Part shown: positions 1-64,000 of the stretch, one piece after another
How positions within the stretch are numbered: position 1 is the stretch's first letter
How the letters are laid out: each line of letters begins with the position of its first letter
Assembly: GCA_012976225.1 (NCBI GenBank)
Contig: JAAVVG010000036.1
Span: forward strand, 57,439 to 121,438
Origin: Golubevia sp. BC0850
Lineage: Eukaryota; Basidiomycota; Exobasidiomycetes; Golubeviales; Golubeviaceae
Direction: 5' to 3'
DNA length: 64,000 bases
Translations under genes and position numbers: made by a program
Notes under the pieces: model-generated
What the model was told of the DNA's origin: nothing
What the model saw: the letters and a program-made list of their open reading frames with translations, nothing else
Databases searched by the model: none

Positions 1-1
1 A

Positions 2-1004
2 GTCGAAAACGAAATTGGCTGGGAAGGAAAGCACAACAAGCTGTTCTGGAGAGGTTCTTTGAGTGTCGGAACTCAAGATCGACAGGGAATGCTGGCGGCG
101 GCGAAGGATCACGAGTGGAGTGACATCAAGCCCTTGGTTTGGGGAGTTCGTGAGTTTCACATCAGACAAGACAACGACTTTGACTACTTTTCAAAGGGCG
201 ATTCAGCTTACTCTGCCCTGTCTCTCCTTTTCTTCTTCTTCAGCTGGTGGCGACTGGGTGTCGATGCAAGACCACTGCAAATGGAAGTTCCATGGATTTC
301 CAGAAGGAAACACCTATTCTGGTAGACTGAGATACATTCAAAACTGTCGTTCAGTCATCGTCACTCACGAACCTAGGTGGCTACAACATTGGACTCATCT
401 CTACAACGCTGACTGGAACTCTCCGGATCAAAACATCGTCTTTGTTCCTCCAGCTATTGGGTCAGGTACAGGGGATAGGACTTGGGAAAGATTACCAGAG
501 ACTATGGACAGGCTTTTGGGAGATGACAAGCTTGCAAGAAAGATCGCGGACAATCAGTGGAACTTCTTCAGAGAAAGGTGAGTGATCTTAAATTTGGCCA
601 CGACGCATTCTTCACGCTTTTTCTTCTCTCTTGACTTACCCTCTCTGTGCGTGTTTCCAATTTTCAGGTACATCTCACCGGCCAGCGCATCCTGTTATTG
701 GCGAAGAGCGATTCGAGGACTTGCTACTGTGAGTAGACGAACTTTCACAGACACTCGACAACCCATCTGCTTCTTTTTTGACGTTGTCCCCCCCCCATCT
801 TCTTCTTGCAATGCTCTTCAGACTCAAAACTTCGAGATCTCTCTGAGTGGCGACGAAACCGCCTACGAAAGTTTCTTGCTACTCGGAATGAGAACCAAAG
901 ACACAGGTCATCATCGACGAGACGAGGTGGAATCGAGACCCGAGATGGGGCCATATCAGCAGGCGACTTGGAACTTCACAACTAATTCCGTCAACGAGTC
1001 GTGA
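2..1004 (+). CDS. GT90/CAP10-type glycosyltransferase, 3' part
   Basis: Partial gene whose 5' end lies outside the window. Exons 2-149, 244-577, 668-728 and 822-1004 join in phase and end at TGA. The peptide carries the CAP10/KDEL-type GT90 pattern: an early N-K-L-F-W-R-G-S block, then K-W-K-F-H-G-F-P-E-G-N-T-Y-S-G-R-L-R, then Val-Ile-Val-Thr-His-Glu-Pro and a C-terminal D-x-x-A-R-K-I-A-x-N-x-x-x-F-x-R-E-R block. The family transfers xylose or glucose to glycans or proteins in the secretory pathway; the basidiomycete prototype is Cryptococcus CAP10, needed for capsule. Donor substrate cannot be told from this fragment. The last intron (729-821) is a multiple of three, so that boundary is the least certain. 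Confidence 0.85.
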
Positions 1005-1717
1005 GATTGACCGAAAGTTGTTCTTCTCACCCCCCTCCTTTCCGTCCAATTGCAAGACTGGAAGTCAATCTCCTTTTAGCCACTTCGAATTTCTTGATTT
1101 CCCAAACCCTAAATTTTCATTCATTCCTCAGTACATAAGTCTCGGTCCAATTCTTTTCTCTTACCTTTTTTTTGTTGACCGATTCCAGAATACAAATTGA
1201 TTCTTGGTTCGTTCTCACTGAGTGACGAACAAGACTTCATGTCAGCACTACTGCTCCCATTCTGAGAACGCGAGTTGAAATGAAACTGAACTGAGTTGAG
1301 TTGGAGATATAGACAGAACATAAAATGAATGGGCCAGAACTAAAAGAACTAAGGTAAGCTGCGATGGCGTTGAAGTAGAAGAGAATGATAGAAGCGGATC
1401 GAAGCATAGAGCCCTGTGGTAACCGAAAGATAAAACCTTTTTGAGAATGAGTCTTGGAATGAGTAATGACTGGATATAAATGAAGCGAGATCTGGGAAGT
1501 TGAATAAGATGGGTGATGAGAGAGAAGCCTGCAGCTAAGCAATAATGCAAGCAACCACGGGCTCGAAAGACTGATCCATATAGTCACTTGAAGTTTAGAA
1601 AGAAAGTCGAAGTCAGATATGGACTGGTTGGGAAGTAGAGAGCCTCGATTATGACTCACGCATGATCAAAGACGGGACTCTCTTGAAAGGTCCAAGCTTT
1701 GCCCCTATCGCCTCATC
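1005..1717. other. Intergenic, no gene seen
   Basis: This stretch lies between the GT90 stop and the end of a small minus-strand gene. Open frames are short and show no motif or codon bias. It probably holds the two convergent 3' untranslated regions. Confidence 0.6.
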
Positions 1718-1987
1718 TCAGCTCTGGAGATTGACTGAAGTGTATTCCCTCTGATTCAGAAGTGTAGAGAATTCAGAATCTTTAGAACTCTCTTTACTGC
1801 TCAGGACCTGTGGTGTGAAAGGTTTGAAGAGTTCACCAACTACTTCTCTGCTGCTGAGCTCTTTGTTCGTCTCCCACCGAATCTCTTCAACTGGTGCTGT
1901 AGTTCTTCTCCAACATCTGAATAGTAAACCAAAGAGTAATGCTGCAATGAATAAGAAGACTCTCAAGAGATTGGGTTCTTGATCCAT
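1718..1987 (-). CDS. Small single-pass membrane protein
   Basis: An 89-residue uninterrupted frame on the minus strand starting with Met-Asp-Gln-Glu. Residues 6-22 are a strongly hydrophobic segment rich in Leu, Phe, Ile and Ala, followed by Cys-Trp-Arg-Arg. The rest is soluble, polar and serine-rich. This topology fits a signal-anchored protein with a cytosolic tail. I recognise no family. An in-frame Met lies 14 codons upstream; the internal one was preferred because it places the hydrophobic segment at the N terminus. It could also be a chance frame, because no homologue or intron supports it. Confidence 0.4.
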   Translation of the reverse strand: MDQEPNLLRVFLFIAALLFGLLFRCWRRTTAPVEEIRWETNKELSSREVVGELFKPFTPQVLSSKESSKDSEFSTLLNQREYTSVNLQS

Positions 1988-2252
1988 AAGGACTTTAAGA
2001 AATGAGGATGGGATGAGGGGAAAGAACAATTGGAACGGAACTCACTTCCCCCTTTCGTGTTCTTGGACCCTCGATTCGACGCAGCACAGGTCTTCCCCTT
2101 GTCAAACACCAATCATCACCAATTTCTTCCAAGTTAGGTCTATAGAACACATCTCATAATCACACACACTGCTCTATCACACCTAAAACGTAAAAGAAAC
2201 TCGTTTCGATTGAATAAAATTACATGTTTGAACGTTTGGTATCTTTCTCCTC

Positions 2253-5225
2253 TCATTTCAATCCCTCTATCAGTCCATCTCCGCTAAGAATTCCAGTTGT
2301 AGCGATCAAAAATCTTCTATTCCTAGTTTTCGAACTCATAAACCTAAGAGCACTAATCTCAGCAAAAGTAACTCCACCCAAAAAGAAAACCAAAGTAGTG
2401 GTAATTCTATTAGGATCCGAATTTTGATTCGTCGTCCCATTCCCAGTAGGCCCATTTTGCTCGTTCGAACCTTTGGCTTCATTAGGATGATAAGGTTTTT
2501 GAATCTCGTCAAAACTAGGACCAGGTAAACAATCCACTATTTCTTGAAATCCTTTCCAGCCGACGATTGGATGAGCTCTAGGTTTCGATTTCAAACCTCC
2601 ATCACCAATCTGTAGATTTTGATTTCTTCTATCTTCAACTAGAGCTTCTTTCTGAGCTATTGCTTGAACTAATCTTATACTCAAAGGAGCATAACCTGAA
2701 TAAACATAACTGATATCTTTGGGATTTAATTCATCAACATCGTCATCTACCAATTTCATCGCTTTTCTAACATTTGAGAACCCATTCTTCTTCTTTTCTT
2801 TATCTCTTAAAGCTTCTTTTGTGTCTTTAGAATTCGAGTTGTCCTTAGTTAAAAGTCCAACTTTGTTCAAATTCAATAATAAAGGTAAGAAATCATATCC
2901 ATAAGTTTGTAAAATCTCTCGTTTAACAAATTCCAAGTTCTTAGCTTTCAATCCACCATGAGTAATAGAATTCAAACAAAGCAATCTCAAAACTTTGTTC
3001 AGATCCAATTCTCCATTAATCAGTTCTTCAATTTGATTTTGAATTTCATCTTTCCCACTACTTGAACTTCCAAAGGTCGTTGAATTAGAGAAAGAATTGA
3101 CTCCTGCAATCAAACTTTGTTGTAATTCCAAACATTTCAAAAACTCCTCAGAGCTAGTTACGTTGATGATCTCTTCTTGTAACAAAGTATGTAAACCTAA
3201 ATTCTGTTTCTCTAAAGTCAGAACTCCTAATTTCGAAACGAACAATCGATGTTGATTTGACATTGGAGCAGCATGTCTACCTTCGAAATCATCCCTTAAT
3301 TTCTTAGCCAAAGAATGCATTCTAGAAGGTACCAGAGTGAAATTGGAATCTCTAAGTGAAGCGAAGATCGAATCGGAAGTGGAATCTAATCGATGTTTCT
3401 TCTTTCTTGTGGGTTGAGTTGATTGAAGTGGCACTCCTGAACCTGAAGGAGTTGAAGGTGGAGCTGAAGCTGATAGGAGAGTCGTATCTACCTCGACATG
3501 GGCTGCGAGTGGAAAGGGAGGACGAGGACGAGATCAGAGCCGATGTTCAAGAGAATTCGAGGTTTCCTATTCTCGAGTTACCATCTATCTCACTCACCAC
3601 TCTTGATTCCAATAACCTCATCAATCAAGCCTTCATAAGTCAATTGAGAGCATAGAGGAGTAGCCAAATCCACGCTTCTATCAATGATGATCAAACTATC
3701 AATCACACTACTCGGGTTAGTCAAAGCTGGATTACTCGGATCTGAAGCTAGATGTTCTCTTCTCTGTCGAAGAAGTAGATCTGAAAGTCTCTGAAATAGG
3801 ATCGAAAGAGAGTTGGGGGAAATGAGCCAAAACGTTGCTAATCCATCTTCTTGGAAATTACGGCTCCTTTTTGAAGCGAAGCCACAAAAACCTTGACTCA
3901 CCTTGCCAACTTCACCCTTTCCCAAAATCCTAGGAAACAATCCATAAACCAGTTGTAAAGTCATTAAAGCCATTGCACTATGATGTAAGATTGTATGATC
4001 TCCATCTTTGAAAATCTTACTGAAGCCTGCATCTCCTCTAACGCTTCCGTTTCCACTTGCATTCGCACTTCCCTTTCCCTTTGCACTTCCACTCGTACTA
4101 GCGCTTGAATTTGAATTTGAACTTGAACCCGAAGCCTGAGAGTTGGAGTGAGAGGTACTAACCCCTTCTTCCAAACTGAGTAAATCTCTCTCTAAAGGTA
4201 CGAATTCCAATCCGAAATCATGAATGTTGAGATCCGTTGAAAGGTTTTCACCGCATTGAGATAGATTTAGAAGAGACAATTCGGTTCTTCGAGGAGTTAG
4301 GAGAGCGGTATACGTATGTGATAGATGAGAGGGTGAAGTTGAGGAGAGACGATCTTGGAGAATGTGACCTGGAGATTGGAAAGGGAAGAGGGAGAGGGTC
4401 AGTAGAAAGTTTCACAGGTCGGAGGAAAGGACAAGAAGAGATTGTAATGTTTCCTCCCACATCATGAGCTAAGTCCATTGACACTCTTTAGATCGATAAA
4501 TACATCAATTCTGGAAAGAGTGGAAACAAAGCTCAAATATTCTAGAGGATGATAAGGGTTCGTACAGACGAATCTACCTTTCTGGTTGTTCGATTTTCGG
4601 ATTCTCAAATGCTAATTTCTCTTTCAATTCTCAATGAATGGGTCAGAAGAAGAGGTTAGACTTTATCCCGTACGGAAGATGTGATGTGACAGTGAATGAG
4701 AGGGGGCCAATCGACTTGCAACTACCTTTTCCCCTTCCTCCTCTTTACTCTCAAATCTAATGATTGTAACAACTCACTAGCAATGACCCTAATCCACCTC
4801 CTTTCAGGTCTACAAATATAAACCACGGCTCTAGTAGGAGAATTGACATTCTTAGGTTTCGGTTCTCCCTTCATCAATTCCTCTCTTTCTTTGAAACTCT
4901 CATTCTCTGCTTTTTCTTCTTCTAACCAAAACATTTTTTCAACTCCATGTTGTCTTAGAGAGTTTACATCGGCAATTAAACCTAATGGACCGGCTAAGGA
5001 TGGATCTAACATTAACGTTTTGGATTCTGGAATGGTATCCAATAATGTGAGAAGAGATGAAAGTGAAAGTTGAGAGATTGGTGAAAGTGAAAGTCCATCG
5101 AAAGTTGCAGTTGAGGGAGATGGAGATGGAGAGGGGGATTGAGATTGAGTTGATGGTAGATTCAACTTGGGAGTGGAAGTGGAAGTGGAAGTGTACGGAA
5201 CTCCTATCGGGTTGGAGGATGACAT
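2253..5225 (-). CDS. VPS33: Vps33, Sec1/Munc18 subunit of HOPS/CORVET
   Basis: Four exons (5225-4778, 4368-3902, 3790-3598, 3502-2253) give 785 residues. Landmarks run in Sec1-family order: L-D-P-S-L-A-G-P-L-G-L-I-A near the N terminus, I-C-R-P-E-R-R-W-I-R-V-I-A, then T-P-R-R-T-E, A-L-M-T-L-Q-L-V-Y-G, I-I-I-D-R-S-V-D-L-A-T-P-L, L-T-Y-E-G-L-I-D-E-V-I-G-I and, near the end, V-F-F-L-G-G-V-T-F-A-E-I-S-A-L-R-F. Vps33 binds SNAREs and acts in HOPS/CORVET tethering complexes in vacuole and endosome fusion. A Ser/Gly/Asn-rich low-complexity insert (about 55 residues) interrupts exon 2, a position variable in the family. The first intron is unusually long (409 nt); the join was chosen because it restores the I-A-S-H-I-L-Q region in phase. 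The 5' end faces the ABHD11-like gene. Confidence 0.93.
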
Positions 5226-5433
5226 CTTGAACTTGAATTGGTTAGAGATGGAGATTTGATGATAAGATATCCAATGCCTTTGATGTCTTTGTCTACCAGT
5301 AGACTGTAGTAGAGTCAGACAAGATGTTGTGGTCCCGAGTCAACTAGTCAACCGCGGAAGATTCACTATACCACTTTCTCTCTATCCAACGTCGCTCTCC
5401 TCTCCTCTTCCTCTCCCGCGAATCTTAATCAAG
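5226..5433. promoter_or_regulatory. Shared divergent promoter region
   Basis: This 208-nt interval separates the start codons of VPS33 (minus) and the ABHD11-like hydrolase (plus). It must hold both promoters and 5' leaders. No specific binding site was recognised. Confidence 0.4.
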
Positions 5434-7206
5434 ATGATTCAAAAGGGATTCACTTCTTGCCTCTCCGTTCTCCCGAAACGGATCCCATGTTCAATCCACG
5501 GATGCTCTTCAGCTTCACTCACAGCCATCAGATCTCGAGAGCAACACCTTGGACACCTTGCAGCTACTCCTTCTCGATCCCTTCACACCTCCAAGGCTAC
5601 CCTATCTGCTCAATCTACCAATGCCAATAAGAACACCACTCCCACTACAGATCCATTTAAATTGAAGCCAATCCCACCAACTGGAGAAACAGTTGAATTG
5701 GACTTTGAACTCTATCAACCTCCACAGAACGCAAAGTCTTTCCAAACAGATGCAAAAGCTATCGTTGTATGTCATGGACTGTTGTGAGTATCCGAAAGTG
5801 TCTAGAGTCAGAGGGCAGACAAGAGAAGAGAACAGACAGAAGATAAGCTCAGGGAAGGGGACACCATGGGAAAGGACATTTCTCTTCGAGGCTACATCAA
5901 AGCTCTTCCATCAATGCGTCTTTTTTTAACTGTTGAATCTTCTAGAGAAATGGTTTCTGATCTCATATTCGATAAGACCTTTTCCGTTTCAATATCAATC
6001 AGACGAAAGAACCTCTAATCTGTTCTTCTTACTCTCTCTCCTTCTTCCCACCCATTAGCGGTTCCAAGCAGAATTGGAGATCTCTAGGAAGATCAATGGC
6101 ACAACAATTCAATAGACCTGTCTATGCAGTAGTAAGTATCCAAATCTTGAGCTCAGATGGTCGATCTGTCCCCCAACCTCATGCCTCATTCAAAAGCCTT
6201 CTCTCCTTCTATGTTCTTACTGACTAAACACTGGTCTCCATCTTCTCAACCTCCTTTTTTCCCTTCAAATCACCAGGATCTAAGGAATCATGGAACTTCA
6301 CCTCATACAGAAGGGATGAGTTATGTAGACATGGCATCAGATCTTCTTCGATTCTTCAAGCAACATGACTTGGAAAGGGTAGCTTTGGTTGGACATTCAA
6401 TGTGAGTGTTTTTTTTGCTTGATCTTATTTTGAGCCTTTGATGGTATTGGAGATGTTGTCTAAGTACAGTCACTCCAGAGATGAGACTAACTGATTCGAA
6501 CTCCTTTCTTGATCTCTCTCGAACAGGGGTGGAAAGACAGTTCAAGCCTTGGCTTTATCTTCAGATCTTCCATCTGAAACACTTTCTCATCTAATTAGTG
6601 TGGATATGTCTCCAGCTAGAGGACCTTTGAGTAAAGAATTCGAGGTGAGTTTGAGAAAAACGGGTTGGATTGATAACATTTGGTTCTTCTCGTTCACAAA
6701 TTCCCACCTAATTCTTGGTTCTTTTTTCCCTAAATCTACCAAATCCTTCTCAGGGATATGTTGAAGCAATGTTAAAGATCGAGTCAGATGATTGTAAATC
6801 TCGAAACGAAGCAGACGAAATCCTTCAAAATTGGGAATCTGAAATTGGAGTTCGACAATTTTTGTTAACAAATCTTCATAGAATTGAAGGATCTGAATTT
6901 TGGACTTTCAGAATCCCTGTTAAAACCATTCAGAATTATTTACCTCAAATCGGGGATTTCCCTTATGATCCACCTGAAGGGATTTCAAGTGACCTTGAAA
7001 GTCAGAGAGAAAGAAGAAGTTGGCAAGGTAAAATTTTATTCGTAAAGGGAAAGAAATCAAAATATATCAATCGAAGAAATATACCGGTTTGCGATCAATA
7101 TTTTCCTAAAGCTCAACATGTGGTTTTGGAAACTGGTCATTGGGTACAGGCAGAAGATCCTAGAGGGTTTATGAAGGTTTTGGAAGAGTTTTTGAGAAAG
7201 GAATGA
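5434..7206 (+). CDS. Mitochondrial alpha/beta hydrolase, ABHD11/IMO32-like
   Basis: Five exons (5434-5783, 6059-6131, 6277-6401, 6527-6644, 6754-7206) give 372 residues. The first roughly 60 residues are basic and Ser-rich and include R-S-L-H-T-S-K, a typical mitochondrial presequence. The hydrolase core follows: H-G-L-F-G-S-K-Q-N-W (oxyanion region), D-L-R-N-H-G-T-S, nucleophile elbow V-G-H-S-M-G-G-K, and a C-terminal E-T-G-H-W-V-Q with the catalytic His. The order and spacing match ABHD11 of animals and yeast Imo32, a matrix hydrolase linked in animals to protection of 2-oxoglutarate dehydrogenase lipoylation. The start at 5434 was preferred over an in-frame Met at 5329 because it puts the presequence at the N terminus. 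The nucleophile motif is split by an intron inside the Met codon. Confidence 0.9.
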
Positions 7207-7336
7207 GATTTGAGATGTGTTCTATAAACCTATCTTGGAAGAAGTTGGATGATTGGTGTTTGACAAGGGGAAGACCTGTGGAGTTTGATCTTGAAGCGTT
7301 TACAAGAGAAAGTAGAAGTGGGACGGATTCTCGTGT

Positions 7337-8365
7337 TTAAGTTGCAATCTTTAACCATTTGTCCAAAGCATCGTTCACTTCCGATGGATTCTGAACAAAT
7401 CCATAGTGACTAACATCTTGTAAGACCAATCTTGTGCTTCCGCTGATCCAGTTTCCTAGATCTGCTGATTGCTTTGGATCGACGACTTCGTCGTGAGCTC
7501 CGTTCACTATCCACATCTTCTTGCCGTTAGCAGTTGGAATCTTGTTGAAATCAGATTGAGCCCAAGTTGGTAGGGAAGCCCACATTTTAGAGATGTTACT
7601 AATGAGGTTAGCCCAATTTGGTGATGGGTTGACTTTTTCGTAGATGCTCTTCAAACGAGAAGCAGCTTGGGTAGCAACTGGTGAATTCGAAGTATCGAGA
7701 TTTCCGGCGACATTATAATTGGCTCCGTAAACGAATGATCTTGAGAGCCGAGAAGCGTGGTTCTATAGAGATGGATAGAGAGGTTGACAATCAGGGGGTT
7801 GTCGACATCTCGAACGTTCAAGTCTAACTCACTAGATTCAAGTTCAAAAGAGTCACTCCTCCATCACTCCAGCCTACGAAATCTGCCTTCTGAATCTTCA
7901 AGCCGTCCAGAACTGACAAGACGTCACCGGCCATGATATCATAGGTCAAAGTGCCAGAACCAGTGGACCTTCCTTGCTGACGAGCATCGATGGTGATGAT
8001 CTTTCTAGACCCTTTCAAGTGCTGAATTTGATTTCCAAACCAATCTGAAGAAGAAGCACTGCATTGAGATAGAAGCAAAAGTCAGTCAACCAGATCCTCA
8101 CTTCTCCTTTTACTGTTGCCACTTACGCTCCAGGCAAGAAGACTAAAGGCGGCTGAGAAGTAGGTCCTTCCCAAACTCCATACCAGAGAGATCCATTGGT
8201 GATCTTTAGATGGTTCTCAGAATATCCTGATGGAAGTGAAGGAGTAGCTGGAAGGGTCTCCCACAAGTTGGCCCTCTTGACGACTTTTTGAAGCGAAGGT
8301 TCGGCTCTTGCGAGGTCGATGAGAGATAGGCAAAGTAGAGAAGAAAGAAGTTGAAAGGCTCTCAT
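7337..8365 (-). CDS. Secreted alpha/beta hydrolase
   Basis: Three exons (8365-8127, 8058-7833, 7762-7337) give 296 residues. The N terminus is a cleavable signal peptide: a Leu/Ser-rich hydrophobic stretch ending near Ala-Arg-Ala-Glu, then Lys-Arg, a possible Kex2 site. The core has V-F-L-P-G-A, the D-A-R-Q-Q-G-R-S-T-G block, the nucleophile elbow G-W-S-D-G-G, an acid-bearing N-G-A-H-D-E-V-V segment and D-V-S-H-Y-G-F with the catalytic His. This is the layout of the haloperoxidase/esterase-like hydrolases. The substrate is unknown. Its 3' end lies 130 nt from that of the ABHD11-like gene, in convergent orientation. Confidence 0.82.
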
Positions 8366-8695
8366 GGTTGCCAGAGGTCCTACCAGAAAAGGGGAAAGAG
8401 GAAGAAGAGAATGAAGTTTACAAGTCCAACGTTTGGAATGAACTTTTTAAACAATAATTGAGAGATGGGGTCGTCCTCGAGGATCAATCCCTTCCGTACC
8501 TTCTTCCTTCATATTAATTCATGTTTCACAAACCCGTAGGAAAGTGGGTTGGATCGAACCTCGAGCTTTAAATGGAAAGACTGAAGCAAACCTTTCGAAA
8601 CAGGATGCGGTTCTGTCTGAGGATGAATTTGATTCTTGCTATTTATGATTTATAAAAGTATCTACAAAGCTCTCTCCGCCACCAGAGCCCTCTTT
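8366..8695. other. Intergenic, no gene seen
   Basis: This holds the upstream region of the secreted hydrolase and the 3' flank of the reductase gene, which lies on the same strand. No open frame of note was found. Confidence 0.5.
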
Positions 8696-10252
8696 TTACT
8701 TCTCCTTGAGCAACATCTCAGTACCACTTTCAAAAGGAGGAAGACCTGCTGAAATTCTCTGCCCGGCTACGAGAGACGACCAATCTCTCTCGGCAGAAGA
8801 ACCTCCTTCTGCAGCTTCTTTGGCTCCAATTGCTCTGGCTGCTACTAGATGTTGATGAGCTATGTCGATGATTGGGACTCTGGGTGGAGCGGCGAAATAG
8901 GACGAGGGAGGCAGAAGAGAGAGGGGACCGAGTTCAGTAACACTTCGAAACCAACGAATTGGACAGAATACTCAAACTCAAAAATTGAACTCACGGACAG
9001 TCAACGCTTTCAGCTAATCGTCTCACGTGAGATGCATCCTTGATTCCGCCCGAAACTGGGGTAGATTGAGAGGCAAAGTCTAGGTGAGAAGTGTATTCAT
9101 TTTGCGAAGATCACATTCCACCGTCTTACCTGTGAATCCATTCTGCCCACTGAACGAGTTGTTTAAGATCTTTTGACTGTATCCAATAGCACTTGGAGCT
9201 GGGAAAAACTCTTTGATGAACTCAGCTACTGACTCTGCTCCCACTCCGGTCTTGTCTGCCAAAGTCATTGATTCAGCTAGCATTTCGATAGTTGAGAGGA
9301 TGATCGAGTTTCCAATTAACTTCATAGAAGCAGCACGCTCTGGATTTGATCCGAAATCAAGAATTTTACGTGCCATGGCTGGAACTGAAAGTAGGAGAAG
9401 GAAATGGATGAGACGAGAGAAGGGCCTGGAAGTGTCGGGCTAGCTGGAGGTCGACTCACCCATGAATTGAGATAGGAAGCGCTTGACACCGTAGTGACCT
9501 GCCATTGCAAAGACCAGCTGTGCTCTCTCTGCCATGGGAGGAGGTCCAAAGACAGGAGCGGCTGAGTAGAGGAAGAGAGAGTAATTGGAGGTCGGTGAGT
9601 GACAGGCTCTGGGCTCAGCTCCTGCCTGAAATTCCCTCTATCTCTTCTGACTGAATGATTCTCAAGCCTAAAATCATCCTTTAGAATTTAGAAGAGTTTC
9701 CGTCTGCTCTGAGATATACAGCAGCTACTGCAACGCCTTTACGAGCTCCACTATCTCAAATTCCAATCGCTCTCACTCACCGACAAACTTCCTCTTTGGA
9801 TACTCAGAGACCATTCTCTCCAATTCTCCAGTAGTAGTTGGATAAAGAGTAGAGGTATCAACATAGATTCTACTGTGTTCCAATCCCAACCTCTTCGACC
9901 TATCAGTTCCAACTTCCTCCTCTTCTGCTTTCAAGATCTGTTTAAAGACATCTTTGGCAGCTTCATCTGTGGATAGAGAAGTGAAGATGATGTTGCACTC
10001 TTTCCCAATAGTTGCCAAATCATCTTCTTGAATGATTGAACCTTCAGAACGAGCTGCTAGATCTTTAGCTTTTGAGATGGTACGGTTCCAGATTTTGAGA
10101 GGAGGGAGAGATAGAGATTGAAGATGCTTTGCTAGGTTGAGAGCCATGTGGTTGCTCATATTTCCAATTCCAACGAAACCTAATTGATGACGCTGAGGTT
10201 CTGGAGATGGTGGTCGAGAATAGGGAACTGCTGTTGGTTTATCTTCAGACAT
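8696..10252 (-). CDS. 3-hydroxyisobutyrate dehydrogenase-family reductase
   Basis: Five exons (10252-9781, 9561-9460, 9384-9130, 9055-8995, 8879-8696) give 357 residues. A Rossmann fold starts with L-G-F-V-G-I-G-N-M, followed by W-N-R-T, then T-S-L-S-T-D-E-A and Y-V-D-T-S-T-L-Y-P. The segment A-A-P-V-F-G-P-P takes the place of the family's G-x-P-V-x-G substrate loop, and A-S-M-K-L-I-G-N carries the catalytic lysine. The C-terminal all-helical domain ends in a hydrophilic tail. Members reduce or oxidise small 3-hydroxy acids with NAD(P)H; the exact substrate is not predictable and a plain HIBADH role is unproven. No mitochondrial presequence is visible. The gene is divergent from the OTU1 gene. 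Confidence 0.85.
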
Positions 10253-10517
10253 GATGCTGAAGAGATGTGGAGGGGAAGTGGAAGGAGGACAAGGTAAGAA
10301 GACGTGAGGCTGCGAGTCTTACAAGTTGCATGGATAGATGAACACTCAAGAATGATGGAATTTACTTACAAAGCTGTATGTGGGAGTAAGGAAAGAGAAG
10401 AGAGAGAGAGAGAGAGAGAAGAATCAAGAGCGGGTTTTTGGCGTTTCTTGACACGGAAATTTGGCAGGGTATTCGTGACTACCCCTCGATCTTTCTTTCC
10501 TTCTCCCAAACACAATC
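10253..10517. promoter_or_regulatory. Divergent promoter region with GA tract
   Basis: The 265 nt between the reductase and OTU1 start codons include a perfect (AG)n run at about 10399-10420. GA/CT tracts are common in fungal promoters, but a role here is inference. Confidence 0.35.
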
Positions 10518-11884
10518 ATGATTCGAGTAAGGTAAGCGAATCTCATCATTCGATTATCTAGTGTAGCTACTTTCTAATCCCTCTTCTAATTCTACTCTCT
10601 ATAGACATCCGAACGGGACTTCGACAATCAGCGTCACATCGACCCTTCAGGATCTTCATGCATTAACAGACATTCCTCCGAATCAATTAGATTTCAAGAC
10701 TGGTTATCCACCCAAGTCAATCTCTTTAACTTCAGTGTCCCCATCTACTGCTTTGACTTCTCCTCCATTCTCATTAAAGAAGGGAGAGCAGATCTTGTTA
10801 GCCAACAAGGGATCAAATACTGCTTCATCATCTTCATCTACCGCTCCCTCTACTACATTTAAACCATCTCTAGTCTCAAAACCAGTAATTCCAGCCAGTA
10901 TACCGACTCCATTCTCGAAACCTGCTCCACCGCCTACGAAAATAGGAACACTCAGAGATGGGGAGGTCTTCGTGGAAGTAGAGGGATCTTACTTGACCCT
11001 GAAGATCGTTCCAGATGATAACTCTTGTCTTTTCAATGCAACTGGATTTGCGTTTCAACAAAGACTTGGAAGCGATATTTGTATGAAACTGAGAAGAGGT
11101 GAGTTCCCACTCCATTCGAGGCCGCGTAAGCTTAGAACCTTTCGATCGCTCATGCCTTCTCACTAATCGCTTTTCAACAAAAAAAATTTCATCTACCATC
11201 GTTCTTTTACAGTCGTCATAGATGCCATCCGTTCCAACCCAATCGATTATTCAGACGCTATGCTTGGGTAAGTAGGCCAAAGCCGACCTTCCGCGTCTCC
11301 CTGGAAGCAGCTCTCGCCGGTACTAATCTCTATCTCTTACACCTTAATCAGTCAATCAAGAGAAACCTACATGAGCAAAATGCTTGATCCAAAAGCATGG
11401 GGAGGAGCCATAGAACTCTCCATCTTGTCCAAGCATTTCTCAACGCAGATCGTCTCGATCGATGTTGGAAGTGGAATGTTAAACAAGTTCGGAGAAGATG
11501 AGGGGTATGAAACTACTGTCATAGTTGTTTATTCCGGAATGTGAGTTTTTCTTAGCTCTGAGCTCTCTTCCAACGCACTGTCTCTGAATTCTCCCGACAC
11601 CTTCTCTCCTTTCTCTTTCTAGTCATTACGATGCCCTCTGCCTTCTACCAACTCCAGATGCTCCTGCAGAATTTGGTGCAACTCAATTTCCAACTTTCGA
11701 TTCTTCAAACATTCTAGAAGCCGCTGTTAAGCTCGTTGCCGATTTAAGAAGAAGACATTATTACACTGATACTGCCACTTTCACTCTGAAGTGTAATACT
11801 TGTGGTAGTAGTTTGGAAGGAGAGAAGGAAGCCACCAGCCATGCTATGAAGACTGGACATACTGATTTTGGAGAATTCGAGTAG
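10518..11884 (+). CDS. OTU1: OTU1/YOD1 deubiquitinase
   Basis: Five exons (10518-10531, 10605-11098, 11213-11267, 11352-11540, 11623-11884) give 337 residues. The first exon is only 14 nt and encodes M-I-R-V-R across the junction, opening a UBX-like N-terminal domain (R-H-P-N-G-T-S-T-I-S-V). A Ser/Thr/Pro linker follows, then the OTU domain with the P-D-D-N-S-C-L-F catalytic Cys loop and S-G-I-H-Y-D-A-L with the catalytic His. A C-terminal C2H2 finger (C-N-T-C near the start, H-A-M-K-T-G-H near the end) completes the OTU1 architecture. Yeast Otu1 and human YOD1 work with Cdc48/p97 on ubiquitinated clients in ER-associated degradation. All key residues are present. Confidence 0.94.
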
Positions 11885-12239
11885 CAACATTTCTGTATTT
11901 TCTGTTCTTCCAGTTCTGTTCTGCTTCTTTCTTTATGACCGTTGAAACCCATCTAATCTCAATATCTCGCAAGCATGCAACTAATATTTGTATCGCATCA
12001 ATGTAATCTAACCCTCAGATAGCAGGTTTCTTTAATGCTTCCAAATGTCATCTTGTGCTTGTCTTTGAAGATTGGATCATCTCAGGGAGCTTTGATTCTA
12101 AGTCTAATATTGACTCTCGATTCACATCGTGCACAGCTCTATAACGCTGAAAATGATTTGAATTATTTCCGATTCCTGATGAGAAGGAAGCCAGCCTCAT
12201 GAGAAACAATCAACAGCATAAACTCTCACCTCACCACCT
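11885..12239. other. Intergenic between convergent 3' ends
   Basis: AT-richer sequence between the OTU1 stop and the PBN1-like stop. It probably holds both 3' untranslated regions, and no gene was seen. Confidence 0.5.
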
Positions 12240-13600
12240 TCACCTTCCCACTCTCTCCTTCTTGTCCAACCTATTCAGACTTTTGGAAGTGACAAGCATA
12301 CAACAGGCCGCGCTCATCAAGATCACGAGAGCAGTAATGGATTGGACGGTCGATTGAGAATTCGAGTCCCCAACTGGTAAACGAGTTGAAAGGGTTTTGA
12401 CTTGAAGACCGGTCAGGATCGGTGGAACTGGTTGAAGTAATGAAAGAATCGGATAAGGATGAGATGGAAGATGTGAAGAGACTAGAGGTAGGAGATGGTG
12501 GTGGGTTGAAGGGAGGATCGAAGTGGAATCTGCGGGGAAGGAAGAGAAGAGGGACAGGTTTAATTGCTATGAGGCTAAACACAGGCACCTTCAAAAAATT
12601 CATTTGCGAGACAATTCGATGGAGGCTGATGGCATACAATTTACCTTGAAACAGAGAGTCAGAGTCGAAAATAGATTACCTTGTCCTTTGCTCCCACTCC
12701 TCTCGAGTTTTGACCTCACTCCAAGCCTCATTTTCAAGAGACGAAGATTTTCTTTTGCTGTTGCTGCCATCGTTCCATCAGATCCACCTCGACCCTCTGA
12801 AACTCACTTGTCAAATCCCAATCAACGCTAGCAACTTTCTGAATCTGTTCCAACATATCCCAAGCCTTTCCATCGCTTTCACAAGCCCAAAAGAAGCTCG
12901 GCACATCCAATTGAACCTGCTTATAATTTCCTTTCTTAGAAGCAGAACGAGCTAATCCATCCCAAAGAGGTTCGATTGGTCTAAATAAATTCTGGGCGTG
13001 AAACTTGACTTGATCCAACAGATCCGCATTCATCTCAAGAGTTGGATAACTCTGTTTCGTAGCAGAATGAGGTTGAGCAGGTAAATACCTAGCATGCAAA
13101 GGAATTCCATAAGATTGAATCTCTTCAATCTGTTTCCTTTCTTCTAATTCTGCATCCCAAGGTGATTTCACTTTGACTTCTCTAACACCATCTGCTCTTA
13201 CTTTCCCATTCCCAATCTGTTGAATGGTATTTAGTTTGATTAAGACTGAAGAATACTCTTTGTGAAGTGGATCAGTTGAAGAAACTCTGTTTGCTAAATC
13301 ATCTGAAGGATCTTTTTGACATTGAGACCAACCGACTGGCTTTTCTAATTCTGTTGGACCTAGTAAATGAAGTTGATTAATTCCAGATGGGATTGTTGAA
13401 GAGTAAGGTGGGAAAGAGAAAGGATCTAAGAAGATTGAAGGAGGTAGAGATAGTAAGAGGTAAGGGTTGCAAGAGGAAGAGATTGAAGTTGAAGGAGTTG
13501 ATAGAAATGAGTTTGGGATCGTGAAATAGATAGTTGGATGTTGAGTGAATGGTCTACTTAACCTGAATTCAACTTTCTCTGAGAATAGAGGCGAACTCAT
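12240..13600 (-). CDS. PBN1: PIG-X/PBN1-like GPI mannosyltransferase I subunit
   Basis: Two exons (13600-12808, 12529-12240) give 360 residues. Residues 45-60 (C-N-P-Y-L-L-L-S-L-P-P-S-I-F-L-D-P) match the PIG-X opening, followed by I-P-L-H-A-R-Y-L-P-A, a Tyr-Pro segment and V-Q-L-D-V-P-S-F-F-W-A-C. Exon 2 supplies T-R-L-P-V-G-D followed by a single C-terminal membrane helix (I-T-A-L-V-I-L-M-S-A-A-C-C-M-L-V) and a basic tail, the topology of this ER family. PIG-X/Pbn1 stabilises the catalytic subunit that adds the first mannose to GPI precursors. Without splicing, exon 1 reads on to an early stop and lacks the helix. The 278-nt intron is long for this window but joins in phase. Confidence 0.8.
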
Positions 13601-13822
13601 TGGAAAGTAAAGTAGATGGTTGGTGAATGGAATCAGAAGGAAGTTGGGGATGTAACGGCAACTTGGACGGCATGAAACCGAAGCTCGATCGGAGCTAAAC
13701 TAAATCTGTCTCGAAGGTTGAAAACGAGTTGGAAAAGTCGAAAGCCCATGGTTTGATCTTCCTTCACAACATCCATCTCTTCCCTTTCTCTCCCTCTCCC
13801 CCTCGACTTTGACGTTAAGATC
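13601..13822. promoter_or_regulatory. Divergent promoter region
   Basis: 222 nt between the PBN1-like and esterase start codons. It is presumed to carry both promoters; no site was identified. Confidence 0.35.
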
Positions 13823-15228
13823 ATGGTGGATCATCATCCATTCTCTCTCAAATACTGTTGGTTGAAGGCGGTGAGTTGAATTGTAAGAGGAGTATGAGAC
13901 ACAGTCTAACTCTTATCTCTATTTTAGTTCAACTCCACTTACTCTATCTCACAATCTCCCCATACAGAGGATTCTCCTGATCCGATGCATTCTCTGGTTC
14001 AAAGTGAGAGCCTTGAGGAAAAAGCTGATAGTCGTACCCGGGGTTGAAATCATTAAGTTGGAGATTCCGTCAAGAGACGTTGGAAGGTCAATCCCTGTGA
14101 GTTGCGACTCGAAACTCTCAAGACTTGAGTGACAGATGGACTCTTTCTAACGATCTCTAACTTGAATTTTTCTCTATTCAGGCTTACCTCTATAGACCTG
14201 ACAACGTAGACCGAGCAGTCTCTCTTCCGGTTCATCTGAATTTACATGGTGGCGGTTACTGCATACCCATGCATGGATACGCTGACGAAGGACAGTGTCG
14301 TCATTTTTCCAAAAGACTTCAGGTTAATGTTTTAGACGTCGGATACAGGTGAATACATAACAGCGTTCAACTTGAACTTTTCCTCAATCTCTTACCTCTG
14401 CTCTCCACTTGTTTTTTTTGTTTTTTGTTGCAGAGTCTCTCCCGAGCATCCCTTCCCAGCTTCGCTCGAAGACACGATAGATTCAATTCTCTGGATCCAC
14501 TCAAATCCTTCTCTCTACAACTTCAACATCAAAAAAGTATCCTGCGGAGGCAATTCCGCTGGAGCAGGTTTGGCTCTTTCTGCCTCTCATTCTCTAGGAC
14601 CAGAAAGAATCTGTGCTCTAGCTCTTCTTTACCCGCCCTGTGATTTCTCAAAGATGGATCCAAACGAAGAAAGGTTACCTCCTTCAAAAACTTTCAGAAG
14701 CGGTTTCAAACTGGATCACAAAGCTGTCTTATTCTTGGAAGAATGTTATTTGCTGGACAACGTTGATAGGAAAGATCCGAAATTGAATCCTATGTATGCG
14801 AACACTATGGACTTCCCTAAGAGAATCATCTTAGCTACTGGTACTGGAGATCCAATCTATGTGAGTACTTTTGGATTTGGTGCTCGAGAATTTCCCCTTC
14901 TTACTTTCTCCCATTTTGACCTCCATAGAACGAAGATGAAGCCTTCATCAAGAAACTCACTTCTGAAGGGCACCAGGATGCCACTTTGGTGAAGATTCCA
15001 GGTGAAGGTCATGCTTGGGACAAAAGTGAGTGAACGAGGGTTGAGACGTCGAGTAGAAATGTCAATTCTCAGTCCCGAATGCTAACCAAACTTCTTCTTT
15101 TCAACCCTCTCTCAGTCCCGCAACCAGGTTCGATCTCTGAACAGTATAAGGAAGAAGCTTACGAAGCGTTATGTCAATGTATCGAAAGGGGCTGGAAGGA
15201 TTGCGATGAAGCAGAAGTCAAGGCTTAG
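13823..15228 (+). CDS. HSL-type (alpha/beta hydrolase fold-3) esterase
   Basis: Six exons (13823-13870, 13968-14096, 14182-14348, 14434-14860, 14929-15025, 15116-15228) give 326 residues. The hormone-sensitive-lipase signature is complete: H-G-G-G-Y-C for the oxyanion hole, Y-R-V-S-P-E-H-P-F-P-A, and the nucleophile elbow G-G-N-S-A-G-A-G. An acid-bearing G-T-G-D-P-I-Y-N-E-D segment and G-E-G-H-A-W-D with the catalytic His follow. The N-terminal 45 residues are basic and hydrophobic and may anchor the protein to a membrane. Substrates in this family are short-chain or steroid esters and xenobiotics; none can be assigned. The acceptor at 13967 was chosen over one at 13927 because only it keeps the frame open. 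Confidence 0.87.
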
Positions 15229-15545
15229 GCTTTGTCGATTTCCGATTTCCTTTTTCTTCTCTGTAAATAGTTTTGGAACGGAATGTCAATAGATCACTAT
15301 CTTTGTTCACCACAACAAATTCCAGAATCTCAATTCGCGGACTCAGGAGAAGGAAGGAGGCACGATATCGTGATTAAAGAGAGCATCAATGATAGACGAG
15401 ATCGAGACATTAAGGGATAAGAAGAGAAGAGTGGGTATTGAAAAATTTGAGGCATAAGAGAGAGAGCAACGAGTCCATAAAATAGGAAAGCAAATCTGAG
15501 TTGTTCATGAGACGCTGTCAAGCTTGAGGGGGAAGGGATTTCACT
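15229..15545. other. Intergenic between convergent 3' ends
   Basis: No gene was seen. The region separates the esterase stop from that of the metallo-beta-lactamase-fold gene. Confidence 0.5.
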
Positions 15546-17223
15546 TTAGGCCAAAGAGATAGCCTCTCCAACTTTAGGATCCATAATCTTGACCACTTCG
15601 TACTTTTCGACTTCACCTTCCTTCAACTTTGGCAGTTTCAACTTTTCGACAGCTTGTTCTTGATTCCATTCGACTCTTTTCAAAGCGGATGAAACCACAC
15701 CTTTCGAGGCTTTACGTTCATCATGAGTTGCAACTAGCACATTAGGACGATAGAAAGGAGCTGGAAAATTCTTTGTAGAAGCTAGATTAACGATATTTGG
15801 TAAACCAAGAGAAATGGCTCCTCCCATAAGCTTAGGAAGGTTTTGTTCGTCCAGTCCATGCACCAACGTCTTTCTTCCACTTTGACATAACCAACTTGGG
15901 ATCGAATTAGGAATGATCCCATGAGCCGAGTATAGCAAACTATCGAACTCTCTCTTGTATTCTTTCTGACCTCCGTTTCCAATTAATTCTCCAGTTTCGG
16001 TTTTGGATGTTTCCCAAAGCATAGCGATTCCTCCGTGAAGTTTGTGCCAAGCTGGGCCCTTTGAGACTGAATAATGCCATGGTTCTCTGGATGGTAGATG
16101 CATGATCTTGAATCCAGAAGGTAGAGGAGTTGGTTGATTTGGTTCTGCTTCCCAAGATAGATGATTCTTTTGAGCAGTTGGGATGATGTGAATGTGGCGA
16201 GATGATGCTGTTGGTGCATCTTCTTCGGCCATTGCTGCTCTAGCGGTCTTGGAATCGAAAAGTTGACGAAGTAGAGGGACTGAGTCCTTGGTGCCATAGA
16301 AGGGAATTTCTAGGCGTACGGAAGGATCGAGTAAGGTCTGGAAGAGAACAAGGTAGATGTCAGCAACTCTCCCTTGTGATGGGTTCGTGAAGATTCCTCC
16401 CTAGAAAAACTCACTTCCTTGTGCATGTGATCAGTGAAAGGATGAGAGATCAAGATTCCGTCGACTTGAGGAGAAGGAGACGACCTGCCTTCGGTGCCTG
16501 TTTTGGCCTCTTTGGCCAAGAACTCTTCTAATTGACCAATGTTTCCGAACTCGGCAGATTCTATTCTAGTTTGAGCAGAGAACAGAGGATGGAAGTCCAC
16601 TTGTTGAGAAGGAGAGACTGGCAGAGACAGTAAGCAAAAAAGGGAGGAATGTAAGTGAAGAGAATGAAAAATGTTTGCAGATAATAGGCCGATATCGTCA
16701 AAGCTCGACTTACACCATGGATCAATAAGCTTAATGAGAAAGAGGATTTAGGTTTGGGAAAGAAGACATAGAAGGTCAGAGATGAAAGTGAGATGGTGAT
16801 TGAGTGTCAGGGCACATAACTCACCAGATTGAAAGAAGAGTACTTCGACTCCTCATCGATCAGAGGAAGAGAAAGGAGCCAAGAACTATCACCATTCAGA
16901 CGTCTTAGAGCAGGTGGCTGGATTGCAACATCTCCAGTAAACTTGACTTCAGGCTCTTTCGTCTCCTGTTCTGTGACGGGAGGTGGAGCAGTTACAATTC
17001 CTTGCTCTTTAGGCTTCTCTTTATCTTCTGTCTTTGTCTCTTCTACCTTATCTTCCTTTGCAACCTCTTGTTCTGAATTCTCTACCTTCGCCTCCTCCTC
17101 TTTTTGCTCAGAAGCAGAAGCAGAAGCAGAAGCAGAAGCAGAAGCTGAGGCTGGAGCTGCGTCTTTCATGTCGAACTGCTGATCAGCGGTTGCTTCGACT
17201 TGCTTGGGTTCTTCTTGACTCAT
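15546..17223 (-). CDS. Metallo-beta-lactamase-fold protein
   Basis: Four exons (17223-16825, 16729-16714, 16599-16415, 16337-15546) give 463 residues. Exon 2 is a 16-nt micro-exon that supplies L-I-D-P-W and restores the family block L-I-D-P-W-L-D-F-H-P-L-F-S-A-Q. The metal-site region reads I-L-I-S-H-P-F-T-D-H-M-H-K-E, an H-x-x-x-D-H variant of the usual H-x-H-x-D-H. The first 100 residues are low complexity, with an alternating Ala-Ser run from a GCAGAA microsatellite (about 17106-17150) and a Lys/Glu-rich stretch. It resembles uncharacterised fungal lactamase-fold hydrolases; the substrate is unknown. The micro-exon is well supported by splice sites on both sides and by phase. Confidence 0.82.
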
Positions 17224-17432
17224 TATTGTGTTGATGTAGTGAGTGGAAGCAGAGGGTAACTATCAAAAAGAGGAAGGATAAATGTAAATGGATGGAGAAG
17301 GAAGGAAGAGAAGAATTGATTTCATCAAGAAGACAACTTAGGGAAGAAGCGAGATCGAATCGACGCAGCTGCACCAATCACATCCTTTCAAATTTCAAGA
17401 CTGGCTCTTATCCTTCAACCACAGAAAGGCAG
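17224..17432. promoter_or_regulatory. Divergent promoter region
   Basis: 209 nt between the lactamase-fold and EI24-like start codons. No specific site was recognised. Confidence 0.35.
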
Positions 17433-19216
17433 ATGTCCAGCAAAAGTAGACATATCTCAACCTTCTCTTCAGCTTCAATAGATTTGGACGTGGAAGGAGG
17501 AGTGGGTAGCTCGCTGGCAGACGACTATGATTTTAAGGTTGGTTCTCTCTGGTCAGCCAAAGGCCCTGCAGTGGCTGTTGATCAGAATCCAAGAGTACCT
17601 TTAGGACATCATCTAGATTGGGCTAGGAAAGGTTGGGTGGATGCTAATAGGTGGCCTCACGCTGCGAGGCTGGTTCTGAGGTGAGTTCTTCGAAGTGTGG
17701 GGTGCTGCGAAGGGCAAGGCTGTCGTACGCTACCAGTGGCCATCTCTTTCAATCGAGATGAGAGACCTAATGAGCTTTGAAACTGAACGAAGCTCCTCTC
17801 TTACAGTTCTCCGCCGCTGAGAACGTCTTTGCTCAAAGGTCTGCTGCTATCATCCATCTTGGTTGGACTCATCTTCTTCTTTGAGCTGGCTTTCTTTCCT
17901 TCTCACCTCTTTTCTGGACCGGGATCAGAGAAGGACGCTGATAAGGGATTCATGGGAAGTTTAGAAAGCGTGAGTACTGAAGGTGAAAGCAGGTAGGGAG
18001 GAGCTCGAGGAATACTTGGCTTATTCGCAGGAGGAGGAAAGTTTACCTCTCTCAAGGAAGAGTCAAGAGTAACATGCTTTCAAAGTCTTCGTGATCTCAA
18101 ATCGTGCTGAAACAAGTTTGCTTCTCTATCTTCTCTTCCTATCTACCCTTCCTCCAGACCTTCTTCCTCTACCCTCTGGTAGGAGGGACCTACATGTTAG
18201 CGGCCCAGTGGTCTACAGACGTAGCAACAGCCGCGTACACAGCTCAGCATGGTCACAATCGAGGCATGAGTGACGTCACTCTACCAACGACTACCTCTCG
18301 AAAGGTTCTTCTGGAGTCCTACAGAATTTTCCTAATCCTCAACTACACTGTCATTTGTCTAATACTAGAACGGATACCATTCATAGGTCGTACTCTAGGA
18401 TTCCTATTCATGTCCCTGGTAGATGGTTACTACTGTTTCGAGATGGGATGGGTCGCAAGAGGGTGGAGCGTGGAAAGAAGAATGAGATTCGTAGAGAGTC
18501 GATGGGCCTATTTCCTAGCTTTTGGTTTACCTTCAACTTTCGTCAGCTTCTTTCATCCTTCGGGTTTACTTAATCTTGGTTTATTCATGCTAGTCTTTCC
18601 CTTTTGTACGGTCCTTGCGATGCTGGCATCCCCACAACCAAAAAGCTCCCCAAGCTCATCTACAACTAGCGTTCTTTCTCCTACTTCCTCAAGTTCAGGC
18701 TTTGGAGGACCTAAACTGGCGCTATTTGCTCCATCGAGGATACCCGTCTTTTGGCCTACAGTGAAGCTTTACAGACTGCTTCTGAAATTCTTCCCGCCAC
18801 CTCACGAAAGAGCAACAACGTTAGGAGACGCGAATGGAAGGTGGAACGCCAACTCAGGAAAGGGCGCAGGAATGGGAGGTTACGGAACGATGAGTTCTTC
18901 TTTCGAAATGGGATCTAGCCAGCCCGGTATGTCTCAGACGAGTAACTTCTCAAACTCAAATGGTCAGACAGGAGGATCCCTTGGAAGGAAGACCGCCGCT
19001 CAATTCCTCAACAACGCCTGGGGAGGAGAAGCAAAAGCTGGAGTGGCGATGGGAGTCAGCTCTCTAGGAGCTTCGAATGGAAGTAGTTGGGGAAACGGAA
19101 GTAATCCTGGAACTCCTCCAATTCGGTACCAACCCCCCTCCCCTGGGAAACCTCAAGGATGGTTAACGTCTCCTCCGAAAGGTCCTGCTAGATTCAGCGG
19201 GAAGAAGCAGGACTAG
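17433..19216 (+). CDS. EI24-like multi-pass membrane protein
   Basis: Exons 17433-17680, 17807-17969 and 18158-19216 give 489 residues. The EI24/CysZ-type core is clear: a membrane helix L-L-S-S-I-L-V-G-L-I-F-F-F-E-L-A, then F-F-L-Y-P-L-V-G-G-T-Y-M-L-A, N-Y-T-V-I-C-L-I-L-E-R, the conserved F-M-S-L-V-D-G-Y-Y-C-F-E, and E-S-R-W-A-Y-F-L-A-F-G. The C-terminal 180 residues are Ser/Gly/Pro-rich and disordered. Animal EI24 is an ER protein tied to autophagy and apoptosis. The second intron is the weak point: frame 2 could continue 18095-18157 as hydrophobic sequence similar to the family, but no AG acceptor allows that. The acceptor at 18157, after a strong pyrimidine tract, is the canonical choice. 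Confidence 0.75.
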
Positions 19217-19585
19217 TCCGAATCAAAGCTCAACTTCAATCGTCAATCATCTGCTCTACGTCTTCTGATAATCTCGTCACTCGACTCTTACTGTTCCGCA
19301 TCTTCACTCTTCTTGCAATCTCTACAAACTAACGCTACGTCGTCTCCCCAAAATTTGTAAAACACAAAGATACAGTTCCATCTTCACTCTCATCCCAATT
19401 TCAGTCCGATCAGCGTCGAAAAAGGAATGAGTGTCGAAAGATGAGTGGTCTCTCGAGCCCCGGATCTTGTGACGTTGGCGATCAAAGGCCTCTGAACCTT
19501 GCAAGGTATAAAAGGAGACCTTTCAGTTTATAAGAAACCTTTTTCCTTCTCTCGAACAGAATCACAAACTCACTCACTTTCAAAC
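19217..19585. other. Intergenic, no gene seen
   Basis: Region between the EI24-like stop and the transaldolase-like start on the same strand. It probably holds the promoter of the latter. No coding signal. Confidence 0.5.
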
Positions 19586-21533
19586 ATGTCGTTACATCTC
19601 GCAGAGAACATTGCACAAAGTCTAGAAAATCAAGGAAAGCTCGCAGCCCAACTGCCCTTGACGAAGCCAATCGATCTGAGGTGAGTAGTCGAAACTAGAG
19701 TATTTAGATTAGATCTGAGGGTACATCGACTTCTGCCTGAGAGATGAATTGGAGCGTCAAAGGAGAGAAAGGTGTAGCTTCGGAAGTCACGCAGCCTTTC
19801 CAAGATCTAACCCTCTCATTCCCTCCTCTCCACCCTCTCTTTCCAGCACTTACGCAACTCATACTCTTCTAAAAGATGTCGCAACTTGCTCTCACTTACA
19901 TCTAGATAGCTCAAGAATCGAAATCGCCGAGAGCCACAATACAGCCAATCAAAACGCTGCCACGAAACTCAAGCTACTTCCTCCTGCAAAAGTCTTTGGA
20001 GACACTACCACCAGTCAATTGAGTATCTTAAGTCATTTGACTAAGGACAAGAACGATGCTCAAGGTCAGAAGAATGCTGATGCTATCTTGGAATGGGCTG
20101 TTAATTGGACTAAGGAGCTGCTAGCTAGTGGAGGTGATCTCAACCAGGAAGAGAAGCAGATCATTGAAAGCGAGGAGTTGCTTGGTGGATTGAAGTCCGA
20201 GCAAGGCAGGAGACAGCTTGTTGTGGATGTAGTTGTGAGTAATTCCTTAAAGTTGAGAATGATTTGCTAAGCTGGAGGAAGGCAAGGGAGAGGAAGGATT
20301 GAGTGGGGTCAGATTCGGGAGAGGTCTCATTCCGGACAGCCATCTCTGAATGACAGCAAAATGTTTCAAGAGGCAGATTTGACTAGATTTCTATTCTCTC
20401 CTTAGCTCGACTTTTTCGAATCACGCTTTGCTGACCTATCTGTCCTCTCCATCTCACAGACTGTCCGCATCGGATCTCTCATTCTACCTCATCTTCGTCC
20501 CTCTGGTTACATGCATTGTCAAACTCTACCTTCTCTGGCCTACGATATTAATGCAACTGTCGCTCATGCCAAACGTCTAGTCCTCTTGGCTAGACTTCAA
20601 TCGCCTTCTGTTCCTTCTGCTCGAGTCTGCATCAGAATCCCCTGCACTCTTGAGGGTCTCAAAGCTTGCAACTATCTCGAGAAGAATGGAATTCGTACTC
20701 TTTCCACCCTCTGCTTCTCTGTCGAGCAAGGATTGGCTTGCGCTGAAGCTGCCGGTGCTACTTACGTTTCTCCTTGGGTCAGATCTCTGAGCAGTCATTA
20801 GTGAGTCGAAGCGAGAGAATGAAATAGAGTAAAGTAGATGATTCTTCTCAGACGATCTCTCGGCGTAGAGTCAATGACGTTTGGTAGTCGAAGAAGAGAT
20901 GGAATGGAATGAATCCGTCTCTTGAGCTAACCTTCTCTTCTCTACCTTTCAACCTTCTTTTCTACAAACAGCGAAGCTCCTCTTCCGGACAACGGCTATC
21001 TACACGAAGTCTCCGAACCAGGAATCGCACTAGTCAGGTCTCTTCAAGTTCAACTCAGACGTCGCTCTTGCAGAACCCGTCTCATGGCCACTTCCGTCCT
21101 CACTTCCGCCGAAGCCATGGCTCTATGTGGTATCGATAACATCACTATTGCTCCGGCCTTGCTAGCAGATCTAGCCGTCAAGCCACTCACCGGAACCATG
21201 AGAGAAGACAGAGACAAAGCTTTGGACCTGTTGACTGTTTACGATGCAGAAGATGACATAGACAACGCCGATAACGAAGTCTATCAAAATGGAGAACAAA
21301 GAGGACCTTTGACTTACGACGAGGAAGATGTCAACGATGCTGGTGATGGAAAGGGAGGCTGGTTTGACGATCAATCCATGGCTGGAATGAAACTGAAGAA
21401 AGCCTATGAGACTGACAGAGTCAAAAATATGCTAGAGGATGCTTTGACGATCTTTGGAAAAGCTGAGGGAGACCTGAGAGATTTGGTGGCTCTCAAAATG
21501 GTTGAGAGCGGGTTGGAGGGAATGAAGGTCTGA
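19586..21533 (+). CDS. Transaldolase-like protein, catalytic Lys replaced
   Basis: Four exons (19586-19680, 19847-20234, 20460-20800, 20972-21533) give 461 residues. The transaldolase barrel is recognised from Y-D-I-N-A-T-V-A-H-A, then I-P-C-T-L-E-G-L-K-A-C-N-Y-L-E-K-N-G-I, L-S-T-L-C-F-S-V-E-Q-G-L-A-C-A-E-A-A-G-A-T-Y-V-S-P-W-V, M-A-T-S-V and I-T-I-A-P-A-L-L. In active transaldolase the Schiff-base Lys precedes the A-S-T-W-E-G block (I-K-L-A-S-T); here the aligned residue is Arg220 (AGA at 20634-20636). A long acidic C-terminal insert also sets it apart. It is either a different aldolase-like enzyme or an inactive paralogue. This is not the housekeeping transaldolase gene. Confidence 0.8.
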
Positions 21534-21716
21534 GGATTGTGGAACTGGAATGCTTGTCAATGATGTCGACTTCTGTTTTCTTTCTGTCTCTACTGTGCTA
21601 TGATCTCAAATTCAATTCAACTCGTTTTTCGAAAAGGCAGACCAAACCACCAACCACTAAGCATTTTCAATTCTTCTTGTTTGATTCAACCCTTTCATCT
21701 GCAGTCAATCTCAGCT

Positions 21717-23824
21717 TTACAATCGCCTTGATCTGGAAATCTGAGCAGGGATAAGGAGCCGAAGGTATAGGAGAAGAAGAAGAGGGTTTGGAGTCGACGG
21801 TTGAGATCGTTGACTGTATGCTTCTGTGTAACGCGGCTCTTCCGTTAAAGTTCTCTCTTCTAGGAATTGAATCTTCTGGCCTCCTAATTGATCTGTTGGG
21901 TGTCGAGATGCTTGAGATTCTTCTCTTCTGTCTTTTCTCTCTTCTGATAAGTCATTCAAATCACAAAAAACCGCATTCTGTTCTATTGATACATAGTGAT
22001 AAGCTGCAAAGTCGAGAGCTTTGATTGTTGGACTAGCTACCAACCAATCACGCGTCCATCATCCCAAATTCCCCATGCCGTCGCCACATCCTTTTCATCA
22101 GTAGAGTACCGATCAGAACTCCCTTTCGGTGCGGTAATAATGTTGAAGATTGATCATTGAGGAAAGGGAGAGATCCATTGAAAGAAAGAAAAGCATCTCT
22201 CTCCCTTTGACTCTTTCCGAACAGTATCCCCAACTGTTCGAGAATAGAGCAAGAGAGAGTGTGTGAGAGAGAGAGGGCAGAAGTCCATATCTGTCGCAAT
22301 CTGAGCTTACATTTCGGCCTTTTCGATTCGAATGAAAGATCATCTTGCGAGCTATATTCTGTCAGGGAAGAGCGAGATCCACTGAATCGTAGAAAGACAA
22401 TTTCCTCCCTTGGATTCATTTGCGAAGAAGAATCGGAATATTTCAGATCAGATTATTTTTTAGGATCTACACCCGGCATTCGGAAGGTAGATCTCACTCA
22501 CCTATCTCTCCAACTTCCACGGTTCTCAGCTTGACCTTCTCACTTTTCACCCTCTCGTGCTCTGTCAACAGTCTCCTTCCCTCTTTCCAAAGAATCACTG
22601 AGCTGGAGGATGCTGGTTCTAGAGCGTTCACGTCAAGTAATCTGGATGGTAGAGCTATCTCTCTCATATTTGGAAGGAGCTCACTTGAAAGATTTTTGAT
22701 AGTAGACCCTCCTCTTCGAAGTCGTCATCCCTGGGTTGAGATTCTTGGAACACGTAGAATGGAAGATGCAATATCTCGACGCTCGACCTGCTTTCCTATC
22801 TTCATCTCCTTCAGCATAAGACAATCCAGACTCAAGGTCTTAAGTTCGTAGTAACTTTGAGAAAGTGATAGACCGCCGTGGTCTCCAGATTTCCTCCCAC
22901 CAGTTCGTTGTTCCATTTTCTCCCTAACCATCCCCTGTTGTCTATAGAGCCATCATCTTAGATTATGCGGGGTGGGAAAGCGAGCTGTTTGACTTCACGA
23001 TAAACCTCCGAAAGTTTCCGAATACTCCAGAAGAAAGTTGTAACCATCCAGCGTTAAAATGAAAGAGAGAGAGGCTTGACGTAAATGAACGCAGAAGATC
23101 AGGATCCAGATTACGTTCTGAGCCTTCATCATTCTTTCCGGCTCCTCAGAACCTTCCAAAAACAGTCTCTTGAGTGATTGCGTCAGGAAGTGGGACGGAA
23201 CTCCTTTCTGGTCTGTCAGAGGAAAGCGGAAGATGCTACCCTGTAGCTTCAGAGTCTCGAGATTCCAGCATTTCCTGAGGATAGACTGGATGGTAAATTG
23301 CTCTGCATCCTTCTGAGTGAGTTCTTGTCCGAGAGCAGCCTTGAGTTGGCTCCAGAGCTCCATGAAGGGAGCATAGCTCTCCCGAGTGACCTCGCTTCGA
23401 GGTGCGATGAGGTGAAGACTATTCACGAGGAGATCCCTTTCCGGAACTCTGGATAGAGAACGCTAAGCAGAAGAGATGGTAATCAGTGAGGCAGTGACCG
23501 TTTGAAGGAGATGAGGAAGCCAGCGATGGTAACCAGATTTGGAAGTCCTAGCCAGAGCACACAGGGCCAAATCTCTTGATCTGATGAGAAAAAGAAGAGT
23601 AGAGAGGAAGTATTAGAGACCAGAAAGAGACCGACTAAACAGTTGAAGATGACTGGAACTCGCTTTCTTCTTTTGTCTCTCTTTTCCCTCCAATCTTTTC
23701 CGACCTCCTCTTCCTCGGCCCAGCTTCTAACCTCTTTGACGATTACAGGAACAACATCTCTCAGTAAGGAGTCGGAAAAAGCTGTTTCCTTCACAGAGCT
23801 CGGTGTTGTAAGACACTGGTCCAT
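21717..23824 (-). CDS. F-box/LRR-like locus, frame unresolved
   Basis: Several minus-strand segments in different frames look like one fungal F-box protein. Near 23590-23480 a frame reads R-D-L-A-L-C-A-L-A-R-T-S followed by W-L-P-H-L-L-Q-T-V, typical of F-box starts. 23462-22995 gives 156 open codons with L-E-T-L-K-L-Q-G and Q-N-V-I-W-I-L repeats. 22931-22725 continues with Y-Y-E-L-K-T-L-S-L-D-C. A further piece near 22040-21900 (A-L-D-F-A-A-Y-H-Y-V-S) resembles the C-terminal part. An in-frame TAG separates the first two pieces and no clean intron removes it. The locus may be decayed or may use introns I cannot see. F-box proteins are SCF ubiquitin-ligase adaptors. Confidence 0.4.
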
Positions 23825-24892
23825 GTTGCGAAAGCTGTGGGAGGAGAAAAGAGAACAAGAACAAGATTAAGCTTCCCTGGCGAATCGAGAGAAGGCAATA
23901 GCTTAGTGGAGTGCTATTTGTCTACTTACATTTCATTCGTTGATTGACCGATAGAAGTTGAAGAACCAAAGAGATGCGATGGTTGGGAAGGAAGAAGAAA
24001 AAGAGGTGAGTTTTCGCTTTTGAATTTTTACTAGTCTCTTCTTCACGTGGTCCTCAGCCAATCTCGGACCCTTGTTTTGTCAATTTCTTCGAATCTTCTC
24101 GAAAGAAAGTCTTTTTACCTCCCCTTTTCTTCTCTTGATCACAGTCCTACTTTGAGCTCTTATTGCGCTTGAACTTCGTTTGACCTCTCAACAGCTTCCT
24201 ATTTCCTCTCTTGTCTTTCGAGGGACAGGGACTGGGAATCCAGTCTGGAAGAGAATCTAGGAAGTGTAAAATGTCACATAGAAGTTCATATACCGAAAAA
24301 AACAGGAAACCAGATTCGGGAGGGTATCAAGTGGTATTACCAAAATACCCAGAAACCAACCAACCAACCAAAGCATCGAAACCAAACCTATGCTTCTCAC
24401 CCACTTCGTCCTCATTTCACACATCCCCTTCTCCAAAGCACCGCAAAACCAGAAGAAAAGAAACTCTATTATCAATCCTCTCCCTCAATCTACCAAGCCT
24501 CCTACTCTCCTCTTCCACCCCCACCATTTCTAGCAAGCCTAACTCCCCTCCCACAAAGATCCTCAATCATAAAAGGTACCTCCTTCCAAGACTCTCTATT
24601 CGGTCAAAGATTGACTCCACTCTCTCCAGCTTTATGGTTTTGGTAGATTCCGGTCAGAGCCGGTGTCATGAGTGGGATCGAGTCGGCAGCATGCAGAGGC
24701 GGCCGCCCAGAAATGTTGACGTTGGATCGGAACAAAGCAATCATCATGCATTAAAGGATGTGGGTAAAATACAAATGTGGAAGCGATACAAATGGCGGCA
24801 ATTGGCCGAAAAAATGAAATGAAAACATCGAGATAGAGAGAGAAACAGAATGAGTCTTGAAAGAGGGGAAGAAACGAGAAGGAAGAACTTGA
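23825..24892. other. About 1 kb with no convincing gene
   Basis: A 203-codon plus-strand frame at 24211-24822 is basic and Ser/Pro-rich and shows no motif, hydrophobic core or conserved pattern. I treat it as chance. Confidence 0.45.
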
Positions 24893-27800
24893 TTAATCGC
24901 TGAGCACTATAGGCTCCTCTTTAGAATTCTTCGTCAAATTCTCCTTCTTACCAGCAGACTTTGAGGAAGAGCTTGAGGAAATCAACATCACACTATCATC
25001 AGAATCCTGAAGTTCGACATCAGATTTAGAAACTGATTGATTTTGACTCCATTCCTTCCCCTTCCCCTTTCCAGTCCCAGAACCATCTCTACTCTTCCTA
25101 GGACTCTTTCTCTGACTTTTACCAATACCAACATCAAAAGCATCTGATGATGTTTCTTTCGGACTTCGGTTTCGAATCCTATTGTTAGTTTGAGTTTTCT
25201 CTTTAGGTTGATTCTTTTGAGTAGAAGGATTTGAGCTATTAGTTCTTCGGATTAGATCGAAAGCAGTTGGCAAAGATTCATCTGGATCATCAGAATCGTC
25301 ATCCTTGGAGAAAATTGAGGGTGAGGGTTTTGAGAGAGGTATAGATTTAGATTTAGGTAAGGTCGAAGAAGATGAGGCAGATTTGACTGGAGCTTTGGAA
25401 GAGCTGATAGGTTTCGATGAATGCTTTGTTGAGGCTTGAGAGGAAGCGGTGTCTTTAGATGATTTTGATTCTGACTTTGAGGAATTTGGCTCATCTTCAT
25501 CGTCACTATCTATGATGGTGATTGACTGGGGTTCTGTTTTCTTCAGTGAAGCAGCATTCTTGACAGAAGTAGACGAAGTCCTGCAAACCTCTCTCCGACT
25601 GGGGGGAGTGAATTCTCTTATACTTTGATTTTTCTTGAGCTTATCAGTAGTTGTTGAAGAAGCAGCAGGTTTCAAAGTGATGTCTCCATCGCCATCCAAA
25701 TCTTCCTCTTCCTCCGTATCATCATCTGATCCAAAGATATCATCATCATAATCGTCATCAGTTAAACCATATAAAGCTTTATTCCTTTTCTTCCCTTTCT
25801 GAAGTTGAGCCTTTGTTTTCGGTTTCTTCGATTTCTTCCCATCTTTAGCCTTCAACCCCAATTTCTTCCTACTTTCTTTTTCTTCTCTCTCTTCTTTTTT
25901 CCTATCTCCCTTTTCGTCCAGTTCCTTCATCAATTGTTTCCCTCTAGAATCAAACTTCAATAAATCTGAACTGATCCACATTCTAACCGGTCTCAAAGGA
26001 GGATCGAATTCTTTCTTCTTCTTCGGTTCTCCAGCTTCACCCTCAGCTTCATCTTCACTCACGTCCTTAGGTTTTCCATTCTCTGTTTCGACTTCGTCAA
26101 CTAGATCCATGTTGGCTCTTCTAACCCAACCAGTGGGATCGATTTCCAATCGATATTCCTTTACATAACCTTCCTCTTCTTTTCTTCTCCTAGCATGACA
26201 GGCAAGTAAGTAGCCCAAACCGTTCTCATGGGCCCATCTTTGAGCATCTTGCTGATTTGGAGGAACGCTGACTGATTTGGTGATGTCTTCAAAGTAGGAT
26301 TTAGAACCTAATGGAGTTGCAACCGCCGAAAGTGGAGAAAGTTCTGATAGATTTGAAGAATTGACCGAATCTGGAGTGACTGGATCAAGAAGATCAGGAT
26401 TGTTTGCACTTGGAGTTCTCCTAAGTTGAAGGGGTCTAGAAGGTTCGAATTGTTTGATCTTGAGGTTTTCAGAAGCTTCACCTCTATCTCTTTTCATCGC
26501 CTCTCTTCTTAATTGTCTTGAAGTCATTCCACCCCAAACCGTGGTTCTCATTTTGTTCAAAGTCTAGAAAGAAGAAGTGAAGGTCAGGGTTGAAACTCGA
26601 CTTAGGTAGACGCTGATTTCTGGAAGAAAGGTTCGAACTCACTTTAGCTCTATTCCAACCAAAAGCTTCTTGAGCACTCTTAGCGATCAACCTTGGATCA
26701 GGTTCTTTCCATTTGATCTCACTTCCATCCAATCCTAAACCTGAACCTGAATCTTCAGTAGTAGTTCTACCATCAAAACTATTAGCCTGTTCATACAGCT
26801 TCTTATCAATATCTTTTGAAGTCACAGGATAGACATAAGAATCTAAAGCTTGGATCTCTCTTTGAGTGGAAAGGAAAGAATCCAAAGCAGTACTGTTTGC
26901 AAGTTTAGGTTGCTTAGTAGTTCCTCTCCCTTCAAAGAATCCAAGAGAATCAGTTGCTAATTCGTGTTGAAGTTCCGAAATCCAATTAGCCAAGAATTTC
27001 TTCCATTCAGGAGTAGTAGTTCCCGGAGGCTTGGCCGGATAAGCTTTAAAAAGATGTTTAAGAGAAGAAGTAGGTCTTGAACTCTTGATGATGTTCCCAT
27101 CAGAAGAAACCAATCCAAAAGTAGGGGGTGGAATCCTTTGACAAAATTCCTTATATCCTTCAATCAATTTCTTACCAAAACCAGCTTGAGCTAAAGGGAT
27201 TGCGGTCTTCATTCCACATCCTTTCAAACCATCTGGATTGTAATCTCCCTTGGTCAAAAGTGCTATCAAAACCAAACCATCTTTGTCTAAATAAATCGAA
27301 GCATCTTCTTGAATGGCTTCAGCGTCATAAACCGTAACCCAAGCTTCTTTCCTTCTCTTTTCATCTTGTTTCCTCATGGTTTTAACCTCTTGTTCTTTCG
27401 TCTCTTCTTGAGCCTCACTTTCAGAATTCGAGAAATCGGAATCATTATCCTTTCTTCTTCTTCTCATTCTAGCCTGATTTGCTCCTGTATCTTTACTCCA
27501 ATTCAGTATCTGGCGTCGAGCGCCAAAAACCAAAGTATCGACGTCATCACTTAGAACTACGTCCACTAAACCTATTTGACTCAGATAAGCTAGTTCTGCT
27601 TCAGCTTCTCCAGGTGCTACTCTATATCTGAAGCCAAATGAATCGACTAGCTTCAAGAAGTCTCGTTGAAGAGCACTGAAACCGTTGGTGACTATGTTCT
27701 TGCCTCTCTTATGAAGTGGTCTTCCTGGACCATCACAGACGAAGAGTGGGTGAATTGGTAAAGCTAGAAGTAAACCCAATCTGTAAAAGAGGATCTTTAG

Positions 27801-28131
27801 AGGTAGATGAGTTAAATCAGAGGTTGAGGATTTTCCGGCTTGTTTGTTGAATATTAAGACTTGCTTTCCAGTATGAGCTGCTTGAAAGAACCAGATGGAG
27901 ACACTGTATGAGAGTAAGTAGAATGATCAGTCAGTATGTGACTAGTAGGCATCAACTAGGTAGAGGATGCTATTGTACTGACTCTATTCCAACGACCAAA
28001 GCTCGAGTCGGATGTCTTGAAGAAGAATCTGGATTGACTTGCTTCGAATTGAATGCTTGCAATGCCAACAGATTTAATGGAATGTCAAATCCAGCATCGC
28101 ACAACTCCTTCCAAAGACCTGCAACTCCCAT
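24893..28131 (-). CDS. YEN1: GEN1/YEN1-family Holliday-junction resolvase
   Basis: Three exons (28131-27983, 27903-26643, 26563-24893) give 1026 residues. The XPG N domain begins M-G-V-A-G-L-W-K-E-L, then V-V-G-I-D-V-S-I-W-F-F-Q-A-A-H and P-L-F-V-C-D-G-P-G-R-P. The XPG-I block has A-P-G-E-A-E-A-E-L-A-Y-L and L-S-D-D-V-D-T-L-V-F-G-A with the metal-binding acids. A helix-hairpin-helix follows (K-G-D-Y-N-P-D-G-L-K-G-C-G), then the fungal junction-binding region. The C-terminal 500 residues are disordered and charged, with two SUMO-interaction-like motifs (I-T-I-I-D-S-D-D-E-D-E and the C-terminal E-P-I-V-L-S-D). The enzyme resolves recombination intermediates late in the cell cycle. The first donor is GTCAGT, picked because it restores G-I-D-V-S-I-W. 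The seipin start is only 108 nt away. Confidence 0.92.
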
Positions 28132-28239
28132 TAGAATGAAGAAGAAGTGACAGGAGAGAAACAGAAGAGCGAGTATAGTTTGCTGATAAGGTTCTTCTGA
28201 ACTACCTACCCCTCTCCCTTCTCGAAGTTGACTCCAAAA
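28132..28239. promoter_or_regulatory. Very short divergent promoter
   Basis: Only 108 nt separate the YEN1 and seipin start codons, the shortest intact divergent spacer in the window. Leaders and promoters must overlap. Confidence 0.4.
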
Positions 28240-30801
28240 ATGAGTCAAAGAACTTCTCCTTCAGTTCCAGTGATTCCATCAATCACTCGATCAAGATCAA
28301 GGTCTTCAATTCAAGCCAGACCTTCTTCTGCACCCATTCCACCACCTCCTCTGCCCGCTCCATTCGAAGCCTTCTTAGCTTCTCTACCTCCTCCAGCTGA
28401 ATGGCCAACCATCGCCTTGGACGTATTATTCTATCAACCTCTAAATTCTGCTCTGGATTCAATCACTCGTCTAGTTCTCAGTCCAAGAACTCATAGAATC
28501 GTCCTTAGACTTGGAGTTTTGGGTGCTATCTTCTATTCAGCTCTCGCAATTGCTTTGGCTGCTTATATTGGGTTCTATAGAGCATGGGTACCTCATGTTG
28601 GGGTCAGGAAAACTGTTGATTTACAATATGGGTGAGTCGTCGTGGAATGGAGTGGAGGTAGGGATGGGGATGGTGGGAAGATGGACTTGGATTGATAGAG
28701 AGTGACTGCAGTGCATGAGAATGGATGCGGATGGAGCATGGAACACAGTCTATCGTTGAGTTATTAAAGATGCTTTCATCCCCAAAGTCATCCAAGGATC
28801 GCTTGTCTTCTGAACCTCGACCACCTCCCTTCTTCTCCACCCAGTCTATCTGAACCTCCCTACGCAGATCTCATCTTCTCTCCATTCGATGTGAATTCTT
28901 CTTCAACTACCACTGGCGGAGGGGGTTTCTTCGCTGATGATCAAGAATATGACGTCTCTTTGGAATTAAACGTCCCGTTGAGCGCAGCCAATCTTGATCT
29001 GGGAAACTTCATGGTCTCGCTGGATTTGAGTGCAGAGACTGATAGGCTCTTACACCGAGTCAGTAAGCCGGTGAGTTGATCGAGAGGCCAAACGTTTGAT
29101 TCTTTCCTAAGTGAGAGTTGAGGAACGGCTCCAAACAAGAACTCCCAAACTGATCGCCTTCTTTTTTCTTCCACTCTTTGGTGTCCAGACAATTCTTATC
29201 TACGAACCTATGCCAATCCGACAACTCTCGTACCTATCCAATTTCCTCTCTAGAAACCCTCCTGAACTGAGAGATACCATGTCATCATCTGGTTTACCTT
29301 CTCAACTTTTAACAATCTCTCTCTTCAAAAGATCAATTCTATCACCTTCTCCCAGACCTTTCTCAACTCAAGCTGAATCTATCAACAGTAGAGTCACGAA
29401 AGGAAAAGTCACAGTTGGTAGAAGGGATTCAGATCTTTACTGGAAATATGGAGGTGGACATGGAGTGGGTGGGATCTCGGGAGCAAGAGCTACTGAGTTC
29501 AGAAGTAGAGGCGAATTACAGACTTTAAGTGCAAGTTTGAGATTTGATGCTCATTTGACTGGTTTAAGGTGAGTTCTTTGGCAAGGACACATCTACATCA
29601 ATGGAACTCGATGCAAATTTGAAAGGATCTGACACCCCTTCTACCCTCTCCTCTCCCTCGATTTCTCAGGTACCTGATGTATCACCATCCACTCTTCTCT
29701 TTCCTGTCTTTCACAACTCTTTTCCTTCTCTTGGAACTCTTCGTCGCTTTTACTCTATGGGCCATGGCAGCTCTTTACACTTCCTCCCTAGCAGCAGGAT
29801 TTTCTCTAGAACCTGAAGACAACTACACAGATTCCAGAAGGGATGGAGGTCGTAGAACTGGAGGTACTAGGAGGAGAAGAAGACAAAGAGATTCATCAGA
29901 AGAAGATGAAGGAGAAACGACTGCAACTCAAGGGAGAGGACCAAACGATACAACCACTGGAACAGGAACTGCTTCAGAAAGTGGAACGATTCTTTCAGAT
30001 GATGAAGAAAATGATACTGAAGATGAAATAGGCGTTGGTGGAAGAGATGAAAGGGAAAGAGCTTCTAGATTAAGTTTATTAGCAAGAGACGTTCAAGAAA
30101 GAAATGAACAACGAAGATCTCAACAAGAAAGAGATTTGAGAGAAGGTAGAAGGATGACTAATGTTGATTTAGATCCATTAGATTTAGAAAGATATGAAAT
30201 GGAGAGAACTTTAGATTCTAGAAGAGAAAGAGAATTAAATAGAGAATTGGGTCAAGGAGAACCCACAACTCCAATTGCCAGTGGTTCTGGTTCTACACCT
30301 CTCTCAGAAAGGGAAAGAGAAATAGAAATGCCTTCTGCAACTAGAGTTTTAGGTAGATTAGATGAAGAAACTGAAGAAGAAACTGAAGCAGGTGGTAGTA
30401 GAAGAAGTTCAATCGCAGGTGGAAATGGTGGTGAATTGGATCAAAATTGGGAAGAAATTGGAGTTTCAAGTCCTGCTTTAGCTGAAAGTATGAGGAGAAG
30501 AAGAAATGCTCCGACCAATACTTCGGAAAATAAACCGACTGGAGGTGAAAGTACTGTGGGTGGATCTTCAACCTCTAGAGCTTCTTCGGTTCGATCTTTT
30601 GGTGCCACCACTAGTTATGGAGGATCTACTACTACTTCGAGTACAGCTACTGCTGGTCCAAGTGGAACTACTCATGCTCCTTCAGTTCAAGAACAAATCG
30701 AAGAAGGAGATGAAGCTGATGTGGAATTGGATAGAGAAAGTTCGAATACGGGCGGAGATGATACTACTCCGAGTGAGAATACTGGTTCAACAGGAGAGTA
30801 A
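28240..30801 (+). CDS. Seipin (lipid-droplet assembly protein)
   Basis: Four exons (28240-28631, 28845-29070, 29189-29568, 29670-30801) give 709 residues. A first membrane helix (about residues 87-113, L-G-V-L-G-A-I-F-Y-S-A-L-A-I-A) is followed by a luminal beta-sandwich with Y-D-V-S-L-E-L-N-V-P, N-F-M-V-S-L-D-L and I-Y-E-P. The conserved end of the domain, L-R-F-D-A-H-L-T-G-L-R-Y-L-M-Y-H-H-P, leads into the second helix (F-L-S-F-T-T-L-F-L-L-L-E-L-F-V-A-F). Seipin forms ER rings at lipid-droplet contact sites. The roughly 330-residue C-terminal tail is Glu/Arg/Ser/Thr-rich and disordered, much longer than in yeast Sei1. All introns keep phase. Confidence 0.93.
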
Positions 30802-31436
30802 AGTTGAGCTGTCGTGGTGATCTCTTTTGGAATGGATTGAAGGATACGGACGGGGTGTAAATTTCTAAAAAAAAAAACTCTTTCTCATCTTGATGGTCTC
30901 ATGTTTTCCCAGTTCTGTTCAGGTTCCCTTTTTCACGAAATGACACTTTTATACCCTACTTTTGTCTTTGTGAAGTGAGCTTGAAGTTGTTAAATCCAAG
31001 CAGCATTCGATCCTTTCAACATGGATCTAGCCTTGTGGAGTTTACTTGGATTGGAGGAGTTGGTTGGATTTGAGACTGTGCCGTTACAAGCTTGGTTTGC
31101 AACTTGAGAGGTGGCTAAGTCTTGAGCTTTGATCATTGAATTTGAACTTATCGAGGAAGAAATGGTGGTGGGAAAGAAGGAAGAGAAGAGGGAGAGAAGA
31201 GAAAAAAGACCTTCTCAGAAGAAACGCGAAACGCCAAATCTGAATGAAACGCGTGAGAATCTCAGCTTCCTTCATGACCACCACTAGAAACCTTTTTCTA
31301 ACTACAAGACCTTTCTTTTTCTCCTCTTGAAATTCGACTTTAAAGCTTAGTCCAGCTTCTAGGTCAATTTCATCTCCTGCAAGAACGTTCACTTCCGTAG
31401 GAACCCTCTAAGTGCTTCCTCTTTCTCAAAGATCAG
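30802..31436. other. Duplicated upstream block with relics
   Basis: From about 31090 this region is an inverted, diverged copy of the sequence around 46440-46620. On the minus strand it matches the start of the F-box gene there, but the ATG has become ATT (near 31165). On the plus strand it matches the presequence of AP endonuclease copy 2, with stops at 31328-31330 (TGA) and 31409-31411 (TAA). The first 290 nt hold the seipin 3' end and nothing else recognisable. Confidence 0.7.
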
Positions 31437-33266
31437 ATGGCTCCAGAAAAGCGCAAGGCAGCTGCTTCCGAGGAAGATGCCGCTACTTTTCAGGCTGAGT
31501 CAACAAAGAAAGTGAAGGTGTCACTTTCTGCTCCAAATTCAGAAGCTACTGAGCAGCCAAGTCCTCCAGAGATTCCAAGAAACAAGACTCTGCCAAACAA
31601 GCTCGAGTTTGAAGAACCTGCAGAGGGCGTAATTAGGATATCTAGCTGGAATATCAACTCAGTTAGTATCAACGGTTTGAAAGCTTGACTGGTTAAAGAA
31701 GGGAGTCAAGCGAGGGAGTGAGGCTTGGGCTTGGAGAATTTCCAGAGGCCTGGAGAAGTGAGATAAATCAAAGGACGGGAGCCTCCGATCAAAACGAGAA
31801 GCACTGCTCGGATTTTGATCAAGTGCTATGAAGCACTGAATGGCGTGTCTCTTGGATTGTCATCGATGGTCTGCTCGCAGTGGTTTGCTCTTACTCTTCC
31901 TTACTCTTTGCTCACTCTCTACTCCCTTTCTCTTTGCATCAATACTCTTTCCAGCTCTACGCCAGCAAGAAGAAAGGTTCGTTCAGATACATAGAAGCAG
32001 AAGACGCAGACGTTTTGGTCCTAACAGAGACGAGGGTGAGATAGGTTTCAAGTCAAAGCTTGGAGACACTTCTCTGCTTTTGACAGCCGTGTTCTGACAC
32101 TCCCCTGCTTTCCTAAATCCCCTTAATCTATCCTCAGCTCAAACGAAGAGAGAAGTTTGAGAAAGATCTTTCGAAAGAGCCTCCAGTCGAGACTGATAGG
32201 GAGATGAAGGATCTACGAGACATTTATCCCTATCGTTACTGGGGCTTCTCAGAGACGCTCGGATCTTCCGGGGTTGGCATCCTTTCGAAATCTGAACCTC
32301 TTTCGGTACAAATTGGACTTCCAAAGTTGAAGGATTATGACTCTGAGGGTAGAATCAGTGAGTCGGTCTTTCATCAGCATTTCTGTCCTTCGACGCTCTC
32401 TCTTTTGGGTCGAAGCTTTCTTCTGATCTGTTCCTTTACTCTTTCTCCTATACAGTCACTATAGAATTTGACCACACTTATGTCATTGGAGCCTACGTCC
32501 AAAATGCGGGGCAAAAGCTCAAGGTGCGCAAACATTTAGACCCCTCTCTTTCTCTTCCTCTAGCAGTTCGCTAACTCTCTTCTCGTTCTTCTTCCTCCCT
32601 CATTTTCCCGCACAGGCAATGCCGGAGAAGGAAAAATGGAACGCTGCCTTTGCGGCACACTTAGCAGAGTGCGACTCAAAGAAGCCTACGATCTGGTGCG
32701 GAGACCAGAATGTGATTCTCGACCAAAGAGACATCTCCGGAGCAGCGACCAAGTGGAACAGAAGACCTGGTTACACTGAGATCGAATGTGAAGCTCATAG
32801 GGATATCCTGGATGGCAAACATCGATTCGCTGAAGAAGGAATCAAAGTTAACAAGTTCAAGGATATTTGGAGAGAGCTGCATCCTGATGCTGTTGGTCAT
32901 TACAGTGAGTAGAGAATGTTTCGATAAGCTTAGACTTACGAGTGGGAATGTCGAAGCATATTCTGAGTACTGTCCTTTGCTTCATCCTTCGTTCAACAGC
33001 TTACTATGCCAACGGGGACTCAAGACCAGAAGGTTTAGGATGGCGTTTGGACACTTTCATTGTCTCAAAAAGGTTTGCTAGTAGGGTCAAGCAGTGTGAA
33101 ATAAGACATAAAGTGTATGGAGCTAGTGATCATGTCCCAGTCGTAAGTCGCCTTCCGCTCCCCCAAAATGCAACTCCATTTTTATGTTCTGACGCCTCCT
33201 AATCTTTTTTGCCTCTCCTGTACGCACCGCTTCATTCAGATTTGTGACATTAAAGGTCCTTTGTGA
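31437..33266 (+). CDS. AP endonuclease, ExoIII/APE1 family, copy 1
   Basis: Seven exons (31437-31661, 31955-32035, 32138-32357, 32456-32523, 32616-32904, 33000-33142, 33240-33266) give 350 residues. Catalytic motifs are in place: I-S-S-W-N-I-N, L-T-E-T (Glu), I-W-C-G-D-Q-N-V-I-L-D (Asp and Asn), G-W-R-L-D-T-F and G-A-S-D-H-V-P-V (Asp-His). The N-terminal 70 residues are Lys/Glu-rich with K-K-V-K, a possible nuclear signal. The enzyme cuts DNA 5' of abasic sites in base-excision repair. Exons 1, 2, 4, 5 and 7 have exactly the lengths of copy 2 (counting its exon 1 from the internal Met); exon 3 is 30 nt longer and exon 6 is 3 nt shorter. The first donor is GTTAGT, where copy 2 has GTGAGT. Confidence 0.9.
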
Positions 33267-33519
33267 TTCCACTATCCTCGTAGCCGTTCCGCTCCGCTCT
33301 CACACTCCTCTCCCCTCCAGTCATCATTCACAGATCATGCTTTGTAAATATTGCAATTCATTCACTTTTCGCATTGCGAGAGAGAGTCTAACCCCCCCTC
33401 TCTCCCCCAATAAAATCAGAATCCATAAGCTAGCATTACAAGATCTTGATAATTAATAGTACAATGATAATCTGGATTTACATGGCAAGTTGTTCTAGCA
33501 AATACATTCACTCGATATT

Positions 33520-36500
33520 TCACAATCCTTCACCCTCGTCATCACTCTCGTCCAAAATGCTTTTCTGACTTGAATAAGAATTTGATCTACCAAAAGCGGG
33601 TCTAGTTGAAGGAACCGAGGGAGCGTCGTTTGTAGCAGGCTTTGAAGGAATAGCTGGAGGAGGTGGCTTTGATATGGACTGAGTTGGTGCAGGTTGAGAG
33701 ATCGCTTGTGTCGTTGAAGATGGTTGCTTTGATGTGAAGGGATTCAACAGAACGAAACCATTGAGGGAGCTACTAGAAGAGTCGTCCGAGGACACACTTG
33801 AATTCTCATCTGAAAAATAGAAAAAGGCAGGAAAAGTTAGAAGGAGAGGCGAGGCGAAGGCAGACTAGGTGAGCAAGTGGCTTCTGATTGTTGGTTAGAG
33901 ACTCACCCATGTCATCCCACCAGGCTTGATCGCTACTAGAAGGAGGAGGCACTGGAAGATGATCGCAGGCGAAAAGGTGACATTTATCGGGGATCAGTCA
34001 CAGGTTTGACGCATCACTTCTTTAGAGCCTCTTTTTCGTGGCTACTCACGATCTTCATCTTCACCTTCTTCCTCGCTCTCACTTCCCTCAACCGCTAATT
34101 CATCTCCATCCCATTCTCCTCTAGCCACCTTGTCTCCCAAATTCTTCAGAATCTCCTTCTCAATACTCTCCTTTTTCAATTGATCCACCACTCGAACCTC
34201 AGCTTTGAAAGTGGCGTAAACAGGTTTATGATCACTAGTTCTCAATTCAGCTCTACCATATTCCAGCAATTCCAAACCATCACCTCGAAACAAAACTCTA
34301 TCAGTCCAAGCAGGAATCCTTTGTTTCTCACTTGAATCATAGTTGTTAGTCCCATTATCATATTTATACGTTGGTTTGAATTTGATCTCAGCTTCATTGA
34401 ATCCAGGAAAAACAGCTCCAATTTCTCTAGATCTGGTCAATTGATCGCATTCATAAAGAGTCTTCAGATCATTCTTAGAGACTAGATTTCGGACAGTGTC
34501 ATTTGGTAAATTGATCCTGTAATTGAAATCACCTAACCAAATAATGTGATCATGAGAAGAGATGGTTTTTCCACGTAAGAAAGTCATACCTCTTGAGATT
34601 GTCCAATAATCTGAATTCCTTTCTTCGAAGTTTGAATGACCGGCTGCTAAATGTGCAGTAATGAAACATAAACTTGAGTCGTTGAAAGTTAGTCGAATTC
34701 CAACTCCACCTTTGTTTCCAGACATTCCTTTCAAACCAGTTTTTTTGGTGACAGCTTCGACTTGTCTAATCAGACTAACTAAATTCTCTTTGACTAAGAT
34801 GATAAGAGCTGTTCCAACTAGTTGCTCACTTCTCAAGATCACATAAGAATCTAAAGGTTTCCAATTTCCATTCCTTCTGTTGATCGAATCGACCAGAGCA
34901 TTCTCCCAAATCCTGATCTTATCGGGATCAGTCAACAAGATTTGCTGAGGAGTGAGTTGAACGATTTCTTGAAAAGCGAAACAGAAAATGTCAGGTGAAG
35001 GATCTTGATTTGGAGGATTGATCCAAGGTAGTAGCGATTCTCCAGGAGGTTTTCCGTTCAAATTGAAAGTTCCGGAATAGATCGAGATGGTTTTTGAAGT
35101 TGAGTATTCATTCAATCGAGAATAGAGTTCAGAGGACATTGCATCGTGAAGAGGATCGTAAATTGTGACTGGACTTTGATTGGCCATGTTTCCAAGTAGA
35201 ATGTCGACTACTGCTTGCTTTCCCTTGTCTTGGAAGTTGTTGATGTACATTCTGGAATGGAAGCGAGAACAGAGAAGAGCTCATCAGTTCCGCTCCTCCG
35301 AGCAGAATGAGTGATCAGAAACTCACCTCCCAGCACTCTTAGCAGCGTCACTCAGTAGACCACCCAGTGTTTTCTTCCCACTTCTAGTGAAGCTGGAATT
35401 CAGGGCTCCAGTTCCAGCATAGATCTTGGATAAGGCTGTCGAAGGAAAAAAAAAGAAGAAATGGAGAAATTCTGTCAGTCATGAGTTAAAGGAGAACCGC
35501 AATCGACATACTAGAGACTCACCATCTCCATTCTCAGCCCACAAAACTCTGTGATTCGACCAAAGACCACCACTAGAGGATTTGAAGACCTCAAAGCTCG
35601 GTCTCCTAGGAGCAGCAGATTCAATGAAACCTTCCATCGTAGATTGAGATAACATATCTTGAACTACATTCGTTCGATCCAAGCTGAAGAGAAATAGCCA
35701 GCAATGAAAATAAGGAAAGTCAGACAAGGGAACCATGTCGAACCTACTTCTCGAAAAATGCGGCGAACTCACCAATCCAAACAGTTCGTCCTAAAAACTC
35801 CTCTCTGACCTCTAACTTTCTTCCCCTCAAACATAATAGTATAACTAAATTCTTTCTTTTTAATACCGACCGGACCCAAGTACTTAATTTCATCTCTAAC
35901 TCCATCTAAACCTCCATTAGCTCTAGAAGCTGAATGGAAATCAAAATTCGTAAGACCCAAATTCTCAATATCTTCTCCTTCTTTATCATCATCTGCATGT
36001 TTCTCCTGGAATTTAGTGATGGAAGTATGTTTGACATGTTCTCCATAACTGTTAGTCAGAACCACTTCAGCATCTCTAATTCCTAAAAGATTAATTGCTT
36101 GAACGTGTTTATAATGATTGATGAGATCTTGAAAATGTCGGTCAAAGGAAGGTTGAGATGCGATTCTGGGACGAGTGATTTGGATTCGAGCGTTTAAAGC
36201 TTGTAAGCCTGTTTGTTCCCAGAAGAGAGGAACTGAACCTCTGACTTGGACGTGGGAATAAAGGACCGAGTCGTGGGAGAAGATGGTTTCCGACTGAAAG
36301 ATAGAGAAGAGAAGGATCGTTGTTCAGGGGTTGGAAAGTAAGAGTTTCCTCGAGAAATCTTTTGAATTCTGCAGAGTCAGGAATTGGGAACTTACTTCTA
36401 CGAAATTAGCAGCATTCCCATCATCATCTATACCTCTAGTGTTAAATCTCGTGCCGGCTCTTTTCCAACTCAATCTGCTAACTAAAGCTATTGTAGATTC

Positions 36501-37754
36501 TGAAGAAGTGGAAGTCGTTGAGGGTGAAGATGAGGGAACTGGAAGAGTGAAAACTCCAACGTATCCTTGAATCAGTAGAAGCTGTGTGAGAAGATGAGCA
36601 AGGTTGGAAAGAGGGGAGTTGAGTATTGAAGCTCAAAGATGCTGAAGAGAAGACCAATGACGAAAAGGGAAGATTCACTCACTATCATAGAACTATCATC
36701 TAACCTCCTCCTCTCAACACTGCTCAACCTACTCCTAAAATGAAGTAAAGGTTCAATCAGATAATTGTTCCAAACGAATCTTTCATCATAAACCAATCGT
36801 TCTTCTTCTTCTTCCTTGTGATTCTCATCTCCTTCAGGTTGATTTTCAAACATATCGACTCTACAACTCAAATCCTTCCCCCTCTCCTTCCCAACAGATT
36901 TCGAGAAATAAAAAGCTCCACTTGAAAGTAATTTCTTAAGAGAAGAACAAGGATGTTCATAACCTGAAGCTTGAGTGGATTGAGATTGAGAAGGTTGATA
37001 ATAATCGTTAGAGTTGGGATTTGAAGAACCGTAAGGATCGAGTTCTGATTCATAGGATGAAGAAGATGTTAGAGAAGTATCATCCCAAGATGATTTTGTT
37101 AGGGAATAGAAAGAGAGAGATAGGAGCTTTTGAACGGAACAGGAAGGTCGGATCTGACCTATTGGGAGGGAGGAGGTTGCTAGGGCTAGGAAGATGTCTG
37201 GTGAAAGATGGAAGAAAGGGGTAGGAAGAGTTTTAGAGGGGCGTCAGGGAAGGAGAGGTGAAGAGAATGTAGAGATGGAGATGAGAGTATGAGAACATTA
37301 GAATAAGCCTGGACTGGACTCTCTCTCTCTCTCTCTCACACACACACTCCTTCTGACTGAGTATCTGAAATATCAGCGTACTTTTGATTCTATCATCATC
37401 ACTCTTCTGTCAGCATCACTCCTACTCTCTGTCTATCTCGTCTTGCCTTGTCTCTCATCCCACCTCGACCATCTCCATTCTCTCTCTCTACTCACCACTA
37501 CCAACATTGATCAACCCAACCAGACCCAAAACGTTTCCACCTAGCCTAGTCAAAGTAGAGATGTCTATCTGGTCTGTTGTAGTCAATTGAATGATTAGCC
37601 TTGGAGCAGAAGTGGATCTACCTTGCTGATTGGGTGCTGTGGAGAAGGTTAGAACCGTCTCACTTGAAGTCGAATCATTTGGATTGTTTACCAGAACTAT
37701 TGATCGATTAGATGAAGAAGAAGATGGTTGATCTATCAGATAGGCTTGCATCAT
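33520..37754 (-). CDS. Synaptojanin-type Sac1 plus inositol 5-phosphatase
   Basis: Nine exons (37754-37496, 37197-36683, 36581-36396, 36293-35773, 35683-35523, 35435-35327, 35251-34050, 33951-33907, 33809-33520) give 1095 residues. The Sac1 domain shows [39 protein letters not shown] and the catalytic C-x5-R loop N-C-L-D-C-L-D-R-T-N, split by an intron. The 5-phosphatase domain has [24 protein letters not shown] and S-D-H-K-P-V. The C-terminal tail is Pro/Ser-rich with one N-P-F motif, the type bound by EH-domain endocytic proteins. It matches yeast Inp52/Inp53, which hydrolyse PI(4,5)P2 during endocytosis and Golgi traffic. Confidence 0.94.
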
Positions 37755-37888
37755 TCAGATGATGATTGAATCTGGGGAGGTGAGAGAGAAGTGGATTCCA
37801 TTAGTATGGTGCCATGTCCCCTCGAGCGCGGGCGGAGGGGCGCGAGAGGGGATTCCATCTGCTTGACAACAACAACACAAGACTCAAA
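37755..37888. promoter_or_regulatory. Short divergent promoter region
   Basis: 134 nt between the synaptojanin-type and TUG/UBX4-like start codons. No site was identified. Confidence 0.35.
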
Positions 37889-39287
37889 ATGGAATCTCAA
37901 GCACAAGATACAGAGGTTGATAAGCAAATAGAATCAAACTCAGATGAAATGGTGATAGACAGGCAATCAATCGATACTACTGCCACTGCCACTCAACCAC
38001 CTCAAGAGTCAACTCCTACTCCTTCCACTTCAGAACCTGCTACAGTTCTTCCTCGGTCCAATCCAACTACAAATTCCAACTCAAGCTCAAGTTCACTCCA
38101 AAACGTTCGAGTCATCAAACCACCAAGAACCGATGGTCCATGTGAGTTGATTTGTCAAATAGACGTCAGAGATTCGATCAGACAGATGAGCAATGAGGAT
38201 GAGGATGAGGTGGCTCAATTTCACAGAGCAAACCAGCTTCAGCTAAGATCGTAATTAGATTCATGATAAGAGTAGAGATCACTGGAGTATCTCATCAGAG
38301 TCATCGATTCCACCAGAGCTCTGCGATTAGAGACTGAGACTCTTGACTCTAATCTCTGAAGCCGCCTTCATCCTTCTCACCTTCCTCCTCTTACTAACCT
38401 CTCTACCCTTATTCTCTTTCAGCATCCTACCTTCCACCTCCTAACTCATCAGAGCCCTCTTCACCAGGTACCTCCTCTCCGACCCCAACTTCTTCAGAAC
38501 TGAAATCCGCCTTCGCTGGGACTCTAGCAGGTAGGAATGGTCCTAACGCTCCTTTAATGACAAAAGCCATGAGAGAGAAAGAAGACATCAGACTGGGTAG
38601 AGTGAAGAAAGAATGGGAAGAGGTGAGTAAACGAACACATCCCCTTCGGATCACTACGCATCTGGATTCGTCAAAAGTCAAGTTGCTTCACAATACTAAC
38701 TCAACCCCCTTCTTTAACCGTCAGGTGAAAATCCGTTTCAGATTCTCAGATCGAACTCAATTAGAAACCACTTTCCCAGTCACTTCCACTCTCTCTTCCT
38801 TATATTCCTTCCTTCCAACGACTCTCTCTTCTCCTCTCCAGAACAAGTTTACTCTTTATCAAACTCCACCTCGTAAAGATCTACTTCTAAAAGATTCAAA
38901 GCTCAAAGACAAAACCTTGAAAGAATTAGGATTCGTACCTCAAGCTGTCATTTATGTTAGATTTGAAGATGCAAGTCTAAACGAGACGAGTAGGAAACCA
39001 CCTTTGAAAGAGGAATTATTGCATGGAGCTGAAGATTGTGAACCTCCTAAGGGATTGGATGAGAGGAATATCAATAAGATGGAAAGTTTGGGGACGGGGA
39101 GAACATTGGGTGGAGGTGAAGAGAAGGAGAAAGAGGAGGGGAAGAAGGAAAGGAGTAGTGGGAATAAGGTGAGTTCCGAGGTGCAAGATTTGAAAGATCC
39201 TTTAGGTGATGCTGATGAAATTCCTCTCATCGTCTTTCTCTTTTCTAGGCTATGCCTAAATGGTTGATGAAAGGACTCAAGAAATAA
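37889..39287 (+). CDS. TUG/UBX4-like UBX-domain protein
   Basis: Four exons (37889-38141, 38423-38622, 38725-39168, 39249-39287) give 311 residues. An N-terminal Ser/Thr/Pro-rich region is followed by a conserved helix (M-T-K-A-M-R-E-K) and the UBX fold: V-K-I-R-F-R-F-S-D-R-T-Q-L-E-T-T-F, L-Y-S-F-L, F-T-L-Y-Q-T-P-P-R-K, and A-V-I-Y-V-R-F. The last, 39-nt exon gives P-K-W-L-M-K-G-L-K-K, the K-W-L ending common in ASPSCR1/TUG and Ubx4. These proteins bind Cdc48/p97. The usual N-terminal ubiquitin-like domain of TUG is not visible; in-frame Met codons upstream add only a short Arg-rich stretch. Confidence 0.82.
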
Positions 39288-40696
39288 ACTTTTCACTTGG
39301 TTTGACTATTTGGTTTCAAGTCCAGAGGATTTTTGTTTTCAGGTTTCTCTAATCGGAGGGAATACATCATGTAACTATCATCAAAGCTAATTTTCAACTC
39401 TCATTCCTTTCGATCGAATCGTGGTCTCCCGAAGAATGAAGATCTTTGGTTGGACAGTTTGAATTCAGACCCACTTCTTCCTCTCCTGTCTGCCTTTAAA
39501 GCGTTGAACGAAAAGGGAAAGAAAACTTCCGGCTTATTTGAAAACAAGGCTTGGTCAGGTGCTCTCCTTACAGAAATGAGCTTGAAGGAGTGAATGAGAA
39601 GTGATGTTGCCTCGTATTTGAAGAAGAACCTCCAATTCTGACCCTCTTCTCATTAAACTTGAGCTTCTAACAGGACCCGAAAGTAAGGAAGGGAGATTGA
39701 AGTTTGATAGGGATGGGAGCAATGCTATGAGAGAAGTGCAATTTTTCAAAATGATTTCTTCTGCAAACTTCCACGTTTCAGCTGTCTCTTTGGTCGAAGA
39801 TTCAAATTTGGATGATCCATGTGATGAGTCAAAATTAGGATGATCAAATACATTATCGGACTCTAGAAACATTTCGATGAAGAATAGAAGGTCGATGACT
39901 CTCAGCTACTCAAAACTTGTCCAATCTTCCACAAGGCTTCCCTTGCTATTGTTTCGTCTGAATGCATATTCTCATGGCTGCTCTATCTTTTTCGAACCAA
40001 CATCCATTTCGAGAAATCCAGGTCATTTGAGACGCAACTCTTTCTAACAGAAGTTGAGCAAACCAAATGCAGTGCTGAGATCCCCAAAACTCCTTAACAA
40101 TCACTTCCGCCCAGCAGATTCCCTCTTCTTCAAAGCTGTACTCTAAATCTTTCAAACCGTTCGCCTCAAGCGTGAGATCAGATAGAAAATTCGACTTGAG
40201 AATGCGGGACAACTTCGCAGTTCAACGGAATGATCCAACATCCCACTGACTGTCGCCAACAGGAGATCCGCGAAACCCCATTTCACATCCCGAATGCAGA
40301 CCTCCAGAAGCTAGTCAACTTTTGTGATTAGATAAAGTTGTGTATTAAGGTCTAGAAAATCCAACGGGACCCGAAGAAGCGGTGATGTGCATGTGATGTT
40401 CCGAGCGGACATCTGCGAGCGCGCTTTGAAATCACCACCCAACAAATTGGTCTATAAGAGACGACTCTCCTCCCTCATTTTCTTTTTTCCTCACCTAAGC
40501 AGTCTTATTTCCCTTCCTTCTTATACCTTCTCTTCTTCTTCTTTCAATCACGTAACAAGTTACCTCAAAGTGATCCTACCATCTCTCATCTTCTTCTCTC
40601 CTCTCGTTATCCTCTCTTTGCTTTTAACTTTCAATTTAGCCTCTCAACTCATGCCTCCGCTTTGGTTTGCCCAAAAGAAGATTACAACCAATCGTA
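39288..40696. other. Gene-poor stretch
   Basis: Minus-strand frames at 39555-39872 and 39946-40212 are open but show no dependable motif. The latter has faint leucine-rich character and might be an eroded F-box/LRR fragment. The last 100-200 nt probably hold the promoter, and perhaps an unresolved first exon, of the cysteine-rich protein gene. Confidence 0.4.
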
Positions 40697-41663
40697 GCTA
40701 GCACACCTGCTATTCCAATTAGAGCTACCAAGAATGGTAACGGCTTCAATGCCATCAGAAACGTCAGTCAAGTTTCCAAAAGATCCAAAGCGTGAGTACA
40801 TGGCGGTTCAGTAGAGAGTTTCTGTTTCGAGTGGCTAAGAATCCTTCTCGAAGTAGCTGACAAGAAAACTCTCTATTTCCATCTCCAACAACACTTTCCT
40901 CTTGGTTCTTGAAGGGTAAACATGTGAGTCGCAGAAGCAAGAGAATGTCGCCTTGACCTTGATCCTTCCTCTGAAGCTCTATATTGAGAGAGAGTCTGAC
41001 AACTTCATCTGACCCTCAAGCGATGACAGGCTTCAATCACGTCAAGATGCCTGCGATCATGATTTCTTTGAATGTAGTGATAAATCAGGTTGCTGCGTGA
41101 GTCGGTGTCCCTTGAGGTCACCATTGGAAAAGCGACCCCTCATCTCTGTCTGGCCCTTACTTTTTTTCAACAGACAGCTGGATATGACCAGACTCTTGTT
41201 GTCGTGAGTACATGACAGTCGTTGTCAGCCCTACCCAATGTGTGACTCTTTTGACAAACTTTATTTCTTGCAAACTTCGATGATTCCCAAAACAGCCACG
41301 GCCCTAAACGCCGAAGGGAACTGTCTCATAACTTACAGCGACTGTCAGGTTGAAGGCTCCCTCTATGCTTAGGTCAACATTTCTGTTGCCCCATTGGAGA
41401 CGCTTGCAACGATGATGGCAGGTAAGTGCTGTGGATGGAATGAGTTCTCTGGAAGCTGGAAGCCACCTTCATTTGAGAATTGCTTCTAATGCTCTTTCTT
41501 ACATGGGTTTTTCTCCAACAGCTGTGGAGCACCAACCTCTCCCTCTGGAGTCGTCACTTCAGGTTCTGTTCAACCCTCAGCTTCCGTCCAACCCTCAGGT
41601 TCTGTTCAACCCTCTGCTTCTGTTCAGCCTTCAGCTTCCGTTCAACCTTCGGTTGTTCAATAA
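40697..41663 (+). CDS. Cysteine-rich protein with SVQPS repeats, incomplete model
   Basis: Coding pieces: up to 40791 (A-S-T-P-A-I-P-I-R-A-T-K), 41030-41096 (D-A-C-D-H-D-F-F-E-C-S-D-K-S-G-C-C), 41174-41203, possibly 41296-41347 (N-A-E-G-N-C-L-I-T-Y-S-D-C), 41373-41421 (F-C-C-P-I-G-D-A-C-N-D-D-G) and 41522-41663. The first two and last two join in phase. The last exon ends in about five tandem S-V-Q-P-S-A/G units (18-nt repeat, about 41563-41655). Paired cysteines and a Ser/Pro tail suggest a secreted or wall-attached protein. No signal peptide exon was found and the middle exons do not join in one frame, so the gene may be damaged or mis-modelled. Confidence 0.45.
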
Positions 41664-42070
41664 TTAGTCCTGTTTCCTACCTTTCCCCCTCAAAAATCCA
41701 AATATCACTGTTGTAATTAACTCAGCTCTAAAACTTGAACTGACTTGTCTCTTTTTCCTTGAGACTTGAAGCTCGAGTGAGGGCTCCTCTTCAGCCATAT
41801 TTCTCAACTTTCATTACTTGAAAGCTTCAGATTCAGTTGCGATACTTTCTCACGAAGGAGAGACAGAGTTATTTCTGTTGGACGTCTCACACGACAATAC
41901 GCAATAAGGGAAATTTTATTGGGTTTTCTCTCTCAAAAGTCACTAGTCAAACACCACCACCACCTTATCTTTCACTCAAAGCTGCAATCCTCAGCAAAAG
42001 TCTCTACAAAAGCAAGCAAGTCTTCTACACTCTCTCCAAGCAGAATCGAACCGAGTCTCTCTCTTGATCC
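41664..42070. other. Intergenic, no gene seen
   Basis: 3' flank of the cysteine-rich gene and promoter of the DnaJ gene. No coding signal. Confidence 0.5.
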
Positions 42071-44141
42071 ATGAGTTCACTAACTCTACCATCTCGACCA
42101 AAAGAGAATTACACTTCAGTAACTTGTCCTTACGTTGATTGCAAAGCTTCAATCGAATATCTACCTCCAACTTCTTCATCGGTATCATCTCTACCGTCAA
42201 CTGTCAACTCTTTCTCAGTGACATGCTGCAAATGCAAAAAGAACTTTGATCCACCTGGATCTGGAAGGCTTCTACGAGAAGCTAGAGCTAGCGCAGGCGG
42301 GGATGCGAATGGTGCTGATAAGAAGGTCTCAAAAAAGAGGAGGATTGGAACCGACGAGAATCCTTTGGATATGACTTAGTGAGTTTTTAGATTGGCGAAG
42401 GATAAAAGGTGGTGGAGAGGGGCTGCGCAAGAGACAGAGAGAGAGAGAGGCTTGACATGGAGGAGCGGTCTTTGATCGAAGGGTGCTGGACAGATTGAGA
42501 CAGTGTTTGCAATCTTTTCCTATTAGTGGGGGAAGAAAAGAGAGGCTCAGGAGATAGTAAGGTCGACTGAACCCTCTCTCCTCTACCTCCCTCCCTCCTC
42601 CCTCACTCCTCCCAAAGCTACGATGTCCTCTCTCTTCCAGCCTCAGCTACCACGATTGAAATCAAGAAAGCCTATCGACGCTTAGCAATTCAACTCCATC
42701 CCGACAAGAACCCTAACGATCCGGAAGGAGAAGAAAAATTCAAGGTCTTAGCAACCGCCTACACAGTCCTTTCAGATCCAGAACTGCGTCACAAATACAA
42801 TGAATTTGGATCTTCAACCCCAGGATTAGCACCAGAGGATGGATTCGTAGATCCAGAAGAAGTATTCGGCTCCTTGTTCGGTGGAGAGCGATTCCATGAT
42901 ATTATCGGAATCATCTCTATCGGAAAAGATATGAAAGAGGCTCTACAAGAAGATACTGAAGAATTGGAGAAACAAGCTGAAGGAGGCGGAAGTGGAACTG
43001 AAGCTTCAAATGGAGAGAAGAACGAAGATGGAACTTTGAAGAAAACAGATGGCAAACCGACTTTAACTCCAGAACAAAAAGCAGCAAAAGAGGAGAAGGA
43101 AAAGAAAGCTAGTGAAGAAAGAGCTAAGGCTAGAGAAGAAAGGGTCTCCAAACTAGCTGAGAAACTGATCAGGAAATTGTCGATCTTTACAGAAAGTGTT
43201 AGAAATGCTGGAGATGAAAGATTGGAAGCTGAAGTCGCGGCTTCTTTTAAGGAAATCACTAGGATCGAAGCTGAAGAATTGAAGAATGAAAGTTATGGAG
43301 TGGAACTTCTCCATTCTGTTGGATTCTCTTATAGTTCAAAAGCTGCTCATTACTTGGCTAGTACTGGAATGCTGTGGGGAATCGGTGGTGCTTTCCATTC
43401 GGTGGCTAGCAGTTATCATGTTGCTAAGGAAACGATTTCCACTGTGAGAGCCGCTCTGGAATTGAAAACTGTGTTTGAAGAGTTGGCTAAAGCTGAGGAA
43501 ACTGGTATTACTGAAGAGAGGAAGAAGCAGTTGGAGGAAGCTGCTGCTGAAAAAGGGTGAGTTTCGAAAAAGCTTCAGTGGGAACTGATTAATTGACTAA
43601 TACGATGTGCTGACCTCCTCTTCTTCTCTCTTTTTTTGAACTCAGTATGCGAGCTTTGTTCAAGGGTGCTAAACTTGAGGTTGAAAGTGTTATCAGAGAG
43701 GTCACGGAACGGGTTCTCTACGATCAGTCGGTCGGCAAGGAGACAAGACGACTCAGAGCTACTGCCCTTGGTGAGTTTGAAACAGAATAATGAGTGAAAT
43801 CACTCATTGTCTCTTCTCAACGTTTCGATGGCATCTCATGAGCGTCAATCTGATTTCCAAGTCTCTTTTCTAAACACCTAACCCTTGCCTTTCTCCCTCC
43901 TCCTTCAGGAATCGTCGGAGAAGTTTTCTCATCAGTTCAACCAGATTCTAGCTCTCAGACTCAGGGTCAATCAGCCGACAGCGAATACGTCAAGGTTGAT
44001 ACCAAATCCTCAAAGGCGAGGGCGAAAGAAGAGGTTCCTCCACCCAAGAGAGAGGTTCCAAAACCACCAACTGACAATGGAGTACCTTATGAAGCTTATA
44101 AGAGACAATCTAAATCTAAACCCACTGTCTCTCAAACTTGA
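42071..44141 (+). CDS. Zinc-ribbon, DnaJ and DnaJ-X protein (Caj1/Djp1-like)
   Basis: Four exons (42071-42378, 42618-43556, 43646-43770, 43909-44141) give 534 residues. Residues 15-60 hold a Cys4 pattern: C-P-Y-V-D-C (Cys19, Cys24) and C-C-K-C (Cys52/53, Cys55). The J domain follows at about 103 (Y-Y-D-V-L-S-L, Q-L-H-P-D-K-N, A-Y-T-V-L-S-D-P), with the HPD triad intact. A DnaJ-X domain covers the middle and C-terminal part (F-G-G-E-R-F-H-D-I-I-G, H-S-V-G-F-S-Y, L-W-G-I-G-G-A-F-H-S). Caj1 and Djp1 are Hsp70 co-chaperones; Djp1 aids peroxisomal and mitochondrial import. Those proteins start directly with the J domain, so the N-terminal ribbon is an addition. Exon 2 begins at a less usual AAAG acceptor. 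Confidence 0.9.
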
Positions 44142-44418
44142 TTGGAAATAGACCTGATACCTTTTTTCGCTTCAAGTTTTTCATCATCTTGTCCCCCCCT
44201 TTTTTTGATTCTTTCCCTTGTTCTTCCTCTTCACATCTTTTACCATAGAAATCGGAATGACATTCATTCACCAAAGGATAGCAGTTGATTCTTGTAGCGA
44301 GCGTCTGAAGAAATGCATTGATTGGAAATGGAATTGCAGGATGGAAAAGAGGCGATGAGTTGCGAGAACTTGGCAGAAAAAACGGGTGAAAGCGACTTGG
44401 AACCAGGAAAAAGAGAGA

Positions 44419-45121
44419 CTACAAAGGTCCCTCAATGTCACAGATCTGAGGAGGAAAAAATCGATAAATGCATTGAGTTAGCAAGTGATTTCGATTCTTG
44501 TGCTTTCCTTCGATAGAAACAATCAGACTGAAACTCACAACTGGAACATGATCACTAGCGCCATAAATCGTTTGTCTGATTTCACATTGCTTGACTTTAT
44601 TAGCCCATCTCTCCGAAACAATGAAAGAATCTAAGCGCCAACCTAAACCTTTCGGACGACACTTTCCTCTCATTCCGTAGAAAGCTGATGGATGACAAGA
44701 TGAACGATGGATGTCAGAGATAGTCTTCAGAGTCTGGACTTGAACAGCGAGATGTTCTTCTCTAGCCGAGAGAATTGGCAGATTGAACTGCGTAGAATGG
44801 GTCTTCACTCACAATAATGACCAACAGCATCAGGATGCAGCTCTCTCCAAACATCCTTGAATTTGTTGACCTTAACTCCTTCTTCAGCAAATTCATGTTT
44901 ACCATCCAAGATATCTCTATGAGCTTCACATTCGATCTCAGTGTAGCCAGGTCTCTTGTTCCACTTTTGTTTGGCTCCTGAGATATCTCTTTGGTCGAGG
45001 ACGACGTTGAGATCTCCACACCAGATTGTAGGCTTCTTTGAGTCGCACTCAGCTAGATGAGCGGCAAAGGCCGTATTCCATTTCTGTCTGTCCGCCATTG
45101 ACTAAAGGGAGGCAAGGTGCG

Positions 45122-45158
<37 letters not shown>

Positions 45159-46431
45159 CAAACCGTCATCAGAAAGTGGCGGAGCTTCGAACTATTCAAC
45201 AGGGTGTTCGCTGACCTTCAGGCCTTCTCCAGCGTTGACAACGTAGGTACCGATGACGTAAGTGTTCTCAAATTCTAGAGTGACTGGAGAGATGGAAGGG
45301 TTAGAGAGGAAGTGAAAGGTCAGCAGAAAGGCTGGGAAGTCTCGCAAGTTCCCAAGAAAGTTTGAGCTGATAGAGACCTCGGACTCACTGATTCTACCAT
45401 TAGAGTCATAGCCTTTCAAGTTAGGTAAACCAATCTGCTTCGAAATGGCTTTGGTCTTCGACAGAATTGCGACTCCAGCGTATCCTTTCTTCGTTCCAAT
45501 TCCCCAATAACGATAAGGATAATTGTCACGTAAAGGCTTCATGTCACTTGCAATTTCAACGTCCTTTAGCTCGTTCACCTGGCAGAAGGAGCATATAAGA
45601 AGAGTAGGGGAGGTGAGTTGGGGTGTTGAGGCGGAGAGGTCTGACAGAGAATGTCCCCTTTGCTCTGTATCCCTCCAAATCCGCGAGCTCACCTTAGTCT
45701 CTGACAGTACCACGACATGTGCATTCTCTGCGTCGATGTATTCGAGGAGACCCTTCTTTTTGCTGGAATTCAGCTGATAAATGAGAGGAGGGCGGGTAGA
45801 GGGAGAGTTAGTTGGCTGCACCTTGAAGATAGTCGCTTTCGAGCTAGCAGGATCCGATAGTAGAGAAGGAGAGCTAAATCCCAATCTTCCGAGCTCCTAA
45901 TACCGTCAATCAATTGCGATTTGTGAGGTTCCGAGGATGGGAGCCATCAAGCATGTACTGTACTGTACCAACAACACCAACACCCTCCCTTCTCTTCCCC
46001 TTCCCTATACCTCATCGACCTCAAGGTTGCTCTGAATCATAGATACTCACTGAGGTGATATTCCAGCAAGAGATTCTAATCGAACCTTCCGCAGGCGGCT
46101 CGAACTCGAGGCCTTCTGGCACGGTCTCATTCCTTGGAATCTCTGGAGGAGCTGGTTGTTCTGTGGCTTCCGCGTTCGGAGAAGAGAGCGAATTAGAAGG
46201 AGCAGGCTTTGCCTTCTTTGTACTAGCTTTGGAAGCAGAGGCAGCTTCCTCGTCTGGCTTGCGCTTTGGTGCCATCTTGCTGGAGATAACTACTTGGAGA
46301 GATCTAGAGGAAGTGAATGCTCTTACAGGAGATGAAAGCGATCTGTGAGCTGGAATAAGCTTCAAAGTCGAGTTTAAAGAGGAGAAAAGTAAAGGCCTTG
46401 TAGTTAGAAAGAGGTTTCTAGTGATGGTCAT
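44419..46431 (-). CDS. AP endonuclease, ExoIII/APE1 family, copy 2 with presequence
   Basis: Seven exons (46431-46051, 45773-45693, 45578-45389, 45283-45216, 45101-44813, 44684-44539, 44445-44419) give 393 residues. Starting at the Met equivalent to copy 1 (46275) gives 341. The extra 52 N-terminal residues are Arg/Ser/Leu-rich without acids (M-T-I-T-R-N-L-F-L-T-T-R-P, then V-R-A-F-T-S-S-R-S), a strong mitochondrial presequence. Motifs: I-S-C-W-N-I, L-S-E-T-K, W-C-G-D-L-N-V-V-L-D, G-W-R-L-D-S-F and G-A-S-D-H-V-P-V. Two start sites could give mitochondrial and nuclear forms from one gene. A further in-frame Met at 46461 is possible. Its 5' end faces an F-box gene 107 nt away. Confidence 0.9.
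45126..45154. repeat. (GA)n microsatellite
   Basis: An almost uninterrupted GA tract inside the intron between exons 4 and 5 of AP endonuclease copy 2. Copy 1 lacks it at the matching place, so it arose or expanded after the duplication. Confidence 0.9.
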
Positions 46432-46538
46432 GAAGAGAGCTAAAATTCTCACGCGTTTCATTCAGATTTGGCGTTTGGCGTCTCTTCACTTTGACAAAGA
46501 TCTTTTCCTCTTCTCTTCTCTTCCTTCTTTCCACCACC

Positions 46539-46986
46539 ATGTCTTCTTTGATGAATTCAGATTCCGTCTCTCAAGGTGCGAACCAAGCTTTCAACGGCGC
46601 AGTCTCAAATCCAACCACATCCTCCAATCCGCCTCTTCCAAGCCCTTCCATCACCAACTCAATCCGCCTGCTTCCTCAAGAGGTGCTCGAGATGATCTTC
46701 AACTTCGCCTATCTATCTTCAAGAGATCAAACGTTATTTAGTACGTCAAGACTTCTACCCTCTATCATCCCCAACTCTCTATCTCTCTGATTCCTTCGAC
46801 GAGAATCTCTCTCAAATGTCCCAGTGGATCCAAGCAAACTCTTCTGTTCAAAGAAACATGAAGAGATTGGAGATCGATTTTGAAGATGTTATAAGTCTCC
46901 AATTGCTGAGAGCCTCTTTTCCCTCGTCAGCTCTCTTTCAATCTCGGAAGATCCTCATAGAGAACCTTCTTCGCCGGGGTGACTAG
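46539..46986 (+). pseudogene. F-box gene, frameshifted and truncated
   Basis: The frame from ATG 46539 encodes a Ser/Asn/Pro-rich start and an F-box (R-L-L-P-Q-E-V-L-E-M-I-F-N-F-A), then stops after 83 codons. A second frame beginning at about 46745 carries on the same protein (Q-D-F-Y-P-L-S-S-P-T-L-Y-L-S, then M-K-R-L-E-I-D-F-E-D-V) to TAG at 46984-46986. The two frames differ by one base around 46741-46745. A GTACGT donor lies there, but no acceptor gives the second frame. The usual LRR portion is missing, so the gene seems both shifted and short. Its first exon belongs to the block duplicated at 31.1 kb. Confidence 0.6.
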
Positions 46987-47321
46987 GTGACTCTTCGAGT
47001 TCATAGTTAAATCATTTACTGTCTTCTCTCATCGATACTGCCCTGCCGTCTGAAACCTGCTGGAGCCTTCGAAGTTTCGAGTTCGGCAGTTCGACTCATT
47101 CCAAGTTTCCAACACCCATAGCCACATCCTGCATCATCTTGCTCGTTGATGCATCTTTCCAACTGAGAAATTCAGAGGCGTAGTATCAACAAGGCTCTGT
47201 CATAGTTCTGCGATGCAAGCTTTGAGTCGCTTCGCACTGGCGTAATCTTACCGGCTTACCACTATACTAAAATGATGGCAAAGATCGATTTCATTTCTTT
47301 CTTCTCAAACCACATTCAAAC
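46987..47321. other. Intergenic, no gene seen
   Basis: Downstream of the broken F-box gene and upstream of the dehydrogenase. It may contain eroded F-box sequence, but nothing is readable. Confidence 0.45.
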
Positions 47322-48777
47322 ATGATCGATCTTAAAGCTGCTGGTTTCTGGGTTCCCAAATCGACATTCGATCCCGCAAGAGATATACCAGATCTGACCG
47401 GTAAAGTGATCATCGTAACAGGTGCCAACGTGAGTAGAACGAGGTGGAGGTTTTACCCCTATCCTTCCTCTAATTCATCTAAATATCTCTCGTCCCCTTC
47501 GCTCTGATTTCTCTATCTCTTATTCTCTACTGTTTACTTTCATCTCGCTCCCTTCAATAGACTGGAATCGGGAAGGAGACCGCTAGAGTCTTGCTATCGA
47601 AAGGCGCCAAGGTGTACGCCGCCTGTAGATCTGAAGAGAAGGCAAACCAAGCAATCAACGATCTCAAGCAAAAAACTGGGAAAAATGACATTCAGTGAGT
47701 AAGGAAAGAATGAACCAAACGTCAAGCGAAAGCGTTATCTGACGAACCTCCTTTTCCTCGGACAGTTTCCTCAAGTTGGACCTTGGTAGCGTCAAAACTT
47801 CTGCTGCAGCTGCAGACGAGTTCCTCAAGCTTGAAAGTAAACTTGACATTTTGGTGAGTTCCTTTCTCGGCCATCTAGCTACTCAATTAGCTCCTTTCTA
47901 GTGTCTTCTACTGAGTTTGATCTTCGCTTCTCACTTCAGATAAATTCCGCTGGTGTGATGTTCCCACCAAATGGCAGCAAGAATGACGATGGATTGGAGA
48001 TGCAGTTTGGAACCAACGTCGTCTCCCCTTTCGCTTTCAGCGAGAAGCTCTTCCCGCTCCTTCGCGAAACTGCAAAGAAGTCGTCTCCAGGAAGCGTTCG
48101 TGTCGTCTGGGTATCTTCTTCTGGTCACTATATCTTTGCTAAGAAGGACGGAATCAACTTCGACTCGATCAACAAAGACGTCAAGCTAGTCGGAAACCAG
48201 TGCCACTATGGACAGAGGTGGGTGAAGAGGCAGGAGAAGGGGGGAAAGGAGGGTAGACAGAGAAGGGGGAAAGAAAGAAATTGAAGGACGTTGTCTTTGA
48301 GCAGAGCTGACCTGTTGAGCTTTCGTTCTACAATCTTCTCTCTTTGGAACAGTAAGCTCGCCAACATTCAGATGTCAAATTGGGCAGCAGAAGAACTCAA
48401 AGAGGATGGAGTCGTATCTCTGTCTCTACATCCGGGAAACATCGCTTCAGATCTCACTCGTCACTATGGGTTTGCTAGTAGAATTATGGTAAGTGTTAGA
48501 GAAGAATTTTCTAGCCCAAAAGGTTCTTTCTCCAAATAATTGATAACTTCTCTCTATCTCCTTTCATCAGAAATTGATGCTCTACCCACTTTCGAAGGGA
48601 GCTTTGACGCAGCTCTACTGTGCCGCTTCACCAGAAATCACTATCTCTGACACTGGCTCTTATTGGGTGCCATGGGCAAGACGCCATCCACCTTCTCATC
48701 CCCATGCAATCGATCCAAAGGCCATCGAAGCTACCATGGAATTCTGTAGATCTCAAGTTTCTACCTTTTCCAAGTGA
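47322..48777 (+). CDS. Short-chain dehydrogenase/reductase
   Basis: Six exons (47322-47429, 47561-47694, 47766-47853, 47940-48217, 48353-48488, 48571-48777) give 316 residues. Classical SDR motifs are complete: T-G-A-N-T-G-I-G (cofactor loop, split by intron 1), D-L-G-S, I-N-S-A-G-V-M, S-S-S-G-H and the catalytic Y-G-Q-S-K. The Arg after the A-C sequence of strand 2 (Y-A-A-C-R-S) favours NADP(H). The layout is like retinol-dehydrogenase and WW-oxidoreductase type SDRs and the many related fungal enzymes. No substrate can be assigned. The donor of intron 4 is GTGGGT. Confidence 0.9.
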
Positions 48778-48942
48778 AGAGATTGTTTGTCAGCTCTGGC
48801 CTATGGCTTGGTTCCATTTTTGTCTTTAAAACATAATTTCTAATTTTGTTTTGAACTTTTGAGTTTCGGTGCGAGAAGAACTCTTTCATTGAGAAATCTG
48901 CGATGAGATCTGAAATCGGTTCCCTCGGAACATCCAAATAAT

Positions 48943-49927
48943 TCAGAAACAGCAGTAAGCAAAAAACAAATAAATAGCTGAGCTACAAAACACTGCCATC
49001 CTCTGATGAGCTCTCTTGCTCCAAATTCTGATCCCCTCCCTGATTCTCTCCACACTTCTGTCATTCCATTCGACCCTGTCTGAGAATTTTTCATCCTCTG
49101 AAATCACTTTCAAAAGTTTATTGAAGACGTTTGAATCTTTCATTCTCCTTTCACCAGCAGTTGGATATGGATCCTTTTGTCTGATTTGTCTTGAAGTTTG
49201 AGCTTGATCTTGAAGAGATCGAAGCAAAGGAATCGCAGTCTTGAGCCCAAGATGCAAAAGTCCTTTACCGATATACTGATGAAGAGAAAGAGAAAGTTAG
49301 TAAGAACTGTTTGAGAAAGGAGTTAAGGTTGTTGTGACTCACATCTTGGCCAACAACTAAACCCAAAACTCTTTGTTTTTCACTGGTGACCCAACCTTCC
49401 AAATCAGGTAGCATCCAACGGTTGATAACACAGTGGTTGCTCTTGTAAGAACGAACAAACAGATCATTAGGCTCAGATAGGGACAATAAATCAGAATCAG
49501 AAGGGATAATGCAATTAATGCTACGACCTTTGTTTTGAGCTCTGAGGCAGTCGGCTCTTCTGGCGATTGATAGATCTGCTTCATCTTGACAAAGTACGTG
49601 TCTGCGTAAGTTCAAATGGGAGTTAGAGAACAATCTTTAGATGATGAAAAATAGGGAGTAGGTAGCTAGTCAGACTCGCAATCCAGCATCGACTCACCTT
49701 ATCTTCGTGGCAGATGTGTCGAACTTCATACCACTTAGATCCTTCTCGACAAAAGTCGAATGGTCTCTACCATCGAAGGCCTCAGCCCAAGAGCCAGCAT
49801 CATAAGATAATGGATTACCGATCACGGCTTCAACTTTCTTCTCGAATTTCGTGATCAACTTGAATGGCAAGGTACCTTGCTCATTCAAGTAGTCTCGTAA
49901 TTGATCCAAGATGTCTTCAGCTATCAT
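48943..49927 (-). CDS. Unrecognised protein with hydrophobic C terminus
   Basis: Three exons (49927-49698, 49601-49343, 49275-48943) join in phase and give 273 residues; I know no family for it. It opens with an amphipathic stretch (I-L-D-Q-L-R-D-Y-L). The centre is globular, with C-I-I-P-S-D-S-D-L-L, W-M-L-P-D-L-E-G-W and R-V-L-G-L-V-V-G-Q-D. A basic region follows. The last 18 residues are hydrophobic and Cys/Tyr/Phe-rich, which would fit a tail anchor. Another open segment with a signal-like start lies upstream (50240-50058) and ends at a good donor, but it does not join this frame with any visible acceptor. Confidence 0.55.
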
Positions 49928-50965
49928 AGCCTTGCTTCTTTATATTTCTTCTCTCTCGTTATGTACTTGAGCTTTGGCAGGCGGAGAAGCTGATATAGGA
50001 GAAGTCGAGATCAGCATTCAGAAGTCTCAGGTCTAACAAGCTCAACAAATGGTAACTCACATCCATCCTTTTTGTCCCGGTAGCATTCGATGGCAAATTA
50101 GATACCACCTGGGAATTGCTGTTGATAGTCTCGGAGAAAGGCATCCAATTCTCTTCTGACCCAATTTTCGAACTGTCTTCTGGCAGCTTTGCTTGCTCGC
50201 TCTCTGCTTCTTGACCACACACTACGAGCGCCAGGAACACCGTATTTATAATTGAACTTGATTGCTTTCAGCCGCAAAGGTTAGAAGACAGCATAGGCGT
50301 CTATGAGAAATCTGACTGTTTGAGTGGTTGCGAGAACGAACGAACGAAGCATCGAGGGAAAGAATTGAAGGTCAATCTGGGAAACGAACGACGAGCGAAG
50401 GCAGCCTGGACGGAATACATTTTTTGATGAGAGATTACCGGAAACAAGGTCCACTTATGACTAGAGATGTTTCCTGGAGCTTCAGATCGAGCTTGAATGA
50501 GAGCGGCGGACAAGTTGTCTTTGGATGGTAGGATCACATCTCTTGCGCCTGGCCTAGCCACTTAGATGTTTCCTAGATGCTGAAATACTTCGGGAACTCC
50601 CATTGTTCGAGACAGGCAAGAGTGAGAAGAATGGGAAGAAGAAGATGTCTGTCTTTGGGTCTCTTCGGACACTTCGTAGTTCGATCAGCCATCGCACACC
50701 CGCTGTCGTCTTCCGACATCGCCTCTGCTTTCCTCCGAGAAAAAGAAGTAAGTGAGTTCTTACCGTGTGCTGCCACATCCAAACAGAAGAACAGAAGTGA
50801 ATGAGAGCAAAACTCTCTGGAATTTGAAACTTTCTCATCGAAAAGCAATCTCTCTCAGTCTCGGGCTTCAAGCGACACTCTATACATGAAACCGGGTTGG
50901 AAGAATCATCATTCAAGATTTCGAGAAAGGTAAAACACTGAACAAATTCTGACCTCTCTTCCCAA
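49928..50965. other. About 1 kb without a confident gene
   Basis: This contains short minus-strand frames (50240-49959, 50561-50301 and 51024-50554) with no recognised motif. The last overlaps the end of DMC1 and is probably chance. Confidence 0.45.
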
Positions 50966-52736
50966 TCAAGCCACGTCTTCGACTCCACCCTCGCTGATTC
51001 TGTAGGTTCCTTCAGCCTCAGCAACGTCTGGACTGTCTCTGAAGAAGTTTGAGAAGAAGATCAGGAATTACCTTTGTCAGTCAAGAAAACTTCAGAGTTA
51101 GAGTGAAGCGATCCAAAAAACTCACACTACTTTTCCAACTCTTTCGTCTCCGCGACCCTTTCTGAGGTAGAGACGAGTGGTAGAAGCATGAGCTAAGACG
51201 TGTCCACCAAGAGGCTGTGGAGTGAAAGAGAGGCAAAACGAAGGTCAGCGATCTAGGATAGCTTCGCTTCATCTTTTCAGAAGTCGACTTCCAACCCGCC
51301 CATCTCACCTTCTTCTCGGCGGCAGCGAAAGCCATCCCTCCACCTGGGTCACTTTGGACTTGGTTGACCAGAAGAACAGCAACATGAAACTCCTCAGCGA
51401 TACGAGTGAGACGACTCAGCATCTGGTTCAGGCGCTGTTGACGTTCACTCAGCTCCCCTCTTCCAGAGTAGTCGGTTCTGAACAGAGCCATGATCGAGTC
51501 GACGATCAGAAGTCTGTAGCAACCTTCTTCGGCGAATTTGGCTGCTAGGAGAGTGATGAGGTCCATTTGATGATCCGAGTTGAGAGCTCTTCCCACTACG
51601 ATGTTGGACAGGGTTGCGTCTTCGTCCAATCCGAAACGACGAGCGATGGAACGGATGCGTTCTGGGCGAAAGGTTCCCTCGGTGTCGACCCACGCTACCT
51701 TTCCGTTGGCTCCTCCTAGCTCTTGAGGAAGCTGACAGGTGACGGCGGTGGTGGAGCAGATCTGAGTCTTTCCAGTTCTGAATTCTGAAGGCGGGCGAGA
51801 GAGGGGTTGCGAGTCAGCGATACTCTAGTTCGAATCCTTTCTCACTCCGTCACTCACCACCATAGACCTCGGAGATACTGGAGGTAGAGAATCCGCCTCC
51901 GAGAACAGAGTCCAGAGACTTGGATCCAGTCGAGATGAAGATGGTCTTCTCTCTTTGACGACCTGGTTCGATTTGGATGAGATGGGAGAGGTTGGTCAGA
52001 AGAGAGTGACTCGATGAGGTTAGGAAACTAAACCTACTGATTTCAATTCCGCTACTGAATCCCGTCTGGATGAGTTTACCAGCTGCATCCTGCCAGAAGA
52101 GGGAAGGTAAGTGGGAGATGAGCACTGGTGAGTCTCATCGACATGTCGAAAGTCGAATGTATGCGTCTCGATTTTCGTCCAAAGCAACTCTTCAACTATC
52201 TCTCACCTTGATCTTCTCGACTTTGATCTCACTCAGTCCTTTGATGCGTCCTAGAGTCTTCTTGGTGGTGCTAGAGACTGCCTGTGACGTTCATCGATTT
52301 GGGAGCGTCAAGATGTTCAGCGATGAAGAAGACACAGAGTCTTCCAACACCTTCAACCCAAGCTCAGCTTTACCTGAACTGTAGCGATCCCATTAGAACG
52401 AAGCTTGGCGATGTCAGCAGCACCAATACCCTGCGAGAATTCGGGATTGGAAGTTGGGTGGTCAGTGGAAAGCTCGGGATGGAGATCAGAACAGCCTTGC
52501 AACTCGCTTGAGCTTGTAGTTCCGAGATGCTGAGAACAGAAGAGATAGATTTGGAAAAAGGTTCAAGGATGTTAGAACAGAAAGGAGAGCCCGCCTGTCT
52601 CTCCGAGTACTCACTCCAGAAAGATGGCTGCGTCTTCTTCGTGATGTGGAGCTTCGTGAGCGACTCCAATTCCGTCTCCTGCACTTGAAAGAGCCATGGA
52701 TGGAGCTCTAGATGCCTGCGTGCCAGTACGAGACAT
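50966..52736 (-). CDS. DMC1: DMC1 meiotic recombinase, left copy (complete)
   Basis: Nine exons (52736-52615, 52529-52508, 52430-52374, 52281-52207, 52089-52038, 51962-51858, 51784-51309, 51214-51126, 51038-50966) give 356 residues. The N-terminal helix-hairpin-helix part reads [12 protein letters not shown] and [12 protein letters not shown]. Walker A is G-E-F-R-T-G-K-T-Q and Walker [38 protein letters not shown] and [12 protein letters not shown] separate it from Rad51. It forms nucleoprotein filaments for meiotic strand exchange. Intron 2 is GC-AG (52431-52507) and exon 2 is only 22 nt. From 51538 outward the sequence matches the inverted copy at 62.8 kb. Confidence 0.95.
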
Positions 52737-52815
52737 GCTTGAAGGATGGAGGTGTCGATGTGTGGTGTCGGATGAAGAGAAGAAAGGTTTCGAGACTTTT
52801 CATTAGGTCTCGCGA
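51538..52815. repeat. Inverted repeat, left arm
   Basis: Position x here pairs with 115538 minus x on the other strand. Four open frames compared across the arms are identical in length and translation. The match stops exactly at 52815/62723, just beyond a C-G-C-G-A motif upstream of DMC1. The outer limit is not visible because the window ends. Confidence 0.92.
52705..52815. repeat. 111-bp direct duplication, first copy
   Basis: Identical to 52826-52936, with only the run of Ns between. It spans the DMC1 start codon and upstream sequence. Confidence 0.95.
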
Positions 52816-52825
52816 NNNNNNNNNN
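52816..52825. other. Assembly gap of 10 Ns
   Basis: Ten N characters placed between two identical 111-bp segments. The length looks like a fixed placeholder, and the overlap is of the size of an assembly k-mer. Confidence 0.97.
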
Positions 52826-52936
52826 GCTCTAGATGCCTGCGTGCCAGTACGAGACATGCTTGAAGGATGGAGGTGTCGATGTGTGGTGTCGGATGAAGAG
52901 AAGAAAGGTTTCGAGACTTTTCATTAGGTCTCGCGA
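52826..52936. repeat. 111-bp direct duplication, second copy
   Basis: Repeats 52705-52815 including the first 38 nt of the DMC1 reading frame on the minus strand, then runs into unique sequence. It carries no complete gene. Confidence 0.95.
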
Positions 52937-53250
52937 ATCTCGAAAAAGAACGCGAGAATTCTCCTTTCTTCTCGCTTCATCAACAGGATCACGATTTCCT
53001 AAGACTTTCAAATTTCAGAAAAAGATTTATGGTGCGGCCAAGCGTGCTTTCTGAATCACAAATTCTATCCTTGCTTAACACAGCTTGATTGAGAAGTACT
53101 TCCCAAGGGGATACTATTTGATGACGCATTCCCGATAGCGGAGTCCACCATCTTTATGTTATGTGAGAGAAACGGGAAAATGAAAGCGGATGCGCAGTTT
53201 GTGACTGAAAAAAGGAACCCTCCGAGCCCCTTCTGTTTCCTTTCTCTCAG

Positions 53251-53730
53251 CGCATCAAAAGGACAGTCATTTTCAAATCTCGTTTTCCACTGTGTCCCCT
53301 TTATCGCCCAACATCAAGCACGGCCTACAACGATTTTGAGGCAGTCGTAATCGCCCTCAAAACGTCTCACAATGGTCGCCAACTCTCAGCTCTGATCGGG
53401 TATCATGACGGTGCTCTCCTTCTGATGGACAATTTCAAGTTCTGGTCAAGTGATTGCCAACTTCACAACCTGTGGAAGCGGGGAAGGGAAGCTGACGTTA
53501 TTCTGTTTTTGGAGCTCTTTGACAGCGCCCAGCAGGCCGAGAAGGCGGTCGACAGCTTAGACAAAACAAAGTGAGTAATGAAATAGACTCAAATTTTCGG
53601 ACGGGAGAATAGGATTGAGGAATGGGTCATTGCGGCAGGCTGTAAAAAACTGGCGACCTGCCGAAAGTTGACAGGCTCATTTTGGCTTCTCTATCTCTTC
53701 AGAGCTCCGGTCAAACATGCTTCTAAGTGA
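53251..53730 (+). CDS. PB1-like family member A, 5' end unresolved
   Basis: Exons 53251-53570 and 53703-53730 join in phase and end K-A-P-V-K-H-A-S-K. The peptide (R-T-V-I-F-K-S-R-F-P, then L-S-A-L-I-G-Y-H-D-G-A-L-L-L-M, and A-D-V-I-L-F-L-E-L-F-D-S-A-Q-Q-A-E) aligns along its whole length with the N terminus of the gene at 61555 and with the broken copy at 62.3-62.6 kb. The basic opening strand, the Y-H-D/E-x-x turn and the closing strand are PB1-like in spacing, but that fold assignment is inference. A start codon is not visible; the segment begins at a good acceptor (CTCTCAG), so a short first exon should lie upstream, or the gene is broken. Confidence 0.5.
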
Positions 53731-54292
53731 AACCAATCAAAATTCCGTATCAGTACTGTTGAACAAGCCAACAAAACGGAAGATGACGACCTGTGGGATG
53801 GGATGTAACAATCACTCTGTGATGATGACGTTTCGCATGTATTTGACTTACAGCAACAAAAGCTTCCTGAGACCTAGGAACGAGAATTCTGTATCAGATT
53901 TAGTGCTTGAAAGACCGATTGAGGAGGTTGCTGAGTCGGCAAGAAAGTGAATGCTGAGGCGCTGAGACGGCTCGTCTTGTCGATGTACTCCTTTCGACAA
54001 CTTCTCTTTCATCTCAATGATCCGATCCAGACTCTGACAGACCAGATGGTTATCAACCATTTTCTATTCTAAGATTGTTACGTGTATCTATATTCTAGTA
54101 TAAATTTTTCTATTTTTGCTTACTAAAGATTTGGGAATTTTGACTAGATTCTAAAAATATTTGCTTGCGAAACGAGTCGATCGAAAAAAAGGAGAGAAAA
54201 CAGGAAAGATCCAAATTAAAGAAGAGAGAGAGAAAGAACTTTCAGAAGAAGAAATCAAAACCAAGAGAGAGAGAGAGAGAGAGAGAGAGCAA
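53731..54292. other. Intergenic, AT-rich
   Basis: This includes an AT-rich segment at about 54060-54160 and a GA tract at about 54265-54288 next to the peroxidase stop. No gene was seen. Confidence 0.5.
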
Positions 54293-56327
54293 CTATAACC
54301 TAGCTCTAGGATTCTTCTCAGCCAAAGGTTTAGCCTCTCCATCCTTTCCAGCTCCTTCACCTTGAGGAGTATCACTCTTCGCAGGAGCGGATTTGTATTC
54401 CGCTTTCGAGTGTTTTCCGTCTCCCTTGTTGTGTTTAGCGATTCCGGATTCATCTCTGTAAACTCCTAGTTCTATGAGTTTGGCGAAGACTGAAGAGAAA
54501 TGTTCGAAGAAGAGATCTTTGTCTTCGGCGTACTGGAGAAGAGGGAGACGAAAGAGAGAGAGAGAGGGGGGGGGCGTTGGTATGAGAACCCTTCGAAAGT
54601 TCAGATCAAAGGAGAGAGAATCGATCGTGAAGCACGAGAGGCAGAGAATGAGCAGGAGATTTGAGTCTGAGACACTGACCTTTTCAACCCAAACTCTGAA
54701 CTCTTTGTCTCCCAATAAAGCATAATCAGTTGGCAACATCATGAGTTTTTCATCTTCTTCATCTGATCCAGGGGCAGTAGCTTCGTATTGGAAGTTTCCA
54801 TCCCACTTCTTTGGCTGCCAATTCAATTTGGTCAACATTTTGAAGTACTGTATCAAAAACGAGAAGAAAATGAGGTCAGTCATCAAAATGTTTCTCTTTG
54901 TCCTTCCCTCCCTTTCTTACTTCCTTTCCCACTTCCCTCCTTACTCTTCTAAAACAACTTCGGCCAATTCTCAAACAACCAAAAAAAAAAAAATCTCTCA
55001 AGATCCGAATCTTTTACTCACCTGGTTACTAAACCTAGCAGGATTACCAGGTACCCAAGGACCCTCGAAACCACTCCTATCGACATGACATCTTCCCAAA
55101 TTATGAGCCCCACTAAGAGCAACGATTTCCTGATCATTGAAGCCCATTCTATAAAAAATATGTCTAAGATGATCGTGTGCTTGAGAAGCATCTGGAAGTC
55201 TACCTCTTGGAGGTAGAAGGGTATCATCTTCGAAATCTGTACGTCCACCTTTCCAGGGGATTGAAGGACCTCCCATGTGTTGGATTGCTACTACTCCTGC
55301 TAGAGTCCAGACTGAGAAGAAGAAGGGAGAGGGGGTTAGTGGGGAAAGGGGAGGGAAGGGAAGGGGAGAGGAGGAAGAGGAAAGGAAAGGGGAGGAAAGG
55401 AGAGGGAATGAGAGACTTACGATCAGCATAAGTAATCCAAGAATGTTCCTTCTTGATGGGCTCTAGGAAAACTCTGGCATGTTGAAGTCCGGCGTCTGAT
55501 AAGAAGAGATGGGAGAAGGTCAGAAAAGATGAAAGAAGATACTAGAAATTTAGTGATAGATAGAAATCGAAACTTACTAGCAGGATCTCCACCTTCCTTC
55601 TCATAACGCATTCCAGCTCCATTAGAACCTCCAGTGTCAGTATCTTTGCAGTAGGTTCCACTGAAAAGAGGGATTTAAGAATCGGAGGGGAATAGGTGAG
55701 TAAGAGGTATGAACAGGGAAGAGAGGTTTGAATTGCCACCCTTTTTGCATGCAGCTTCTTCGGGTAGATTGCTTGCAACATCTCCCCAGAGCTGGTTCAT
55801 CACAGAAGCTACATGATTATTCTCTGAAGACATTGATAGCTCAACTAGCTTCCAAGCGGAAATTCTCAACTGAGTCTTACACCCCAGATTCTCCATCGAT
55901 CTACCCTTCACTCTGAAATCAAGCTTATCAATCTTTCAGATCTCACCACTTGATATTCCTCCCTCAACACAATCTCCGTCTTACCGAGCCCTAAACTCAC
56001 CTAGCATGCCAGGCCAACCTCACTACCCCACCCGATGCACATTTCACCCGATAAGAGGGTAGAGAGAAATGGTGAGAATCATAACTTGCTCTTTTAGAAT
56101 CTTTCACTAGCTACTGAATTCTCCATGTTGGTCGTATACATGACTCACCTAGAACTGGACCAGCAGAACCATCATCATAACCTTTCTGCTTCATAATTGA
56201 GGCGACAGATTTACGGACAGCTTAGAGAACGGGAAAGAAGTAGAGCCTGCTGAGCTTTTTGGAAGGGCACGTAGGACAAGAGCTAAGATTGATGAGACTT
56301 ACCTTCGAAATCGCCTGGTTGAGACAT
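54293..56327 (-). CDS. CCP1: Cytochrome c peroxidase (class I haem peroxidase)
   Basis: Eight exons (56327-56303, 56220-56149, 56022-56001, 55660-55578, 55495-55421, 55311-55022, 54847-54680, 54532-54293) give 324 residues. The distal site V-R-L-A-W-H-A-S-G-T-Y has Arg, Trp and His, and its core lies on a 22-nt exon. [25 protein letters not shown], the proximal His in [11 protein letters not shown], and F-E-G-P-W with the proximal Trp follow. Class I enzymes reduce H2O2 with cytochrome c or ascorbate. There is no mitochondrial presequence (start M-S-Q-P-G-D-F-E). A 55-residue Lys/Gly/Ala-rich C-terminal tail is extra, as in several fungal CCP2-type proteins. Confidence 0.92.
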
Positions 56328-56588
56328 TGTTTGTTATTAGTTTTTAGAGTAATTGAAATTAAGGAGAGGATTTGTTGGAGTATTGAAGAAAGAGGAAAAC
56401 TTGGGATTAGTCAGAGTGTGATAGGTGAACAGTGCCGGGTTGAACCGGAGGCGTTTCTCTGGCGTCCGCTAAAAAACGCGAAATTGGTATTGCCTCTTCT
56501 AGGGTTTCTGGAAGTTTCTTGATGTTGGCAAGACTATTGTATGTCCTCAATCCGAAGATTAGCCCAAACTACGAATCACTTAAAGAAC
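56328..56588. promoter_or_regulatory. Divergent promoter region
   Basis: 261 nt between the peroxidase and pyrophosphatase start codons. No specific element was recognised. Confidence 0.35.
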
Positions 56589-58694
56589 ATGGCAGAATTC
56601 AAAACCAGAGTTGTAGGAGCACCAAACACTTTGGGTGAGTAACAATCAGTAGAACTTTTAAGGAGAAGGGGTTCCTGAGAAGGGGCTGGCTGCTGTGGGT
56701 AGTTATGATTATCATCCTCATCAAGTTCTCAACTTGGTCCTACCCTCTTCTTTTGATTACTTGTCTCGATTCTGAACCAATTCTCTCACCTGTCTAACAC
56801 TGTTTCTATCCTCGCTGCCTCGTTTCTGCCTCGCTCGCTCCTTGTCAATCTTGCACCTTCTCTTTCCCTCCACCCACTTTCTTCCTCCCTTTCCCTTTCC
56901 CTTTCCCTTTGACCTTCAGAGCACCGAGTCTTCATCGAATCCACTCGTACAGGACTTCCAGCTTCACCTTTCCATGACATTCCACTTTTCGCAGATGAGT
57001 CAAAACAAATCTTAAACATGGTAGTAGAAGTTCCACGTTGGACCAATGCCAAAATGGAAATTTCAAAGGAAGAATCTTTCAATCCAATCAAGCAAGACAT
57101 CAAAAAAGGAAAGTTACGTTTTGTTAGAAATTGTTTCCCACATCATGGTTACATTTGGAATTATGGTGCTTTCCCTCAAACTTGGGAAGATCCAAACCAT
57201 ACTCACCCTGACACTAAAGCTAAAGGTGATAACGATCCATTAGATGTTTGTGAAATTGGTGAACAAGTTGGTTACGTTGGTCAGATTAAACAGGTTAAGG
57301 TTTTGGGTGTTATGGCTTTGTTGGATGAAGGTCAGTTTTGAACAACGTTTCTTTGAGAAGAGCTGGTCCTTCCTCTTTCCTTCCTTCCTCTCGACTCCAC
57401 CTTCCCTCTCATTCTCCTTCACTCTGTCCTCTGACTCTTCCACCTCTTTCTCCTCTTGTTCTCTCTTCTCTCTTCTCGCTTCCCCCTTTCCCCTTTCCCC
57501 TTCTCTCGTCCCCTTTCCTCATCTGTCCTCCCCTTCTATCTCCCCGCCCCCCTCTCTTCGTTCTTCCTCAATAGGTGAAACCGACTGGAAAGTCATCGTA
57601 GTAGACGTCAACGACCCACTAGCTTCAAAGCTCAACGACATTGAAGACGTAGAGAGACACCTACCAGGTCTCGTAAGAGCCACTAACGAATGGTTCAGAA
57701 TCTACAAGATCCCAGATGGAAAACCTGAGAACCAATTTGCTTTCAGTGGAGAGGCTAAGAACAGAGTGAGTGAGGAGAGGAGAGTAGGGGGATTGGGGTA
57801 GAAGGGGAAGGGAGATTGGGAGAGGGGGCGATAAGGGGAAGGGAATGGGAGATGGGGAAAGGGGAAAGTAGAGGTTCGAAGGGTGATAGAAATGAGAATG
57901 CGGAGGGGGCTTGCAAGGAGTGTTGGGAGAATAGAGCATTAGGAGAGAGTGATTAGGATTTAGAATGCGAACTTGGAGCTTCTTTCGAGGTTTCGAGGGA
58001 TTTGGATCGAGATTCATTTCGAAGAAGTAGGATCGGCTCAAGGAATCTCTTTGTCTCTTCGAAAGCCCTGCAAGAGCTTAACACCTAACTGACTTTTTCC
58101 CTATCTTTCCCCTCTGACCTCTCCACTTTCTCCAAAACCTCTACTTATAGAAATACGCCACGTGAGTATCAACGAACAACGAGTCGAAAAGGCAGCTTCT
58201 CCTAATTTACATCGCTCTAATGTTTTTTCTCGCCTTGCTCCTTTGCTTCTTCTTCATTTCAGTGAGGTAGTTCACGAAACGCACGAAGCATGGAAACGTC
58301 TAGTTAACGGAGAAACTGCTCCAGGTGATGTTTCAATCGCTAACTCCAGCGTTCAAGGATCTAAAGGAATTGCTGGGGTGAGTTCTTCCTTTGTCTTTTT
58401 GTTTGGTTTCTCTCTTTGAAAGATGGATCGCGAAGACTTACAACTTTCCAGGAGTTTTGTTACTGATGTTCCCTTTCCCTTTCCCCTCCTTTTTGAAATC
58501 TCTTCCATTTCTCTCGTTCTCGACTCCTCCTCCCCTATTTTTCGCTGTCTACTCTTACTCCACTCGCAAATCTCAATCTCAATTAGCCAAAGGACCAAGC
58601 TATCACTTCAGTCCCAGCTGCAAGCCCTCAACCAGCTGCTCCAATCGACCCTTCCATCTCCAAATGGTTCTTCATCTCCTCTTCTTCCTTTTAA
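56589..58694 (+). CDS. IPP1: Inorganic pyrophosphatase, family I
   Basis: Six exons (56589-56634, 56920-57330, 57575-57765, 58151-58161, 58263-58377, 58587-58694) give 293 residues. The family I signature D-N-D-P-L-D-V is present, with [50 protein letters not shown] and [13 protein letters not shown]. Exon 4 is only 11 nt (K-Y-A plus two bases), flanked by canonical splice sites, and restores the family's K-Y-A-x-E sequence. The enzyme hydrolyses pyrophosphate with Mg2+ in the cytosol. The C terminus (S-K-W-F-F-I) matches fungal and animal homologues. Confidence 0.95.
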
Positions 58695-59250
58695 GTCGCT
58701 TCTGTGAAGTTCGAAGATCGGAATCTTTCCTTTTGAGAAAGACGAATGCGAAGATGGGTTGACGTTTTTTTATAAAGTATTTTGGTTATAAAATTTAGAA
58801 ATTGAAATTGCGTTTGAAAGCTTTTGGGTGAAGAGGACTGTTTGAGAAGAGGATCGAGTGATTCCTCAGCTCATTCGATTCTGAGTGAGAGGGTAATGTA
58901 CGAGTTCACTTTGAGATTCTGTCTAAGACGACAGATGATCTAGGCTCGAAAGGGAATTCAGGCAATGCTTGAGAAAAATCGTTTCTGAACTCGTTATTTC
59001 ACAGCAAAGCTATCTACAGATCAAGAGGAAGAAAAGTACAACAGTAGGACGAAGGAAATGCAGCGTGTGTGCGATTTGGAACGTTGAATGAGAGATGAAC
59101 TTTGAAGAAATGTGAAACGAAACGAAATGAAAGCAGGAACTTGGAAAGGAAAAGGGAACTTCGGAAGAACTTGGAAAGAGGAGGCCGGAAGGGATTGAAT
59201 AGAGCTTGATTTTTGGCTTTTTGATTTTGATTATTTCGATTTGATGAGAA
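58695..59250. other. Intergenic between convergent 3' ends
   Basis: Separates the pyrophosphatase stop from the SHD1-like stop. A minus-strand frame at 59291-59010 is Ser/Phe-rich and has no motif. Confidence 0.5.
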
Positions 59251-59742
59251 CTAAGCCTTTCTTTCCCTCTCGAAATGTCTTTCTCTCCCAACCCAATTTC
59301 TATCCTCCAAGCAAAGTCTCTCCAGCTCGACTTCTATTAATTTACCCTTCCCTTTCTTTCCCTCTGACTCCTCTCCTCTGACTTCGCACTCGTTCTCTCT
59401 TCTTTTACCGCCCGAATCCTCTTTCAGTAGACGAACTCTGTTTCTAGAGGCAGCAGAATTTGAAGGAACATACGTTGCTTTCAACGAGTGCTTCCCCTTC
59501 GAATCTAACCAAGTACGAGGTTGATAAGCTTGAGATTGAGAATTGGAAGTTTGAGCGAAGGAAGAAGTGGAAGTGGACGTTGAAGTGGTCTGAAGTTGAG
59601 TAACTGAATTTGAAGAAGTTTTGAAAGACATGGGAACTTGCTTGACCGAGTTGTTGTTTGGTTTTGTGGTAAGACGATCTGGAATTGGAGGTGGAGGTCT
59701 TTTCATCATCATTTCATCTTTATTAGATTCATCGCTTCCCAT
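59251..59742 (-). CDS. SHD1-like (Sla1 homology domain 1) small protein
   Basis: An uninterrupted frame of 163 codons. The N terminus has a P-P-P-P-I-P-D-R run, then a Ser/Thr-rich linker. R-T-W-L-D-S-K-G-K-H-S-L-K-A-T-Y-V opens a segment that ends I-E-V-E-L-E-R-L-C-L-E-D-R-N-W-V. This matches the SHD1 pattern (R-x-W-x-D-x-S/K-G, then a closing plEkLs-x-x-D). SHD1 of Sla1 binds N-P-F-x-D endocytic sorting signals; proline-rich segments recruit SH3 domains. It starts only 47 nt downstream of the next gene's stop on the same strand, so it may be part of a larger unseen model. Confidence 0.62.
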   Translation of the reverse strand: MGSDESNKDEMMMKRPPPPIPDRLTTKPNNNSVKQVPMSFKTSSNSVTQLQTTSTSTSTSSFAQTSNSQSQAYQPRTWLDSKGKHSLKATYVPSNSAASRNRVRLLKEDSGGKRRENECEVRGEESEGKKGKGKLIEVELERLCLEDRNWVGRERHFERERKA

Positions 59743-59789
59743 TTTTGGGAGTCCCTCTTTTGACTTTCCTTCTTCTAGAGACTCCCCAT

Positions 59790-61555
59790 TTAAAAATCCT
59801 TCCCTTTCCCCTTTCCATATGCTTGAGAGTTAGAACCATTTCCACCACCTCTCATTCTAGCCAGCATCTCTTCAAAAGCGTTTCCCAAAGCCTCGTTGGT
59901 ATCCTCTACGCTTCTAGTAGCTGGAGCAACTGCAGGTTCGACTGCGGGAGATGTTGCTGCTGCTGCAGCAGTTGAATCAACTGGACTATCTTGAGGAGGC
60001 TGAGGTTGAGTTTGTTGTTGCATCTTCCTTCCATATGGACTAGGTTGAGACTGGTGACCCATTTCTTGAAGTCTGTTCATCCAACTGTTGGCTAACATCT
60101 CATTCGTACGCCTGATCTCTTCGCTGATAGCAGCTGGAGAGGGATTGGAAGTGGAAGGAACCGGAGCTGGAGCTGGAGCTGGCGCTAGTTGAAATGGTTG
60201 CGACTGAGATTGAGGGGGAACCTGTGGAGCTAGTACAACTTCTTGAGCATCGGTTTCGGCTTCACGATCTGGATTCAAACGAGCAGCACGACGAGCGGTG
60301 ATTTGACCAAAGGCGTTTCCCAAAGCCATTCCTTGACTTCTGTTCCTAGCCATCATTCTATCGTAAGCTGACATTGGCTCCTCCTCGTTCGATTGAGGTT
60401 CATCAGTTGAAGTCGGTTGGGCAGCAGTAGCTTGAGTAGAAGTGTTCCTAGATTCGGGAGCGTTCATATTGGAAGTTGCTTGAGGAGTCGGAGGCATTCC
60501 GCCCTCTGCTTGAGTTCCTCCGATCAGGTGGTTCAAAATCTGTTGAACCCCACCTAGAATTCCATCTAATCCTCTGGCTTCACCCAATCCATTGGCAGAT
60601 TGAACAGCATTGTCTACTCTTCTCATAGCCTCGTGGATACCAGCTGAAACTTGTGGGCCATGTTGTTGGAAGCGTTGATTGGCTAAATGTTCTGCATTAT
60701 TTAGCTGTTCTCCTACGAAGTTCATAGATTGATTTTGAGCTTGGTCTCTTAGAATGTTGGCTTGAGAAATGGCTTGAGATGAAAGACTATTTACCAGAGA
60801 AAGACAGTTTGCTAGAGAAATTTGAGCCAGCGAATGGAGATCGTTTGGAGAAGAGTTGGATTGATGATTAGATGTAGACTGAGGAATGGAGGTTGAAGAA
60901 GATTGGAAACTTCCTGGCATGGAGGTTGGAGGAAATGATGAGGTGGAAGCAGCGGGTGGTGCTGCTGAGCGGGTGGAGACTGAATCATCGACTACGCCGT
61001 ATCCGTCTTCTACTGACATAACTGAAGCTGGGGCAGCTACAGAAGGTGCAGCAGTGCTTTAGTAAGAGAGGAGGAGAGGGGAGGAGAAGAGGATCAGTGG
61101 CTGACCTAAATGCTGATAGAGATGGTAGACTCTGCTACCTTCCTCCCCTCTCCCGTTTTAATGGCGTCTCTCCAATTTGCGATCTTGTACATCCTTCATC
61201 TTATTCTGACCTCCACCTAGCTCGATCGCAGAGGAGAAACTCACCTGGCCTGTTCTGGAAGCCCGATTGAGTGCTCAGCTGCCTGAAGGCTGTCGAAGAG
61301 CTCCAAAGTGATGACATGGTCACCATTTCTATCAGCACCAGCAATCGTCTTGAAGCCTTCCCAAGTAGCTGAGTTCTTGATGAGGATGGGTGACTGTTCG
61401 TGATATCCAAGTAGCACCTCAGGTTTACGTTCTTCATGGGCCAATCTCAGCGACTTAAGTAGATCCTCGAAGTGGAAAGGTGGGTCAGGTCTAGTGACTG
61501 AGTATAGTTTGGAAGGTGGAAAGCGGGACTTGATTGAGATCGAGCGACGAGACAT
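59790..61555 (-). CDS. PB1-like family member B with long Gln/Ala-rich tail
   Basis: Two exons (61555-61245, 61056-59790) join in phase and give 525 residues. The first 100 residues (S-I-S-I-K-S-R-F, then L-L-G-Y-H-E-Q-S-P-I-L-I-K, W-E-G-F, V-I-T-L-E-L-F-D-S-L-Q-A-A-E) form a PB1-like module shared with the segments at 53.3 and 62.3-62.6 kb. The rest is Gln/Ser/Ala/Pro-rich, with a repeated A-L-G-N-A-F unit (in G-M-A-L-G-N-A-F-G-Q and N-E-A-L-G-N-A-F-E-E) and a Gly/Lys end. An in-frame Met at 61645 would add a hydrophobic signal-anchor-like segment; the later Met was chosen because family similarity begins there. Function is unknown; PB1 modules usually mediate protein pairing. Confidence 0.6.
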
Positions 61556-61648
61556 GTTGATGTTGGAGAGAAGAAGGATTCCCCAAAGACCAATTAAAAG
61601 AGTGCAACTGTATAAGGCTGCGCAGAACTGGACTGAGCTCTTCAAACT

Positions 61649-61876
61649 TTAATTCTCTCCTGCTTGGACTGGCAGCAGATCAGCTAGCTCAATCACGCGA
61701 TCAATTAATAGCTGGAAAATCTTTCGAAGTTCACGCTGACTGGACGAGCAGATGTAAGACTCGACACTCAAGAAGTCTTGCCACCTGAGCACTTCTCTGT
61801 GCACTGAAAGATGATGTGGGGTAGACCAAAGACAAAATTTGAGCGGACTGGAAAAGATGATCAGGATAAAAGACAC
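61649..61876 (-). pseudogene. Possible PB1-like fragment D
   Basis: The frame has L-S-V-H-R-E-V-L-R-W-Q-D-F-L, which fits the middle of the PB1-like module (x-L-I-x-x-x-x-x-W-x-x-F). Flanking motifs are missing or in another frame. The similarity is weak and rests on one block. Confidence 0.25.
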
Positions 61877-62264
61877 GAGACACTGGGCTAGCTCAACAGA
61901 TGAACGATGAAACGAGCAGGGGATTCCGAAAGACTCTTTGTCCTTTTCACTTTCGATTGACTTGCTCTTCCTATACTTGTGTGTTAGTTCTGAGGAAAAG
62001 TAAACAAGTACTGGACACTCTCAATCAAATTTCAGCCTTTTGTTAGCCGTGATAGTCCTGTGGTATCGTCAGAAGAAGAGTGTTTCAGTATTTTTTGGAG
62101 ATTTCGAAGAACTCGCTAGTCAACCTTTGACTCTGCCACCTCCAGTTTCCTGAAAATACTCTCGAGGGCACTCAGCTACTCAGCAGTAGAAAGGAGAGAC
62201 TAAAGGAAGTCAGAAGATTGGGAACCGCCGGCAGAACCAAGCAGCTTTACTCACCTCCATTCCT

Positions 62265-62575
62265 CCAGATGACTCTTGCTTGTCGACCCAGACTTCAGCT
62301 TCACGGAGTCCGTCAAATAGTTCGACATTGAAGGACTATGTCTTTGATGAAGGGCATAAAACAAGAAACGCTTTCCAATGAAGCTCGTTCTCTATCAGCA
62401 TACGAGCTCCTTCGTGGAAGATGATCAGAGCTGAAGGCTTGCGACCTTGGTCTAGGCTATTTTTTCGATCATCATTTGAAGCGTGCTACCATATGCGCCC
62501 AGAGAAATCTTCGGAGGAAACCTAGCCTTGAAGAGGATAGTTATGTTGAGATGGAAAAACCGTTCGAGGCACTTG
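62265..62575 (-). pseudogene. PB1-like family member C, broken
   Basis: The minus strand encodes I-T-I-L-F-K-A-R-F-P-P-K-I-S-L-G-A-Y-G, then, after a one-base shift near 62462, G-R-K-P-S-A-L-I-I-F-H-E-G-A-R-M-L-I, W-K-A-F, an in-frame TAG near 62338 and S-F-N-V-E-L-F-D-G-L-R-E-A-E. All blocks align in order with members A and B. At least one frameshift and one stop break it, so it looks like a relic. It ends next to the right DMC1 repeat arm. Confidence 0.55.
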
Positions 62576-62722
62576 TTCGAGTCGTAGCGAAAGGGACTGG
62601 TGATTAAGACCTTAACGAAGAGACGAATATAGAGAGAGTTGAAGAGAAAGAAAAGAGGAGGAGAACAAGAAGAGAAGAAGAACTCTCGTGTCTCCTTGTC
62701 GAGATCGTGGAGATTTCGTGAG

Positions 62723-64000
62723 TCGCGAGACCTAATGAAAAGTCTCGAAACCTTTCTTCTCTTCATCCGACACCACACATCGACACCTCCATCCTTCAAG
62801 CATGTCTCGTACTGGCACGCAGGCATCTAGAGCTCCATCCATGGCTCTTTCAAGTGCAGGAGACGGAATTGGAGTCGCTCACGAAGCTCCACATCACGAA
62901 GAAGACGCAGCCATCTTTCTGGAGTGAGTACTCGGAGAGACAGGCGGGCTCTCCTTTCTGTTCTAACATCCTTGAACCTTTTTCCAAATCTATCTCTTCT
63001 GTTCTCAGCATCTCGGAACTACAAGCTCAAGCGAGTTGCAAGGCTGTTCTGATCTCCATCCCGAGCTTTCCACTGACCACCCAACTTCCAATCCCGAATT
63101 CTCGCAGGGTATTGGTGCTGCTGACATCGCCAAGCTTCGTTCTAATGGGATCGCTACAGTTCAGGTAAAGCTGAGCTTGGGTTGAAGGTGTTGGAAGACT
63201 CTGTGTCTTCTTCATCGCTGAACATCTTGACGCTCCCAAATCGATGAACGTCACAGGCAGTCTCTAGCACCACCAAGAAGACTCTAGGACGCATCAAAGG
63301 ACTGAGTGAGATCAAAGTCGAGAAGATCAAGGTGAGAGATAGTTGAAGAGTTGCTTTGGACGAAAATCGAGACGCATACATTCGACTTTCGACATGTCGA
63401 TGAGACTCACCAGTGCTCATCTCCCACTTACCTTCCCTCTTCTGGCAGGATGCAGCTGGTAAACTCATCCAGACGGGATTCAGTAGCGGAATTGAAATCA
63501 GTAGGTTTAGTTTCCTAACCTCATCGAGTCACTCTCTTCTGACCAACCTCTCCCATCTCATCCAAATCGAACCAGGTCGTCAAAGAGAGAAGACCATCTT
63601 CATCTCGACTGGATCCAAGTCTCTGGACTCTGTTCTCGGAGGCGGATTCTCTACCTCCAGTATCTCCGAGGTCTATGGTGGTGAGTGACGGAGTGAGAAA
63701 GGATTCGAACTAGAGTATCGCTGACTCGCAACCCCTCTCTCGCCCGCCTTCAGAATTCAGAACTGGAAAGACTCAGATCTGCTCCACCACCGCCGTCACC
63801 TGTCAGCTTCCTCAAGAGCTAGGAGGAGCCAACGGAAAGGTAGCGTGGGTCGACACCGAGGGAACCTTTCGCCCAGAACGCATCCGTTCCATCGCTCGTC
63901 GTTTCGGATTGGACGAAGACGCAACCCTGTCCAACATCGTAGTGGGAAGAGCTCTCAACTCGGATCATCAAATGGACCTCATCACTCTCCTAGCAGCCAA
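62723..64000. repeat. Inverted repeat, right arm (runs off window)
   Basis: Reverse complement of 51538-52815 with no difference noticed. It begins at the same C-G-C-G-A boundary as the left arm. Confidence 0.92.
62802..64000 (+). CDS. DMC1: DMC1 meiotic recombinase, right copy (5' part)
   Basis: Exons 62802-62923, 63009-63030, 63108-63164, 63257-63331, 63449-63500, 63576-63680 and 63754 to beyond 64000. The splice pattern is the same as in the left copy, including the GC-AG intron (63031-63107) and the 22-nt second exon. The visible part reaches past Walker A (G-E-F-R-T-G-K-T-Q) to [11 protein letters not shown]. It reads outward from the spacer, away from the left copy. Whether this is a true second gene or the same gene placed twice by the assembler cannot be told here. 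Confidence 0.9.

What the first reader, a model, noticed from the sequence alone, without database searches (positions are those of the whole stretch)
31274..46431. Inverted AP endonuclease paralogues: one kept, one lost the mitochondrial presequence
Seen in sequence: both genes have seven exons with nearly identical exon lengths and homologous 5' flanks. Copy 2 has an open 52-codon Arg/Ser-rich presequence from 46431 to the internal Met at 46275. The same stretch in copy 1 begins ATG at 31274 but meets TGA at 31328 and TAA at 31409 before the shared start at 31437. Established: APE enzymes must serve nucleus and mitochondria, often through alternative starts. Inference: after duplication copy 1 became nuclear only and copy 2 carries the mitochondrial supply.
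Basis: partly seen in the sequence, partly recalled or inferred. Interest (0 to 1): 0.75.

Follow-up and report, generated by a model that had tools for sequence, protein, structure and literature searches.

The report
Paired repair genes, one without presequence
Two old, inverted copies of a DNA-repair enzyme gene sit 11 kb apart in what looks like a fungal genome; one can be read with a mitochondrial address tag in front, and the other carries a broken version of the same stretch that seems to have been copied there long after the genes split.

Summary
Copy 1 (+, 31437-33266) and copy 2 (-, 46275-44419) are ExoIII/APE1-type AP endonuclease genes with seven exons each, the same intron phases, 70% protein identity and conserved catalytic residues. 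2 of 20,000 shuffles match it. In copy 1 the stretch has TGA 31328 and TAA 31409 and is out of frame with 31437, so unspliced it adds no presequence.

Exon dS is about 1.2 and introns are near shuffle level, yet a sharp 349-bp block (31048-31396) with leader and 51 presequence codons is 86% identical. It was most likely copied from copy 2 to copy 1 long after the duplication; the frame is lost at its downstream edge.

Best reading: copy 2 is a dual-AUG, nuclear plus mitochondrial gene; copy 1 is nuclear only. This is a new member of a known kind. No transcript data, fungal relative or whole genome was available.

The parts
31437..33266 (+). Copy 1 AP endonuclease gene (ExoIII/APE1-type), 7 exons: 31437-31661, 31955-32035, 32138-32357, 32456-32523, 32616-32904, 33000-33142, 33240-33266; 350 aa
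   Evidence: Spliced by homology with GT..AG introns; TIGR00633 173.0 bits, PF03372 68.1 bits, APEX1 2o3c 5e-39
44419..46275 (-). Copy 2 AP endonuclease gene, short form from M46275, 7 exons: 46275-46051, 45773-45693, 45578-45389, 45283-45216, 45101-44813, 44684-44539, 44445-44419; 341 aa (403 aa from ATG 46461)
   Evidence: TIGR00633 177.4 bits; with the 403-aa form 5cfe 6.7e-42 and APEX1 2o3c 4.3e-41, PF03372 76.2 bits
46276..46461 (-). Copy 2 MTS-like presequence, 62 codons; ATGs at 46461 and 46431, both with T at -3; ten K/R, no D/E; RAF|TS resembles an R-3 cleavage motif (motif recalled)
46273..46275 (-). Copy 2 downstream start in stronger context (A at -3, G at +4; rule recalled), followed by MAPKRKP...TKKAKP (NLS-like by eye)
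31244..31330 (+). Copy 1 relic of the presequence, now a 28-codon upstream ORF (ATG 31244, second ATG 31274) ending in TGA 31328-31330
31397..31436 (+). 40-nt tail between block and start: TAG 31398-31400 closes the enzyme frame upstream of M31437, TAA 31409-31411 lies in the relic's frame; identity to copy 2 at shuffle level (14/33) and a 7-nt length difference
31048..31396 (+). Copy 1 half of the young high-identity 5' block (relic of the divergent ORF's start, leader, 51 presequence codons)
   Evidence: ML segmentation 273/318 identical against 52/147 on the left and 14/33 on the right
46309..46630 (-). Copy 2 half of the high-identity 5' block
46539..46790 (+). Divergent ORF read away from copy 2 (ATG 46539, 83 codons, stop at 46788-46790), weakly F-box-like; its first 92 nt lie inside the block and the rest continues beyond it only on the copy-2 side
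   Evidence: PF12937 E 0.098, 12.9 bits against cut-off 24.3, for the piece 46557-46787; no family at E 0.001 for 46434-46790
31253..31436 (+). Possible, untested leader intron in copy 1 (GTGAGA..GATCAG) that would remove the relic and give MKR-MAPEKRK
   Evidence: enumeration; donor score 2.2 (12 real donors 1.5-11.5 leave-one-out), acceptor 4.6 (real 1.2-11.1)

Best explanation
Two ancient inverted-duplicate genes encode ExoIII/APE1-type AP endonucleases. Copy 2 is a dual-AUG gene. Starting at a weak-context ATG (46461 or 46431) gives a form with a basic, acid-free presequence imported into mitochondria. Ribosomes that scan past start at the stronger ATG 46275 and give a form with NLS-like basic runs that goes to the nucleus. 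Long after the duplication, a block of about 349 bp with the leader, the presumed promoter and most of the presequence was copied, most likely by ectopic gene conversion from copy 2 into copy 1. It ended out of frame with copy 1's start, or later lost the frame, so copy 1 now makes only the nuclear form and carries the relic as an upstream ORF. Shown: gene structures, homology, conserved catalytic positions, the lesions, the block and its edges. Inferred: protein destinations, leaky scanning, promoter position, direction and mechanism of copying.
For: Gene models and family. Catalytic positions kept in both copies and in a bacterial ExoIII: N72, E100, Y179, N182, D218, N220, D303, D329, H330 (copy 2 numbering from M46275). 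Pairwise dN/dS 0.17, dS 1.22, 70% identity. Amino-acid rates not different with any of 4 outgroups: copy-1-unique against copy-2-unique sites 17/16, 16/13, 17/18, 14/15. Presequence unlikely by chance: 2 of 20,000 shuffles, 1 of 129 ORFs. Contexts: T at -3 for ATGs 46461 and 46431, A at -3 for 46275, the weak-then-strong pattern described for dual-localised fungal proteins (PMC7049704, passages). Young block: presequence 4-fold sites 20/22 identical against 46/96 in exons, Fisher p 2e-4, and against 12/23 in exon 1, p 0.007. Five of six introns, the 3' flank and the upstream sequence lie within 1 SD of shuffles; intron 5 is at z 2.2. Sharp block edges. The divergent ORF runs on past the block only beside copy 2.
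Against: No RNA, protein or localisation data. The presequence frame shows only weak codon constraint (syn 9/38 sites, nonsyn 12/109, Fisher p 0.06). The amphipathicity peak is unremarkable (1618 of 5000 residue shuffles reach it). A possible leader intron in copy 2 (GTGAGA at 46452, CACAG ending at 46343, acceptor score 6.9) would cut most of the presequence out. Selection on promoter or leader DNA could also keep the block alike. Exon 5 is nearly as alike at the nucleotide level (0.83), though its 4-fold sites are not (16/26). The divergent ORF could instead have been lost beside copy 1 by a deletion, so the direction is open. No fungal relatives were available, so the ancestral state is untested.
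Confidence: 0.55

Rival explanations
1. One reading: an ancestral dual-targeted gene duplicated with its leader, and copy 1 simply lost its presequence by mutation; the 5' block stayed alike because promoter and leader DNA are under selection in both copies.
For: The block covers the leader and the start of a divergent ORF only 77 nt away, so a compact two-way promoter could be constrained. The relic still resembles the presequence in frame (39 of 49 non-stop codons give the same residue).
Against: Even 4-fold sites of a reading frame that is dead in copy 1 are 20/22 identical, while exon 4-fold sites are 46/96. Identity is fairly even (84-89%) with sharp edges. Such even constraint through a dead presequence is unlikely.
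Confidence: 0.25
2. The leader is a 5' leader intron or plain 5' UTR in both genes, both enzymes are nuclear, and the copy-2 open frame is fortuitous.
For: A GTGAGA donor, a CTAAC branch-like site (by eye) and pyrimidine-rich stretches are present in both leaders; acceptor 46343 scores 6.9. Codon constraint is only p 0.06.
Against: The donor is weak (2.2 where 12 real donors score 1.5-11.5 leave-one-out). An open leader with no acid and at least ten K/R arises in 2 of 20,000 shuffles, and none of the other 128 ORFs has both no D/E and at least 9 K/R in its first 62 residues.
Confidence: 0.2
3. Copy 1's lesions are sequencing or assembly errors and copy 1 also has a presequence.
For: The window has one assembly gap, with duplicated contig ends, at 52816-52825.
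Against: At least three separate changes are needed: TGA 31328, TAA 31409 and the frame difference, with TAG 31398 in the enzyme frame. The only run of N in the window is 21 kb away.
Confidence: 0.04

Closest known systems
APE1/APEX1 (ExoIII family AP endonuclease)
   Same: Related by sequence (2o3c E 5e-39 for copy 1, 4.3e-41 for copy 2), catalytic positions conserved
   Different: Human APEX1 mRNA isoforms encode one polypeptide (PMC6651865, passage); here copy 2 has an N-terminal MTS-like leader. Copy 1 has S in place of the Y of the GYSG motif and one residue fewer than copy 2 in the loop before GWRLD
Dual-AUG, dual-localised fungal proteins (Cryptococcus and Neurospora tRNA synthetases and others)
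   Same: Weak upstream AUG, in-frame targeting-like leader, stronger downstream AUG (PMC7049704, abstract and passages)
   Different: Here no ribosome profiling exists, the product is a repair nuclease, and a linked paralogue carries a broken leader
Paralogue pairs with one mitochondrial and one cytoplasmic member (RRS1/MSR1 in S. cerevisiae, AlaRS in Vanderwaltozyma, as described in PMC7049704, passages)
   Same: One copy with a targeting sequence, one without
   Different: Here the leader seems to have been recopied between old paralogues before or while it was lost
Apn1 (EndoIV) and Apn2 (ExoIII) of fungi
   Same: Apn2 is ExoIII-family (PMC7917787, PMC4666366, passages)
   Different: Both copies here are about 350 aa and only PF03372 was found, without the zf-GRF domain that PMC7917787 reports for Apn2 of S. 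pombe and C. neoformans, so they look APE1-like rather than Apn2-like

Membership tests
ExoIII/APE1-type AP endonuclease | Family profile above curated cut-off | tested here: met
   TIGR00633 173.0 and 177.4 bits against 99.05; PF03372 68.1 and 76.2 against 24.5. Three narrower ExoIII models (TIGR00195, NF010489, NF008733) match below their cut-offs
ExoIII/APE1-type AP endonuclease | Catalytic residues (roles recalled from APE1): N, E, Y, D..N, D, D-H | tested here: met
   Invariant in both copies and in the bacterial L001 protein. Of 63 columns invariant in four outgroups, 24 are changed in at least one copy
ExoIII/APE1-type AP endonuclease | AP-site cleavage activity | not testable with these tools
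   Needs a biochemical assay
Dual-AUG dual-localised gene (copy 2) | In-frame AUGs, weak first and strong later | tested here: met
   T at -3 for 46461 and 46431, A at -3 and G at +4 for 46275; the -3 rule is recalled and this genome's own start consensus was not derived
Dual-AUG dual-localised gene (copy 2) | N-terminal extension with mitochondrial targeting features | tested here: inconclusive
   Ten K/R, no acid, 2 of 20,000 shuffles; amphipathicity not unusual; no trained predictor on hand
Dual-AUG dual-localised gene (copy 2) | Transcripts start upstream of both AUGs and both are translated | not testable with these tools
   No RNA or ribosome data
Dual-AUG dual-localised gene (copy 1) | Open in-frame extension upstream of M31437 | tested here: not met
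   Only 12 codons, without ATG, to TAG 31398-31400; relic out of frame with TGA and TAA. Single GT..AG introns of at least 40 nt within 31001-31436: 17 candidates, longest added peptide 32 aa, with acidic residues, none MTS-like by eye
Gene-conversion tract | Block of higher identity with sharp edges between diverged paralogues | tested here: met
   31048-31396, 273/318; log-likelihood -247.7 for three segments against -262.2 for two and -311.9 for one
Gene-conversion tract | Phylogenetic incongruence across relatives | not testable with these tools
   No fungal relatives found

The most novel reading that the evidence does not exclude
A mitochondrial-presequence leader was pasted by ectopic conversion onto an old paralogue out of frame, turning a targeting signal into an upstream ORF (or a new leader intron) that now tunes the nuclear-only copy.
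Probability: 0.25. Interest if true: 0.5.

Novelty: new member of a known kind. Interest (0 to 1): 0.36.

Why it matters
If true, it is a compact natural case of how a dual-targeted repair enzyme divides its nuclear and mitochondrial jobs between paralogues, with the broken and open leader side by side in one genome. It also warns that a 'lost presequence' can be a late arrival rather than a remnant of the original duplication.

Tried and rejected
Whole-genome search for further paralogues: no genome is held, so whether copy 2 is the only mitochondrial AP endonuclease (for example beside an EndoIV-type Apn1) cannot be said.

Relatives: the viral-contig scan found none; the genome-contig scan confirmed one bacterial ExoIII, L001, used as an outgroup and as the third row of two alignments.

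Asymmetric decay of copy 1: not seen; rates do not differ against any of 4 outgroups, though only 29-35 informative sites each.

Copy 1 regains a presequence by splicing: not found for single GT..AG introns of at least 40 nt within 31001-31436 (17 candidates; none gives a basic, acid-free extension of useful length). Introns that end inside exon 1, or upstream exons before 31001, were not tested.

MTS amphipathicity as evidence: dropped, because 1618 of 5000 residue shuffles do as well.

F-box naming of the divergent ORF: not established (PF12937 E 0.098, below cut-off, whose query lacked the first six codons).

Literature: eight searches listed, by title and start of abstract, no paper on a dual-AUG ExoIII-type AP endonuclease pair in fungi; some lists were capped (10 of 377, 15 of 40, 5 of 6). 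I saw passages only of PMC7049704, PMC7917787, PMC3764193, PMC4666366 and PMC6651865.
Full report
What was checked. Both genes were re-modelled from the DNA. Copy 1 (+) has exons of 225, 81, 220, 68, 289, 143 and 27 nt, and copy 2 (-) of 225, 81, 190, 68, 289, 146 and 27 nt. All twelve introns are GT..AG, and the cumulative lengths give the same phases at six of six intron positions. The proteins (350 and 341 aa from the shared start) are 70% identical.

Corrections to the observation. In copy 1 the matching ATG is 31244. The relic there meets TGA 31328 and TAA 31409 and, in addition, is out of frame with M31437 (163 nt from 31274); the enzyme's own frame upstream is closed at TAG 31398-31400. 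An unspliced copy-1 transcript can therefore add at most 12 codons, with no ATG among them.

Is the copy-2 presequence more than chance? Dinucleotide shuffles of the 186 nt left the frame open in 794 of 20,000 cases. It was open with no D/E in 5, and open with no D/E and at least ten K/R in 2. Among 129 ATG-started ORFs of at least 62 aa in six frames of the window, it is the only one with no D/E and at least 9 K/R in the first 62 residues (cut-offs chosen after seeing it). The -3 bases are T, T and A for ATGs 46461, 46431 and 46275, which is the weak-then-strong pattern that PMC7049704 (abstract and passages) reports for dual-localised proteins in Cryptococcus and predicts for Neurospora. Against this: the peak hydrophobic moment is ordinary (1618 of 5000 residue shuffles reach it), and codon constraint in the presequence frame is only suggestive (9 of 38 synonymous against 12 of 109 nonsynonymous sites differ, p 0.06; dN/dS 0.42 in this frame against 1.10 and 0.84 in the other two).

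What the enzymes are. Both match the ExoIII profile TIGR00633 (173.0 and 177.4 bits, cut-off 99.05) and Pfam PF03372. Closest solved relatives include APEX1 2o3c and 5cfe. The residues at catalytic positions (roles recalled from human APE1) are invariant in both copies and in a bacterial ExoIII. Copy 1 has S where copy 2 and all four outgroups have Y in the GYSG/GYAG motif, and it is one residue shorter than copy 2 in the loop before GWRLD (DNA-contacting in APE1, recalled). Both copies depart from the outgroups elsewhere too: 24 of 63 outgroup-invariant columns are changed in at least one copy. Pairwise dN/dS is 0.17, an average over both lineages, and relative rates do not differ against any of 4 outgroups. 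Neither copy looks like a dying gene.

The main new point. The two gene bodies are old: dS 1.22 overall (0.85 to 1.73 by exon), 4-fold sites 46 of 96 identical. Five of six introns, the 3' flank and the sequence upstream are no more alike than shuffles; intron 5 is slightly above (z 2.2). Yet one stretch, 31048-31396 against 46630-46309, is 273/318 identical, and a three-segment likelihood fit places its edges there (52/147 to the left, 14/33 to the right). Inside it identity is fairly even: 76/91 in the start of a divergent ORF, 66/74 between the ORFs, 131/153 in the presequence. Presequence 4-fold sites are 20/22 identical, against 46/96 in all exons (p 2e-4) and 12/23 in exon 1 (p 0.007). 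The block was therefore most likely homogenised much later than the genes diverged. The divergent ORF (ATG 46539, weakly F-box-like, PF12937 E 0.098) runs on beyond the block only beside copy 2, and in copy 1 its ATG is ATT. This suggests, without proving, that copy 2 was the donor; a deletion beside copy 1 would look the same. The frame of copy 1's presequence is lost where the block ends, with a 7-nt length difference in the 40-nt tail. So it may never have been in frame with copy 1 after the copying event.

How it most likely works. Copy 2: a weak first AUG gives a mitochondrial form, and leaky scanning to the stronger AUG gives a nuclear form. Copy 1: nuclear form only, with the relic as a 28-codon upstream ORF that may lower its translation, or with the relic spliced out by the possible intron 31253-31436 (donor score 2.2, weak). 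Gene structures, lesions and block are shown; destinations, scanning and conversion are inferred.

In the sources seen, APEX1, APEX2 and Apn1 are nuclear and mitochondrial (PMC4666366, passage), but human APEX1 mRNA isoforms give one polypeptide (PMC6651865, passage). UNG1/UNG2 are a repair-enzyme pair with distinct N-termini (same paper). In Cryptococcus, the Uve1 endonuclease has a long mitochondrial form and a short form from a later transcript start; the short form lacks active-site residues and did not complement, so it is not a case of dual targeting (PMC3764193, passages). So alternative N-termini are a known device in repair enzymes and in fungi, though not one I saw described for APE1-type enzymes.

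Limits. No whole genome is held, no fungal relative was found in the two collections scanned, and no trained targeting predictor or RNA data were available. That the window is fungal is inferred from gene content and intron style and was not tested.

Noticed in passing
51538-52815 and 62723-64000: 1278 bp that are exact reverse complements of each other. One copy lies beside a 10-N gap (52816-52825) whose two sides repeat the same 111 bp (52705-52815 = 52826-52936), which looks like unmerged contig ends; a RAD51-family ORF (51081-51824) overlaps the first copy. Assembly artefact or very recent inverted duplication.
   Followed up: partly
2085-2164 and 7204-7280: 80-bp inverted repeat, 91% identical, possibly a small mobile-element remnant.
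   Followed up: no
26484-27926 and 51081-51824: An XPG-I nuclease ORF (GEN1/Yen1-like by eye) and a RAD51-family ORF in the same 64-kb window as the two AP endonucleases; probably chance clustering of repair genes.
   Followed up: no
5284-5787: ORF with a stretch (MIQKGFTSCLSVLPKRIPCSIHG...RSLHTSKATLS) that also looks like a mitochondrial presequence by eye.
   Followed up: no
34042-35280: Between the two copies lies an ORF matching PF22669 (Exo_endo_phos2) and, weakly, PF03372: a distant relative of the AP endonucleases, probably an inositol-phosphate phosphatase.
   Followed up: no
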